In this document: positions 1 to 64,000 of the stretch, piece after piece
How positions within the stretch are numbered: the first letter of the stretch is position 1
Layout: every line of letters starts with the position of its first letter
Assembly: GCA_027625915.1 (NCBI GenBank)
Contig: JANTQA010000070.1
Coordinates: forward strand, 3,787,001-3,851,000
Reading direction: 5' to 3'
DNA from: Anaeramoeba flamelloides
Lineage: Eukaryota; Metamonada; Anaeramoebidae
Length of the DNA stretch: 64,000 bases
Position numbers and translations under genes: made by a program
Notes under the pieces: generated by a model
What the model saw: only the letters and a program-made list of their open reading frames with translations
Databases searched by the model: none
Told to the model about the DNA's origin: nothing

Positions 1-144
1 TATAATTTCTTTTATTTATCATAAAATTAACAAAATTATTGAATTATTATTAATAATAAAAAAATATCTTGTCTTTTGAATTTTTGCTATTATAATAAAA
101 TAAGAATAAAAATTCTTAAAAATTAAAAATCTTTAAAAAATAAA

Positions 145-715
145 AGCTTCTTTTATTATTTTTTCCATCATTTATTTGACTGAATTATCTTTATATTGGA
201 AAGAAGAGTTACAAGGGAAGTAGATCAATTGTTAATTACCAATATTTAGATACAGGAACACAAAATTACGGGTAACTCGAAAATAAAAACTAAAAAGTAA
301 AGGTAAAAAATGACCAATGATTTAAAACAAAAACCAGATCAAACAGAAAAAAAAAAAAATTACAACAATTAAACAACAAATTCCCCAAGTGAACACTTCA
401 TGAAAAATTATCAAAATATTATAAAATTAACCAAAAGTATTGTGGTTGTGATTTTGGGTGTTCTTAATTAAAGATTACATTTTTTTTTTTTGATATTTTT
501 TATCATTTTCTTCTTATAAACTCTATTTAAATTCCTTTCAATTTTTTTTTTTTCTTTATTTTCTTGTCAATTTTTTTTCCATAAAGAAAATTTGGGTATC
601 TCTTTCCCTTGAATAATCATGAAACATATGATTTTACGCTAAAATATCCTTGAAGGAAAGTAAAGTAAAAAGTCATTTAGAGTACAATTTAAACTTCTTT
701 AACTAAAAATACAAA
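145..715 (+). repeat. Dispersed repeat family K, copy 1
   Basis: About 570 bp that reappears in the same orientation near 42985-43565. Shared blocks include the stretch around TGACCAA(T/A)GG(T)TTAAA, AAAAGTATTGTG.CTGTGATTTTGGG and GATTTTAC(G/A)CTTAAA, separated by T-rich tracts of different length. Part of the unit is also found inverted at about 56705-56965, and the right part near 7949-8065. I see no convincing terminal inverted repeats and no reading frame, so the mobility class is unknown. Confidence 0.6.
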
Positions 716-763
716 AAAAAAAATAATTATTTTTTTTTTCACCAGAATTTAGAAAAAAAGATA

Positions 764-1475
764 TAAACTCTTTTTCAAACAAAAGAGCACACCTCTCAAA
801 TCACCAATACTATTCAATTTGATTGTTAATAAGATAATTACTTATTGGTGATTTTCATTTTAATTATTCATTTTTTGTTTTTTTATTAATGGATATTAAA
901 CAGTTGGAAAATGAAAAAAAAAAAAAACCAGATAAGGAGAAATCTAGTTTGTAAATAATCTACAAGTATAAAAATGGAAACAGTTTAAGTTTGATTTCGA
1001 ATGGGCTAGATATAGAAATTTTGAAAGACCATTATTGGATTGATGTAGGAACACAGAAAAAAGAAAAAAAAAAAACAATTCCTACAAAATACCCAGATGA
1101 ATTATTGCTTTATATTGAAAATGTGACTTTAAAGAACAAAAATTTGATGTGTAAAAAGTTATCCCCAATTCAATGTCAAGAACTTTTCCCCAATTCTCCG
1201 TTTCCAACGGTTTTTATTGATTTTATAATTTTTTTCCACGTACAATTTACAAAACGGTAATTCTCATTTCAAATAACAGTGCACATCAATTTGTTAAAAT
1301 AATTAATTTTAATTTTTATTGTTTTGTTTTTAATGAGTTTTAAATATTTAGTTGAGTGTTTTTTTTTTATGTTTTAAAGAGTTTCTTATATTTTAGAATG
1401 ATATTACAATTAATTTGATTAAATTATGAATAATTCTTGAAATTTTATGTGCCCTTTTATTTGAAAAAGATTTTA
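764..1475 (+). mobile_element. TIR element family A, copy 1
   Basis: A 0.7-kb element with terminal inverted repeats. The left end reads CTCTTTTTCAAACAAAAG and the right end is its near complement, CCCTTTTATTTGAAAAAG. It is bounded by TA at both ends. A second copy lies inverted at 11642-12346 with the same ends and recognisable interior, including a third TIR-like motif inside. An 89-codon open frame at 991-1260 lies inside, starts with TTG, and is broken by stops in the second copy, so I do not call it a gene. Probably a non-autonomous Tc1/mariner-like (TA target) element. Confidence 0.7.
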
Positions 1476-3611
1476 ATTACAAAATTTATTTGTCTTTGGA
1501 CTAAACTCAAATTTAAAAGTTTTGAAACCAGTTAAAATAGTTAAAAGAATAATAATACAACAGTCTCTTGAAATTTGGAAATAATTTTGATTCTAAAAAA
1601 CCATTTTTATCATTTTTTGTCTTTTCTGTTTTGTTTTCATTTCTGTTTTTTCTAGTTACTTAATCTATTTCTTTTGCTCACAAAATTTTTTTCAGATGGT
1701 TGAAAGAAAATTTGCGCTGGGTTCTTATAGAGACGAAAAACTCAAATTTAATGTAGTTGATGGTATCTGAACTTGATCGATCAATAATTGTTAATAGAAA
1801 TTTCAACTAATTTACCTTTGAATTTTGGTTTGCTCTCTCCAAAATTTTTAACACTGTATTTTTTGAAGTATTGTTAATTATTTATTTTCTGTTTTGCGGA
1901 TATTGTAAATTATAAATAATTGTTCATATTTCAATTCGTTAGTGAATGACTCTAATTCCGTATTTCTTCGATACTTTCTTTAATAAGATTTTTTGGTTCA
2001 AACATTGAATTTTGGTGTGTCAACAAAAATTTGATTGGAGTTAAGATCATTAAAATTAACTTTGTTTAAAATTAAATTTATAAAATCAATAGAACCAAAA
2101 ATCTTGATAAAATACAATATATTAAAAATAACATCATAATTCAAAAAAAATATTGATTTTGCTTAATTTTATTTTAAATAAATAGAAATTTCTTTCTTTT
2201 TTTTTTGCATATCATTTTTTATTCTTTTTTTTTTTACACATCATGTTTTATTCTTTTTTTTTTTCCTCTTAAAATGATAAATCGCCAATAAATTAATAAA
2301 GCACATATTATAAAAATAACCAACCTAAAAGCAAGTGGGGATTAATAAGGTAATATTTTTCAATAATCTGGACATTAAAATCAATAAAACAGTCAATTAA
2401 TTATTTTGAAACCCCTATTTTTTGTTTTATTGTGCACGCATTTATTTATACTGCCATTTTCCAATTAAGATTGAAAAATTTTTATTTTAGAATCTCAAAT
2501 ATTTCTCCCGCGATTGTATTAATTGCAGAAAAAAACCTAGATCTTTTCAAGATCATTTGATTCATGATAATCTTGAGTTTTATTAATTTGGATCTCTTTA
2601 TTTTTGAAACTTTGAGATCAAATTTATTTTTTTTAATTTGAAAATAACAGTATTCACAAAAGAATAAGGAAAGATATTTTCATTTAATTAGTTTGTAATA
2701 TCAATTTCATTTTAAATAATGGTTTTCCTTGGAATAATATATACAATTAAATTTTGATTTAAAATAGCTGTTAATGCCGAAAAAAAAAGCAAATTTTCTT
2801 GGAGAATTTAATAATAGTAATTTTATTAGAATAGCAAATATGCTTTGAATATTTCATTCTTAAAATACATTATCCAATTAATATATTCTAAGAATTATTT
2901 TATTTTTGTTTTATTTGGGAAAATTCTATTAAAATTTTTGGCATTCTGAAAGAAAAATAAGACTGTCTGTCCATTAATAATTTTTAAGATAAAGTTCACT
3001 AATGCATAAAACAGCCATCAGAACTCATTAAATAATTATAAAATTAATAATAAAAATATTAACTCATGAAATATTTAATTTTTCTTTTCTTTTCTTATTT
3101 ATTTCGTTATTTCTTTTATTTTATTCTTGTGCTTCTATTCTTGGGTATTATATCTCTTTAAATTTGTAAAAATTTTCATTTTGTTTTCTGATCATTCATT
3201 TTGCCTACATACAGCGTGTTGTTAACCTGAAATTGAAGTTGTAAATCAACCAACAACGGGCTAAGAACGGAAAATGAAAATGATTAGTTTTTGAATAATT
3301 TTTCTTTTCGATAATGCTCTAAATAAATGCTTGATTCATTGTCTCAATTTTTGAATTGAAAACAGAAACTTGATTGTTGAGTTGAAATTGCATATCCCTT
3401 GTCAAATAACCATTAAGTGATCGTCTCAAAAATTCTAATGAAGAATTTGAAACATTTTAGCCGTCCTCGAAGTTTTGAACAATACAAATTCAAAATAAAG
3501 AATTAGTATTGTTTAAAAAATCTCAAGCACAGTTTCACTTAAAGAGTTTTTTTTTGAAGAAGGAAAACAAAAACAAAAAAAAATAAAAAAAAAAAAAAGC
3601 AAAAGCAAAAA

Positions 3612-3642
<31 letters not shown>

Positions 3643-3832
3643 TTTTTGTAAAATAAAAAAAAAAAAAAATTCTTTTGCGAATAAGTTACTTGGCCATTCC
3701 AAGTATCTATTTTGTTTATTTGTTTTCTTTTACGTTGTTAATAAAGATTCGTTTTTAAGAAATAGACCCAAAAACATTCTTTTTTTTAAAAAAAAATTTA
3801 GATTAAAAAAGAGAGGGTAAAACGAAATATCT
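1476..3832. other. Gene-free AT-rich stretch
   Basis: I see no supported gene. It holds long A and T homopolymers, especially the poly-A mosaic at about 3560-3670. A slightly GC-richer patch at about 3190-3480 reads open for short stretches on the minus strand but contains stops in every frame. Confidence 0.5.
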
Positions 3833-4288
3833 TTAGTTTTTGTTGAAGCTTTTGAGAACGATGTTTAAGGCTTGGTTTTGGTCACCATATTCTTTGACGA
3901 CAACACAAGAAGTTTTGATAATCTTTTGTGCAACACCTTCTTCATCAATTTTACATAATCCTACCCATTCACCTAATGATTCGCGGGATGGAGCCTTGAT
4001 CAATTGGATGTTGTTTTCAGAGCAAAGTGTGGTGATTACGTTGACGTATTTTGGATCATCAACATCGGAGGCAAGAACACATAATCTTGCTCTTCCAGAG
4101 TCAAGTGCTCTAATGGATTCATTAAGCCCCTTAGCGAGGGAGTCATTACGGAGTGCAGATTTGAGGACTTTTTGGACAGCGGTCATAAGATCCATGCTTT
4201 CTTCTTCAACTTCAGATCCAGATTCTTCGTTGATTTCTTCTTCTTCAGATCCGCTTAATTTTTCTTCTTTAATTTGTTCTTCAGACAT
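3833..4288 (-). CDS. RPS12: 40S ribosomal protein eS12
   Basis: This 151-residue protein is the small-subunit ribosomal protein eS12 (L7Ae/Gadd45 fold), which sits on the head/beak of the 40S subunit. The core runs from MDLMTAVQKVLKSAL through GLNESIRALDSGRARLCVLA, DDPKYVNVITTLC and GEWVGLCKIDEEG to CVVVKEYGDQ, all characteristic of the family and in the right order. The usual length is about 130-145. The first 30 residues are very acidic (Glu/Ser runs), an extended version of the variable N-terminus. I chose the ATG at 4286-4288. The frame stays open upstream to 4384, but that part would encode a Phe-rich stretch from T-rich leader DNA, unlike any eS12. No intron is evident and the stop is TAA. 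A 5' A/T homopolymer zone precedes it. Confidence 0.95.
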   Translation of the reverse strand: MSEEQIKEEKLSGSEEEEINEESGSEVEEESMDLMTAVQKVLKSALRNDSLAKGLNESIRALDSGRARLCVLASDVDDPKYVNVITTLCSENNIQLIKAPSRESLGEWVGLCKIDEEGVAQKIIKTSCVVVKEYGDQNQALNIVLKSFNKN

Positions 4289-5109
4289 TTGAAAAGTGTT
4301 GTTTTTCTTTAATTTGAATAAAAGAATGAAGAAAAAAAAGAAATGGAAAAGAAAAAGAGAAAAAAAAAAAATAGAAACAAGCAAAGCAAAAGTTTATTAA
4401 AAAAAAAAAAAAAAATTTGTTTGTAAATAAAAAAAAGAAATCAAAAAGAAAATTTACAATTTGAGAGATTTATAAAAAAATGAAATTCCAAAAGAAATAC
4501 ATATGTGAATATGGAACTTTTGGTTTGTTTATTAGAATTATTTAAAATTTATTTATGAGTAATGGTTTACAGTTAATATTTTGATGAATTTTTTTGGTTG
4601 CAAAGATATTTAGAAAAATTCAAATAAAAGAGATAAAGTGCTATTATTCACAACCGATTTAGATCCTCTCAAAAGAAATAGTCAGAGACAGAAAAACAAT
4701 TATAAATCAAAAGTAAAATAATGTGAAACTCGTTCATTGAATAAGAAAGTTCAGATAATTTGAAAAGTAATTTTTGATATCTGTTTGTTTGGGTAATAAG
4801 GAAATATCTCTATAAATGGAAAAACTTCAATAGTGAATAACTTTGTTAAGTTATAAACATAAAGTCTGAGAACAAAGAAAATGCTATTTTTCTTGATAAA
4901 TACTTTATGGGTTACCTTTTCTCAGGGAAAATTTGAAAAAATCAAATATTTTTCTCTTAAGGGATTATTCGCTTTTTAAAAAAAATATTTAAAAGTCAAA
5001 AAAGGACACTTGTTCCAAAATCAAAATTTTTCTTACTATTCATCCTGCTTTTTTGGTTCTTTTTAATTTTAACTCATTCTATAATTTTATTGATAATACA
5101 ATTATTTTC
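4289..5109. other. Intergenic, no gene seen
   Basis: The upstream region of the eS12 gene on the minus strand begins with A-rich runs (4384-4440) that may be its promoter/leader. No recognisable motif, RNA gene or coding frame was found in the rest. Confidence 0.45.
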
Positions 5110-5595
5110 TACACTGATCAAAATAATGCGTGCACAAAGACTATAATGCGTGTTTCAAAAAATTATCCTTGCTTTTTTTTCTTCTTGTACCAAGGCAACA
5201 TCCAATCGACTACCAAACAGTATACCTAAGTTCAAATCAATTTTGAAAGTAAAGGTCTGGTTATTTTAAGCAAAATTTAAATTTCTCAAGCAATTAGTCG
5301 AAAATTTTCCATAATAATCACAATTCTTTTGAATTTTTTTGTTTATTTTTCCTGATTTTCTAAATTTTCTCAAAAATTTACTCTATTTTTTGAAATAAAT
5401 TTTACAATTTGATCCTTCTTTTTTATAATTTCTTTTTAATTAATAGAACTAGAAGAAACCATTACCATATTTTTTATGTGTTTATTATCAGTTTCTTTGA
5501 TTGGTTAATGTATAGGTCTTCTCTAACAAAAAAACACGCCTTTTATTTTGAAATACACATTAAATTTTTTTACAGGTTTTATTTTGACCACAATA
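5110..5595 (+). mobile_element. TIR element family D, copy 1
   Basis: About 486 bp bounded by TA. The left end is TACACTGATCAAAATAATGC and the right end is the complement of TATTGTGGTCAAAATAAAAC. The same unit recurs inverted at 8745-9227, at 41344-41833 and at 54511-55003, and is truncated at 22749-23190. The family is uniform in size (483-493 bp). A 63-codon frame (5409-5600) lies near the right end and has a similar partner in the second copy, but is broken in the others. Confidence 0.75.
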
Positions 5596-5816
5596 GTTAA
5601 AAAATGAAAATTTTGAGATAACATTCCTAAATATTTTTCGAGTTTATAAGTTGAAGAAAATCCAAAGATCTTTCCAACATCGTTTAGGAAATGATATTAT
5701 TAGAAATTTAATTAAACAACCTTATTGGACTCTAAGACAAATTTTTTACTCGGTTAATTTGATTGTAGCAGTAATAATTAATATTTATTTTGGAAATTAA
5801 AACAAAAATTTTCATT

Positions 5817-6015
5817 TATAGTCAGTTCCACTTTTAAGGCACAAACTTTCAACGAAATTTAAGGCACAAGAAAATCTCAAATTAAGGCACAAACTTTGTA
5901 ATTTTTTTTTTTTACAAATTATTTTACTAGAATCTGAATTTTGTACCTTAATTTGGAATTTTTTGTGCCTTGAATTTCAATTGAAGTTTGTGCCTTAAAA
6001 GTTGGATTGGTTGTA
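5817..6015. mobile_element. Palindromic MITE family E, copy 1
   Basis: About 199 bp that is largely one long inverted repeat. Both arms contain repeated AAGGCACAAA motifs and the ends read GTCAGTTCCACTTTTAAGG against the complement CAACCAATCCAACTTTTAAGG, with TA at each boundary. A second copy is at 63529-63729. It has no coding capacity. This is typical of a hairpin-forming MITE mobilised in trans by a TA-targeting (Tc1/mariner or pogo) transposase. Confidence 0.75.
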
Positions 6016-7190
6016 AAAGGCAACATATTTGCAATTTACACTAATTCAATATAAATAATACATATGATTTATTTAATAATTTTTACAAATTTAAATTATA
6101 TGAAAAATTTTTTCAATTAATTTTTAAAATAAGACATCTGAAAAAAAAACCTAAAAAAATTATGTATTCAAAAGAAATTTTATATCTCTGAATTTTCTGA
6201 GAAAAAAAAAAACAAATTGAGGTTCATAAAATAAAAGAATCTGAAGAAACCAATAAAAATATGAAAAATTTTCAAATTTATTTAATAAAAATTCTCGAAA
6301 CAATATCTTAAAAATATAATGATTTAAATTATTTATATTAAGGGAATTAAAATAGGGTGATTAATTTTTTAATTATCAACTAAAAATTTTATAATATTTT
6401 AAATATTTGAGTTAATTAATATATTACAAAAATATTATAAATAAACATAAAAATATCAATTCTTATTTATAAAAGAGAATTCAAAATTACAAATTTGTTA
6501 ATTTCAATAAATAAAAAAAATAACTAAATTCAAAAATAAAATAAAAAAAAAATCTCTTCCTAATTTAAGGGAAATTATAAATTAAATTAAGAAATAAACA
6601 ACACAATCAACTGTTATTCAAAAGATTGATTTGACATAAAAAAAAAAGAATTTATAAATAAACATATTATGTATTTGTGATTCAAAGAGTTGGGAATATC
6701 TGTGAATTTTTCGAGATTTAAAAGAAAAGAGCAAAATCAAAGATTTTACTCTATTATTTTAAATCCTGGAAAACTACTTTTATTTCTTTTTTAATTTTAG
6801 AAATAAAAAGAAAAAATCACAAATTTTCTTATTTTTTATCAAATTATAAAACTAATTTCTTTATTTTTTTTTCTAGGTTTTTCTGTTTAAACATAAAATC
6901 CTCTTATTTTATAATTGGAAAAAAAAAAAAAACAAGAAAATAACTTTTAGCTTCTCAAGTATTTAAAATAAGTAAATAAAATCTTTTCTTGAAGTTAATT
7001 CTTTTGAATTCTTTAAAAATACGATTTGATTTTATTAATTTTAGAAAAAAAAAATAAAAAAACTAGACACTCTACAAAAATATTTTACAATAATTATCAA
7101 TTAAAAATATTGTTTTAAAAAACAACAATTATTAAGTTATATATCAACTCAACAAGTACTTTATCAGATCACTAACTGCTAAAATAAATA
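6016..7190. other. Gene-free AT-rich stretch
   Basis: Very AT-rich DNA with short A/T runs and no reading frame or RNA gene that I can support. Confidence 0.5.
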
Positions 7191-7320
7191 TACAATCTTT
7201 TCAAGACAACCATACAATTTTAAATAAAATAAAATGGAATTTTCTATACATAGTTTCTATTTTCGAAAAATTCAGAAATAAGAATGATAATTCAAAAAAA
7301 CATTTTAATGAATGAGATAT

Positions 7321-7764
7321 TACAGCCGTTCCAAAGCTACCATAAAATTTTAAATAAAACAAAATTAAGTTTTCTATTTTTATTTTCCATTTTCAAAAAA
7401 TTTAGAAATAAGAGTTATTATTCAAAAAAAAATTCATTAAATGTGCTATTATTCAAATTTAATGAAAACTGAAAAACATATTGAAGATTCATGAAGCACT
7501 TAAAAATATTGTTGAAAAATTAAAATTTTAAAGATCAGTAAATATTGATATTGTTTTTGAGCTTTTTTGGACTGATAATTTTTAAGTTATAAGGGACCTT
7601 GAATATTTTTTTTCGGTTTTCATTAAATTTGAATAATAGCACATTTAATGAATTTTTTTTTGAATAATAACTCTTATTTCTAAATTTTTTGAAAATGGAA
7701 AATAAAAATAGAAAACTTAATTTTGTTTTATTTAAAATATTATGGTAGCCTTGGAACGACTATA
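7321..7764. mobile_element. Foldback element family F, copy 1
   Basis: Arms of about 160 bp (7321-7483 and about 7605-7764) are inverted copies of each other. The outer ends are TACAGCCGTTCCAAAGCTAC and the complement TATAGTCGTTCCAAGGCTAC, so TA bounds each side. A degraded extra copy of the left arm sits in tandem just outside at about 7195-7312. A related element with the same terminus but different interior lies at 61729-62129. It has no transposase frame. The long arms make it a foldback-type non-autonomous element. Confidence 0.72.
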
Positions 7765-8744
7765 ATAATGTAAAAAACAAAAAACTGAAATAATTTTTGC
7801 CCTTAATGTCTAAAGTATGAGCACAACGAACCAATAGAACATTTATTGATCATTTTTTATTTCTATGCCCTTCTTATGTAAATACTCGATTACTATTTCT
7901 CTTAATAAATTAAAAAAAAACCTTTGATGTTGATCTTAAACAATGAGAGTTGGAAATTATTTTCATTTATTAATAATTGTGTAATAGATGATTTTACGCT
8001 TAAATTTCATTTCAGAAAGGGAATTTAAGTCTAAGGGGATCTAGATTATAATTTACATTTCTTGATTGAAAGAAAAAAATAAAAAAGAAAATTTTCTTTC
8101 AAGATACAAAATATTTTTTTTTTTAATTTAAGGGATTAATATTTACCAAGGAGAATCGTACAATCAAAGTATGTTGTTATTGGATTTAACCACATTTGTG
8201 CTACAAGGTTCGAAAATCTCTAAAAAATCGATTAGTCAAGTAGTAATAGTTGTTGATTCTTATTAATTAAAAATGATCTATGTATTAGTAAAAAACCCAA
8301 CATTTTCAGAATCAAATCTGCATTTCGCTACAAATTTAAAGATTTAATTACCAACCACCAGACTACAAAGTCACAAAATATCTTTCTTAAATTTGTGGTG
8401 AAATGTAGATTAGTTCCTAAAAAAGTTGATAATTTTTGTTATAAAATTAAATAATTAACGAATAGATTCTTTTTGACTAATTATTTATGAAATACTGGAA
8501 ATATATTGATGCTACAATTTACTTTATCAAAAGCAAACAAAACTAACCTCTCTCGGTTTTTTTGTTGATTATTATTGAGATAATCTTTGAAATTATAAAA
8601 TTAAAAAAAAATAGTTACTTTTGGAAGTTCTAAAGATGAACTATTATTTACTGAGAATACATCTATGTAGAGTTTCTATTTTTCGATTTGGAAAAAGAAT
8701 TTTAAAAAAAAATTTCTAGAATGAAAATTGTTAATATTAATTAT
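7765..8744. other. Gene-free stretch with repeat fragments
   Basis: It contains a partial family K match (about 7949-8065) and a family L unit (about 8130-8300, marked by CTCTAAAAAATCGATT, also near 36630-36790 and inverted at 9230-9405). It also has a small imperfect inverted repeat at about 8310-8420 (AATCTGCATTTCGCTACAAA and its partner). No gene was found. Confidence 0.5.
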
Positions 8745-9227
8745 TATTGTAGTCAAAATAAAGCGTGCAAAAACATTTAATGCCTGTTTCAAAAATAAAA
8801 TACGTATTTTTTTTTGTTATAGAAGTCCTATACATTAACCAATAAAAGAAACCAATAATAAACCCGAAAAAAAGATGGTATTGGTTTCTTAAAGTTCTAT
8901 TATTTAAAAAAAAATTCCAAAAATAAAGCATCAAATTACAAAATTTATCTCAAAAAATAGAGTAAATTTTTGATAAAATTTTTATTTATCAATAATAAAA
9001 AAAAATTCAAAAAAACGTGTTTATTATTGAAAATTTTCAACTATTTGCATGAGAAATTTAAATTTTACTGAAAATAACCAGACCTTTAGTTTCAAAATTG
9101 ATTAGACTTAGGTATACTATTTGGTCGTAGATTGGATGTGGCCTTGGTACAAGAAGAAAAAAAAGCACGGATAATAGTTTGAAACATGGATTATACTATT
9201 TGTGCACACATTATTTTGATCACTGTA
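8745..9227 (-). mobile_element. TIR element family D, copy 2 (inverted)
   Basis: About 483 bp, inverted relative to the copy at 5110-5595. The ends are TATTGTAGTCAAAATAAAGC and the complement TACAGTGATCAAAATAATGT. A 65-codon frame at 8737-8934 (minus) resembles the frame in copy 1, sharing segments such as WLMYR and TKK, but it is not kept in the other copies. Confidence 0.75.
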
Positions 9228-9229
9228 GT

Positions 9230-9405
9230 AAAAAATGTAATAATTTATTTTACATAAGATTTCTAATAGATTTTTTAGAGCTATTTGAGCCCCCCCAACT
9301 AATATCATTTACACCCAATTACATCATACTTTGATTTAGAGAAATCTTGGGTTGAGCTAATCCCTTAAAAAAATACTAGATCTCAACAAAATCAATTCAA
9401 AATGA
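9230..9405 (-). repeat. Dispersed repeat family L, inverted copy
   Basis: The complement of this stretch matches about 8130-8300 and 36630-36790. Shared blocks are AAGGGAT, AATCAAAGTATG/AAAGTAAGTTG, ATTGGGTGTAAAT and CTCTAAAAAATC. It abuts the family D element ending at 9227. At 36.5 kb a D fragment also abuts an L copy, so the two may once have been one larger unit. Confidence 0.5.
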
Positions 9406-10326
9406 TATTTTTAAGCATTTAACTCAGCTTTATTCTGGATCTTTGAGAGATCATTTTAATTTGTCTGATTGGATCTTCGTTGTCTGTAATCTTTTAAATT
9501 TATTTTTTTCTAATTATTGTTAATTTAGTTTCTCAGAATGCACATATTTCACCAATAATTTTTTTTTAATAAACTATATTTCTTCTTTATATTTTGTTTT
9601 CATCCTCTTGGTATTTTTCTTTTATTTCTACGGTGTATGAATATTTTGAGAACCGCTTACATTTAGATCGGTACCAAATGCAAAACACAAATGAGTCAGA
9701 CGACTTTAAAATTAAAAAAAACTGATAAAAAAAAGGAGGTTTTCAAGTTTTTCTACTGTAAAAGATACCATATTGACTGACTTGTTTTTCAAAGTTGTCA
9801 ATTAAAGTTTCTTTTGATTGCTTCCATTGATAGAGTTTTTAAAAATTTTCAAAAATAATTTTTCAGAAAGTTGATTTTTTGAGTTTTGACTAAATTCCAA
9901 TCCGTTAAAAAATAGATTAAATACAACAGATTTCATTCATATCTCAGAGAAATTAGTGACCACTTAGTCTTTACCCCCATTCCTATCTGCTTTAATTATT
10001 GAAAAAACATAAATTGTCTTGGAAATATGAATCTATATTCCCTCTCTGTAATTCTTTTTAAGAAAATGAACAAGTCGAAAACAACAAAAATAGAATAAGG
10101 TTTCCAAATTATTATTTGAAACTGTTCACCGAGAAACAAATACAAGACTTTTATTGAAATCCAGAAACAGACTTTAAACTCAGAAAAATGGTTTGTGAGA
10201 AAATCGTCTCCCTGACAAATCTATTTTTTCAAGGTTTAAATAAATAGAAAGTTTCTTCATTTTTTGTGATTTGTATTTTTTTGTTCTTTCAATCAATTTT
10301 GAAGATCACTAACAAGAAAATTGGAA
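9406..10326. other. Intergenic region upstream of the FHA exon
   Basis: No supported gene. It likely contains the promoter and leader for the plus-strand FHA exon that begins at 10327, but no specific element can be named from sequence. Confidence 0.45.
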
Positions 10327-10760
10327 ATGACCTTCGAAATCGATATGAGTAGTTTAAATGAAAAAGGTTCTGATGAAGAAAACCAAAATAACAGTGAAGT
10401 CTTTGCAACACTAATCTCACTGAGTTATGAGACCCCACATTTAATGATCGAAAAAGATGAGATAATTATTGGGAGATCGACAAATGCCGATTTCCGTTTT
10501 ACAGATCGAAGAATTAGTAATATACATTGTAAAATTATACGGAACACAAACACAAACGAGTTTGTAATCCAAGACTGTTCAACAAACGGCACTTATATTA
10601 ATAATGAACGTATTGGGAGAGGCAATTCTCTTTTGGTTTCCTCGGGTGACGAAATTATGATTGCAACAAAATATGTTGATAAGGAGAACAATAGCCTTGA
10701 GCCAATAAAATATATTTTTCAAAATCACTGTTATGTTGAAGAGAAAACAAATGAGATTAT
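10327..10760 (+). CDS. FHA-domain exon, predicted first exon of a CHK2-type kinase
   Basis: It encodes about 144 residues with a forkhead-associated (phosphothreonine-binding) domain. IIIGRSTNADF supplies the conserved GR loop, RRISNIHCKI the S..H motif and DCSTNGTYIN the NGT/N motif, so all key ligand-binding residues are present. The ATG at 10327 is the first good start; an in-frame TTG lies just before it. The frame ends at TAA 10762-10764, but a GTAAAA donor at 10761 overlaps that stop. Splicing from 10760 to 15525 joins the two halves of one codon and continues into the kinase exon, with FHA-to-kinase spacing like CHK2/Rad53/Cds1. I therefore read this as exon 1 of a DNA-damage checkpoint kinase of about 465 residues. 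If the join is wrong it is a stand-alone 145-residue FHA protein. Confidence 0.8.
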
Positions 10761-10987
10761 GTAAAAATATCTTTTAATTTTTTTTTTTTCTTTTTTTTTT
10801 TTTTTTCAATTTTGGGACTGCTTCACTTGAAAAAAGTTTCTATTCCAACACCATATTTTTTTTTCGGGGTGTAAATTAATTTATTCTCAACAAAACTTCA
10901 ATTTTAAAACTTTTTTAAAAAGAAAGAAAATTTTTGATTTTTTATTTTTCCTTTCTCTTCATTTTTGGATTAAAAAAACAAAATTAA

Positions 10988-11236
10988 ATGACAACAACTG
11001 GTAATTTTTTGAAGAAAAGAGTTAAATCGGAGAACCCAGAATCACTAGAATGATTAGCCACACTTTACAAAAGAGAAAATTTACAAGATTTCTCAAAGCA
11101 AATTGCGATGAGTGAAGCTATTGTAATTTCCCAATTAATAAATGAAAATTTTTATTTCTGGTTTACAAATATCTTTACCAAACAAACTGAATGAAAAAAC
11201 CTCAAGATCTTCACGAGTCAAATTAGAAATGATTAA
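10988..11236 (+). pseudogene. Relic reading frame of unknown family
   Basis: An 82-codon stretch starting with ATG reads as ordinary protein (FLKKRVKSENPESLE, then LATLYKRENLQDFSKQ and SEAIVISQLINENF) but carries TGA at 11051-11053 and 11092-11094 and ends at TAA 11234-11236. Its amino-acid composition is richer than the translations of surrounding DNA, which suggests a decayed exon, here inside the predicted intron and on the same strand. I do not recognise the family. It could also be chance. Confidence 0.35.
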
Positions 11237-11641
11237 TTTTTTCGAATTTAGCTCTTCCTAATGGAACTTTTGAGATTGAAAATTTATTTTTTTAATTTGA
11301 ATAAAACAGTAGTGACCAAAATAGCCGAAAGATTTCACCTTCTTTAATAGGCTTTGGACAACAGTCATGTTACCACTTAAAATATGTTTTTACTGGTATT
11401 TTCAGGCTAAAGGGGAAAAAGTCTCACTTGATCTTTTTTTATTCATTTTTTGTTGTCAAGTAAAATTTCGACTTATAAAAAAGATTTATGAAGACACGAA
11501 CCAATTAACCGTGAATTTGAATACAAAATTTTAAACAATTTTGACTTTAATTTTTTGTTTTTTTCATCTAACAATCCATATTCAAAGAATTTATTAATTT
11601 AACTTTAGTTCGCTCAAATTTATTTCAGAACTTCTTAATTA

Positions 11642-12346
11642 TAAACTCTTTTTCAAATAAAAGGGCACAGAAATTTTTAAGAATTATTCATAATTGAATC
11701 AAATTAATTAGAGTATAATTCTAAAATCGAAGAAACTCTTTAAAATATAAAAAAACATCCAACCGAAGATTTAAAACTCATTAAAAACAAAACAATAAAA
11801 ATTAAAATTCAATATTTTAAAAATTGGTGTGGACTTTTATTTGAAATGAGAAATCCCATTTTATAAATTGTAAAGAAAAAACATTATAAAATCAACAAAA
11901 ACCTTTGAACAAGATGAATTGAGAAAAAGATCTCGACATTTTATTGATAAATTCTTTACACGTAAAACTTTTGTTCTTTAAAGTCTCATTTTCAATATAA
12001 AAGCCGCAAAATATCTGGTTATTTTGTTGGAATTGTTTTTTTATTGATTTTCTTGTTTCAAACATCAATCCAATAACCTTCTTTCTTAATTCCTATATCT
12101 AGCTCATTCGAAATCAAACTTAAACTGTTTCCATTTTTATACTGGTAGATTATTTACAAAGTATATTCCTTCTTATCTTGTTTTTTTTCATTTTCCAACT
12201 GTTCAATATCCAATAAATAAAAAAAACAAAAAATGAAAAAATGAATAATTCAAATGAAAATCACCAATAAGTAATTATCTTATTAACAATCAAATTTAAT
12301 AGTATTGATGATTTGAGAGGTGTGCCCTTTTATTTGAAAAAGAGTA
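11642..12346 (-). mobile_element. TIR element family A, copy 2 (inverted)
   Basis: About 705 bp with ends CTCTTTTTCAAATAAAAGGG on both sides (the right one as complement), each preceded by TA. It is inverted relative to 764-1475, with colinear interior similarity. The last TA (12345-12346) directly abuts the first TA of the next element. Confidence 0.75.
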
Positions 12347-12857
12347 TAGTATTGAAAAAAATGGCTTATATAAAAATAATCCCTGACAGGATTTTTAATT
12401 GTGAATCTTAGGAAAATTGTTGTGGAATTGCTATTATTTTAAAATCAAATCCTATTTATAAATAACCAAATTTTTTATGAACCAAGTAATAAACCTACCT
12501 AAAGTTCATTAAAGTAAAGTATCTATAGAATACTAATTTAATTGTTTGGTAACCTCTAAGTAGATCTACTTTTTTTGAAAAACAACCTAGTTTTATAGAT
12601 ACTTGCTCGAAATTTGGAAAATGATAATTTTTTATTCTTATTTTTGGTTGATTAAATATGTTTTGAACACGTGTAATTTAATTAATCATCATTCTAATAA
12701 GTGGGCAAGTTATAATTTCAAAAAGTTTGATTCTTCAAAAAGGATTTGATGTTAAATAAAAGAAATTATTAAGTAATTACATAGCAATTTCACGAATACT
12801 AACAATTAAAAATCTTATCAGGGATTATTTTCAAGTCAGGCATTTTTTTCAATACTA
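12347..12857 (+). mobile_element. TIR element family B, copy 1
   Basis: About 511 bp with ends TAGTATTGAAAAAAATGGC and the complement TAGTATTGAAAAAAATGCC. Inner TIR parts include TTTTTAATTGTGAATC and its partner. A second, inverted copy is at 16865-17362, sharing the internal block CCAAGTAATAAACCTACCTA. The TA boundaries indicate a Tc1/mariner-type target. No coding frame. Confidence 0.75.
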
Positions 12858-12868
12858 TAATGTAAATA

Positions 12869-13412
12869 TAAACTTTTTTTCTGTCAAATGGACCCAAATT
12901 TTTTTCCAAATATCAATTATTTTTTAGAATTGGATTTTGAAGAACAAATAAGAAATAAGTAGAATAATACCAATCAAAAAATTGTTGATAATTGTATAAA
13001 GTAAATCTAATAAATCTAATAGATTTTCTTAATAATTGAAAAACTAAAATACCTAGTGAAACACTGAGAAAAATGAGAATATAGATTTTGATCTCTAATT
13101 GAAGATCAAATAAAATTCCAATAGAAATCAATATGATTTTTCTACAACCCCATTCACTGTTTCAATAACATTAGAATAACACATTTTTACCAAGTGGCTA
13201 TTGATCTTGCAATAAAAAAAAAAATTGCAAAATGAATTAGGTATCAATACAAATTACATAAAAAAAGAAAAAAATATGATCGCAAAAATGTGAAAAAATG
13301 ATTTCAATTTTGAAATTTAAAATAAATTTTTTTCTTCTAATATCGATTCAACCCCTTTATACGAATACAATTCACACATTACAGCTGGACCCTTTGACTG
13401 GAAAATTGTTTA
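12869..13412 (-). mobile_element. TIR element family C, copy 1
   Basis: About 544 bp. The ends contain CTGTCAAATGGACCC on the left and the complement CCAGTCAAAGGGTCC on the right, and TA lies about 10 bases outside each. Related copies cluster at 26790-27970, and a fragment is near 32880-33080. A short frame at 12913-13131 (minus) is repeat-derived and not conserved end to end. Confidence 0.65.
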
Positions 13413-13529
13413 ATTTTTATTATCAAAAAGGAAGCAATATTCATCAATTTTCCAAACGTAAAAAATATCATATAAAATCGTGATCAGAAAAAACTTTGAT
13501 ATCTTGTATTAAAGTAATGCCATATGAAC

Positions 13530-13830
13530 AAACAAATTGGATTATTATGTACGATCGATTTATGATCAATAGTCATTTTGAATATTTAAATAGTTCAGTA
13601 TTGTAATTAAGTTGAATAAATATTTTTTAAAATAAATTTGCTCCACTTTTCAGGATATAGCTTATAACTCTGATGAGTGCTTTAAAGTTATCCTGTCAGA
13701 TAAACAAAACAAATTGGATACACTTAAACATCAATAAATGATGAATAACAATTTTGGATATTTAAACCGTTATATTAGAATTTAATCGAATAATATGTTT
13801 TAGAATATTTTTAGCTTCCCTTCAAAGAAA
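13530..13830 (+). repeat. Imperfect tandem duplication
   Basis: Two diverged units of about 120-190 bp, at about 13530-13650 and 13710-13830. Each begins ACAAATTGGAT and contains TTTTG.ATATTTAAA and the GAATAATAT/GAATAAATAT motif. Function unknown; it lies inside the predicted giant intron. Confidence 0.4.
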
Positions 13831-14516
13831 TTGCAAAAATAAAGAAATATCAAATTAAATAATATTTTAATTTAACAAATTTGAATCTGGTTCTGGAATT
13901 ATTAAAAAAACAATAAAACTTTCTAAATTTTTCCTTTCATGTTTCTTCTAAAAAATAAAATTTATCTTTTTAGATCAATTAAAATAGTTAATTCACATTT
14001 TTTTTGAAACTCCAATTCAAAATTTTTAACAAACCAAAATTCAATTTTTGAAAAAAAAACTTCTAAATCAATTCTCAAAGAAATGCCAAATTAGAACTCA
14101 TTCAATAATTGAAATGTTAACAATTTTTTATAAATTACAATACTCACAAAACAAAAAGCAATCAATTATCAATACAAATAAATCAAGGCTGTGTTAAGAA
14201 TTTTGGAGAGAGCAAAATAAAAAAATATATTGAATTTATTGTTAAGGGTTAGACGAAACCTCATCTAATCTGTTAAAGAGGTAATTTTGAAGTGACTAAA
14301 TTTGAGACATTCTAATTCAAAGAATATCTAAATAGATACAGTCATCAGAAGTATTTGAATCTTAATTTAGTTTTCTAAAACAAGAAAGAGTAAAAAATGA
14401 AGAATTGGTGTAAAAATGACAGAAAAAAAAGAATGAAGAGTGGAAAAAATAAATAGGTTTAAAATAATTGTTGTGAGATACCTGGAATTTTCTGGTTTAA
14501 GTGGATTTGTTGATAG

Positions 14517-15180
14517 GTTTTATTTTGTATTGAGCTCCTTTTTCCTAATTGCACATTGAGGCATGTTGGTTAGAATATATTCTATGGTAATGTCATAGAT
14601 TTCTTTTATGTTCATTTTCCTCAATAATTCATCTGTGTTTTTTTTTTGAAGTAATGGTGTTAAAGTCAAAAATTTTGATTTTTCTGATTTGTTTTTTCCA
14701 GTGTTTCCTGGTTCTCTCATATTTTTCACAGTCCCAAATAAAGTGGTCTATGTCATCAATTTTTTTGTTACTGCACGGGCATAATTTAGAATTTACTCCC
14801 TTTTCCCATATATATGTGTATATATTCAACCCATTACAAAATGATTTGAGTTTGAATAATGTAGTTGATGATTACCAGTTTAAGTAGGGCTGTTTTTCTT
14901 TGAAGTTTTCTGGAAACTTACTAATCTTTAGGTATTTCTTTAGTTTCCAGTTTTCGTCCCCTTTCGATGAATTGACTTTGTCTTGTATTGATTTTATGTG
15001 GACTTGTTGAAGTTTTTTCTTTATTTCTATTTTCCCCATGTTTTCCCAATCAATACCTTCAATTTCATCCAGTGTTAGATCTTCAGCTAGGAAAAAAAAT
15101 ACATTGGTAAATTTGTAAAAATTATTTAGGAATATTGTTCGATCAAATGGTTAGATATCATCATCAACTAATTTTATTTG
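14517..15180 (-). pseudogene. Non-LTR retrotransposon ORF2 C-terminal relic
   Basis: The minus-strand frame can be followed for about 220 codons across at least two stops (TAA near 15147-15149 and near 14882) and one frameshift in the A-run at about 14640-14648. It reads KLVDDDI, FLAEDLTLDEIEGIDWEN, HIKSIQDKVNSS and SFCNGLNIYTYIWEKG, then the zinc-finger-like tail CPCSNKK..DHFIWDCEKYE. The C-x-C..H..C cluster followed by a Trp-rich basic segment is the usual C-terminus downstream of the reverse transcriptase in LINE-type ORF2 proteins. The polymerase domain itself is missing, so this is a broken internal/3' fragment. Family placement rests on that motif only. Confidence 0.6.
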
Positions 15181-15524
15181 AGTTCTTCTATTTTGAACAA
15201 CTCAATTTTAACCTAATATCAATTGTTTCAAAAAAATATTGATCAAACGAAAAAAGTTATGTAATTCAAAAAATGAAATGAAAACAAAAAACTAAAAAGA
15301 TTAAAAAATGATTTTCATATTTGACAAAAAATCAAAATTTTTTTCCAATTTAAATGAAATTGTATTATTATAATTCTTTGAACTGTTTTAACTGTGTGTA
15401 AAATTTTGAATTTTAGTTTATTTTTTAAATTTTTTTTTTTTAAATTTAAAATCAGAACATTAATGCTTTTTCACTTTTAATTGATAAAATTTATTTTAAA
15501 AACGGTCTGTGAAAAATATTTTAG

Positions 15525-16488
15525 TTCAGAAATTGATGAAAGTGAATTAGGAAAAATTTTTCAAATTAATGACACGCTTGGTAAAGGAACATTTGGAATT
15601 GTTTATTTGGCGACTCATATTGAAACAGAAAAGCAAGTTGCCTTAAAGGTTATTAATAAAAAAAAAGTTGCACAACTCGACGAAACACAAGATTTAAAGC
15701 AAGAAGTTGATATTTTGACTTCCTTAAGTCATCCTTATGTGATCAATATTTATGAGGTATATGAAACAGAAACATATTTAATTATTTGCCTCGAAGTAAT
15801 TGAAGGCGGCAGTTTAGCAGAGTTATTGGAACAAAATGTAAAAATAGATGAGAAAACAGCAAAAACAATTTTTTTCCAAATTGCCACAGCTGTGAGTTAC
15901 CTACACGGTGCGGGTATTGTTCATAGGGATTTAAAGCCCGAAAATATATTGCTAAAAGATCAAACAAACCCAATACATATAAAAATCACTGATTTTGGTC
16001 TTTCAAGAATGCTCCATTCTCAAATCATGCTAAGAACATTATGTGGCACGCCGCTGTATTTGGCACCGGAGGTGATGTCGTCGGGGATTTTTGGATATTC
16101 AGAACAGGTGGATATGTGGTCGTTAGGTGTCATCCTTTATCAGCTATTAAGCGGGAATTTACCAATACACATTAATACCGATTTGATCACCATATTCGAA
16201 CAAATTAATAACTTTTCAGTCCACTTTGATAAAAGCTGGATCGGGGTATCAGAAGAAGCAAAGGACTTAGTTATACGGCTCCTAGAAAAGGATCCCAAAA
16301 AAAGATTAACTGCAAAACAGGCCTTAGAGCATTGTTGGATTTCAAAATGCAGTTTCTTAAACAAAGATTTCCAATTTAACACTTTAACTAAACAATTAAC
16401 AATAGGTTCCAACAATCAAACACAAAACCAATGGTCTTTAGAAGACAATTACAATCAAAATGATTTGGTAAAAAAGGAATTTTGGTGA
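15525..16488 (+). CDS. CHK2/Rad53-type Ser/Thr protein kinase, catalytic exon
   Basis: This encodes about 320 residues of a complete protein kinase domain. It has the glycine loop GKGTFGIV, VALKV lysine, QEVDIL glutamate, HRDLKPEN catalytic loop, DFG, activation loop LRTLCGTPLYLAPEV, DMWSLGVILY and the subdomain XI arginine in KKRLTAKQALEHCW. All catalytic residues are present, so it should be active. The activation loop is very close to the RTLCGTP.YLAPEV signature of CHK2 and its Cds1/Rad53 relatives, which phosphorylate cell-cycle and repair factors after DNA damage. The upstream frame closes at TAA 15478-15480 and no ATG precedes the kinase core, so the start must come from an upstream exon, best the FHA exon at 10327. 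A short Gln/Asn-rich tail ends at TGA. A CAMK-type kinase of another subfamily is the alternative. Confidence 0.92.
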
Positions 16489-16864
16489 TATTTTTTTTTT
16501 ATTTTATTTTTTTTTTTTTTATAAAATTATTATTAATTGAAATAATTGTTTTATTTAATGTTTATTATTATGAATATAAATTCATATTTCTTTTTTAAAA
16601 AATAAATTAGTAATTTTGAATTTATTATTATTATTACTTATTTTTTTCCAACTTTTTTTCTATCAATTAAAAACCGGAGCATTAGATCCAACCAAAATTT
16701 CAGTTTCTTCACTTTTCCAAATTTGAGATTTAATTCTAAACTTTTAGTAAAAGTAATTTTTTTGTTACTATCATTTCCTATTCATGTGAAATTGGATTTA
16801 AGAGTACCGAAATAGATATTATTTCAGTTTGAGGAATTTCGGTTTTCAGTTTATCTGTAATTTA

Positions 16865-17362
16865 TAGTATTGAAAAAAATACTTGGACATGAAAAAAATC
16901 CAGGAAAAGATGTTTAATTGTGAATATTATGAAAATTGTTCAGTATTTTCCTCTATTTAAAATGAAATCATTTTTTTTTATGGAATCTAAACTTTTAAAA
17001 CTATCACTCACACTCATATAAGAATGATGATTAATGAAATTCCCCTTGTTCATAACAGTATTCAATCAATCAAAAAAAATAAATAAAAATTCTCCTTTTC
17101 CAAACTCCTAGCCAAACTTCTCTAAAATTCAATTATTTTTCAAAATAAAGTAGATCTATTTATATTATCAAACAATTACTTTGGTATTCTAGAGACGCCC
17201 TACTTTAATAAACTCTAGGTAGGTTTATTACTTGGTCCATAAAAAATTTGGTAATTTATATAAAGGATTTGATTGAAAATACACATTACAATTTTCATAA
17301 TATTTACAATTAAAAATCTTTTCCTGGATTTTTTTCCATACCAAGTATTTTTTTCACTACTA
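16865..17362 (-). mobile_element. TIR element family B, copy 2 (inverted)
   Basis: About 498 bp between the kinase gene and the RasGAP-like gene. The ends are TAGTATTGAAAAAAATACTTGG-like on the left and the complement of TAGTAGTGAAAAAAATAC on the right, with TA boundaries. The interior matches 12347-12857 in reverse, for example GGTAGGTTTATTACTTGG. Confidence 0.72.
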
Positions 17363-17860
17363 AACAGCAAAAAGTAAATTAAAAAATAATTGAATAATTT
17401 TCTTTTTCCCAACCTTTCTTACAATCAAACCCAATTTGAATATTTTTTTCTGGTTTGTCAATTTTTTACGAACTGATTTCTCTTAAAAAGTTAAAAAAAC
17501 AAGACGTATCTTAAAAAAAAGATATTATCTTCAAAAAAACCTACAGACTTTTAGTCTTATTAAACAATTCACAAATATTTCTTCAGTCATAGTTATAGAA
17601 GGGTTAACTCTGTTTTGGAAAAAATTTATTTCATTTTTTGTACATTTGATATTTAAAACGTTTTTCCAAATTAGGTTCTTTTCTAAATTTTAAATGGAGC
17701 TTGTAAGATTAAAATTTATTAAAAAAATACTCTCTGATAAACATTTTCGCTCTCTAATATTTTGTTCTTCTTTATTTTTTATTAATTTAATTTTTTTTGT
17801 TCTTTCAAAAAGAAACATGATCATCAAACAACACAAGAAGAAGAAAAAACAAAAAACAAA

Positions 17861-19908
17861 ATGATCCTAAATTCAAAAAAAATTGAATTGCTCTTAAATG
17901 AATGTGAAGAAACACTTGTATTTTACCGATCAAAAAAAAAGGAAGAAAACACAAGATCTCTTGCAAACGGAAAAAAGCAAAAAAAAAATAATCTTCCAAA
18001 TGAAAAAATCGAAATCCACACCTCGGCTAATATTAATATTCTTCAGTTACCAAGCGAATTACAGCACCACGATCTTAATATTTCACCTGATCCTAAAACG
18101 AATAGGAGTCTTAGTGATCATCCTAATACTGATAAGAATAAAAATACGGATCAGAAAAACGATCATTATCAGAATAAAAACAAACTAAAAACAAATGAAG
18201 GAAAAACGGATATTGAAGAAATGGAAGAATTTCTTAAGGCAACAAAAGGTAATTTAAATAATGAAATTAAAATCCTTAACGAAGGCTCGTTTTTTAATGA
18301 CTTTAATTTATTTGAATCGATTTCAAATTTATCGCCTTTATTAAATAACCATTTAAAACAATTTTCAATAAAAAATGTTAATAATCCACAATTCCTTTTA
18401 AATAGTATTAATTCAATAAATAATAACAAGAGAAACCAACAACAAACAAAACAAAAGAACCCAATTATCAAAAAATTAATCAAAAAATTGAATAAAAAAA
18501 AATTAAAAGTCTTAGAATTGGAATTAAAAAATTATGAAAACAAAAAAATAAAATTAATAAACAAAAAAAAGAAAAATAATGAAAATAATTATATTTTAAA
18601 AATAAAAGAAAAAAGTGAAAAAGTAAAAAGAGTAAAAGAAAAACAAAAAGAAAGAGAAAGAGAAAGAGAAAGAGAAAGAGAAAGAGAAAGAGAAAGGGAA
18701 AGGGAGGAATAAAAAAAACAAATATATTCCAAATTCGTTGGAGGGTGTTGGGAAACGTTAACAAATTTCCAAACATTTGATTCATTAATTTTCCAAATAA
18801 TTAAACAATTCAATTTGAAAGAAAAGAAAAAATATAATTCAAATTCGCAATTAAAAAATGATATTGAAAAAATTCTTTTATCTTGTGATCACAAAAAACA
18901 TAATAATGAAAGCAAGTATTGTATATTTTATTTTGAAAAGCAAATTCAAAAAATGATTCTTGATAATTTTAATAAATATGATTTAAATTTTTTAGAATTA
19001 TTCAAAAAAATAGATTTTATTATTGAAAATGAATTAAATATTAAGAAAAATAATAAAATAGTTGCTTGTAAAAAGAAAATTATTGATCTGTTAAGAAAAA
19101 AATTAAAATTTAAAAATTTAGTAATTATAAAATCAAATATTTTTGAAACAATGAATTTATTATTCCATTTATATATTTATTCGAGAATTTATTTTAATAG
19201 TTTGGCTGAAAAGACTTCAAAAATTATAATGAAGAAATATTTAAAAACTTTTAATCAAATCCAAAGTAATAAAAAAATTTTTCAAAGCAAGAAAAAAAAG
19301 AGAAAGAAAAAGAAAAATGTCAGAAAGAAAAAAATAAGAAATTCCCATTCAAATAATATGATAGAGATCAAATCAAAAAGAAATATTGATGGAGATAGCT
19401 TTGATGATGATTTCAAACATAAATCATTAAAAAGATCCTCGTCCACGGTAACTGAATCTGGTAAATTTAATTCAAAAGAAATTCAAACGTCTTCAAGTTT
19501 TTCTGGTAAAATTGATAATAAAGAATTCTTACCAACAGCGTCTACATCTGCAATTCCAAGAAACAAAAGAAAGAAAGGGGGAAAGAAAAAGAAAAAGAAA
19601 AAGAAAGGGGAAAAGAAAAAAACAATAAAGTCATCATCTTCTTCTTCAAATCTGATTTCATCATCTTCATTAAATGCAATTTTAACGTCAATACAAGCAA
19701 TAGAAGTGTCGGGAATTGATGAATTAATAATAAAAATGAGTAATAAATTAATCAGTAATTTTAATGATTTTTTTTATTCATTTCCAAATTATAAACAAAT
19801 AAAAATGTTTTTAGATATATTATTATCAAAATTTGAAACTTTAGAAAAACCAAATCCCAATAACTGTAACAATGGCATGTATGATAACTATAATGGCAAC
19901 TATGATGA

Positions 19909-19941
<33 letters not shown>

Positions 19942-21184
19942 GAATAGCAATAGGAATAATAACAATAAAAAATTTACAAATAAAATATTATTACAAATCA
20001 AAAAAACATCAATTGGACAATTTTTAAGAATTTTTTTCTCACAATTTTTATCTCAAAAGACTTTAGAAGAAATTAATGAAATATTATCTAATTCTACAAA
20101 AAACAATTTGATAATAAAAAAAATATTTTATGAATTCAAACAAGAAAAAAAGAAAAGTTTATATAATAAAGATCTAAATTATTTAATATTAGTTATTTAC
20201 TTTTTATTAACAAAAAATGACATCTACAATATGAAAACACCAAATTTAATTGAAGAGTTATCTAAAGAATTACTGGGAATTTCTTTAAATCTTGGCATCT
20301 GTGAATTAATTATGAACATTTTAATCTCTATTTCGATCGAGTTATTTTATTTGGATAATTTATTTTTTAAAAAATTTGATCTATTATATTATTTTATTTT
20401 AAATTTTCTTATAAAGTATTCAAAAAAATATATTTTTGAAGTAATATCCCCAATAATTTTTGAAATTTGTAAAATTAAAACCAAGATTAATAATAATAAT
20501 CAGAATGATAATTTAATATTAGTAAATTATTTTACAAAATTTTTGAAATTGATAATTTATTCCGAAAAGCAATTACCCAATGCTTATACACATATAATCA
20601 ATTATATTAATAACAAATTAATTACTAGATTTCCCTATAAACATTTATACAATATTAATACATTAATATTTCCAAAATATATTTCATTATTAATTGAAAA
20701 TCCAGTAAAATATCAAATAATTACTACACTTAAACTTGATAAAAAAAAAAAATTAAATTTAAGAAAATTTTCAAATTTTTTCCAAGTAATATTATTAAAT
20801 CCAAAAAGTGATAATTTAAATGAGCAATTTGATTCACTTTTTAATGGCAATTATAAAAATAAAAAACATATTAAGAATAATAATAAAAATCAGAATAAGA
20901 AGAAGAAAAAATTAAATAAGAGGAAGGAGAATAACAAGAATAGGGATCACGATTATAAAAAATTAAATAAAAATGAAATTAATGATTTTTTTAAAATTGA
21001 AATAAATAATTTGTTACCCGTTTATAATAAATTTGTCAAATCCTTTTTGAAAATGGAAAAAAAAACTTTATCTTTTAATTACAAGCCTTCAAATTATTTA
21101 TTGGATCAGAAATTAATAAATGAAAACAATATTAATCATTTTATCGAACACTTATTACCACATATGAATAATATTCTTCAATAA
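17861..21184 (+). CDS. Large Lys/Asn-rich protein with possible degenerate RasGAP domain, interrupted by one TAA
   Basis: One frame runs from ATG 17861 to TAA 21182-21184 (1,107 codons) with a single internal TAA at 18710-18712. The 34 codons after it read as normal protein (FVGGCWETLTNFQTFDSLIF) and join the long second part. The N-terminus is polar and ends in a Lys-rich and Arg-Glu repeat coiled-coil segment. Then come an all-helical stretch, a basic nuclear-signal-like region (19560-19630), Ser and Asn tracts, and a helical C-terminal block. From about 20240 the pattern ELLGISLNLGICELIMNIL, FFKKF, NYINNKLITRFP, LLIENP and KLNLRKFSNFFQVIL follows the layout of RasGAP domains, but the arginine finger and FLRF motif are not conserved. 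If this is a RasGAP, it is probably catalytically dead. The TAA may be a nonsense mutation, an unrecognised intron or readthrough. Functional assignment is tentative. Confidence 0.6.
18650..18706 (+). repeat. AGAAAG hexamer microsatellite
   Basis: A tandem purine hexamer within the RasGAP-like gene, translated as an Arg-Glu repeat. It ends four bases before the in-frame TAA at 18710. Slippage here could affect the frame, although both sides are in the same frame in this sequence. Confidence 0.8.
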
Positions 21185-22748
21185 ATCGTTGATTCCAAAA
21201 ATAACCATTTTTTTAACGGCAAACTGAAAAATATTTTTCTTGATTTTGAAAAAAGAATTTATTATAATAGATTATTAAATAACAAATTGAAAACAATTAA
21301 TAACAATTTCAAAAAATAATTAATATCAATTTAAATAAATAATTAATAACAATTTAAAAAAATAATTAATGAGGCGTGTTGTTTTACTTTGATATTATTC
21401 CAAAAGTTGATCTATAAAATAATTGTAAAATTTATTAATTTAATTGAATATATCCTTTTTATTTGTTTTTTAATTGTTCCTTTTTATTTTTTTATTTTGT
21501 TTTTTCTTTTTAAAAATTTGTTTATCTTGATTTCAAATTTTTTTTTTAATACAATTCCTTGATTATATTTACTTTAAAATTAAAGCATATGCATCTGGTT
21601 CTCATATAGATGTGTGTGTATTTTATCACATTGATCTAATTTTTTTTTTTTTTTCAAAATTTTATTTTCATGTAAACAAAAACATAAAGTCAACTAAAAT
21701 ATCTTCAAATTTATTCTTGATTCTTTATTTGAGTTAAAAAAAAAATATTCATATCCTGAGTTAAGTGGCTTGTAGCCAAAAAAAAATAAAAAATTCCTAA
21801 ATTTAATAGTAAAATTCCAAAAAAAAAATTTACATCATATTGAAATTGAAAAATAAATGAAAAATCTGATTTTTCTTTTTTTTTTTTCTTTTTATTTTTT
21901 TTTTATTGGTCGAAGGGAGTGATCAAGGATCCTCTTACAGCTCTGATTACTAATGGTGAGTTAGTAATTTAGATGTTAAAGAAAAAAAAATATTTTGGAA
22001 TCGAGCAAAAATCTAATTTTTCAAAAGCTTGGTTTACTTTTTAAAGTTATTTTCAGAAATGAATAATTATTTTGGAAAATTTTGATCTATTTATCTGCTT
22101 TTTTGAACAGTTCAAAATTCAGAAGGATTTTTTATTTGTTTCAACAAATTTTTATTCAGAAAAGAAAAAAGAAATATAATTGTTTTTGAAGGAAATGTCC
22201 AAAAATACACTTTAAAAATAAAAACATAAAGTTTTTATAATAATTCACTTTAAAAAAATATTTCATAAAGATTACAAAAATTATTTTGAACCTGAAAAAA
22301 TTTAATTTCTCTATTACAGTAACACAATTGGAATCAATTTTTATACAATTTATTGAAAAAAAAAAAAAATCAAACAATCAAATTAAAAATATTCTCAAAA
22401 TATTTTTTTAAAATAAGAAAAATTCAACTCATTATCTAAAGAAATACTTTTTAATTTGATTATTTATATCCAATGATTAATAACCTGATTTTATATTTTT
22501 CCAGGAGGTTATTGACAGAAAAAGATGAAATTTATCAATATACTTTCCAATTCTTTCTCATATTTGTTTTTAATAATTTCAAAATAAATCAAACCAATTC
22601 AAATTAATAATTCTAAACATCAAAAAATAATAAATTTTATCAAATAACTGATTTTAAATTAAATTGTACCATGTTTATACTCTTAATATTTTTAAAAAGA
22701 ATATTACCTAGTCTTTTAAATTTCTTGAAATTTAATAAATATTTTGGA
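21185..22748. other. Gene-free AT-rich stretch
   Basis: 3' flank of the RasGAP-like gene, with three near-copies of AACAATTTAAAAAATAATTAAT at 21290-21370. A short, less AT-rich patch at 21908-21980 reads open on both strands but too briefly to call. Nothing else supported. Confidence 0.45.
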
Positions 22749-23190
22749 TATAGTGATCAAAATAATGCTTGCATAACTACTATCATCGGTGTTTCAAAAT
22801 AAAATCCATTCCTTTTTTTTTCTTTTTGTTCAAATATAAAATCTAATTCACACCCAATTGTATACCTAAGTTTAAATCCAGTTTGAAAGAAAACTTCTGG
22901 ATTTGTTTCTGAGAAAATTTTAAATTAAGAAGGTAATTTGTTGATAATTTTCCATAATATTCTAAATTTTTTTGAATTTTTTTGTTTTTTTTTTCACTAA
23001 AAACCCTCAAATTATCTAAATTTTTTGAAATAACTTTTCAAATTTGATCCTTTATTTTTAGAATTTCATTTTGAAATAAAAGAACTTTAAGAAACCTCAA
23101 CCATATTTATTTAGGGTTTATTATTGGGTTCTTTGATTCTTTAATGGATTGGTCTTCTATAAAAAAAAACACGCTTTATGTTTTGAAACA
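22749..23190 (+). mobile_element. TIR element family D, copy 3, right end missing
   Basis: The left end TATAGTGATCAAAATAATGC and about 440 bp of interior match the family D elements (TATACCTAAGT block, ACACGCTTTATG.TTTTGAAAC near the right). The expected right terminal TCAAAATAA complement is not present, so the copy is truncated or degraded. Confidence 0.65.
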
Positions 23191-24060
23191 AAGATTTTCT
23201 CAAACCGAAAAAGTGATATTAATGGAATTTTTATTCAATTCCAAAATTTGGTCAAATTGGATTTTTTCCTATTTTTGAAGAGTTTCTTGATTATTGTCAA
23301 AGGAGAGAATGTTTATTATTGCATTTGGAGATTATGAGGGGAAAAATCATAAAGATTATTTTGTGATTGGTTGTTTTGCATTACTGGAATTTTCGAAAAT
23401 CCTTAATGCTGAAATCATCAATATTAAAAATTTTTCAAAAAATAATTCCAAACCAAATTTTAATCTTTAAATTAAGTTGGAAATTTTCAACCTTTAATCC
23501 AGGTTAACTAAATCTAATCATTCTCTTGATTATTTTTTTTTTTCAAAATCCAAAACAAAATTCCTGAGCAAACAAAATTTAACCCTTAGAGTTTTCATAA
23601 CTTTCCAAAAAATGTTGAACATACAAAATAAAAATGTTTACTTCTTGAATGAAAAAGGGTTTTTAAAAAATCTACAATGAATCTATTTCATTTATATTGA
23701 GGGTTTTGCAAAAATTGAGAATTTTATCAATTTTTAATTTTCACTTTTTGAAAATGATGTAGAATTACAAATTCAGAAGATTTACTTTACGATTTAATCC
23801 TTTTGGGTAATTCGTCATCTTAAAAAATTCACTTTTGGTTTAAAGTTTTATGTTTGTGGGATCATAATTCTTATCAAATACAAAAAAACATTTCATTTCA
23901 CACTAATGGGTGAGTAAACAGAAAGGTATTCTTGATTTGATATAGTTGTCCTCCTTTATGAGAAAAGATAAATTCGAAAAAAAAAACAGACCAAAGTTCA
24001 ATGTTCTTTTTTCGAAAAAAGCAATTTATTTTTTATCGCTTTACTAAAAAAAAATTAAGA
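23191..24060. other. Intergenic region upstream of the PAS relic
   Basis: No supported gene. An in-frame ATG at 24001 could extend the downstream PAS frame by 20 residues of Phe/Lys-rich sequence. Confidence 0.45.
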
Positions 24061-25440
24061 ATGGGAAACACTTTTAATGAGAAAAACTTTCCCAAACTAA
24101 ATGCTAAATCATTTAAAAAACAATTTATATCTCAATCAGCCTCAGGACAGACTGTTTTTTATTTGGATGACTTTGGAAGGGTATGTAGTGTAACTGATCA
24201 TTGTTGTAAATTGTTTGGAATTAACAGTGTTGAAAGTCTCCAAGGCTTTTCATTGGAACAGTTTTCACCAAAGAAGCAGCCTCACCTTGGAAAAGCAAGT
24301 TTTAGTTTGATGCAAAGATATACGATAAAGTTGATTTCCGAAAGAGAACAAAAACTAAACATTGTTTGGTGCTGTGTTTCACCAAAAACAATTCTATCTG
24401 ATATAACGAAACCAAAGGAAAAGTCTCCAAAAATATTGACTCCTGTCTCTCAGAAAAAAATCAAAGACAATGAAAAGGAAAAAGAAAAAGGACAAGAACT
24501 GGAAATTAAAAAAAAAGAGACTTTAAAATCGAATAAAACCAAGAAAAACAAAACAAAGGACAACTCAAAAAAATATGAGAAATTGGGGTTACCAAAGGAA
24601 GCTCTGTGGTTTGTATTTGAAGTCGCTCCATTAATTATTGAAGACAATTTGTATTTCCAGTTTAATATCACAAAATATGAAAGACCAAATACATTGTTAG
24701 ACAACCAAATTAAAATCTTATCTTACAAAAAAAAATCAAAAACACTCAGAAAAGGCTTGAGGAGTCCCAAAAGAGTTTTGAAAACAGCTCTATGAATAAA
24801 AAAAGTCTTCAAATTCAAGATGATTTAAAAGTAAAAATCAATGTCTTAAACACGATTCGCAATAACATAATAAAGAAGCAACACGAAATCAAAGAACTGA
24901 AGAACATAATCGCACAGAGAACAACAGAAACATTAGAAAAGGAATTAAAGCCCATGGTGATCCAAATGAAAAAAAATGAAAGGATCCTTTCTTTGGATTT
25001 ACACAAATTGCAAAATGAAAAACAGGTCGTGAACATAAACAAATAAATGGAGGTTTTAGAACTGCGGAAAAAACAACTGAAGAAAGAAACAAAAAAGATC
25101 ACGAACGATCTTGAGGAACTTAATAAAGAATATGAAAAGTCTGAGCAATTACTTGTGAAGTGGGAAAAAAGGAATTTGGACAAAATCTTCGCTGAAAAGC
25201 AATTCTTTACACAGAAGAGTGCGATCGAGGATTTGGTTTCAAGTTCAGAGATAGCCAACCGTAGTATTGAAAAAACAGAGTTAAGAATACAGAAATGTAA
25301 ATCCAACAAAGACTTAACAGTTCAAATTTCACAAACAAAGGATAAATTACAAAAAATGATCAAGTCAATTAACCTTTTAAAAAGAAGTCTCAGAAAAGCG
25401 AAAAAAAAAAAAAAAACTTCAATTTACATTCTCATAGAAA
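24061..25440 (+). pseudogene. PAS-domain/coiled-coil protein gene, broken by a frameshift and a stop
   Basis: The start MGNTFNEKNF has a Gly2 that could be myristoylated. Next is a PAS-like sensor segment (VFYLDDFGRVCSVTDHCCKLFG, FSLEQFSPKKQPHL), a Lys/Glu linker and AALWFVFEVAP-like sequence. The frame ends at TGA 24793-24795, but the next frame continues the protein: shifting by one in the A9 run at about 24725-24733 gives KNTQKRLEESQKSFENSS and then a long coiled coil. That frame meets TAA at 25044-25046 where a Gln would fit (NKxMEVLEL) and continues to the A-run near 25410. So one gene of about 450 codons carries at least two disabling changes. PAS domains bind small ligands or partners for signalling; the partner here is unknown. 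Such PAS-coiled-coil families are abundant in Anaeramoeba-like amoebae (recollection, unchecked). Homopolymer sequencing error could explain the frameshift but not the TAA. Confidence 0.65.
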
Positions 25441-25631
25441 CTGAGAGTCCCGACGTAAGAAACTATTTATATTTAGTTTATGTTTTTGCTTTTTGGATAA
25501 CCATAAAAATCAGTACTTTAATGACAAATCGAATAATTAGTGATTACATTATCTTTTCATGATCATATAGATTATCACCAATTTGTTGTTTTTTGCTGAT
25601 AATCCGGAGTATTTCAGATAATCTGAAGTAC

Positions 25632-25852
25632 TAGTTGTTTCAAAATAAATGGAACATAATTTTCATTCAACTTTTCGGAAAAAAGGGTTTTACCAATCAT
25701 GTAACTTTTCAATTTTGAATTCCATAAAAAAAGTTTAAATTATCAATTTTTTCTTCTAGAATTGGGGGCTTTTGATGATTTATTTTAATTCTTGAAATTT
25801 TTTTTATTTTGGAAAGTTGAATGAAAATTTTTATCTTTTGATTTTACAATTA
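25632..25852 (+). mobile_element. TIR element family J, copy 1
   Basis: 221 bp bounded by TA. The left end contains GTTTCAAAATAAATGGA and AATTTTCATTCAACTTT; the right end contains the complementary GAAAGTTGAATGAAAATTTT. An inverted copy of 220 bp is at 57912-58131, with the shared interior GATGATTTATTTTAATTC. Non-autonomous MITE. Confidence 0.75.
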
Positions 25853-26780
25853 GCAATATATCTGAAAATATGATAAAACTCATGATAATCAACAAATTTG
25901 CGATCAAAAAAGTAAAAAAACACGTTGTATAAAATTGAGTAAAATATTTTTTTTTTCTTCAATCTTATAAAAATGACTTAAAAAGTCAATAAACATGAAA
26001 AAATATTCAAAAATAATGTAATTGATGCTTTATTAATTTGATTTTATGTACACAATAAAAAATCAAATCATATTTATTTGGGTTGGGATATATATTTTCA
26101 GAAATAATTATTAAATTTATGACAATTTTTTTAATTAGTAAAAAAATAGAAATTGGTGATCAAAATAGAAATTTGTGATATAAGCTCAACACATGATAAT
26201 CTCATTTTGTCCTTAAAAAAATATTTTGAAGAATTTCAATACAAGCATATCCAAAATGTGTTGAGTCTCTACCCTTCATTAATCGAATACATTTCACTAA
26301 GTTTAAATTAAGAATTATATTTTGAAAATCCAAAGAGATCCTGGTATTAAAGAAAAAAAAATTTAATATACTCTTGCTCTATTTAATAAAAGCATGAAAA
26401 AAAAAAAAATAAAGATAAAAAAAAGTCATCATATAACTCGAATTATCATCCCCGTGGATTTCAAAAAAACAAAATAGAATATATTAATGAAATACCTTTT
26501 TTAATTATTTTTAAATATGATTGAATCGAACATTTTGAATAAGTTTTTTTCAAGACATATTAATTAATATGACAATTTTCAAATATCAAAATATTACAAA
26601 AACTAGTGTTTTTCTGTTCAAAATTGATTTTTGTGATTGGCCATTGAAAAAATCACATATGATATTAAAATGATTTAGTACTCACTGAAAATAATACAAT
26701 CCATTTCCCAGACACAGGTCCTAGTTGTAATATTCTAATACATGTTTTTAAAGTATTTGGACGGGTTATTCCAACAAAAA
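25853..26780. other. Gene-free stretch with a possible coding relic
   Basis: Mostly AT-rich and featureless. At 26150-26350 (plus) a 53-codon open stretch followed after one TAA by 12 more codons reads like protein (NLILSLKKYFEEFQYKHI, ELYFENPKRSWY). Family unknown, possibly a decayed exon. Confidence 0.35.
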
Positions 26781-26789
26781 AATAAATTT

Positions 26790-27970
26790 TTAAAATTTTC
26801 AAAATTGAAATCAGTTTTTCATATTTTTTTACATTTTTGTTTTTTTTTTTCTCAGTTTCTTAAATTCATTTTACAAATTTTCTATTTAATTTGCAAGATC
26901 GATAGTTACTTGTAAAAATGTCTTATTCTACGGTTATTGAAAAAGTGAAAATGATTATTGAAAAAATGATATTGATTTCTATTGGGATTTTATTTGATCT
27001 TCAATATAAGATCAAAATGAAGATTATTGTTTTTCTTAATAAACTATTTTTCAGTCAAATGGGCCCAGTTGTCATGGTGAAATACATGTTTTTAAAGGGT
27101 TTGCATAGATATTAGAAGAAAAATTTTATTTTGGAAATTTTCAAAATTGAAATCATTTTTAAATCATTTTTTCACATTTTTGTTTTTTTTTTTCTATTTT
27201 TTTTAAACGTCATTCAGTTGTAAAAATTTTTTTTATTACAAGATCAATATTCATTTGGTAAAAATGTGTTATTCTAAGGTTATTGAAACCATTGGAATGA
27301 TTGTTGAGAAATCATATTGATTTCTATTGCAATTCTATTCGATCTTTGATCTTGATATTAGTTAATAAATGTGAAAATTTTTCTCTTCTTTTTCATTTCC
27401 TTTTTCAAATAGAGATCACAAATACCAACACACTTCGGCTGGGGACTTGATTTCTAAAAGAAAAGTATGAAAAATAAAGTGAAAAATGTTTCATATTTAT
27501 TATTCAAATACCAGTAGAAGTTCAAAACGAACATTGTTGTTTTTCTCAATAGTGGCCCTAAGAATTTGATTTTTTCAATTTTTAAGAAAATTTATTGATT
27601 AATTAGTTTTTTTTCAGGCATATATCAACAATTTTTTGATGTGTATTATTCTGTTTATTTCTTATTTGTTCTTCAAAGGTCAATTATGTAAAATAATTGA
27701 TATTTGAAAAAAACGCTGGTCCCCTTTGACTGAAACAGAGTTTAGGTAACCCATGATTATACGTTTATCAGTTTTTAAGAAAATCTATTGATTTTTTAGT
27801 TTTATTTTATAATGGATAACAAATATTATTTGATGTGTATTATTCTACTTATTTCTTTTTTGTTCTTCAAAGGTCAATTAGAAAAAATGATTGATAATTT
27901 GAAAATTATCTGGGGATCTTTGACAGTAACAAAGTTTATATATGTAAACAACATATTTGCAATTTTTTTT
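26790..27970 (+). mobile_element. Cluster of family C element copies
   Basis: A best-defined copy spans 27040-27744 (about 705 bp), with CAGTCAAATGGGCCCAG at the left end and CTGGTCCCCTTTGACTG at the right end, and TA outside each. It is flanked on the left by a partial copy of the internal region (26790-27039) and on the right by a duplicated right end (27745-27970, GGGGATCTTTGACAGTAAC). The short frames at 26918-27115 and 27812-28021 are repeat sequence. The arrangement suggests tandem insertion or nested duplication of one element. Confidence 0.6.
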
Positions 27971-29827
27971 GTACATCATTTTTTCAATTATGAAAATTTA
28001 TTTCTTGATATTTATTCTTAAGAGAAATAAAAATAAAAAAACATTGTGCCTCTAGTTATTATATATATATAAGCTTAATTTCAAAAATAGGGGCAAATTT
28101 TTGATTGAAAAAAAATTGTAGTTTCTCATTTAGTGAATACCAAAACTCAACCCAGAAAAATCAGAACTTAAAAATAAAAAATAACTGTCTAAAACACCCT
28201 TTTCTGTTTTAATTATTATTTCTAATAAAAGAATAGAGAAAAGAAACCCATTAAGAAAAAAATAAATCCGACCCTATTTTTTAAATGATTTTTCATCTTA
28301 AATTTATCCATTTAAGATTCACCATTGCTTCCAAGAACCTTTTGAAACAACTTTCCATCAGAGTTATCAGATTTTTACTATTTACCCATTTGGTATCAAC
28401 CCAAACTTTCCTTGATACCTTTTTCAAGATAAAAAGAATCTCAACAAAAGAAAGAAAAAGAAAAAGAAAAAGAAAAGAAAACGAAAACAAAACCAATTTT
28501 TTGAATGTACAACAAAGAACTCAAAGATAAAATGAATACGATCACATTCATCACATTGTCTCCAAATGAAAGAGAAAAGAAGATCTTATTTGATCTTGCT
28601 ATTTCTTCACTTTTCAAGGAACCATTGTAACCCATTAAAGCAAATTTGGTTGATACTTGTTTTCGAAGCAAACACTTCTTGGGTGTTTTACTTTCTTTGA
28701 ATTTTACAATCCCTTTCTCCAATGCTAATTAATCTCATCTCATGAATATTAAGGGTTTTCAAAAATGTTCTTGTTCATTCAACATAAAAATAAAAATATG
28801 GAATCATTTTGAAAGAAAAATTGCAAAAAAATGAATTCAACTCTGGGAAATTTTCATTAAAAGAAGATTGTTTCTTGATATTAAATATTCAATAATAACT
28901 TTTAAAAGATATTGGGTTCCGAATTTTTGGTTAACACAACACACATACCAATAATTTAGAAAAGACTAATGATGACCCTATTTTTGAAATTTAGCTTATA
29001 TATATATTAATATATTTTGTAGAATTGGAAATCTTAAGAATAAAATAATAATCTAAATTCAAAAAATATGTAAAATACAATTTGAAACAAGAAATCATAT
29101 TTTCATTTTTTTTATTTAGATGTAAAAAAAATTAAAAGATTGATTTTTGTTTAAAATAATATAATACGTTAAAATATATGTTTATTTTTTTATTGATTTG
29201 TTTTAAATAATTTTTTAAAATTTTGATAAAACCTTTTTGTTTTCTTTTTAAATTTTTCGAGACAACTTTTTCTTTTCCGTTTTTTGAAAATTTATATATA
29301 TTTTAAAAATTATTCCGCATTAAAATGAAATTTTATAAATGATTGAATTAATCTTTTTCATTTCTTGATAATTGTCCAAACTACCAAAATATTTTTATTG
29401 TAAAAATAAATTTTTTCAATTATTTTGGATTTAATTTCATAAAACATTATTCAGTTGAGTAAAACAATAATCTTTAGATGTGCAACAATCTTTAAAAAAA
29501 AAAAAAAAAAAAAAAACATAAATATTTTTGCAGTCTTCTACTCACTATTTCACAACCGACCCCTAGACGAAACCATTACGAATTACTATTTGGTTTATTT
29601 CATGATCTTAAAAGTAACTACCTATGATTAAAAAATACCCTTGGGTATACATTTGACTGATATTTTCAAGATTCTTCTTCAACTTTTATTTATTTTGAAA
29701 AAAAAAAAAATTAATTGTACCTTATTTTTAATAAATAAATTTTTTAATCTATTTATTAAATAAAATTTCTATTTAATTTTCTTTTGGAAAAAAAAAAAAA
29801 AATTATTTTCCACATTTTTTTTTATAG
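27971..29827. other. Gene-free stretch with a possible coding relic
   Basis: At about 28285-28735 the plus strand reads IASKNLLKQLSIRV and FLLFTHLVSTQTFLDTFF, then SPNEREKKILFDLAISSL, TAA and NLVDTCFRSKHFLG. The minus strand is also open here, so the coding strand is uncertain. The rest is A/T-rich, including an A-run at about 29492-29515 and at 29782-29800. No other feature seen. Confidence 0.35.
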
Positions 29828-30444
29828 AACAAGACTGAAAATTCAGATACATCAAGTTTGTCGACAAGTATTAGTAGCCCATCCGTTTTACAAGAAAACA
29901 AAACTAAAAGAAAAAAACACCACAGCAAAGAATGAGCAAACTTAAAATTAAACGGCCAAAATTTACACGTAAATGTGGTCAAAATGTTCTAAAAAAAGTT
30001 GACGATATAAAATATTTTCCAAAAATGCCCAGGAGTAATAGTAAGATTATTAAAAGGTAATTTTTTTTATTATTTATTTTTATTATTTATTTTTATTTTT
30101 ATTTTTTTTTTAATATATTAATAATTTCTTTTATTTATTTGCTTTATTAATCCACTCACTATTTGAATTAATTATTAAATAAATTATAATGGAAAATAGT
30201 TCATTTAATTCAATTGATAACCTTTTTGAAATGTCTTCAATTAGCAATGATGATCAAAATGAAACGAAAATTTCACAAGATAAAGTTTTAATGGGCCAAA
30301 TTTCAAAATTTTCAACCTTTAGCTAACTTATGAAATATAATTTAGCAATAGAATATTTTAAAGAATTTTTAACAGAACGCTCAAAGCAAAACGAATTTAT
30401 ATTTTATTTAGAAATACAAGAACTTAAACGATATTATACTAATG

Positions 30445-30482
<38 letters not shown>

Positions 30483-30757
30483 CATTAATTGTTTGTCCAC
30501 TTAATAGAAAAAAAAATAAAGAAATTAATAATCATACTAAGCTTTCATTACCAATGGAAAATGTTTCTTTAATAGAATTTGATAAAAAATATAATGGCAG
30601 ATATAATATTAATAAAGATTAGGCTTAACATAAAATGATGTATAAATAGTTTGGCTTGATTAATTAACTGATTTTTCTTTTTCTTTTCTTTTTTCTTATA
30701 AACTATCAATATAGAAGAGTTATACCTCATATTTTTAAAGAGTACATAGAGTATTAA
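29828..30757 (+). pseudogene. RGS-domain part of a decayed RGS-DEP-DUF547 gene
   Basis: Exon-like blocks separated by AT-rich introns. Block 1 (29828-30056) is Ser-rich then basic (RPKFTRKCGQNVLKK) with a one-base shift in the A7 run near 29914, ending at donor GTAATT. Block 2 (30200-30446) joins it in phase and contains an RGS N-terminal half (ISKFSTFS, stop, LMKYNLAIEYFKEFLTERS, NEFIFYLEIQELKRYY), broken by TAA at 30324-30326 where Gln or Glu would fit. Block 3 from 30508 has an A9 shift and stops. Block 4 (30715-30757, RVIPHIFKEYIEY) resembles the RGS end. RGS domains accelerate GTP hydrolysis on G-alpha subunits. With the DEP-DUF547 region downstream it probably formed a single G-protein signalling gene, now broken. 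Confidence 0.5.
30448..30482 (+). repeat. Poly-T run of about 35 bases
   Basis: An uninterrupted T tract immediately after the predicted GT donor of the RGS block. It is one of the longest homopolymers in the window and a likely slippage or assembly-error site. Confidence 0.85.
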
Positions 30758-31243
30758 AAAAAAAAAAAAAATAACTCAATATTTGTTATATTTTTTTTTA
30801 TTTAGAAAATTGTTTCAATTAATCACTATTGAAATTCTATGTTGTTAAATATTGACTTTAGTGTTGTTGTATTCTATACAAACTTATACATTTTTCATTT
30901 TATTAAAATGCAAAAGAGAAAAGAGGAACCCAATTAAAAAAAAACGAATTATGTTTTAAAAAGTCGGTGTTAACTTTCTTTGAATACTGGATACTTTTTT
31001 AATAATTGTTTTCTATTAATAATTAATCTGAATAAGAAAAAATTTCCAAATATAAAAAAAAAAAACATTTTTTAAAAAATTGGTTTCTTGTATCTATAAT
31101 TATTGATTCTTTCCATGATGTTAAAAGATTAAAAAACATTTGTTTCATATTTTTCTATTATCATATAAACCCTTTTACTGAATTTATAAATAATTGTTTT
31201 CTCTCTCTCTCTCTTTATATTTGGATATTTGTATATATTATAG

Positions 31244-32327
31244 AATGCAGAAGATTTAGTAACTTATTTAATTAATAACTATATTGACGACAGAGCGTTT
31301 TTTTTTAATAGACCTTGGCAATGAAATAAAGGTTAATATATTAAATCTACCTCATGATAATAAATATTCACGTGGTATATTTAATAAAGCAGAAGAAATG
31401 GTCCTGGAAAACATATGCAAGAAATATTTCCCAGAATTCAAAAAATCTCCATTATTTCAACAATTTTGTCAAATTGATTATGAACAAAATCAATTATTAT
31501 TAGAATCAACGTATAGAATAGGATTTTTAACTTCAGAGCAGAAAACAAATACATTACTCAACAATTTTTTCAACAACTCTGATGAAATTCCAAATCCCAA
31601 TAAATTAATTTAAGAATTAATGGGAAAATTAATAGAAATGCTTAATGTTAATTTTTCAATTAGTAGTGAAACAATCAATTGCCAAAAAATCACACAATCG
31701 ATATCATTTAAAAATTTTCAAAATTCATGCTCCCTCTTCAATAATATTACAATTAATGATATAATTAGTCTTGATCAACAATCTAAAAAAGCCTTTTTTC
31801 TTAATCTTTTTAATGTGATCAGCATACACTCAATAATCGTTAATCCAAACCCAACTGATAAAAATTCTTTAAATCATTTTTTAAAAAATAGTAATTATTC
31901 TATTGATGGCTATATATTTTCTCTTCATGATATTAAATATGGCGTTTTTGAATTGTCCAAAAGATGGAAAAAGAAATTAATTGACAAATTAACACCCTTT
32001 TGCGTTAATTATGATCCCAGAATCAATTTCGCGATTATGAATTTCACTACCCATCCAAACAAATTGACGGTCTTTTATCCAGAAACATTAGAGAAACAAT
32101 TGGATGAAACTACGGTTAATTATCTAAACCAATATTTAAAAATCGAAAAACAGAAGAAAAAAATATTCTTGCCAATTATTAATAAAGATAATTTTTATAA
32201 TTATGAAAATGCTAAAATTTGGATTAGGAATTATTTAAAAATAAAAGACCCAATATCCTTCCATTTAAATAAATTAGAACAAACAAAATCACTAATCCGA
32301 AATTCAATTGATTTAAATGTAAAGTAA
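31244..32327 (+). pseudogene. DEP-DUF547 region, frameshifted and interrupted by TAA
   Basis: After an acceptor TATTATAG at 31243 the frame reads AEDLVTYLINNYIDDRAF, the C-terminal half of a DEP-like helix bundle. It shifts one base in the T-run near 31298-31306 and continues IDLGNEIKVNILNLP. TAA at 31611-31613 interrupts where Gln would fit (KLIxELMGKLIEML). The frame then continues 235 codons to TAA 32325. That part shows the DUF547 pattern: KKAFFLNLFNVISIHSII, then YSIDGYIFSLHDIKYGVFE, then PFCVNYDPRINFAIMNFTTH. DEP modules target signalling proteins to membranes or GPCRs; DUF547 has no established function. It lies downstream of the RGS blocks on the same strand and is probably the same gene. 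DUF547 is recognised by pattern only. Confidence 0.6.
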
Positions 32328-33857
32328 ACTATTTTTTTAAAAAAATAATTCATTTTATAATGTCATTGGAAGTTGTTTTGAGGGTTTGGTCCTATATTTT
32401 TATCAAAATAAAATTTCAATTTCTGGAACAGATTCCTTTTTTCTAATTTTGGTCATTTTTTCTTTTTCTTTTTTTCATTTTCTTTTTTTGTTTTTTTCTA
32501 TTCAAATTTTTTTTTTCTTTGTGTTTTTTAAGAAAACCAACTGCAAAATTATGAAATTAACTTTGAAAATACCAATAAAATTTAAAAGAAAAATGAGGCA
32601 ATGTAATGTCTTTTGATATGTATCTATATATTTATTGACTTAAAAAATCTTGTTGTTATACTTTTTTCATTGAAATTTCGATTTAATAAAAAAATTATAA
32701 TGTCAATTGTTTCTAGATATTTATTTTCTTATTTCATTACTTTTCATTTTTATCCTTTTGAATTCATGCAATAAATTTAGAACTGCAATTCTTGATATCT
32801 AATTTTTTCTTAAATTCAAATTGTCTTTTTGAAACTAAATCCCAGGAATCCTAGATTCCTGAAAAAACTATTTATTTTGAAAATTTCATAATTTAAATCA
32901 TTTTTTCACATTTTTGCTTTTCATATTTTTTGATTTTTCTTTGAGACAGGTAATTTTTTTGCAAAAATTTTAATTATTGCAAGGTCTATAGTCACTTGGT
33001 AAAAAAGGTGTTATTCTAAAGTTACTGAAACAGTACGAGAATGATCGCCTAGAAATTATATTGATTTCTCTTGGAATTTTATTCTTATTTGGGAAAAAAA
33101 GTTCAACACGATTTTTAATTAGTAACATTAATCGAACCTGAAAACAAAAAGTAAGATCCAATTAAAATAAGAAATAAATGAACTTCAAATAATAATTCAT
33201 TATATTATCTTCAATCAAATCAACAAAAACAATTTAAATCTCCTTGATTATCAAAATCTAGAGAGTAGTTTTGGAGATCTTAAAAAAAGTTAAATTTTTT
33301 TGAACACATTTTTAATAATTGTCCAATCAAAGAAAAACCTCAGATCAAAAGACTGTATTAAAAAAACTGTTATTGTGTTGAATATTTCATTTTGTCGTTA
33401 TTTATTATTATATTCTTTTATTAATTGATCAAACTTTTCATTTTCAGGTTTCTGTGATTCTATTAATGTTCCAATTAAAAATTATGTTGAACTTTTTTTC
33501 CCCTATTACAATTTTTTTCCAGAATAGTTAATGTGCTTATTGAAAGAAGGTAGAAATTAAATTGGTTGGTTTTCAGCTAGATTAGCGCTTTACTTTTGAA
33601 ATATTTAAATAACCTTTTTCAAAGCAGTACCAACCAATGGATTTTGTGAACTTTTTTATTGCGGGGATTATGCGGAGTATATTACTTTTCCAAACGATCG
33701 ATAATACCTTATTAATTTTTTAAAAACTGTTATTAGTGAATTTGTTAAAACCATTTACCAATCTTATAGGAAAAGACTTGTTATAAAAAAAATCAGGTTT
33801 GTTCTATTCTGGAAAGTTTATTTGTTTAATAATTGGAAAAGAGGAAGAATTATATTT
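32328..33857. other. Intergenic between convergent genes
   Basis: Region between the 3' ends of the DUF547 relic (plus) and the CDP-DAG synthase gene (minus). It carries a fragment of family C at about 32880-33080 (CACTTGGTAAAAAAGGTGTTATTC). No gene seen. Confidence 0.45.
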
Positions 33858-35395
33858 TTAAATTCCAAGACGATTTTGGACAATTTCTGTTAAATTGTCC
33901 GAGATAATTTTAAGTTGTTCGTCATCTAAAGACTTTATTTTGGAAATAATTGGAGAGATATTGTCGCTTGAATTTAAAATAAATGTGTTTATATAAACAT
34001 AAGCAAAAAATCCCATTACCCATTGGCAGTCAAAGCGATCCACTAACCCACCATGTCCTGGGATTGTATTTGCAAAGTCTTTAATATTAATTGCCCTTTT
34101 CAAGCCAGAGGCAAAGAAACCTCCAAAAGGTGCAATTAAAGAAGCAAAAACTGCGAGAATCAGCGAATGGAGCTGTAGTGGAAGCAATTCGATGGTATTG
34201 GAAAGATTTATTCCAATTTTTGCAAATGTATCAATAACATAAAGTGGTAAGGAATATTGCTGTGGTTGAAACACATAGTGCCTTTCGCATGTTGTCACAG
34301 GAGTGTCTAGATTTTCAAGTGGGCATACCATATAATCAAAGATGTTATATAATTTTGCAATCTAAATTTAAAGTGAAATTTTAAAAAAAAAACATCACAA
34401 TTTCAAATGTTTGTGTTTTTGAGAAAACAAAAGAGAAAAATGAGTTCAACAGATATGCGTTTTTAAAACTCTAAAATTAGATTGTACTCAAAAAAAAAAA
34501 AAAAAGCAAATAAAAAGGGAAAAGGTTTTACAAAAAATGCAGAAATCATTGTAGTGAAAAAAGCGCCAATAAAGCCTTCCCAAGTCTTTTTAGGTGAAAC
34601 CATAATCAGAGGGTGTTTGCCAAATGAGATCCCCCACAAGTAAGCAGCGATATCGTTGATAAAAATAAGTGTGATTGGTAACAGTGCCCAAACAAGCCCG
34701 TCTAAGAGGTTCCTAATCATGACGTTTGTTTGCCAAACAATCAGAACCAAGGCCATGAGGCACCACGACAATTTTTTGAACTGGTATTTGTAATGGCCTT
34801 TCTCCAAGGACGCCACAAACAAAATAAAGCATGTGATATATAAGGTATAGCTGATAAAGGTGTGGTAATGAGAAAAAATTGCCAAAAATGAAAATTTCAT
34901 CAACCAGTTTGAATAGCGCTCCAAGAGAAATTTGCCATACAAATAATAGACCAGCGAAAAGAGAAATAGATAAGGGAAACTTTTGTTAGCCCAACCAAGC
35001 TTTTTTTCACGTTGTGTTTCAAGGGACAAAAGAATCACTTCACGAAAGGAAAAAATTGTAATGAGCACTAATGCGAACGCAACAGAAATGTGACCCATAT
35101 AAAAAATGAAAAAAAGAATCCCGATCAATAGAAGTGTAGATTTTGTTCTCGTTTTAAATTTCTCTCTTTTGGCTTTCGCTTCTTCTTCTTCTTTGTCGGT
35201 TTTTTTCGAGTCTTTCTCTGTAGTTTCTTTGTTTTCTTTATTGTCTTTTTTTTTGTTGTCTTTGTTTTGGATTTGTTTGAATTGCTCTTCTTCGTACTCT
35301 TCTGCTACGCTTACTTCAGTAGCCTTTGTAACTTTATTTTTGTTGGCTCTTTTCCTTTTGTTTTGTTTTTTTTTATTGTTTCTATTTTTTTTCAT
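33858..35395 (-). CDS. CDP-diacylglycerol synthase (phosphatidate cytidylyltransferase), two exons
   Basis: Exon 1 is 34532-35395 and exon 2 is 33858-34361; removing a 170-bp GTAAAA..TTTAG intron (phase 0) gives about 455 residues, like animal CDS1/CDS2 (about 445). The enzyme makes CDP-diacylglycerol from CTP and phosphatidate, feeding phosphatidylinositol and cardiolipin synthesis, in the ER or inner mitochondrial membrane. Residues 1-85 are Lys/Glu-rich and cytosolic. Multiple hydrophobic helices follow, then FINDIAAYLWGISFGKHPL, SPKKTWEGFIGAFF, and in exon 2 FASLIAPFGGFFASGLKRA, IKDFANTIPGHGGLVDRFD, the family signature with its Mg-binding aspartates. The join restores the region before MVCPLEN, which aligns with the FVCPVEY segment of animal enzymes. 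The start ATG is at 35393-35395. The gene looks intact. Confidence 0.92.
34362..34531 (-). other. Intron of the CDP-DAG synthase gene
   Basis: 170 bp on the minus strand starting GTAAAACC and ending AAATTTAG, phase 0. Without splicing, exon 1 runs into Phe-rich nonsense and exon 2 lacks 11 residues of conserved sequence before its first Met. Confidence 0.8.
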
Positions 35396-36490
35396 TTGAT
35401 AGGGTCAAAATTAAAGCAAAAAGTTGTTTTTAGAAAAAATAATCCTTTGAAAGTACTTTATTTTTTCAAGAATTTTATAAACCAAACAATTAGACTACAT
35501 TGGGGTTTTTGATTCATGCACTTTTTGACTTTTTTACAAAATATTTTGTCGTAATATTTTGCGAGATTTGTGTTTTTTTATGTGTTGATTGAGAAATTTC
35601 TAGTTTTTTGGTTTCGTTCTTGCAGAGAAAAAATATTTCTAAACACAACTTTGAAAATTTTCTAGTTGAAAAAAAGTAAATTGGAGAATTTATTATTTTT
35701 GAAAAAGTTTTTTGTCAAAAGTTGAAAAAAGTATTTTGCCGACTGGTACAAAATATTTGAGTGATAGTGTGGGTAAAACTATTTCTCTACTTTTGGTCTT
35801 ACTGATGGATAATAAGGAATTAATTTTGTAAAAATTATGACAAAATTTGATTGTTTCCTGAATGATGAAACGCTTCCAAAAAGCCAAAAAACAAAAAAGA
35901 TAATATATTCTTCATGTTTTTTCAATGTTAGAACCCCAAAAAAGAATTATGTTTTGTTAAATAAGAAAATTACAATAAATTCAACAGTTCAATTTATTTT
36001 AAAATTGAAAGAGAAAATATGTTGTTAAAAAAGGAGGACGATTTTCTTTTCTTTTCATTTTTAAGAAGAAATTTGGTATAAAATTTCTACCTTAATGAAG
36101 GGAAGAGTCGGAAGTGTGGTTAAGATCAGAAAAGAAATCAATTTAGTAAACAAACCCTAGTTTGTTTAATACTGATATTAGAATTTTAAATAGGAAAAAT
36201 TTTCACTTCATTTTTCAATTTCCTTTTTCAAAATGATCTTAAATTTCAACCTTTAACCGATTCATCAAAAAAAGAGTGAATTGAAAACTCGATTTATTTA
36301 AAAAAAAAGTTGAAATCGAAGTGAATATTCTTTCCCATAGTAATTCAAATACCAGTAAACGCGCCACTATTTAGTACCCTGGATATAGCTTTTGACAGGA
36401 TATAAAAGACAGATCTTCCTTAGTCATATGTGCAAAATCACTTGATTGATTAAATATCAAAATCTTTCAGAAAAGGTTATTGCTATCGTT
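35396..36490. other. Upstream flank of the CDP-DAG synthase gene
   Basis: Probable promoter region (minus strand) of the synthase gene. Short open frames at 35693-36028 on both strands overlap each other and show no domain or codon pattern. Nothing else seen. Confidence 0.4.
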
Positions 36491-36499
36491 AAAACCAAA

Positions 36500-36790
36500 A
36501 ACTTATTTCTTTTTTAGAGAAAACCTATACATTAACCCCAATCAAAGTAACCAGAAATAAACCATGAATAAGTGTGGTATTGATTTCTTAAAGTTTTATT
36601 ATTAAAAATTGTAATTCAAATAATATAGGTTAAAGGGATCAATCTCTACAAAAGTGAAGTTTAAGATTAAAGTAAGTTGTTATTGGGTGTAAATTATTGT
36701 ACTGTGTTTTCAATGTCTCTAAAAAATCGATTCTTAAAATAGTACTATTAGTTTATCCTCAATTAAAAATATCCTGCTCAATTAAAAATG
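36500..36790 (+). repeat. Family D fragment joined to a family L copy
   Basis: 36500-36620 matches the interior of family D (CCTATACATTAACC, GGTATTGATTTCTTAAAG), and 36630-36790 matches family L at 8130-8300 (GTTGTTATTGG, CTCTAAAAAATCGATT). Terminal repeats are missing. Confidence 0.5.
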
Positions 36791-36802
36791 ATCTTGTATT
36801 GC

Positions 36803-37362
36803 TTAAGGTTTACAATCCCTGAAACTGGAAAAAAGATTATCTTGTATTGGGTGTGTCAACTTGTTATTTTGGTTCTTAGCTGATCGATCCACAACTAAGT
36901 TTGGATCGTATAGGTGGTTGAAAAAGGCTATTTTTGTGATTTTATTTTTTTTTTTTCCGAAATCCAGATTGACGAGTCTAAGATTAATTGATTGATGGGT
37001 ATTGAATTGAAAGTGTTAATTTTTGGGTTGTCAATTGAAATTATCATTTTCCTTTTACAGAGTTAGGAGTAAATAAAAAAAATTTTTTTTACAAGCATCA
37101 AATAATACAAAGCGTAAATAAAAATTTCAACATAGAAAACAAAAAACTCAATCACTAATTAAATATCTTCCAATTAATTAATCTTAGACTCATCAATTCG
37201 GATTTCGGAAAAAAAAAAAATAAAATCACAAAAATAGCCTTTTTCAACCACCTATACGATCCAAACTTAGTTGTGGATCGATCAGCTAAGAACCAAAATA
37301 ACAAGTTGACACACCCAATACAAGATAATCTTTTTTCCAGTTTCAGGGATTGTAAACCTTAA
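36803..37362. mobile_element. Foldback element H with near-perfect long arms
   Basis: A 560-bp unit whose first about 187 bp (36803-36989) and last about 188 bp (37175-37362) are almost identical inverted copies, around a 185-bp loop. The outer ends are TTAAGGTTTACAATCCCTG and its exact complement, so TTAA (or just TA) marks each boundary. Differences between the arms are only a few bases. No coding frame. It could be a piggyBac-like (TTAA) or Tc1/mariner-like (TA) foldback MITE. Confidence 0.8.
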
Positions 37363-39237
37363 GTGACGAGTAACTCTTATTTATTTCTATTTTTCCCAAT
37401 GGTAATCGAGCAATTATTTACACAAGGGTACAATTAAACTCGTTATTCAAATTCGCTTATCAACTTTAGAGAAATGATTTAGCATTTTTAAAAGAATTTA
37501 TTTTTCCAATGAAATTTTCAGTAAAAAGATCTCTTTTTATTTTTTTTTATTGTTGGGATTTTTGGCAATTAAAATTAGAAAAAAAAAAATTTACTTAAAA
37601 ATATAATTTTGAAGAAATCTCACTTTGAGTAATTTCTGAGAGCATGTATTCAAAAAATAACCTTGAACCTTGTGTCTTTAATCTTATTTTATAAATACAA
37701 TAAAAACAATTCAAATATTGAATCCTTGAAGATCTAAAAAAAATTGATCTTCGATTTTATTCATAAATATTCATTAAATTTCTTGAAAATCATGAGTTTC
37801 GACAATATTTTTTTTCAAACACTAAGAGTTTAAACAAGGAACTGTTTATATTAAAATCAATTATTTGATAATATCTATTATTTTTTTTTATTAGATTTAT
37901 TATTTTGGAACCGATTTATTTGTTTGAAAATTTTAAAAAAATTGTGAAATAAATATAAAGTCTATTGATACATTTAGTCTTTGTGCTTTTAATAACTCAC
38001 TGAAAAAATTAAGATTGAGATTATTATTGATTGATTATAAATAATAAAATTAAGAGATATTTATTAAGGTTATAAGTCGAATTTTCCAGGTTTTAAAAAA
38101 GTATTTTGGAAGAATTTCTAATTTGATTCTTTGGTTCTTTTTCTCAGTTTTTTTTTATTCAATAAAGAGGAAAAAATGATTTGAATGGTTCTTTGAATCA
38201 AAAAATTATATTTTTTTAATCATTAAGTTGATTTTTATATCCTAAGTAATTCCGAAATCTAGTGGTTTTTATTTTTTAAGTGTATTTTGGTAGACTTTCT
38301 TTACTAATATTAAGATTTATTTCTTTTTTCAAATTAAATAATTTTTTTACAAATTATTCTGAAATACATTGAATTTTATTTATTTATTTATTGTGGGAAA
38401 GGAGTAATCAAAGAAAATTTAATAAATAAAAAAATGAAGAAGAAAAATAATTAAAATATTAATTTATAAAAATAATTATATGATTTACATGACCAAATTA
38501 AAAATTATCCAATTTCGTTAGGTTTTCCAGGATTTGAAAGAATTGAGTAAAATCCTTGATTTTACTAAATTATTTCGAATTCTGGAAAATCTAGACACGC
38601 CCCCTGAAACAGAAGCAGTAAAAACCCGATAGAAAAATTATCAGCAATCAATTAGATTCCACAAACTGTGATTAATAAATGGTATTCCACAACCATGAAA
38701 AGTGGAGCACAATGTACCCGAAATTGTTTAGTTTATTTTTACTATTTTAGGAATTTTTTAATTTCAAGATGAGGTAATTTTTTTTGAATTTGCCTAATAA
38801 ATTTACGAGAAGATTTTTTTAGTTTACTAGTCGCTTAAAAATCAATAAAAAAATAAAAAAATAAATTTCACTAAATTTTTCTTCATTAATGAAAATACTC
38901 TGCAAAACCTTTGTAAACCAAATACAAAAACAATGAAAAATAATTGTAATGAAGCCAAACTTTTTATTATTAGAAAATATGTTTAATCAAAAAACTGTTC
39001 GAAATTGCCTATTAATTCTTATAAAATAAAACTCCAATTCCTAGTGATACAAGAAGTGGATGATATACTACTTTATTTCATCAAGATCTGAATCAATATT
39101 TTTCGTATTCCCAAAAGAGATATATTTATATGGAATCGAAAATTAAAATTTACTTTTTTAAAAATTAGAGGATAATTTTCAAAAAAATACAAGTATGCAA
39201 AATAATATTATTTTGTTAATCAAGAAGCGATTAGAAA
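37363..39237. other. Gene-free AT-rich stretch
   Basis: 3' flank of the Hsp70-like gene on the minus strand. No gene, RNA or matched repeat identified; a slightly GC-richer patch at 38590-38730 has no open frame. Confidence 0.45.
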
Positions 39238-41121
39238 TTAGAGATTGTTTTCAAAATAATTTAAAGTTAATTGCTTTTGGATTTCAGGGTTTGGTAGATA
39301 CTTCATAAATATTTTAATTTCTGTTGTAGCAAAATAAAAGGAGACTTCAACTTTTTTTTCATTTAAAGGAACATTATCTTGTGGGAAAATAATTGTCAAA
39401 GAACCAATTAATTTAACACCTGGAGAATCGAGATAATAGGATTTCTGATTGGGATGCCATTTTGCAATTGTTGATCGTAAAATCTCTAACTTGAATTCAT
39501 TTGAATTTCTAACTGTCCTAAACCTTTTGATGATCGGTGTTGATAATTGAATTTTATCTTCTGTAAAAATATAAGGATTAAAAACATTTTTACAATGTTC
39601 AATTTCTTGATTGTTAATTTTTCTGATGACAATTTTTCTGTTTTGGTCATGGATTTCTGGATTAAAAATTGGCATCGTCTTGACTCCATACGTAAAGTGG
39701 GACCTTCGAATTGTGACAATATCTGGATCAAAACCATAAAGAACAGCACCAATAATAATTGATTTGTCTGGGTAAGGGGACAAAAAATATTGATAAGATT
39801 TCTTTCCTAATAGATTCTTGATTGATTTTCTAAAATAATTGCTATTTGAGAGCCCTCCAGTGAAAATAACCATTTGGGTCTTTTTGAAGATGTCTGTTTG
39901 TTGTCGTAATTGCTTTAAATATAAACTTAATTTCTTGATTGGTTTTTCAAAAAAGGATTTAATTCGGTCTCCATAAATATATAAACAATCATCGTCATCA
40001 TCCCATTCAATTTTTGACAAACCAGATTTTTTATTTTTTTTATTATACTTTTCTGTCAACCGTTCAAAGTCTTTGATTCCAAAAGTTTTTTTTAAATATT
40101 TAACCATAATTTTCGGAATTTCAATTAATTGAGCATCTTTTTTGGTCATTTCGGAAATTTGAATTCCAGTTTTTATGTCTTCCCAGCGATCTAGTAATAC
40201 CAAAAAACCTCTTATACATTGATTTTGGAATTGATCAAATTGATCATCATTTAAATCTAAGAAGTTTTGGAAAAACTTGAGAAATTGCTGATCTATATAA
40301 GTTGAACCAAAATCTCCTCCTTTTGGAACCATTAGAATTTCAAATTCTTTTATTTCGTTCATTTTAATTTTGGGCTTGATCAATGTGATATCAATTGTAC
40401 CACCACCTGCATCAATGACCAATAACTTTTTGTTATGGAAGTCATTGATTTGGTTTCTTTGATCATGTAAAAAATCCAAAGCAGCTACTTCAGGTTCATA
40501 ACAAAAAAATAAATTGCCAGAATCTTGGGTTTTAATTAACCCCGCGTCATAAAATGCTCTTCTCATGATTACTTTTGCCTTTTCTTCCCAAATTGCTGGA
40601 ACAGTTAAGACCCATTGGATTGAATCAATCCGATAATGTAATGTACTATTATGTTTTTCACAAGATTCTTCAAATTTTTTATATATAAATTGAAATACAC
40701 CAGATAAGACTTTAATAAATTCCCATTCTTTACCAGTTTTGGATTTGATTTTTGGATTGATCTTGTCATTGTTATATAATTTCATTTTGAAATTTTTAAA
40801 TAATTGATAATTATCTTCAAAATTTGGCTCCTTTTTTTGAATTTTTAAATATTTATTTTCTGCTTCTTTGCCAAAGAAAATTGGTTTCCATTCTTCTCCA
40901 TTGTTTGAATAATAATTATTATTATTTGTTTTTTTTTTAAATAAAACTGTTGTCTTGGTTTTAAAAATTGTTACTTGTGAATCCAATTGGACTTTATACA
41001 AATCTGTTGAACATATTTGGTTTCTTGATACATTGTCAACAGAAAGCATCCACGACGCCCCCGTTCTTGATGTACCAAAGTCAATAGCACAAATTATATT
41101 GATTTTTTTTTGGTTAGTCAT
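39238..41121 (-). CDS. HSPA12-like Hsp70-family ATPase
   Basis: A single-exon gene for 627 residues. The actin/Hsp70 nucleotide-binding fold is clear: phosphate-1 motif CAIDFGTSRTGASW at the N-terminus, WVLTVPAIWEEKAK, phosphate-2 motif LLVIDAGGGTIDITLI, and adenosine motif MVIFTGGLSNSNYFRKSI. This divergent layout, with the TVPAIW motif and an insert-rich lobe II (DDDDD stretch) but without a canonical DnaK substrate domain or EEVD tail, matches the HSPA12A/B type. Those proteins bind ATP, but clients are poorly known. The C-terminal 110 residues are beta-rich with no family I recognise. The start ATG at 41119-41121 gives MTNQKKINI directly before the fold. Intact, TAA stop. No neighbour within 3 kb suggests a partner. 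Confidence 0.9.
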   Translation of the reverse strand: MTNQKKINIICAIDFGTSRTGASWMLSVDNVSRNQICSTDLYKVQLDSQVTIFKTKTTVLFKKKTNNNNYYSNNGEEWKPIFFGKEAENKYLKIQKKEPNFEDNYQLFKNFKMKLYNNDKINPKIKSKTGKEWEFIKVLSGVFQFIYKKFEESCEKHNSTLHYRIDSIQWVLTVPAIWEEKAKVIMRRAFYDAGLIKTQDSGNLFFCYEPEVAALDFLHDQRNQINDFHNKKLLVIDAGGGTIDITLIKPKIKMNEIKEFEILMVPKGGDFGSTYIDQQFLKFFQNFLDLNDDQFDQFQNQCIRGFLVLLDRWEDIKTGIQISEMTKKDAQLIEIPKIMVKYLKKTFGIKDFERLTEKYNKKNKKSGLSKIEWDDDDDCLYIYGDRIKSFFEKPIKKLSLYLKQLRQQTDIFKKTQMVIFTGGLSNSNYFRKSIKNLLGKKSYQYFLSPYPDKSIIIGAVLYGFDPDIVTIRRSHFTYGVKTMPIFNPEIHDQNRKIVIRKINNQEIEHCKNVFNPYIFTEDKIQLSTPIIKRFRTVRNSNEFKLEILRSTIAKWHPNQKSYYLDSPGVKLIGSLTIIFPQDNVPLNEKKVEVSFYFATTEIKIFMKYLPNPEIQKQLTLNYFENNL

Positions 41122-41343
41122 TTTATTTGAACTAAGAATAGTTTCGTTTGGTTATTTGTTGATTTTGAATTATAAGAAAATAGAAAGATTTTATTGTTAT
41201 TTTTTTTTTTTTGTAAATAATCCTGGGTTTATTATTATTTTTCAACCTTATAATAATTTTGTGTTATTTCTATGCCAACTTTTTTTGATAACAAATAACA
41301 ATCTTAACAAGTCGATTTCCTTGTTTTCAATTTTAGGAAAAGT

Positions 41344-41833
41344 TATTGTTATCAAAATAATGTGTGTCGAAAAGTTTAATCCTTGTTTCAAAATTAAAAA
41401 TTTATATTTTTTTTTGTAATAAAGAATCTATTCATTAATCAATTAAAGAAACCAACAACAAACCCATAATTAAATTTGGTATTGATTTAAAACAAGTTTT
41501 ATTATTAAAAAAAAATTCGAAAATGAAGGATTAAATCCAAGAATTTATCTCAAAATATAAAGAATTTTTTATAGAGAAATTTTCCAAAAAAAAAAAAAAA
41601 ACAAAAAATTGAGAAAAAATTGAGAAAAGTACGAAAAATTTTCAACAAATTGTATTCCTAATGAAAATTTACTACTAAAATGCAAGGATTTTAGATTTAA
41701 AATTGACTTTATCTTAGATATACTACCAAATAGTGAATTGTATTTAGCCTTGAAACAAGAAAAAAAAAAAAACAGATTTTATTTTGAAACACAGATTATA
41801 TCCTTTTGAACAGGCATTTTTTTGATAATTGTA
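41344..41833 (-). mobile_element. TIR element family D, copy 4
   Basis: 490 bp with TATTGTTATCAAAATAATGT at the left and the complement TACAATTATCAAAAAAATGC at the right, TA at both boundaries. It lies about 220 bp upstream of the Hsp70-like start codon, so it could affect that promoter. The interior matches 8745-9227 in the same orientation. Confidence 0.75.
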
Positions 41834-41872
41834 ATAATAAAAATGAAAATTAATTCGAATAATTTCATAAAA

Positions 41873-42565
41873 GTTCTAGTCACTACATTATATTTGTTCC
41901 ATATCCAAAGAGCAACTTTATACTCAAAAAGGATATTGAAATTGTAGTTCTTTTGATTAACAAAATTGAAATAACAAAAAAAAATTTCAAAAGTTATCTC
42001 CAATACCCCTAAAAATATAATTCAGAAAAAAAAATTTAAAAAGTATTCCCAATTCCAAAAAAAAACTTTTGAAAAAAGAAAATTACTTGTTTCTTTATTT
42101 TAAATTTACAAATCGTTTAATTTTTTCAATTTAAAACATATGATTTTCTAGCAGTACAAAATCAATTTAATGTAATATAATAACATTGTGTTTAGTTTGT
42201 AACTCTCTAAATTTAATAGAGTGAGGATTTTGTACATTCTATAGATATTATATAACTAACTTGAAAAAACCCAATAAATGGAAAAAAAAAATCTTTAAGA
42301 TATAAAAATGCGCTAAAATAAACTTCAAAATCAACACAGTTGTTTTCAAAATGATAAATCACAACCATTCTAATTAAAAATTGAGTGTCGCGATTTAGTT
42401 CTTTTTTTGAAAATGTGTGCATGTTCTTCGTGTTTATTTTTGAGATTGATTGTAAATTCTGTGTAGATTACGTTTTTAATTGATATAAGGTACTTATTAC
42501 TAATTACAAATTTTTTTTTTTCAATTTAAAAAAAATATTATTCAATTTAATTACTATACCTTTAA
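41873..42565 (+). mobile_element. Repeat family I, copy 2 (degraded ends)
   Basis: About 690 bp parallel to 49070-49817. Shared blocks are CTTTTGATT..C.AAATTGAAATAACAAAAAAAA-type sequence, AACACAGTTGTTTTCAAAATG and GATAAATC, and TTGAT.TAAGGTACT. The right end TATACCTTTAA resembles the better preserved end of the other copy; the left end is degraded. Confidence 0.55.
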
Positions 42566-42984
42566 GTGTTATTTTATTATGATGAAAAGTTTCTTTTCAA
42601 AATCTTGAATTATTTTTTCATTGTTATTTTTTTTTTGTTAGTAGCAATTCCAATTAAAAATTACACATCAAGTTAGATTTTATCGATTTTGAAATTCAAC
42701 AAGGATAATATTTGAAATTTGAAAAAAAAAGAACCCACGACCAACATCCATTTTTCAATTTGAATAGTAGTGAATGATAAAATTTGAAAGAAAAAAATAG
42801 TGTACTTGTGGAGTATTGTACTTGTGGAGTATTTTCCTTCTGAACAAATTGAAATCTATAGAGATTTTTTATTTTATTTTTTTTTTTTTTGGTTTTTTCA
42901 AATCGATCTTTTTTAAGAAAATAATTAAGTTGATGAAAGTAACTATATAGTACACCCACAAATTGAACTAAATCAAATTAACTC

Positions 42985-43565
42985 TATTTTTATTTTTTTC
43001 CATTTTTTCCATTTCCAGGTTGAATCTTCTTTATATTAGGGTGAAGAGTTAGATGTTATATAGATCAAGTGGCTACATGCTAATACTGTGACACCGAAAC
43101 ACTGAAAGTATGAGTAACTTGAAAATAAAAATCAAAACAGCAAAGGTTAAAAATGACCAAAGGTTTAAAGAAAATCAGATCAAAAAAGCTTTAAAGTACA
43201 ACAATTATAGAATGATCTCTAAGTGAACATTCATGATCAATTCTCAAATTATTATATCAACCAAAAGTATTGTGTCTGTGATTTTGGGAGTCCTTAATTA
43301 AAGATATTCTTTTTTTTTTTTTTTTTTTGATTTTTTATTGATTGTTTCTTATAAAACTCTTTTTTAATTTCAATTGTTTTTTTTTCCTTTTGATTTTTTT
43401 TCTTTTCTATTTTTTGTTTCTGTTTTTAAAACATAAAAAAAGATAGGTGTTGTTTCCCCTTGAACAATTGTGAAATCTTTGATTTTACACTTAAATTACC
43501 TTTGAGGAAATACAAGTAAAAAGACATTTAGAGTGTAATTAACCTTCTCATACAAATAAGTAAAC
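42985..43565 (+). repeat. Dispersed repeat family K, copy 2
   Basis: Direct counterpart of 145-715: GAGTAACTTGAAAATAAAAA, AAAAATGACCAA, GTGATTTTGGGAGTCCTTAA and GATTTTACACTTAAAT occur in the same order. No coding frame. Ends not resolved. Confidence 0.6.
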
Positions 43566-45540
43566 TTTATTTGGTGTAAAGATCCGAATTTATTTACTTA
43601 AATTGAAGACATTTAAACATTCGAAGAGATAAACTAAGAAAAAATATTAGATTTTATGTTTTTGCAAACTCAAAATTTCTAGTGCGGCTATTTTAAAAAA
43701 GTGAGGAATTTCTGAAAAAATTTATTCTATCTTGAGATAAATTTTCAAATTTGATCTTTTCATTTTAAGAATTTCTTTTTTAAATTGAATGCCTGTCAGG
43801 AAATCAATATTTTATTGACTTATTTTTTATTGTCTGTTTCTTTGACTATTTATTGTTAGAGTCTTATAAAACAAAAAATAAAAAAAAAAAGGCTTGTAAT
43901 TTGAATCACTGGTTTTAAAAAAGTATATACTCTGTATTTTGACAATTGTAAGTTGTATTGAAATTCTTGAATTTTTACAAGAATTTCTTCTTACTTTTTT
44001 GATTAAAAAAAGAAGTGTATTTCTAAAGTATCATTTTTTTCAGATGAAGATAACCTTTGGATATGGATGAAATTCTCAACAGTGACGATCACCTTAAATT
44101 GTTTTATTATATTTTTTGATATATAAAAAAATCTTTTTGAAATTAAAGGGTATTTAATTGAAAACGTTGTTTTTGTTTTGATAAAAACTAAATTGTGTTT
44201 GAATTATAGATATTTGACTTGAAATTATTTCCAGATATTTGAATTATAAATCGGTTTAATTTTTAAATAATTTTAACTGTTTTGTTTTAATAAATGGAGA
44301 ATTCAGATTTAAAAATTATAATTTTTGATCTCTGTTTATTTGTTGTGCCTTTTTTATTGATGTGTGTTTCGTGAACGAAGAATTGAAAATAAAACTAATA
44401 TTTCTGATTTTTACAAATGAATAATGTAATGAACTTTGATTCAATACGAATTTTGAATACCTGTATTTTTAATTTTTCTTTTATAGAAGGTTTGAAAGCT
44501 AATTGAAGAAGTAAATGGTTCATAATAATTGAAAATCTAAATATATTTGTGGAAGAAAAGTTCTTTACAAATATCTCATAAAAGAAAGTAATTAGAAACA
44601 TAAAAATACTGATAAATATGAAAATTAGGTCACAAAATTTTTATTTTGTTTTCATTTTTTTTTTACGTTCACTAATTGTTCTTTTCTACTCACATGTTTC
44701 AAAGAAAGATTTCCAAAATCATCTTATTTTGATTTTTTCTTTGAAGTTAAGAACTACGTTTGTGATTGAAATTTGATGACCGTGTGATAAAATGGAATTA
44801 TGGTGGTTGGTAAATCTCACAAATATTTATTAAGTTAGATATAAGAAGGAGAAAATGAAATTTTTTGTCTGAAATTGTCTCGTATCTCAAAATGAAAAAG
44901 AAGGTTGCAAAAAAAGATCTTTTTGAGAAAATTTCTATATAGGTAAAAGTGTAAAACCTTGAGAAGATGTTGAGGGGTTTCTTTTATTTATTTTTGATAT
45001 GTGAGTTAGGTTGAGAAGGTTAGCGATTTTCACCTAAAAGGTTAAAAAGGTGAAAATTGAAAATTTTTTGGATGAATATACCTTTGTTATTTTTGAACAA
45101 AGAGATTTTTGGATAATCACACGCTAATTGTTTTGGTATTGTATTATATTCACTCAAATTCCCATTTCCAAAAATTGAAAGATCATTTTTTCTCAACTAC
45201 CACAATATTTTTTTTAAAAAAATATAAAAAACTGACAATATTTTTCCAAATTTAATTTCAAAAAGATCCTTTCATGAAAAATTCTTCAAAATCTTTATCA
45301 CACAAATCTCAACCCAATTTCTCTTGATACAGCAAAATGGGTTTTGAGAGAAACTATCCAAACAAAAAAAATTTTATAAAAAAGAATGAAAAAAAATATG
45401 ATGTACTTTTGACATGTATCATGTTGTTCCAAAGCAATTTGAGGGGACATCCTCTTAGTCATGGTAGATTATTTAATTCAAGGAAAATCAAAAAGAATCA
45501 AAAACAAAAAAAAAAATCACAACCCCTTTCTAATAATCAA
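43566..45540. other. Gene-free stretch
   Basis: It contains a degraded family D fragment at about 43730-43930 (TTTGATCTTTTCATTTTAAG, GTCTGTTTCTTTGA). A 125-codon frame from 45337 runs across the left border of the next element and is not called. No gene seen. Confidence 0.45.
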
Positions 45541-46075
45541 TACAGTCGTTTCAGAAATACTGTGAAAATTTATAGAACCCGAATTCGATTTTCTATTTTA
45601 AAATTTTATTTTGTACAACAAACGGAAAAAGGGTTATTAAAACTCATCATAAACTCTAAAATTTATAAAACAAGATTAAAAAGAAGCTATCCATATTTTC
45701 CTTTTGGAAATTGACAAACAAATTCAATAAAATACTTTAATTAATGTTGATCGTCAATTTTCCAAATTGTTGAAATCTCAGGTTTTTACAATTTAAAAAC
45801 ACAGTTCGAAAAATACTTTCAAATTTATATGTGATTTCCATGATTTCGTTTCTAATATTTATTCTAGGATATTTTTTTAGTGATTTCTTTCCTTGAGAAA
45901 ATCTAATTTTTGGTTTGGGTTTTTATAAAAAAAAATAAACTCGAATGAAGTAAGAGAAGTTGAAATTTTTATCTTATGTTTGAAATTGAATTTTCGATTT
46001 CAAAAATCACAATTTTATAATAGACACAAATTTCTATGTCTTATAAATTTTCACAGTAAGGCTGGAACGGCTGTA
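45541..46075. mobile_element. TIR element family F-related, copy 3
   Basis: 535 bp with matched ends. The left is TACAGTCGTTTCAGAAATAC followed by TGTGAAAATTTATA; the right is the complement TACAGCCGTTCCAGCCTTAC plus TGTGAAAATTTATA. TA is the outer dinucleotide. The first 10 bases are the same terminus as elements at 7321 and 61729, but the subterminal sequence differs, so it is a sister family. Confidence 0.75.
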
Positions 46076-48981
46076 TGGTTTGTGGATACAATGTAGTAAT
46101 TCAAAGCAACTTAATGATCAAAAAATCATTGACTATACGATCATTTAGCTTTAAAGTTGTTTATTGAGATTGTTTTTAATTTTAAAAATTGGTGATTATT
46201 TTTCTTTTTCATTTTCATGATCCCTTCACAAGGTGTTCGAATTCGCTTCCAGGTATCATAAAATTTCTTAGTGAATTTTCTCTTTAAAAAATGACATAAA
46301 ATGATTTTATGATCTAAATTGGGAATATTTTTAAGATCATTCCTTTACTCTTTAAATTAGATCGGAACAAATAGTATTGAGACAAATTGGTAAATCGCAA
46401 ACATAGCCCTTAAATGAATAAAAATCTTCTTCTTTATCAAAATCGAGTTAAAATAATTCACAAAATGGACAGGAAATCAAAATTCTGAAAGAGGTTTTGA
46501 TTTTATCACTCGACAGAACATGTTTACATTAATGCTATTTTCGTATCCGATTATTTGTTTTTTTTTTTTTTTTGTTTCTGGTTTTTGGATTGTTGGAAAA
46601 CTAAAACTGTTTTCATAAAAGTGTACGAGTCCTTTTTATGGATGAAACTAAAACATTGGAAAAAAAAAAAAAACTCCAGTTTTAAGCAAGAAACGAACAT
46701 AAAATTCAATTCAGAACTTTTTGTTTCAACTTTGGTTTTTCACCAATCTTTTCTTTTTTATTGATCCAATGCTATAGTATGATTTTATTTTTCCTTTATT
46801 CAAATCGTCTTTGGTGTTTTTCACAAAAGTTTTGATCGAAAACAAACAAGAAGAAAGTTGTAAAAAAAAAAAAAAAAAAAAAACAGTACCTCATTTCGAA
46901 GGAAGGATTTTTTGATCCGCTTTCTTTTGCCAAAAAATAAAAATTTATTAAAGTTTGAAAAAATGAAAAAAATGAGAAAAAATATCAAACACAACAAAAA
47001 TAGCACGAAAATAGTAGTTACTTTTTTTCCTTAATAATGCTTTGTTTTTTTAAAATTGTTTCAAATTTTGAAAGAATTCCAAGATAAAAATTCAACAACT
47101 TTCAAATCAAAAGTTTTTACCATTCAACCTTTAAAAACATGTAATTTGAACAACTTTACAATTTTTGGTTTTCATAAAAAGACTTTCGGGTTTTTGAATG
47201 TTATTTAACAAATATTTGTCTTTTGGATAACATTCAAAAATTTCAATTAAATTCCAAAATGTTATCTTTTGTTTTTTATTATTTTTTACCCTTTTTTTGG
47301 CTTGAAAAATTTTGTTACAAGTATTTGTTATTTGAAAAAATATGAAAGAATATTAGAGACTGAAATCTTGCAGAATGCCCATTCTGAAAGTTCAAAAAAG
47401 TCTTGAAAGTATTTGTATAAATTAACCTATTCTTTTCCTGGAGGAACAAGGTCCATTTGAAAATATAAATTTAAAAGAATCACATTAGAACAAGCTTTTA
47501 CTTTGATGGAATTGTTGACAAACCAAAATTAATTCTTATTTAACAAAAAATCGTAATATAATTTCAATATGATCAGAAAAAATAAGTATTAATTCTACAA
47601 TTCAAGTTCATAAATATTTGTTTTTTTTATCTGTTATTTCCAAATTAAATTGTCAAAAGTACTTATATCATTTTCATTTTTCAAAAAATGCATTAAAATA
47701 CAGCCCTCTTCTTTGAAAAAACTATTTTTGAACAGAAATATAATAAAATGAAAATTGATTTTTGTTTAGCTTTATTAAATAATGGAGTGTATTTCTTTTG
47801 TTTTTAAAATATCTTTTTTGGATTTCTTTTTAAGTATTTTTGTTTTTTCCATAAGGGTACTTGAATTTATTTGAATAATTTCATCACAATATCCTTATAA
47901 TTTACGAAAAAATAATGAACCCAAGGAAAAAAACAATTCCAGGACACAACTCAAATGAAATATGGGATAGTTGATAAGAAATAAATTTAGTACTCTCAAG
48001 CGCAAGATTCTGCAAAAATAATTAAATAACTTTTTTTTTTTATTATTAATATCCACAATTTTAATTTAAGAGAAAATATAAATTAAAAAAAAATCAAAAT
48101 AGAAGACAATTTTGTGAAATTTATGTGATTTTGATGGTGATTATGGAATTATTTTTTTAAAAAGATCTAATTACTAACTCCTTTTATTTTATATTTCCAG
48201 TTTTTATTTGCATAAAATTTAATAATTTTTTGAATCTCATTTTCTCAAGGAATGTTATCTAAATCCAACCATTTGAAGTGATTCTCAATAAAATAAAAAC
48301 AAAAATTAAATAATAATTATTTGTTTTTTAAATTCTAGCATAGATAAGAGACTTTTAGATTTATTTAATATTTCTTCAATATCTTTATTTTAATTATAAA
48401 TTAGTATCATCCTTAAAGCAAAAAATTTCAATGAAATTAGGAAACAAAAATATAAACTAAATTTCATAATAAATGTCCAACCTTACATTTGAATAATGAA
48501 TTGATTTTGTATCATTTTGAAGTTTTTCCTCTCACAATGAAAAGTTTGCAAATAAACCATTTTTTCTCTTTTTTTATTTTTTCAACAGTGCTTTGTTAAA
48601 ATGGAAAATGAAAATGAAAAATTGGAAAGAAGTAACAGATGAATTAATGAAAAAATTGGTTTCAAATATGAAAAAGAGATTATATTTAGTTATTTAAAAT
48701 AGAAGGAGAATCGATAAATGGGTTTTTTTACTTTTTTAAATTTTCTATTTTTTATGTAATGTTTCTTTCAAAATAAATGGCCAAATTTTTTTTAATTGTT
48801 TTTTTTATTTTTCTTTCTTTTATTTTTAGACAAAAAATAAATATCTCTTGAGTATAGTATTGAATATTAAAATTTAAATTTTTATATTATAATAGATAAC
48901 TTCAATTATTAAAAATATTTTTATTTAAAATTTGATTTTTAATGGGTCAATGATTTTGAAAGATAGTTTTATTATTTAATC

Positions 48982-49013
<32 letters not shown>

Positions 49014-49069
49014 TGGTTCTTTGGAAATATAATAAATAAAAAAAAAAATAAAAGAAAAAAAGGGGGTTC
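46076..49069. other. 3-kb gene-free AT-rich stretch
   Basis: No gene, RNA or paired repeat that I can support. Long homopolymers occur at 46560-46575, 46861-46883 and 48981-49010. Confidence 0.5.
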
Positions 49070-49817
49070 TTAAGGGTCTATGCATTTACCATGGATTTTC
49101 CCCATACTCAAGAGGAGTTTTGAAACCAAAAATTCTGTTGCAAAATTGTCTTTCTTTTGATTGGCTAAATTGAAATAACAAAAAAAAATATTGTGAGAGA
49201 ATCTCATTGGAAAAAATATACTTTCAAAAAAAAAGTTGAAAAAAAATTAACTAACCAAAAAAATTAAAATTTAAAAAAAGAGTTTTTAAAAGAGTTCTTA
49301 ATTCCAAAAAATCAAATTTTAAAAAAATAAAAATTAATTTTTTTATTCAAATTTCTCTAGTATTAAATTTCTTTTGATTTGAAACAAATTTTTTTCTTTC
49401 GGCTTACATTCAATTTAATTTGATTTAATCGGATATGTGGTTATATTGTCGCTCTCTGATTTGACAAAGTAAGGATATTCTAACTTTCTTTAGAAAACAA
49501 TAACTCATTTGAGAATTGAAGAAAAATGAAAAATAAAATCTTCAGGATCTCAAAAAGCCCCAAAGAGCAACACTTCATAATCAACATAGTTGTTTTCAAA
49601 ATGATAAATCTAGCCATTCATATTGGAAATTGGGATTACTTATTTGGCCCTCTTTTCTAAAAATTTTCCACATTTTGATTGTTGATTAATGGATATCTGT
49701 TACACTTCACATGTTGGTTAGTTTTTGATTGGTATTAGGTACTATTAAAAAGTACAAAAAAATTTTTTTCTTTCCATTTTAGAAAATTATTTTTCACCCT
49801 AATGTCTAGACCCTTAA
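49070..49817 (+). mobile_element. Repeat family I, copy 1, with TTAAGGGTCTA ends
   Basis: 748 bp. The left end is TTAAGGGTCTATGCATT and the right end is the complement TTAAGGGTCTAGACATT, so there are short terminal inverted repeats with TTAA (or TA) at the boundary. A diverged copy is at 41873-42565. No reading frame. A GGGTCTA tip next to TTAA is reminiscent of piggyBac-type elements, but short and not diagnostic. Confidence 0.6.
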
Positions 49818-50244
49818 TTTGAATTTTTTTTGTGTAATAAATTTTATTCAAACTTTATGCAGTAACAATTCTATATACAATATTTTATTTTTTTAAAAAA
49901 TAATTTATTTTTTTTTATTTTTATTGAAGAGAGGTGTTTCAACAGGATTATCTTTTGTTTGCCGTTAGGTTATTTTTAATTTGAAAAATAAAAAGAAAAT
50001 TGTTTCAAAAATTGTCTTTTAATTTCTCTAATTAAAAAAAAAAAAACACCATTTAGCTTTTCCAAAATTTAAAATAATTGAGTAAAATCTTTGATTTTTC
50101 TCTATTATTTTGAAAATAAAAAAAACCAGGGCACTTCACATTGGTTTTTTTTTTTAATTTAAAAATATCTAAAAATTTCAAAAATTTCTTTTTATTTAAA
50201 AAATTAAAAAAAAACTATTTACATGACGTAATTTGAAGACACTC

Positions 50245-50566
50245 TACAGTGCTTGAAGGACATGTTCGTTAGTTTTTCTAGATTTTTCGGTTTATTTGGA
50301 AAATTGGTAGATTTGTGTTAGGTTTTTTCGAGTTTTCTATTTAATTGTGAAGTTTTGTAGGTTTTTCGAATAAAATAGAAAACCTCAAAAAAACCTAACG
50401 AAAATTTTTTTATTTTCGAAATAAATAGAAAACTCAGAAAAACCTAGAACACTTCACAAATAAAATAGAAAACCTCAAAAAAACCTAGAACACTTAAAAA
50501 ATAAAAAAAAAAATCAATTAAACCTATTACACATTATGGTACTCTACATTCCATGAATGCACTTTA
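50245..50566. mobile_element. TIR element M with internal direct and inverted repeats
   Basis: 322 bp between TACAGTGCTTGAAGGAC and the complement TAAAGTGCATTCATGGA. Inside, the unit AATAGAAAACCTCAAAAAAA occurs in two close copies and one diverged copy (about 50367-50494), and inverted as GGTTTTTTCGAGTTTTCTAT at about 50320. The CAGTGC tip next to TA is Tc1-like. No coding frame. Confidence 0.55.
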
Positions 50567-52147
50567 CAGAACCCTCACAAAATTGATGGTAACCTACAAA
50601 AAAACCTTAAAAATAATAAGAGGTGGAACTAAAAAAACTTAAAAAGATAAATTTGGAAAAAAAAATAAAGTATAAACAAATCTATTTTATTTTTTCATTT
50701 TTCTTTTAAAAAAAAAATTGTTAATTTAACTTTCTTCTAAATTTAATATTCTTAATTATTTTTTTTTTCTTCAATTATTACAATTCTTTTTTTTTACTCT
50801 TTATTTGTTTTAAAACTTTTCTTATATTAATAAACTTAAAAACCAATGTTTTTTTTCTCTTTTAAAAGTTTTTAATAGATTTTCTGAAAAAAAATAATTA
50901 AATATTTTCATTGATAATAATATATCATTTTATTAAATCTTTTAAACCAATATTTCTTGATTCTAGTATTTTTAAATAAATTTTTACACAACTTCAAAAG
51001 GAAAAATGGATCAAAATATAAATGGATTTTAAAATAAACAATTAACTTTTTTACTAACCTTTGTATTCCTTAAAATTCCCATTTTTTGTGAATTTCAAAA
51101 GAAAATATACAGTTCATATTAATTATTATTTTTAAAAATAGTATTTTCTGGCAATTTATCTTTTTTTATTTCATTTAATAATAAATTTAAAAAATACCTA
51201 ATTATTTCGAATTTAAATGCTTTAGTCATCTATTTATGTTAAAAATGTGTTATATCAGTCTTCAGATTAAAATTTAATTTAAATTTTATATTTTAATAAC
51301 TTTTCGGTTGATTTTAAAATATTTTGAATAAGACAATTAATAATTTTATTAATCTCAGAACAACAAAAACAACTATTAATTTTGAAAAATAAATCAAAAA
51401 AAAAAAAGAGATAAAACCATAGTTTAGATTTTAAGATAATTTTCTTTTGTTACTGATTTAGTTGATCAAACATTGACATTAATAATAATTAAAAACCAAG
51501 GAAAATTATTAGAATTGAAATTATTATCCAATTGGATCCAAGTAAAGATAAAAATTATAATGAATGAACAAAAATATTAATTTCATTTAATATTTTCAAT
51601 TGTCTCCTGTTGTATCTTTTCTTGACACAATAAATGATATAAAATCTTCCCTTTCAATTTCATTATTTTTGTAAAAGTCGAACTTGGATCTGAATATCTC
51701 ATCACTTTAAGGTCTCTCTCTAAATTAAATCATACAGTCAGTTTTAAATTTTTAGAATTTTTTCAAAACCTGAATATTGAAAAGTAACTAAGTTCAGAAA
51801 TTCACCAAAAATATATTTTCATATTTTCTCTTTTTGTCTCAAAAGACGGATCCCTAAAGAAATATTTATATTTCGAACTAAAATATTGGTAAAAAATAGA
51901 TGATAGAATTAAAAACAAAAAAAATAGGGATTTTATTTTTATTTTTTTATATAATTTTAAAATACTATTTCAAATTGGAAAGGAATCACAAATAATTTAA
52001 ATCTAAAAAAAGGAGAAAAGAAATTAAAAAAAAAAAAAGAAAAAGAAGGGGGGGGGGAGAAGAAGAAATAAGATTTAAAAAAAAAAAAAAATAAAGAATA
52101 TCCAAATAAAAAATGGACAATAAATAGCGATCAATAAATAAGAAATT
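50567..52147. other. Gene-free stretch downstream of the B-box gene
   Basis: 3' flank of the minus-strand B-box gene. It is A/T-rich and includes an unusual G9 run at about 52048-52057 within a purine-rich patch. No gene seen. Confidence 0.45.
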
Positions 52148-53948
52148 TTATAATTCCTTTTTGAGTAGTTCTTCGATCTGAACATCTCCTAAAGTTTCAA
52201 TAATCACCTTGACTTCATTGGCTATGGGTGAAAATTCTGGGTAATACTCGTTATTTGATGTATCTTTGCATATGATTGAATGTTTCTTCATATCGATAAT
52301 CAAATAAAGATCAGAATTTTTTGATATAGGCCTGCCTTTAGATTCTGGCATGCCTTGATTAAAAAATAAGGTTTCTGATTGATTTTCATTCCAAAGAGTT
52401 TGGAATAGGACTGCCTTTTGATTCGTTCTGTATGTTCTATTTTGATGTTTTTCCATTGAGTCGACGATCCCAATTCGAATGCCCTGCTTGGTATGTTTCT
52501 GGGGATCCGAATTGGTGATCCTGTAGAGGATTTCATGGGTGCCTTTCTTATAGACGAACTTTTCAATTCGAGTCACCCAATCGATGTCTTGCTGGCTTTC
52601 TTGGACTCTGCTTGTGTAGGTGTTTCGATTATTGTTATTAGGGTCAAGGTAGTAGCGATCAAAATGGTGGGTGACGACATCGACACTGATCGAATCAAAT
52701 GTCATGATTTCTTCGGGGTTGAGGTGATAATCGGAAACATATTTTTGTTGGTCTTGATTCTTCATCTTTGTCCAGCTCACGAATGTTTTTGGGGCATCCA
52801 TGGAGTCCTTTAAAACGACCTTGATGTCCACGCTTTTTTCGGACAGAGCGGAATTCGATTCCTTTTCATATAATGTCAGTACGAGACGGTGTTGTTTAAT
52901 ATTTTCTAGCCCTTCCCCAAAGGCCTCTTCAATTTGTAAAGTGGTTTTGGAAAGATCAAAGGCAGAAGAGAAATCCAGATTGCTAATTTCAGTCTTGATT
53001 TTGTCCACATTCAAGGCGACAGTAAAGTTTGGATCCTCATCGATATCAGGTGGATCGATTTTTAACAGCTCGATCGAGTTCTGTAACGATTTGAAATTCT
53101 GAATTGTTCGTGCGTAATATTTGTTTTTGTGGCACTCGATAGTTTCGTTTGCCAACTGTTGAAATAGCCCCAATTGCTTCAGGTTGTGATCACAAAATCC
53201 TATTTTGGAGATCAGCTGTTGAATCTTTTGTTCTTGTGTTTCATTGACACACTGCTTATTGTTTTTTATTTCCTCCATCACAAATTTAATGCATTTTTTT
53301 TTGAGCTTTGCAATTTGCTTCAGTACTGTATCCTTTTCACGTTGACATTCTTTTTTTAGATCTTGTAATTGTTCCACATTCTCTTTCCTTCTTTGAATTA
53401 ATATGTTTGTATTATTTAATTGCTCCAGGGATTCTCCTTTAAACCTTTCACTTGCGTCTTGAATTGGCTCCACCTGTGTAATGTGCGGTTTACAGTGTTC
53501 CCAAGTATGTGTGTGGCATAATATTGCATTACATTGCTTGCAATAATTTATAGGTTTTTCAGGATCTTGTTCTTGATCCAACTTGCATTTCTCACATTCA
53601 CGGGCGCGGTATTTATCTAGAAAGCAAATTTGTGAATGAAAATTGGGGTAGAGTTTATTCAAAAAATTAAAGGTTAAGTTTTGTTTTTTTTGTTTATTCA
53701 AACAGACAAGAAGTTTTGAATTTTTGAAGAAAAAAAAAAAAAGAGAATACGAATTTTTTTTGTTTTTTTGTTACATCAAAAAAGAAAAAAGAAAAAGTCA
53801 AACTTTTTTTTGCAAATTCAAGTTTACATTCCTCAGCATGTTTTTGAAAAGAACCAAAACAATTATAACAATAGGGTTTGTTGCATGTGCTACAACTAAT
53901 TGGACAGTATTTATTTTTTTTACAATTTGAACATTTTTTTTCTGTCAT
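52148..53948 (-). CDS. B-box zinc-finger/coiled-coil protein, two exons
   Basis: Exon 1 (53828-53948) and exon 2 (52148-53616) join in phase over a 211-bp GTAAAC..TTCTAG intron, giving about 529 residues. Residues 1-40 hold a cysteine-rich zinc-binding segment (CSNCKKNKYCPISCSTC, YCYNC), followed by a B-box (CEKCKLDQ, NYCKQCNAILCHTHTWEHC, H). A long coiled coil follows (about 85-200). The rest is a globular, beta-rich C-terminal region with no domain I can name. This is the B-box/coiled-coil part of TRIM architecture without a RING, so ubiquitin-ligase activity is not predicted; the coiled coil probably mediates oligomerisation. The start ATG is at 53946-53948. Exon 2 alone would lack the first zinc site. 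The Tyr codon made at the junction is predicted. Intact. Confidence 0.82.
53617..53827 (-). other. Intron of the B-box gene
   Basis: 211 bp on the minus strand, donor GTAAACTTG and acceptor TGCTTTCTAG, splitting a Tyr codon after its first base. Unspliced, exon 1 continues into a Phe/Lys-rich stretch and a TAA. Confidence 0.65.
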
Positions 53949-54510
53949 GTGTTTTGTAGGTAATAATATGAAAAAAAAATGATTTCAAAAAATTTTTTTT
54001 AATTTGAACAAACCAACGATAAGTTGCAAAAAATCCATTTTATTTCTTGGTTGTTCATGATTTTTGAAGACTATTTTTGTTTTAATTATCCCAGAAGGAG
54101 TCGGAATTACAGACGAAATTGAGGAATTTAAAATGCTTCTTTAAAAAAAAGTGTTGAGAAAGTTAGTGTTAGTTTTTGGTCAATGGGCATTTCTTTTGTC
54201 AAAATCTTGATATAGGTATTTTAAAGCTAAAAATAGATAAATTTTCACTTCCTTTTCCAGATTTTTTTTTAGAAATAGAGTTCTCAAAGAAATATTTTGT
54301 GATTTAAAAGGCTCTATTTGAAATAGGAAATGAAAATGAAGCGAAAATTTTTCCGTGTTTAGAATTTAAATAATAGTATTAAAAAATCCTTGATTCTTTT
54401 TCTGAAAAGAATTGAAGATTTAAAAGAGTGCCAAAATTAATCAATTTTTGTCTTCAAACCAAGAAACTGTTGCCTTTTTTATTAAACGAAATCAGGAAGA
54501 AAAAAACCTT
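53949..54510. other. Upstream flank of the B-box gene
   Basis: Likely promoter region (minus strand); no motif or coding frame can be named. Confidence 0.4.
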
Positions 54511-55003
54511 TACTGTTATCAAAATAAAGTGTGCCGAAAAGTTTAATTTGTATTTTAAAATAAAAAGTGTGTTTCTTTTGTTTCTGAAGAAATATAAATT
54601 AATGGATAATCAAATAAAATGACAATAAACTCAAATTAAATATGGTATTGGTTTCTTAAAGTACTATTATTTAAAAAGAAAATCGAAAAATGAAGTACAA
54701 AATTAGAAAATATATCTCAAAAAATAGAGTAAATTTTTTTGACTTAAATTTTTATATTAAAACCCAAAACATCAAATTTCAAAAAAATTGAGAAAATTAA
54801 GAAAAATTATCATCTATTTGAATGAATAATTTAGAATTTACTTAGAACCTATAGGATTTTAGTTTTGAATTTTCCATGTACTTAGGTATACTACTGGAGA
54901 GTGAATTGGGTGTTGCCTAGTTAACAAGAAGAAAATAATAATAACAGTTTATATTTTGAAACAATGATTATATTCTTTAGAATGCCTTTTTTTGATCGCG
55001 TTA
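54511..55003 (-). mobile_element. TIR element family D, copy 5
   Basis: 493 bp with TACTGTTATCAAAATAAAGT on the left and the complement TAACGCGATCAAAAAAAGGC on the right, TA boundaries. The interior blocks (TGGTATTGGTTTCTTAAAG, AAAAAATAGAGTAAATTTTT, CTTAGGTATACTA) match the other D copies. Confidence 0.75.
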
Positions 55004-57268
55004 CTTTAAATTAAATAATTACTTTCTCAAAAATAATTAAAAGATATGAATTTTTCGTTTTGAGTAATAATATATTATAAAACAATTTTATTGATTTGGA
55101 AAATAATATTCAGGGCTTTTTTAATGTCATTTTTCAAACTTTTTGTTCGAAACGGAAATCCATGTTGAATAAAATTTATTCTTTTCAGCAAAATTCAATA
55201 TTTCATTTTGGAGAGAAAATATTTAAAAGTTTTGGGTATAATTCTAAATATATATATAATAATATCCACTGATGTTAAAATACCACATACAAACTTATTT
55301 AGTATAGATTTCTTTTCTATAGGAGATAATTTTTCTTATTCTAGAAAGTTTTCTGAATTAAATAATCATCAAAAAAGTCAAAAATAGATAATAAGTACAG
55401 ATGATATTTGTTTCTGAAAAATCTTCGATTAAAAAAAGAAATTTGAAAAATCACACATCAAAAGTAAAAATATATATATCAAAAAATAGAGTAGATTTTT
55501 GAAGTCAATTATTGTCTTATATAAATAGTACTAATCTATTTAAAAAAAAAAAAAAAATTATTATTCTCAAATATTCTATGTATGGAATATATATTGAGGA
55601 TTTCACTTTTTTTTTTTTATTTTGATAAATAATTTGGAAATTGAAATTAATCAATTCAAAATTTAAATTTATTATTTTTCAAAATGAATTAATAAATTTT
55701 CTCGTTTTTTTCTATTTATAAAGAAATTACCCATTTGAAAAATGGTTTTAAGTTTATTAAATTATTATTATTTAATCTATTTCAACTATGAAATTTATTA
55801 TTATTATTTTTCAAGGAATATCTGAACGAATATTTTTTTTATGAAATAAAGAGATTTTGATTCAAATAATTTTCATATTGATAAGTTTTAATAGTGATTG
55901 TTTAGCAAAAAATATAAACATTTATTGTACAATATAAATTAATATTTGAATTTTTTGGATCCATCTGAATCATTTGAACTCAAGAGTAGGAGTATGATTA
56001 TTACTATTAAATTAAAGTAATAATCCAGAGTAGTAGGAATTTATGTTAAATTTATTAAGTTTTTTTTTGGTTATTGGTATCGAAGTACTAATAAAAAATT
56101 TTATTTAAATCAAGTCTCTTCAATTTTGAATAATCAAAAAATCAGAAGATCAAGTCGCCTAGTTATCATATTGAATAAAAAAAGGACCTTATCAATTTTT
56201 AAAAACAACAGAAATGGAGAAAGTAATGTTTAATAAAGAATATATTCTACAGAATAAATTATTTTACTTAAAATTGTAGAAATGTTATTTTTATACCCTA
56301 TTATCCCCAAAAAAAAAAAAAAATGATAACTAACTTTTAAAAAAAAATATTGTTATATAAATATCTTCTTTACTTTTTATGTGTTTCTACAAAATTAATA
56401 AATGGATTTTTAGTCAAAAACATAAAAAAACGAAAAAAATGTAAAAATTGACAATAAATACCATTTTTTACAAAAAAAAATCTTCTTTTTGTTGTTAAGA
56501 ATTTTAAATAACACCCTAGATGTTGTTTTACTACAATTTTTAAAAGGAAATTAAAGTGCAAAATCATTGTTTCACAATATTTCTAGGAAAAAAACACTCA
56601 AATTTCTTTATGTTTGATCAGTAAAATCAAAAAATTGAAAAATAAATAGGAAAAAAAAAAGAAAGAAATTTAAAAAGGATTTATAAGAAGTAATTAGTGA
56701 AAAAATCAAAAAAAACAATATTATATTTAATTAAGAACACTGAAAATCACAAACACATCACTTTTGATTAATTTAATAATTTGGCAAATTGATCAGAAAT
56801 GTAATATTGGAGAATCGTTGTTTATTGTCCTTATTACTTTTTTTTTTCTTTTTGATGTGATTTCCTTTGAAATTTTCAACCTATACTTATTTGATTATTA
56901 TTAACAAGTTACTCATACTTTTTTGTTTCTGTTTCACAGCATTAAAAAGTCATCACTTGATGATTTTCCTTTTTAAATCTTCTTCCCAAGATAAAGAAAA
57001 TTCTTTTAGGTAAAAAATATAAACGATTCCAAAATAATTTATTTAAATCTGTTGAAAAAATTATAATGCCTAAATTAACCTATCTAAAAAGAGGAATTTC
57101 CGCTGTGTGTTCAGAATCCATTTAGAATCGAGACCCTTAAAAACAAGACTCAACTTTAAATTGATACAAATGGTTCAAAATAATAATAATAATAGATCTC
57201 AAAACCATAAAATCATTTAAAAACATGATATGAAAACAAAAAAACATGAAATGAAAAAATGATTATAA
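55004..57268. other. Gene-free stretch with a partial family K copy
   Basis: 56705-56965 is an inverted partial family K unit (AATTAAGAACACTGAAAATC at one end, AAGTTACTCATACTTTTTTG further in). The rest is A/T-rich without a supported gene. Confidence 0.45.
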
Positions 57269-57808
57269 TAAACCCCGTTCCAAAATTTTGGACACAAAAA
57301 CAAAATCAAAAATAGGCACGGAAAAAAAAACTCAATTTATTGTATTTTCCCAAACCTAATATAAAATCGCATTTAAATTAACATAAGATAAATCTTTTTA
57401 TGAGTAATCATTCTTATCCAAATAAAAGAAAAAAATATAAAACTCAAAAATCAAAATCTGTGTGTCCAAAATAATGAAATGAGTGAGACAAAAAATTGTA
57501 TTGATAAATTTGTTGAAATTTCACCAACTATTGTTGATCGATCAAATGATAAGATACAATGGAACAACTGTATGTGATTTTCCAATTAAACAAACTCGAC
57601 GCAAATCTTCTTTCAATCATTGAAAAAAAATTCCAGATCTAACGAAAAAGATCAAATAACTGGAAAAAAGGAAATGAAAACAAAACAAAAAAGACAAGAA
57701 ATGAAATCGTTTGGTAAAATCAAAATTGTTTCCAAATTGAAAGCAAAGTGTGGTATTGTTATTCTTTCAATTGTTTAGACTGTGTCCAAATTTTTGGAAT
57801 TCAGTTTA
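57269..57808 (+). mobile_element. TIR element family G, copy 1
   Basis: 540 bp. The ends are TAAACCCCGTTCCAAAATTT and the complement TAAACTGAATTCCAAAAATT, continuing TTGGACACA, with TA boundaries. The direct copy at 62248-62780 matches nearly throughout, including CAATTTATTGTATTTTCCCA and TTGATCGATCAAATGATAAG. The TTCCAAAAATTTGGACACA end is very close to classic Tc1/mariner termini. No transposase frame remains. Confidence 0.8.
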
Positions 57809-57911
57809 TTTTAAAAAAAAATTTAATTCTAATTTTTAATTTTTCATAAATAATTCTCTCTCGATATAAATATGTGACAAAGGGATTAAATTCATTTTTA
57901 AAAAATACTGT

Positions 57912-58131
57912 TAATTGTCAAATAAAAAGATCAAAATTTTCATTCAGCTTTCCAAAAAAATTACAGATCATCAGAATTAAAATAAATCATCAAAGTCCCC
58001 AATTCTCAAAAGTAAATCAATAATTTAAGCTGGTTTTAAGAATTAAAAATTTGATATGGTACTATGATTTATAAACAACCTTTTATGGAAAGCTGAATGA
58101 AAATTTTGATCCATTTATTTTGAAACAAATA
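57912..58131 (-). mobile_element. TIR element family J, copy 2 (inverted)
   Basis: 220 bp, inverted relative to 25632-25852, TA boundaries, ends ATCAAAATTTTCATTCAGC and complement. It lies about 220 bp downstream of the VPS9 gene stop. Confidence 0.75.
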
Positions 58132-58349
58132 GTATTGTAATAAATCCCTCTACAATAGTCCCAAAAGATAACTTGTCGATTTTTTATTAACACTCGTTAT
58201 TCAATAATAACACCAGGAGCATATTCTTTTTTGTTTAAATATCTTTTATATGTTCACTTTTATAAAACTGCTTTAATTATTAAATTTTCAAAGATTAATT
58301 TATTATTTTCAAAAACTTCCTGATCAAAAAAAAAAAAAAAAAAAAAAGA

Positions 58350-60794
58350 TTAAAAATCTTTAAGAGTTTTAATATGTTCTACCGCAACTGAAAACGAGAC
58401 AAAATAATAACCATATTCATTTTGTATCTCATCTGGGTCTGAGAATTCTGTTATATATTCAATTTGAGATTTCAATTTTTTGATTGAACTGTTTACCATT
58501 ACATATTCAAAAATTGGTAAGAAATCATCTGCTGATATAAAAAATTTTTCTTGGTCTTGGTTTTCTCGTTTTAATGTTTGGTATATTTCTTTTGAAGAGT
58601 TCAAAATTATTCTAAACTTTTCAGAAGGCAATTTGTGAGAATTTAGTGAATTTAAAACCTGTGAAGCTTTTTGAAAATTTGACTTTGATTGGAATTTTTT
58701 AGGAATTTTAAAAAAGTCTTGGTCTTTTTGAGAGAGGCTTATTAAAATGATATTTAACAATTTATCCTTCTTTCGAAATTTTGGGTGAATTTTCATCATT
58801 ATTTGCTCATAAATTGGTTCAATGAGTAATTTTTCAAGAATATGATTGATTACCCTTTCAATATGAGATTTAATTTCCCTTTCTGACATTTTATCTTCCT
58901 TGTTGCCCTTATTATCGTTGCTGTTATTATTTTTATTGCTGTTATTATTATTGTTATTATTGTTGTTGTTGTTGTTGTTGTTATTGCTATTGTTGTTATT
59001 GCTCCCCTTTTTTGGTAATAAATTGTCTAAAAGTTCATTTTTGTATTTTTGAATAATATAATTGCGATACTGATCTATTGCATCTCGGATTTCCTCTGCA
59101 AATGTTTTCACATTGTCAAGAGATAAATCGGAGACAAAATTTGATAATTTTTTTATTGATCCAGATTCTGCTTTGCTGAACATTATTGTCTCCAACGCAA
59201 ATTTCACCCTTTCTTGTATTTTTCTATTTTGTAGCATCAAAATACTTTTGCCAATTGGCCTCTTTTGGTGGTTTTTAAGTTTTTTGCCAAGAAACTGTTC
59301 TAAAGTGTAAAATTGCGTGGAATAAGATTTTTTGTGATAACTGTTTTGTGATAAAATAATTTCAGATTGCCGATTGGAGTCAAATCTTTTGGTTTTGCGG
59401 AGGCGCCTATGAACAGGTTGGTTAGAAGACGTGTTGTTGTTGTTGTTTGTTAATTTGTTTAAATTTGGTTTTGTGTTCTGGTGATAATCGCTCTTATCGT
59501 TATTCGATTTTGGCTGGCTTTTACGCTCTCGTGCTTCACTCTTTTTTGGTTTTGTTAACAAGCTTGTTTGGCTTGTTTTCGGAGATAATTGCTGGATTGA
59601 AATTTTTGTTAAATCCATTTGATTTCCCTTTCTTGTTTTTTGATCATTTTGATCTGATACAACAATCCAAGGATCATCTTCCAGATCAATTTCTCGGACT
59701 TCAACATTAGTCTTAAGTTGGAAAAGTGGGTGGTTAAATTTCCATTCACGTCCATTAATCATCAATTTCCCCTGAGCAGACAAATCATTAGATTCAGAAC
59801 CAGAATCAGAATCATATTCGGAGGTGAATGGTTCGCTGGCAATTTCTGTAGTTTCTGTGTCCGTGTCGGTTTCTGTTTCTGTAGGTTTTTCCACTTTTGT
59901 TGCAGTCCCAGTTTCGAGTTCCAAATCTGAACTATTTTCTTTTATTAATTTCGAACTATTTTCTGGTTCTGGGACGGATCCGATTCTTACCTGATCGTTT
60001 AATTTTGATCTTTGTGCGGTTTTTGATTTTTCAAAAGCTATTTTGGGTGGCTTTTGTTTGGCTTTCTTGTTGTTGATATAAAGTATTTCACGATCGCCCT
60101 GATCACTCTCTTTATTATTCTCGTTAATGGCGTTATTTTGATCTTTGTTGCGGTTGTTATTTCCTTTTTCATCCCCACCATCATTGTTTTCGTCACTCAA
60201 AGAACTACTTTCGTCATCAACAAAGCTACCAATTTTATCAAGCTCCATTTTTTCAAATTCAGTTACGGTTTTCATTTGTTTTTCGACAACCTCTTCAAAT
60301 TGGTCAAGAAGGTGGTTTGGATAGGAATAATTTGTGTAATTCGAAAAATTTAAAGACCAAAGCCTTTTGTTCTCAAGAATAAACTGTGGATCTTGCTTTG
60401 CTTTACATCGTTCACTAATTTCGGTTGCAAGTTTCATAATTGTGTAGTCACCATTTGATTCATAAGACCTTGTTGTGTTGTGTTTAAACGTAAGTGTCAA
60501 AATTGACTCTGAAATATGAACCTTTAAAATGTGTTCATAAATATGGAAATTTTTTTGCATTTTTTTCTGGAGACCTTTTGTTTTGGCTGGTAAACTGTGG
60601 TGATCAGTCAACCCGTTCGGCGTTAAAAGAAGAATTCTTTTTTTTTTTTTTATTTTTGAATGTCTTATCACAGGATATTCAATATTTCCAAAATAATGGA
60701 GCAGATCATTAAATTTGTTAACCAAATTTGTTGTTTGTTTTTTTCCAATGGTTGGTTTCTTTTTTTTTGTTTGTTCAAATAAAACCCATTCCAT
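58350..60794 (-). CDS. VPS9-domain protein, probable Rab5-family guanine nucleotide exchange factor
   Basis: A single-exon gene for 814 residues. The C-terminal region carries a VPS9 domain: a helical part from about 545 (YTLEQFLGKKLKN, then KLLIEPIYEQIMMKIHP) and the catalytic end (FISADDFLPIFEYVMVNSSI, QIEYITEFSDPDEI, EYGYYFVSFSVAVEHI). The aspartate of ADDFLP and the tyrosine of GYYF, needed for nucleotide exchange on Rab5/Rab21-type GTPases, are both present, so it is likely active in early endosome traffic. The N-terminal 170 residues are basic and contain a segment with an ordered look (YEHILKVHISESILTLTF). The middle is acidic, Thr/Glu and Ser-rich and disordered, with an Asn tract near 600 coded by TTG/TTA-type triplets on the plus strand. 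The ATG at 60794 is used; a TTG precedes it. Intact, TAA stop. Confidence 0.88.
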   Translation of the reverse strand: MEWVLFEQTKKKKPTIGKKQTTNLVNKFNDLLHYFGNIEYPVIRHSKIKKKKRILLLTPNGLTDHHSLPAKTKGLQKKMQKNFHIYEHILKVHISESILTLTFKHNTTRSYESNGDYTIMKLATEISERCKAKQDPQFILENKRLWSLNFSNYTNYSYPNHLLDQFEEVVEKQMKTVTEFEKMELDKIGSFVDDESSSLSDENNDGGDEKGNNNRNKDQNNAINENNKESDQGDREILYINNKKAKQKPPKIAFEKSKTAQRSKLNDQVRIGSVPEPENSSKLIKENSSDLELETGTATKVEKPTETETDTDTETTEIASEPFTSEYDSDSGSESNDLSAQGKLMINGREWKFNHPLFQLKTNVEVREIDLEDDPWIVVSDQNDQKTRKGNQMDLTKISIQQLSPKTSQTSLLTKPKKSEARERKSQPKSNNDKSDYHQNTKPNLNKLTNNNNNTSSNQPVHRRLRKTKRFDSNRQSEIILSQNSYHKKSYSTQFYTLEQFLGKKLKNHQKRPIGKSILMLQNRKIQERVKFALETIMFSKAESGSIKKLSNFVSDLSLDNVKTFAEEIRDAIDQYRNYIIQKYKNELLDNLLPKKGSNNNNSNNNNNNNNNNNNNNNSNKNNNSNDNKGNKEDKMSEREIKSHIERVINHILEKLLIEPIYEQIMMKIHPKFRKKDKLLNIILISLSQKDQDFFKIPKKFQSKSNFQKASQVLNSLNSHKLPSEKFRIILNSSKEIYQTLKRENQDQEKFFISADDFLPIFEYVMVNSSIKKLKSQIEYITEFSDPDEIQNEYGYYFVSFSVAVEHIKTLKDF
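58920..59000 (-). repeat. Asn-coding trinucleotide repeat
   Basis: A run of AAC/AAT triplets (GTT/ATT on the plus strand) inside the VPS9 gene, giving a poly-Asn loop. A similar tract lies in the RasGAP-like gene at 19910-19940. Confidence 0.85.
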
Positions 60795-61728
60795 CAAAAA
60801 GTGGAGTTTTTATGAAAAAAAATGAAATGTTATTAATGTTAATCAAGGATAAAGTCAGCCAGAGATACCCTTCCTCGATTTCTTTTTGCAAACTTTATAT
60901 CAAAATCAAAGATTTAGTCCTTTGTAATGGGAATGTATACCCCCAAAAATGAAATGTTTCTTTTTTTTTTGACGATTAGCAACTTTCTTGTTTAAGAAAA
61001 GAAAAACTTTAATATTATTATTTTAGTAAATACTACTTTTGTGAGGTTAAATTTGATAAAACAAAACTTCTTTCTGATTGTCTGTTGGAATATGGGTAAA
61101 GGACCGGTTTGGTTAGCAAAATTATTTGAGAATTTTTATTGATTTTTCTTGAAATCTGAATGATCTTCATTTTTGAAAATAAATCCAAAAAAGAATAAAC
61201 ACTTTGATTTCTTTTCTTTTGAATCTTTCTTTTGATTTGAAAAAGTACAATAAAAAAAAACATGATATATACAAGAAGTTGATAGGAGGTGTAATGTGAA
61301 GAGTTAGTAGTACATAAAAATCGGATTTTTAATTTAAAAAATTTTATTCTGTTTTTTATTTTAAAAATAGTGTCAGGTTTTTCAAGTAAAAATACTTTTT
61401 GTAAATAAATAAAGTTTGTAAAAAGAAAGAATTAAATATTTGGAAAGTACTTTTCTTCTACCTCTATTTTTTATACAATCGACTATTTATTTACTTTGGC
61501 CAAAATTTGAAGGTATAGTAGGGAAAAAAATACCCTGTAAGATTTTTAATTATTAATTTTAAGAAAATTGTTGGGTATTTTTTTTCACGCACAGTATTCT
61601 TTTCACTAATATAATTTTCAACTAATTTTATATTATATCTAATTCTTTTTTTATTAATTTGTTCGATATTTTTAATTTGATTCTAACATATATCAATATT
61701 TTCACCAATTCTTCATAATTTAAAAAGT
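60795..61728. other. Upstream flank of the VPS9 gene
   Basis: Probable promoter region (minus strand), plus the 81-bp family B-like mini-element at 61516-61596. Open frames at 60728-60952 and 61033-61263 show no domain and are not called. Confidence 0.4.
61516..61596. mobile_element. 81-bp deletion derivative of family B
   Basis: Ends TAGTAGGGAAAAAAATACCC and the complement TACTGTGCGTGAAAAAAAAT with TA boundaries. TTTTTAATTATTAATTTTAA inside corresponds to the inner TIR of the full-length B elements. Nearly the whole interior is gone. Confidence 0.5.
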
Positions 61729-62129
61729 TACAGCTGTTCCAAGGCTCCGGTGAGATTTTACCAATATCAAATTTTGATGTTGATATAGATTTTTAAATCT
61801 AAGAATATAAAAATAAGAAAGCTTATATTGAAAATATATTTTCATAAATTAGTTGATATGTAAAATAGCCTTCTAATGTGATGGAAAAATAAATTCATTT
61901 TTAGTAGAAAATTTTATGTTGTTTCTTAATGAATTTTAGATGTTTAGAGGCATTTTGGGTTCTGAAAATTTATTTTTTGAAAATCAGAAAAAAACCTTGT
62001 ATATTGACTCATTTAGGAATTTTTTTTCAATATAAGCTTTCTTATTCTTATATTCTTAGATTTAAAAATCTATATCAACATTAAAATTTGATATTGATAA
62101 AATTTCATGGTGGCTTTGGATTGACTGTA
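61729..62129. mobile_element. Foldback element family F, copy 2
   Basis: 401 bp, ends TACAGCTGTTCCAAGGCTCC and the complement TACAGTCAATCCAAAGCCAC. Long arms include ATATAGATTTTTAAATCTAA and AAGCTTATATTGAAAA with their inverted partners. The terminus is that of 7321-7764, the arms differ. Confidence 0.72.
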
Positions 62130-62247
62130 TAAAGGATATTATTAGTCGTAAAAAAAGTAAGTTGATGAAAAATTATAATAATTTTATATTATTCGTTTTT
62201 ATTTATAATCAAATTAATAAAATCGGTTGGAATTTTTGATATAATAA

Positions 62248-62780
62248 TAAATCCCATTCCAAAAATTTGGAAACAAAAACAAAAATAGATAAAAAAAAAA
62301 ACTCAATTTATTGTATTTTCCCAAACCTAATATATAACAACATTTAAGTAACCCAGTATTAATGTTTTAATAAGTAAACATTTTAATCCAAATAAAAGAA
62401 AAAAATTTAAAACTCAAAAATTAAAAATTGGTCTGTCCAAAATGATGAAACAAGTGGAACAAAAAATGTATTGGTTAATTTGTTGAAATTTCACCAACAA
62501 TTGTTGATCGATCAAATGATAAGATAACAATCTACCAATTTTATATTATTTTCCAATTGAAAAAACTCAGCACTAAGCTTCTATGAACCATTGAAAAAAA
62601 AAATTCAGATCTAACAAAACAGATTACCTAACTGGAATAACAAGAAATGAAAACAAAACAAAAAAGACTAAAAATGAAATTGTTTGTAAAATCATTATTC
62701 TTTCCAAATTGGATTTAAAGTGTGGTATTGTTATTCTTTCGACTGTTTAAACTGTTTCCAAATTTTTGAAATGTGATTTA
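62248..62780 (+). mobile_element. TIR element family G, copy 2
   Basis: 533 bp, direct copy of 57269-57808. Ends TAAATCCCATTCCAAAAATT and the complement TAAATCACATTTCAAAAATT. More diverged in the centre but colinear throughout. Confidence 0.8.
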
Positions 62781-63528
62781 TTTATTGGTATTTATTTTTA
62801 GAATTTTCGAATAATTCTTAATTGATCATTAATAAACTTGTTTATATCTTATAATTCATTTTTTAGGTAATTAGTAATTTCTAATCAATCTAATAAAAGG
62901 GAAAAGACAACATCTTATACAAACATTTAAATAATCTAAATTGGGAATTGAGATATTTTTAAGGGTATTTTCCTCTATAAAAAGTATTATTGTCTCTATA
63001 TTTGATAATTTTAAAAAGGTTTTTTGTTTAAAATTAATTTTCTTTTTTCTCTATATTATTATTACCATTGAGGCCAGATTGAAAAAATCAACTAAAAAAT
63101 AATAATGAAAAAAGAATTACACTCACTTTTTATTTTCCAAAAAAAGAATAAAATATATAAAAAACTAATTATTAAATTTTAAAAAAATCTTTTAAATTTT
63201 TTTGTATTCTTATTATACTTTGTATGTGTATGGTTCAACAAAATTACTTAATACTTTGTTTCAAATTGGAAAGTTATTTGTAGTGATTTATCATAGCTTT
63301 AATGTTATTAAGTTAATATTTCATTGAAAATATTTTCTTTAAAAATGAAAAACAAAATATTTTTAAACAGCTATGAGAAAAAGAGCAAGAAAGTTAAAAA
63401 ATTAAAAAAAAAAACATAAAGAAATTTAAATTTTTAAAAAAAAAATTTTTTTTAACTGGGGGGGGGGTGAATAGGTTGGTAGTTATTTATAAAGAGGGAA
63501 ATTCTTGAATAGTTGCCATAATTTGTCT
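62781..63528. other. Gene-free AT-rich stretch
   Basis: No gene or repeat seen. A G8-9 run occurs at about 63459-63468. Confidence 0.45.
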
Positions 63529-63729
63529 TACAGTCAGTTTCACTTTTAAGGGACAAACTTTCAACGAAATTTAAGGTACAAAAAATCTCAAATTAAGGCA
63601 CAAAATTTGGAATTTTTCTTTTTACAATTTATTGTTACTAGAATTTGAATTTTGTGCTTTAATTTGGGATTTTTTTTTGTGCGGTAAATTTCCTTGAAAT
63701 TTTGTGCCTTAAAAGTGAAACTGACTGTA
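63529..63729. mobile_element. Palindromic MITE family E, copy 2
   Basis: 201 bp, ends TACAGTCAGTTTCACTTTTA and the exact complement, TA boundaries. It is better preserved than the copy at 5817-6015. Repeated AAGGCACAAA-type motifs in each arm make an extended hairpin. The 62-codon minus frame at 63588-63776 is palindrome sequence, not a gene. Confidence 0.8.
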
Positions 63730-64000
63730 ATAAAGGTGTTTAAATATTTTAAACAATTAAAGATTAAATGATACACCTTACATAATTATTTTTTAATTCA
63801 ACTTAATCTGTAATATACCGATAGAAATTATAAGTGTTTCAAATCTAGAAAAAAAAATTCAAAATTTTAGATTGAAATATTTTCAATAAAGTCTTTCTTC
63901 AAAAAAAAATAGTAATTAAACATTTAATAAAATTAATCAAAATTATCAAAGTTTTTATAATTGCTATTAGTTTTTCCAAAGGTTCGTATACTTAGAAAAT
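63730..64000. other. End of window, nothing seen
   Basis: AT-rich DNA without recognisable features. Confidence 0.5.

What the first reader, a model, noticed from the sequence alone, without database searches (positions are those of the whole stretch)
10327..16488. A CHK2-type kinase gene apparently split by a 4.76-kb transposon-filled intron
The FHA exon stops at a TAA that overlaps a GTAAAA donor. The kinase exon has no start codon and an upstream stop, but has an ATATTTTAG acceptor. Joining them keeps phase exactly and gives CHK2-like spacing. The gap is over 20 times the other introns here and holds three TIR elements, a LINE relic and an unknown relic frame. Either a huge intron is tolerated in a checkpoint gene, or insertions have split the gene into two transcripts.
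Basis: partly seen in the sequence, partly recalled or inferred. Interest (0 to 1): 0.75.

Follow-up and report, generated by a model that had tools for sequence, protein, structure and literature searches.

The report
FHA kinase gene with long intron
An amoeba's CHK2-like signalling kinase gene is one gene interrupted by a 4.8-kb intron full of old transposon debris, and sister genes and unrelated genes in the same genome carry introns like it, so this is an ordinary feature of a transposon-rich genome.

Summary
FHA exon 10327-10760 and kinase exon 15525-16488 flank a phase-2 GT-AG interval of 4764 bp; joined they give a 465-aa FHA kinase. It aligns without a gap at the junction to a database protein of Anaeramoeba flamelloides (304 of 445 identical), the likely species or a near relative. 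In the window's own 254-Mb genome four close paralogs have an intron at the same residue: 3874, 4656, 5361 and 291 bp. Database proteins of the 3874- and 5361-bp copies run straight across that junction. The long intron is therefore a shared, tolerated trait of this gene group, not a recent split. It is in the upper tail but not exceptional here: 16 of 47 chaperonin introns inferred from match gaps are 2 kb or more; "20 times the other introns" holds only locally. The kinase exon has no usable start codon, and one inserted element is about 9% diverged from its family while the reading frame is intact, which argues that the gene stayed functional after that insertion. The stop at the donor follows from a phase-2 GTAA donor. 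No RNA evidence was available. Ordinary: TE-expanded intron.

The parts
10327..10760 (+). Exon 1 of the FHA kinase gene (start codon, FHA domain); ends in phase 2
   Evidence: joined residues 25-144 align with P0001 19-136
10761..15524 (+). 4764-bp GT-AG intron (GTAAAA ... TATTTTAG), phase 2
   Evidence: same residue and phase in paralogs C26, C76, C61, C37
15525..16488 (+). Exon 2: kinase domain and C-terminal tail, stop TGA
11642..12348 (.). TIR element A (MITE-like, 707 bp), 9.3% from the leave-one-out majority of 20 fetched copies
12345..12859 (.). TIR element B (88-nt arms, 81% complementary), related copy at 16848-17365 (76%)
12866..13412 (.). Repeat with pieces related to 26767-27941 and 32861-33083; TIR status not verified
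13509..13822 (.). Internal direct repeat (13509-13648 / 13682-13822, 71%)
14008..14222 (.). Repeat related to 1823-2042 (77%)
14520..15089 (-). Decayed 3' end of a probable LINE (CxC...H...C motif, recalled as LINE-like); frames broken by a stop and a shift
15090..15447 (.). High-copy repeat ending 77 bp before the end of the intron
11119..11311 (.). Old repeat, mostly 70-78% to other genomic copies
   Evidence: query positions 220-412
34362..34531 (-). Comparator: 170-bp intron (GTAAAA ... AATTTAG) of a CDP-diacylglycerol synthase-like gene (Pfam CTP_transf_1)

Best explanation
One protein-coding gene for a CHK2-like FHA-domain Ser/Thr kinase of an Anaeramoeba (A. flamelloides or a very near relative). 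An ancestral phase-2 spliceosomal intron between the FHA domain and the kinase domain, present in all five close copies and so probably older than their duplication, has accumulated transposon insertions and is 4764 bp here. The pre-mRNA is spliced from 10760 to 15525 to give one mRNA for a 465-aa protein. The stop at 10762 is read only if the intron is retained. Shown: exons, frame, homologous junction, intron position and size in paralogs, repeat content, intact frame. Inferred: that this particular copy is transcribed and spliced; that transposon insertion is what lengthened the intron.
For: Alignment with P0001 has no gap at the junction. P0001 is 99-100% identical to the own-genome C26 exons, P0002 99-100% to C61, P0005 96-99% to C37: database proteins already run across introns of 3874 and 5361 bp at this site. 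Same residue and phase in C26, C76, C61 and C37. The kinase exon cannot start on its own (first in-frame Met at residue 177 of 335). Element A in the intron is 9.3% from its family majority (65 of 696 sites); at that neutral distance 1 of 2000 simulated copies keeps the kinase part free of stops, and the window keeps 75 of 75 residues invariant in the seven other aligned kinases. The C26/C76 pair, with introns of 3874 and 4656 bp, has dN 0.009 and dS 0.22, alike in both exons. Long introns are frequent: 16 of 47 chaperonin within-domain introns >=2 kb.
Against: No RNA data. No protein 90% or more identical to the window's kinase was listed, so no database model confirms this copy. How the models behind P0001 and P0002 were made is not described in the passages I saw of PMC11550330. 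Three neighbouring genes carry in-frame TAAs, so decay may be under way nearby. The age of element A assumes that the family majority is its ancestor; with an older subfamily it would be younger, and at d 0.05 46 of 2000 simulated copies stay stop-free. Only one chaperonin intron of 47 is longer than this one, and none of nine kinesin introns.
Confidence: 0.92

Rival explanations
1. Insertions have split the gene: a truncated FHA-only transcript and a separate kinase transcript.
For: FHA frame has its own start and stop and a T-rich sequence follows; three neighbouring genes look damaged.
Against: Kinase frame lacks any Met before residue 177 of 335; frame and 75 of 75 invariant residues kept although element A is about 9% diverged; database proteins of two paralogs with equally long introns run across the same site.
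Confidence: 0.04
2. A recent pseudogene: the copy was silenced by the insertions and has not yet decayed.
For: No protein 90% or more identical listed in the database searches; at a neutral distance of 0.05 46 of 2000 simulated copies would still be stop-free.
Against: At the distance measured for element A (0.093) 1 of 2000 simulated copies stays stop-free; 75 of 75 invariant residues kept. The simulation uses an assumed substitution model without indels.
Confidence: 0.03
3. The kinase exon is joined to a different upstream exon inside the interval.
For: The interval holds short open frames; alternative donors were not tested exhaustively.
Against: The last FHA-exon residues match P0001 directly before the junction.
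Confidence: 0.01

Closest known systems
Intron expansion by transposable element insertion (general, recalled; raised as a possibility in a passage of PMC11649378)
   Same: Conserved intron position, TE content, size differing between paralogs
   Different: Nothing qualitative; large against the short introns of the same genome
CHK2 / FHA-domain kinases (human CHK2 3i6u; 'fhke-related' kinases of A. flamelloides)
   Same: FHA then kinase, matching the 3i6u chain over residues 61-420 in one stretch; RTLCGTP activation-loop segment shared
   Different: No SQ or TQ in residues 1-24; one of many FHA kinases in this genome

Membership tests
CHK2-type checkpoint kinase | FHA domain N-terminal to a CAMK-type kinase domain | tested here: met
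CHK2-type checkpoint kinase | N-terminal SQ/TQ cluster (recalled definition) | tested here: not met
   read from the translation: no SQ or TQ in residues 1-24
CHK2-type checkpoint kinase | Activation by ATM-type kinase in DNA damage response | not testable with these tools
   none
Spliceosomal intron | GT-AG ends, frame kept, homologous junction | tested here: met
Spliceosomal intron | Removed from the RNA | not testable with these tools
   no RNA data; database proteins of two paralogs run across the same site
TE-expanded intron | Interval largely made of dispersed repeats | tested here: met
   2625 of 4764 bp by within-window matches, 3195 with the LINE-like stretch; 40 scored of 1822 and 40 scored of 4974 genome candidates for two of the repeats
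LINE (element 14520-15089) | Reverse transcriptase / endonuclease domains | tested here: inconclusive
   only the 3' end is here; no supporting Pfam hit; relatives have frames up to 1014 aa but were not typed

The most novel reading that the evidence does not exclude
The multi-kb length of the FHA/kinase intron is itself maintained: 4 of 5 close copies (the window's included) keep 3.9-5.4 kb at the same site while the inserted repeats differ, and 22 of 29 hand-picked FHA-kinase pairs lie more than 3 kb apart, as if a long intron were needed for regulation (timing, control by intron retention with the built-in stop, or a regulatory element near the intron ends). No test of this against the genome's baseline was made.
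Probability: 0.07. Interest if true: 0.5.

Novelty: new member of a known kind. Interest (0 to 1): 0.22.

Why it matters
It supplies a gene model that the protein database searched here seems to lack for this copy, and shows that in this genome exons kilobases apart, with transposons between them, can be one gene. Gene finding and claims of split genes in Anaeramoeba should allow for introns of at least 5-6 kb. The wide range from short (100-350 bp) to long (2-6 kb) introns offers a system for asking how a protist spliceosome handles TE-filled introns.

Tried and rejected
Viral contigs scanned for the TIR of element A: 0 matches. Genome contigs scanned for P0001: one Lachnospiraceae FHA hit, unrelated to the question; both tools warn that the window's own genome may be left out. 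A home-made intron finder on the window returned 145 candidates; the 26 shown lay mostly inside known exons and did not include the 170-bp intron, so it was not used. Bacterial promoter scan upstream of the kinase: 5 found, 4.4 expected in shuffles, uninformative. A TAA=Gln code was considered for the in-frame TAAs of three neighbours and rejected: TAA ends five of the six intact frames counted, and those six long frames hold 132 CAA and 29 CAG codons; they were chosen stop to stop, so lack of internal TAA is by construction and the argument is their length. The residue test was partly circular (the window helped define the invariant columns) and was redone without it.

Full report
Observation. 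The FHA frame runs from ATG 10327 and ends in TAA at 10762-10764, overlapping a GTAAAA donor whose G is 10761; the kinase frame 15481-16488 follows a TAA at 15478-15480 and an acceptor TATTTTAG ending at 15524. Joining 10760 to 15525 keeps frame and gives 465 aa. Pfam gives FHA at 1.9e-17 and protein kinase at 2.1e-78. The first in-frame Met of the kinase frame is residue 177 of 335 (index 176 from 0), past the HRD and DFG motifs, so the exon cannot make a kinase alone. The stop at the donor needs no special explanation: with a phase-2 intron and a GTAA donor the retained reading is always xxG TAA.

One gene. The nearest database protein, P0001 of Anaeramoeba flamelloides (458 aa, named fhke-related), aligns with the joined protein at 304 of 445 identical positions with no gap at the junction. 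Human CHK2 (3i6u) matches residues 61-420 in one stretch. A B-box-type gene at 52148-53770 is 96% identical over 91% to an A. flamelloides protein, so the window is from that species or one very near it; the strain is not known. No match of 90% or more to the window kinase was listed; a near-identical protein of 256-814 aa should have headed the list.

Paralogs in the own genome. After nine unanswered requests, the genome search reported a 254-Mb, 76-contig assembly with the window at C70:3787001-3851000 and 63 FHA matches; the joined protein gave 94 matches, 91 of 1161 candidates being scored. I fetched four close paralogs and two other FHA loci; the two others gave no match to the joined protein at E <= 1e-3. 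The four have an intron at the same residue and phase: C26 3874 bp, C76 4656 bp, C61 5361 bp, C37 291 bp. P0001 is 99-100% identical to the C26 exons and 96-98% to those of C76, P0002 99-100% to C61, P0005 96-99% to C37, so database proteins already run across the long introns. In PMC11550330, the A. flamelloides genome paper, RNA-seq was mapped with a maximum intron of 10 kb; the passages I saw do not describe how eukaryotic gene models were made (by passages; section 10 read whole). RNA support of those models is therefore not shown here.

Intron content. Within-window matches cover 2625 of 4764 bp, 3195 with the LINE-like stretch. Element A (11642-12348) has TIRs and full-length or nearly full-length relatives: 40 scored of 1822 first-look candidates, 86-89% identical apart from itself. 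The segment 15090-15447 gives 40 scored of 4974, and the LINE-like piece 150 scored of 3469, in frames up to 1014 aa. The first 0.9 kb holds an older repeat at about 11119-11311 (40 scored of 221). The introns of C26 and C76 align at their 5' end (79% over 588 columns), at their 3' end (88% over 359) and in several inner pieces; the window's intron shares with those two element B and, with C76 alone, one 76-column piece, and with C61 three pieces, of which two are repeats also seen elsewhere in the window.

Still functional? C26 against C76: dN 0.009, dS 0.22 (YN00), with 0.009/0.19 for the FHA exon and 0.009/0.23 for the kinase exon, so both halves of a gene with this intron are under purifying selection. 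Window against C26: dN 0.21, dS not estimable (NG86 undefined, YN00 failed). Element A of the window differs from the leave-one-out majority of 20 fetched copies at 65 of 696 sites, as much as the most diverged of those 20; the 20 were taken from the 40 scored most similar, so the family is sampled with bias. With a neutral distance of 0.093 a stop-free kinase part survived in 1 of 2000 simulations, at 0.06 in 34 and at 0.05 in 46 of 2000 (an earlier run is). The window keeps 75 of 75 columns that are invariant in the seven other aligned kinases. This is indirect evidence that the gene was used after the insertion.

Is the intron unusual? Genome-wide it is not. Of 109 chaperonin (PF00118) matches, 47 neighbouring pairs gave an intron size from the gap: 22 under 500 bp, 6 of 500-1000, 3 of 1-2 kb, 16 of 2 kb or more, 5 of 3.8 kb or more, 1 longer than 4764 bp. 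Splice sites of these were not checked, pairs with missing exons were not counted, and near-identical copies are not independent. Nine kinesin pairs worked out by hand gave 115-2442 bp, one over 2 kb; a tenth pair overlapped too much and was dropped. For FHA kinases I took by eye 29 of the 94 matches that had an FHA match nearby; 23 of 29 FHA-to-kinase distances exceed 2 kb and 22 exceed 3 kb. These are distances between domains and may hide further exons; in three distant loci inspected the exon structure differs from the window's. So 4764 bp is in the upper tail but of a common kind.

Verdict. One CHK2-like FHA kinase gene with an ancestral intron that is long and TE-filled, as in three of its four close sisters. 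Not a split gene on present evidence; RNA is the missing proof. A CHK2 orthology is not claimed: the N-terminal SQ/TQ cluster (recalled feature) is absent.

Noticed in passing
18710-18712, 25044-25046, 31611-31613: Three neighbouring genes have an in-frame TAA in the middle of apparently continuous coding sequence, one also a frame shift near an A9 run at 24727-24735; a Gln would fit each TAA, but TAA is the ordinary stop of the intact genes, so decay or assembly error is likelier than recoding.
   Followed up: partly
window 10327-16488: No protein 90% or more identical to the window's FHA kinase was listed although proteins of three paralogs were: perhaps a missed or misjoined gene model.
   Followed up: partly
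L004 and L005 (C26 and C76): A close paralog pair (C76 is 96-98% by exon to P0001, the C26 protein) with introns of 3874 and 4656 bp: haplotypes or a recent duplication.
   Followed up: partly
own genome, PF00118 loci: Inferred intron sizes pile up under 500 bp (22 of 47) and at 2 kb or more (16 of 47), with 9 of 47 between.
   Followed up: partly
L034-L053: 13 of 20 fetched copies of MITE A lie within 2.5% of the leave-one-out majority, suggesting recent activity.
   Followed up: no
36802-37363 and 7318-7767: Near-perfect inverted repeats (207-nt arms 96%, 159-nt arms 97% complementary), probably young foldback or TIR elements.
   Followed up: no
G000:C24:2392003-2392221: The same LINE-like piece lies antisense in the FHA-kinase interval of another FHA kinase locus.
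   Followed up: no
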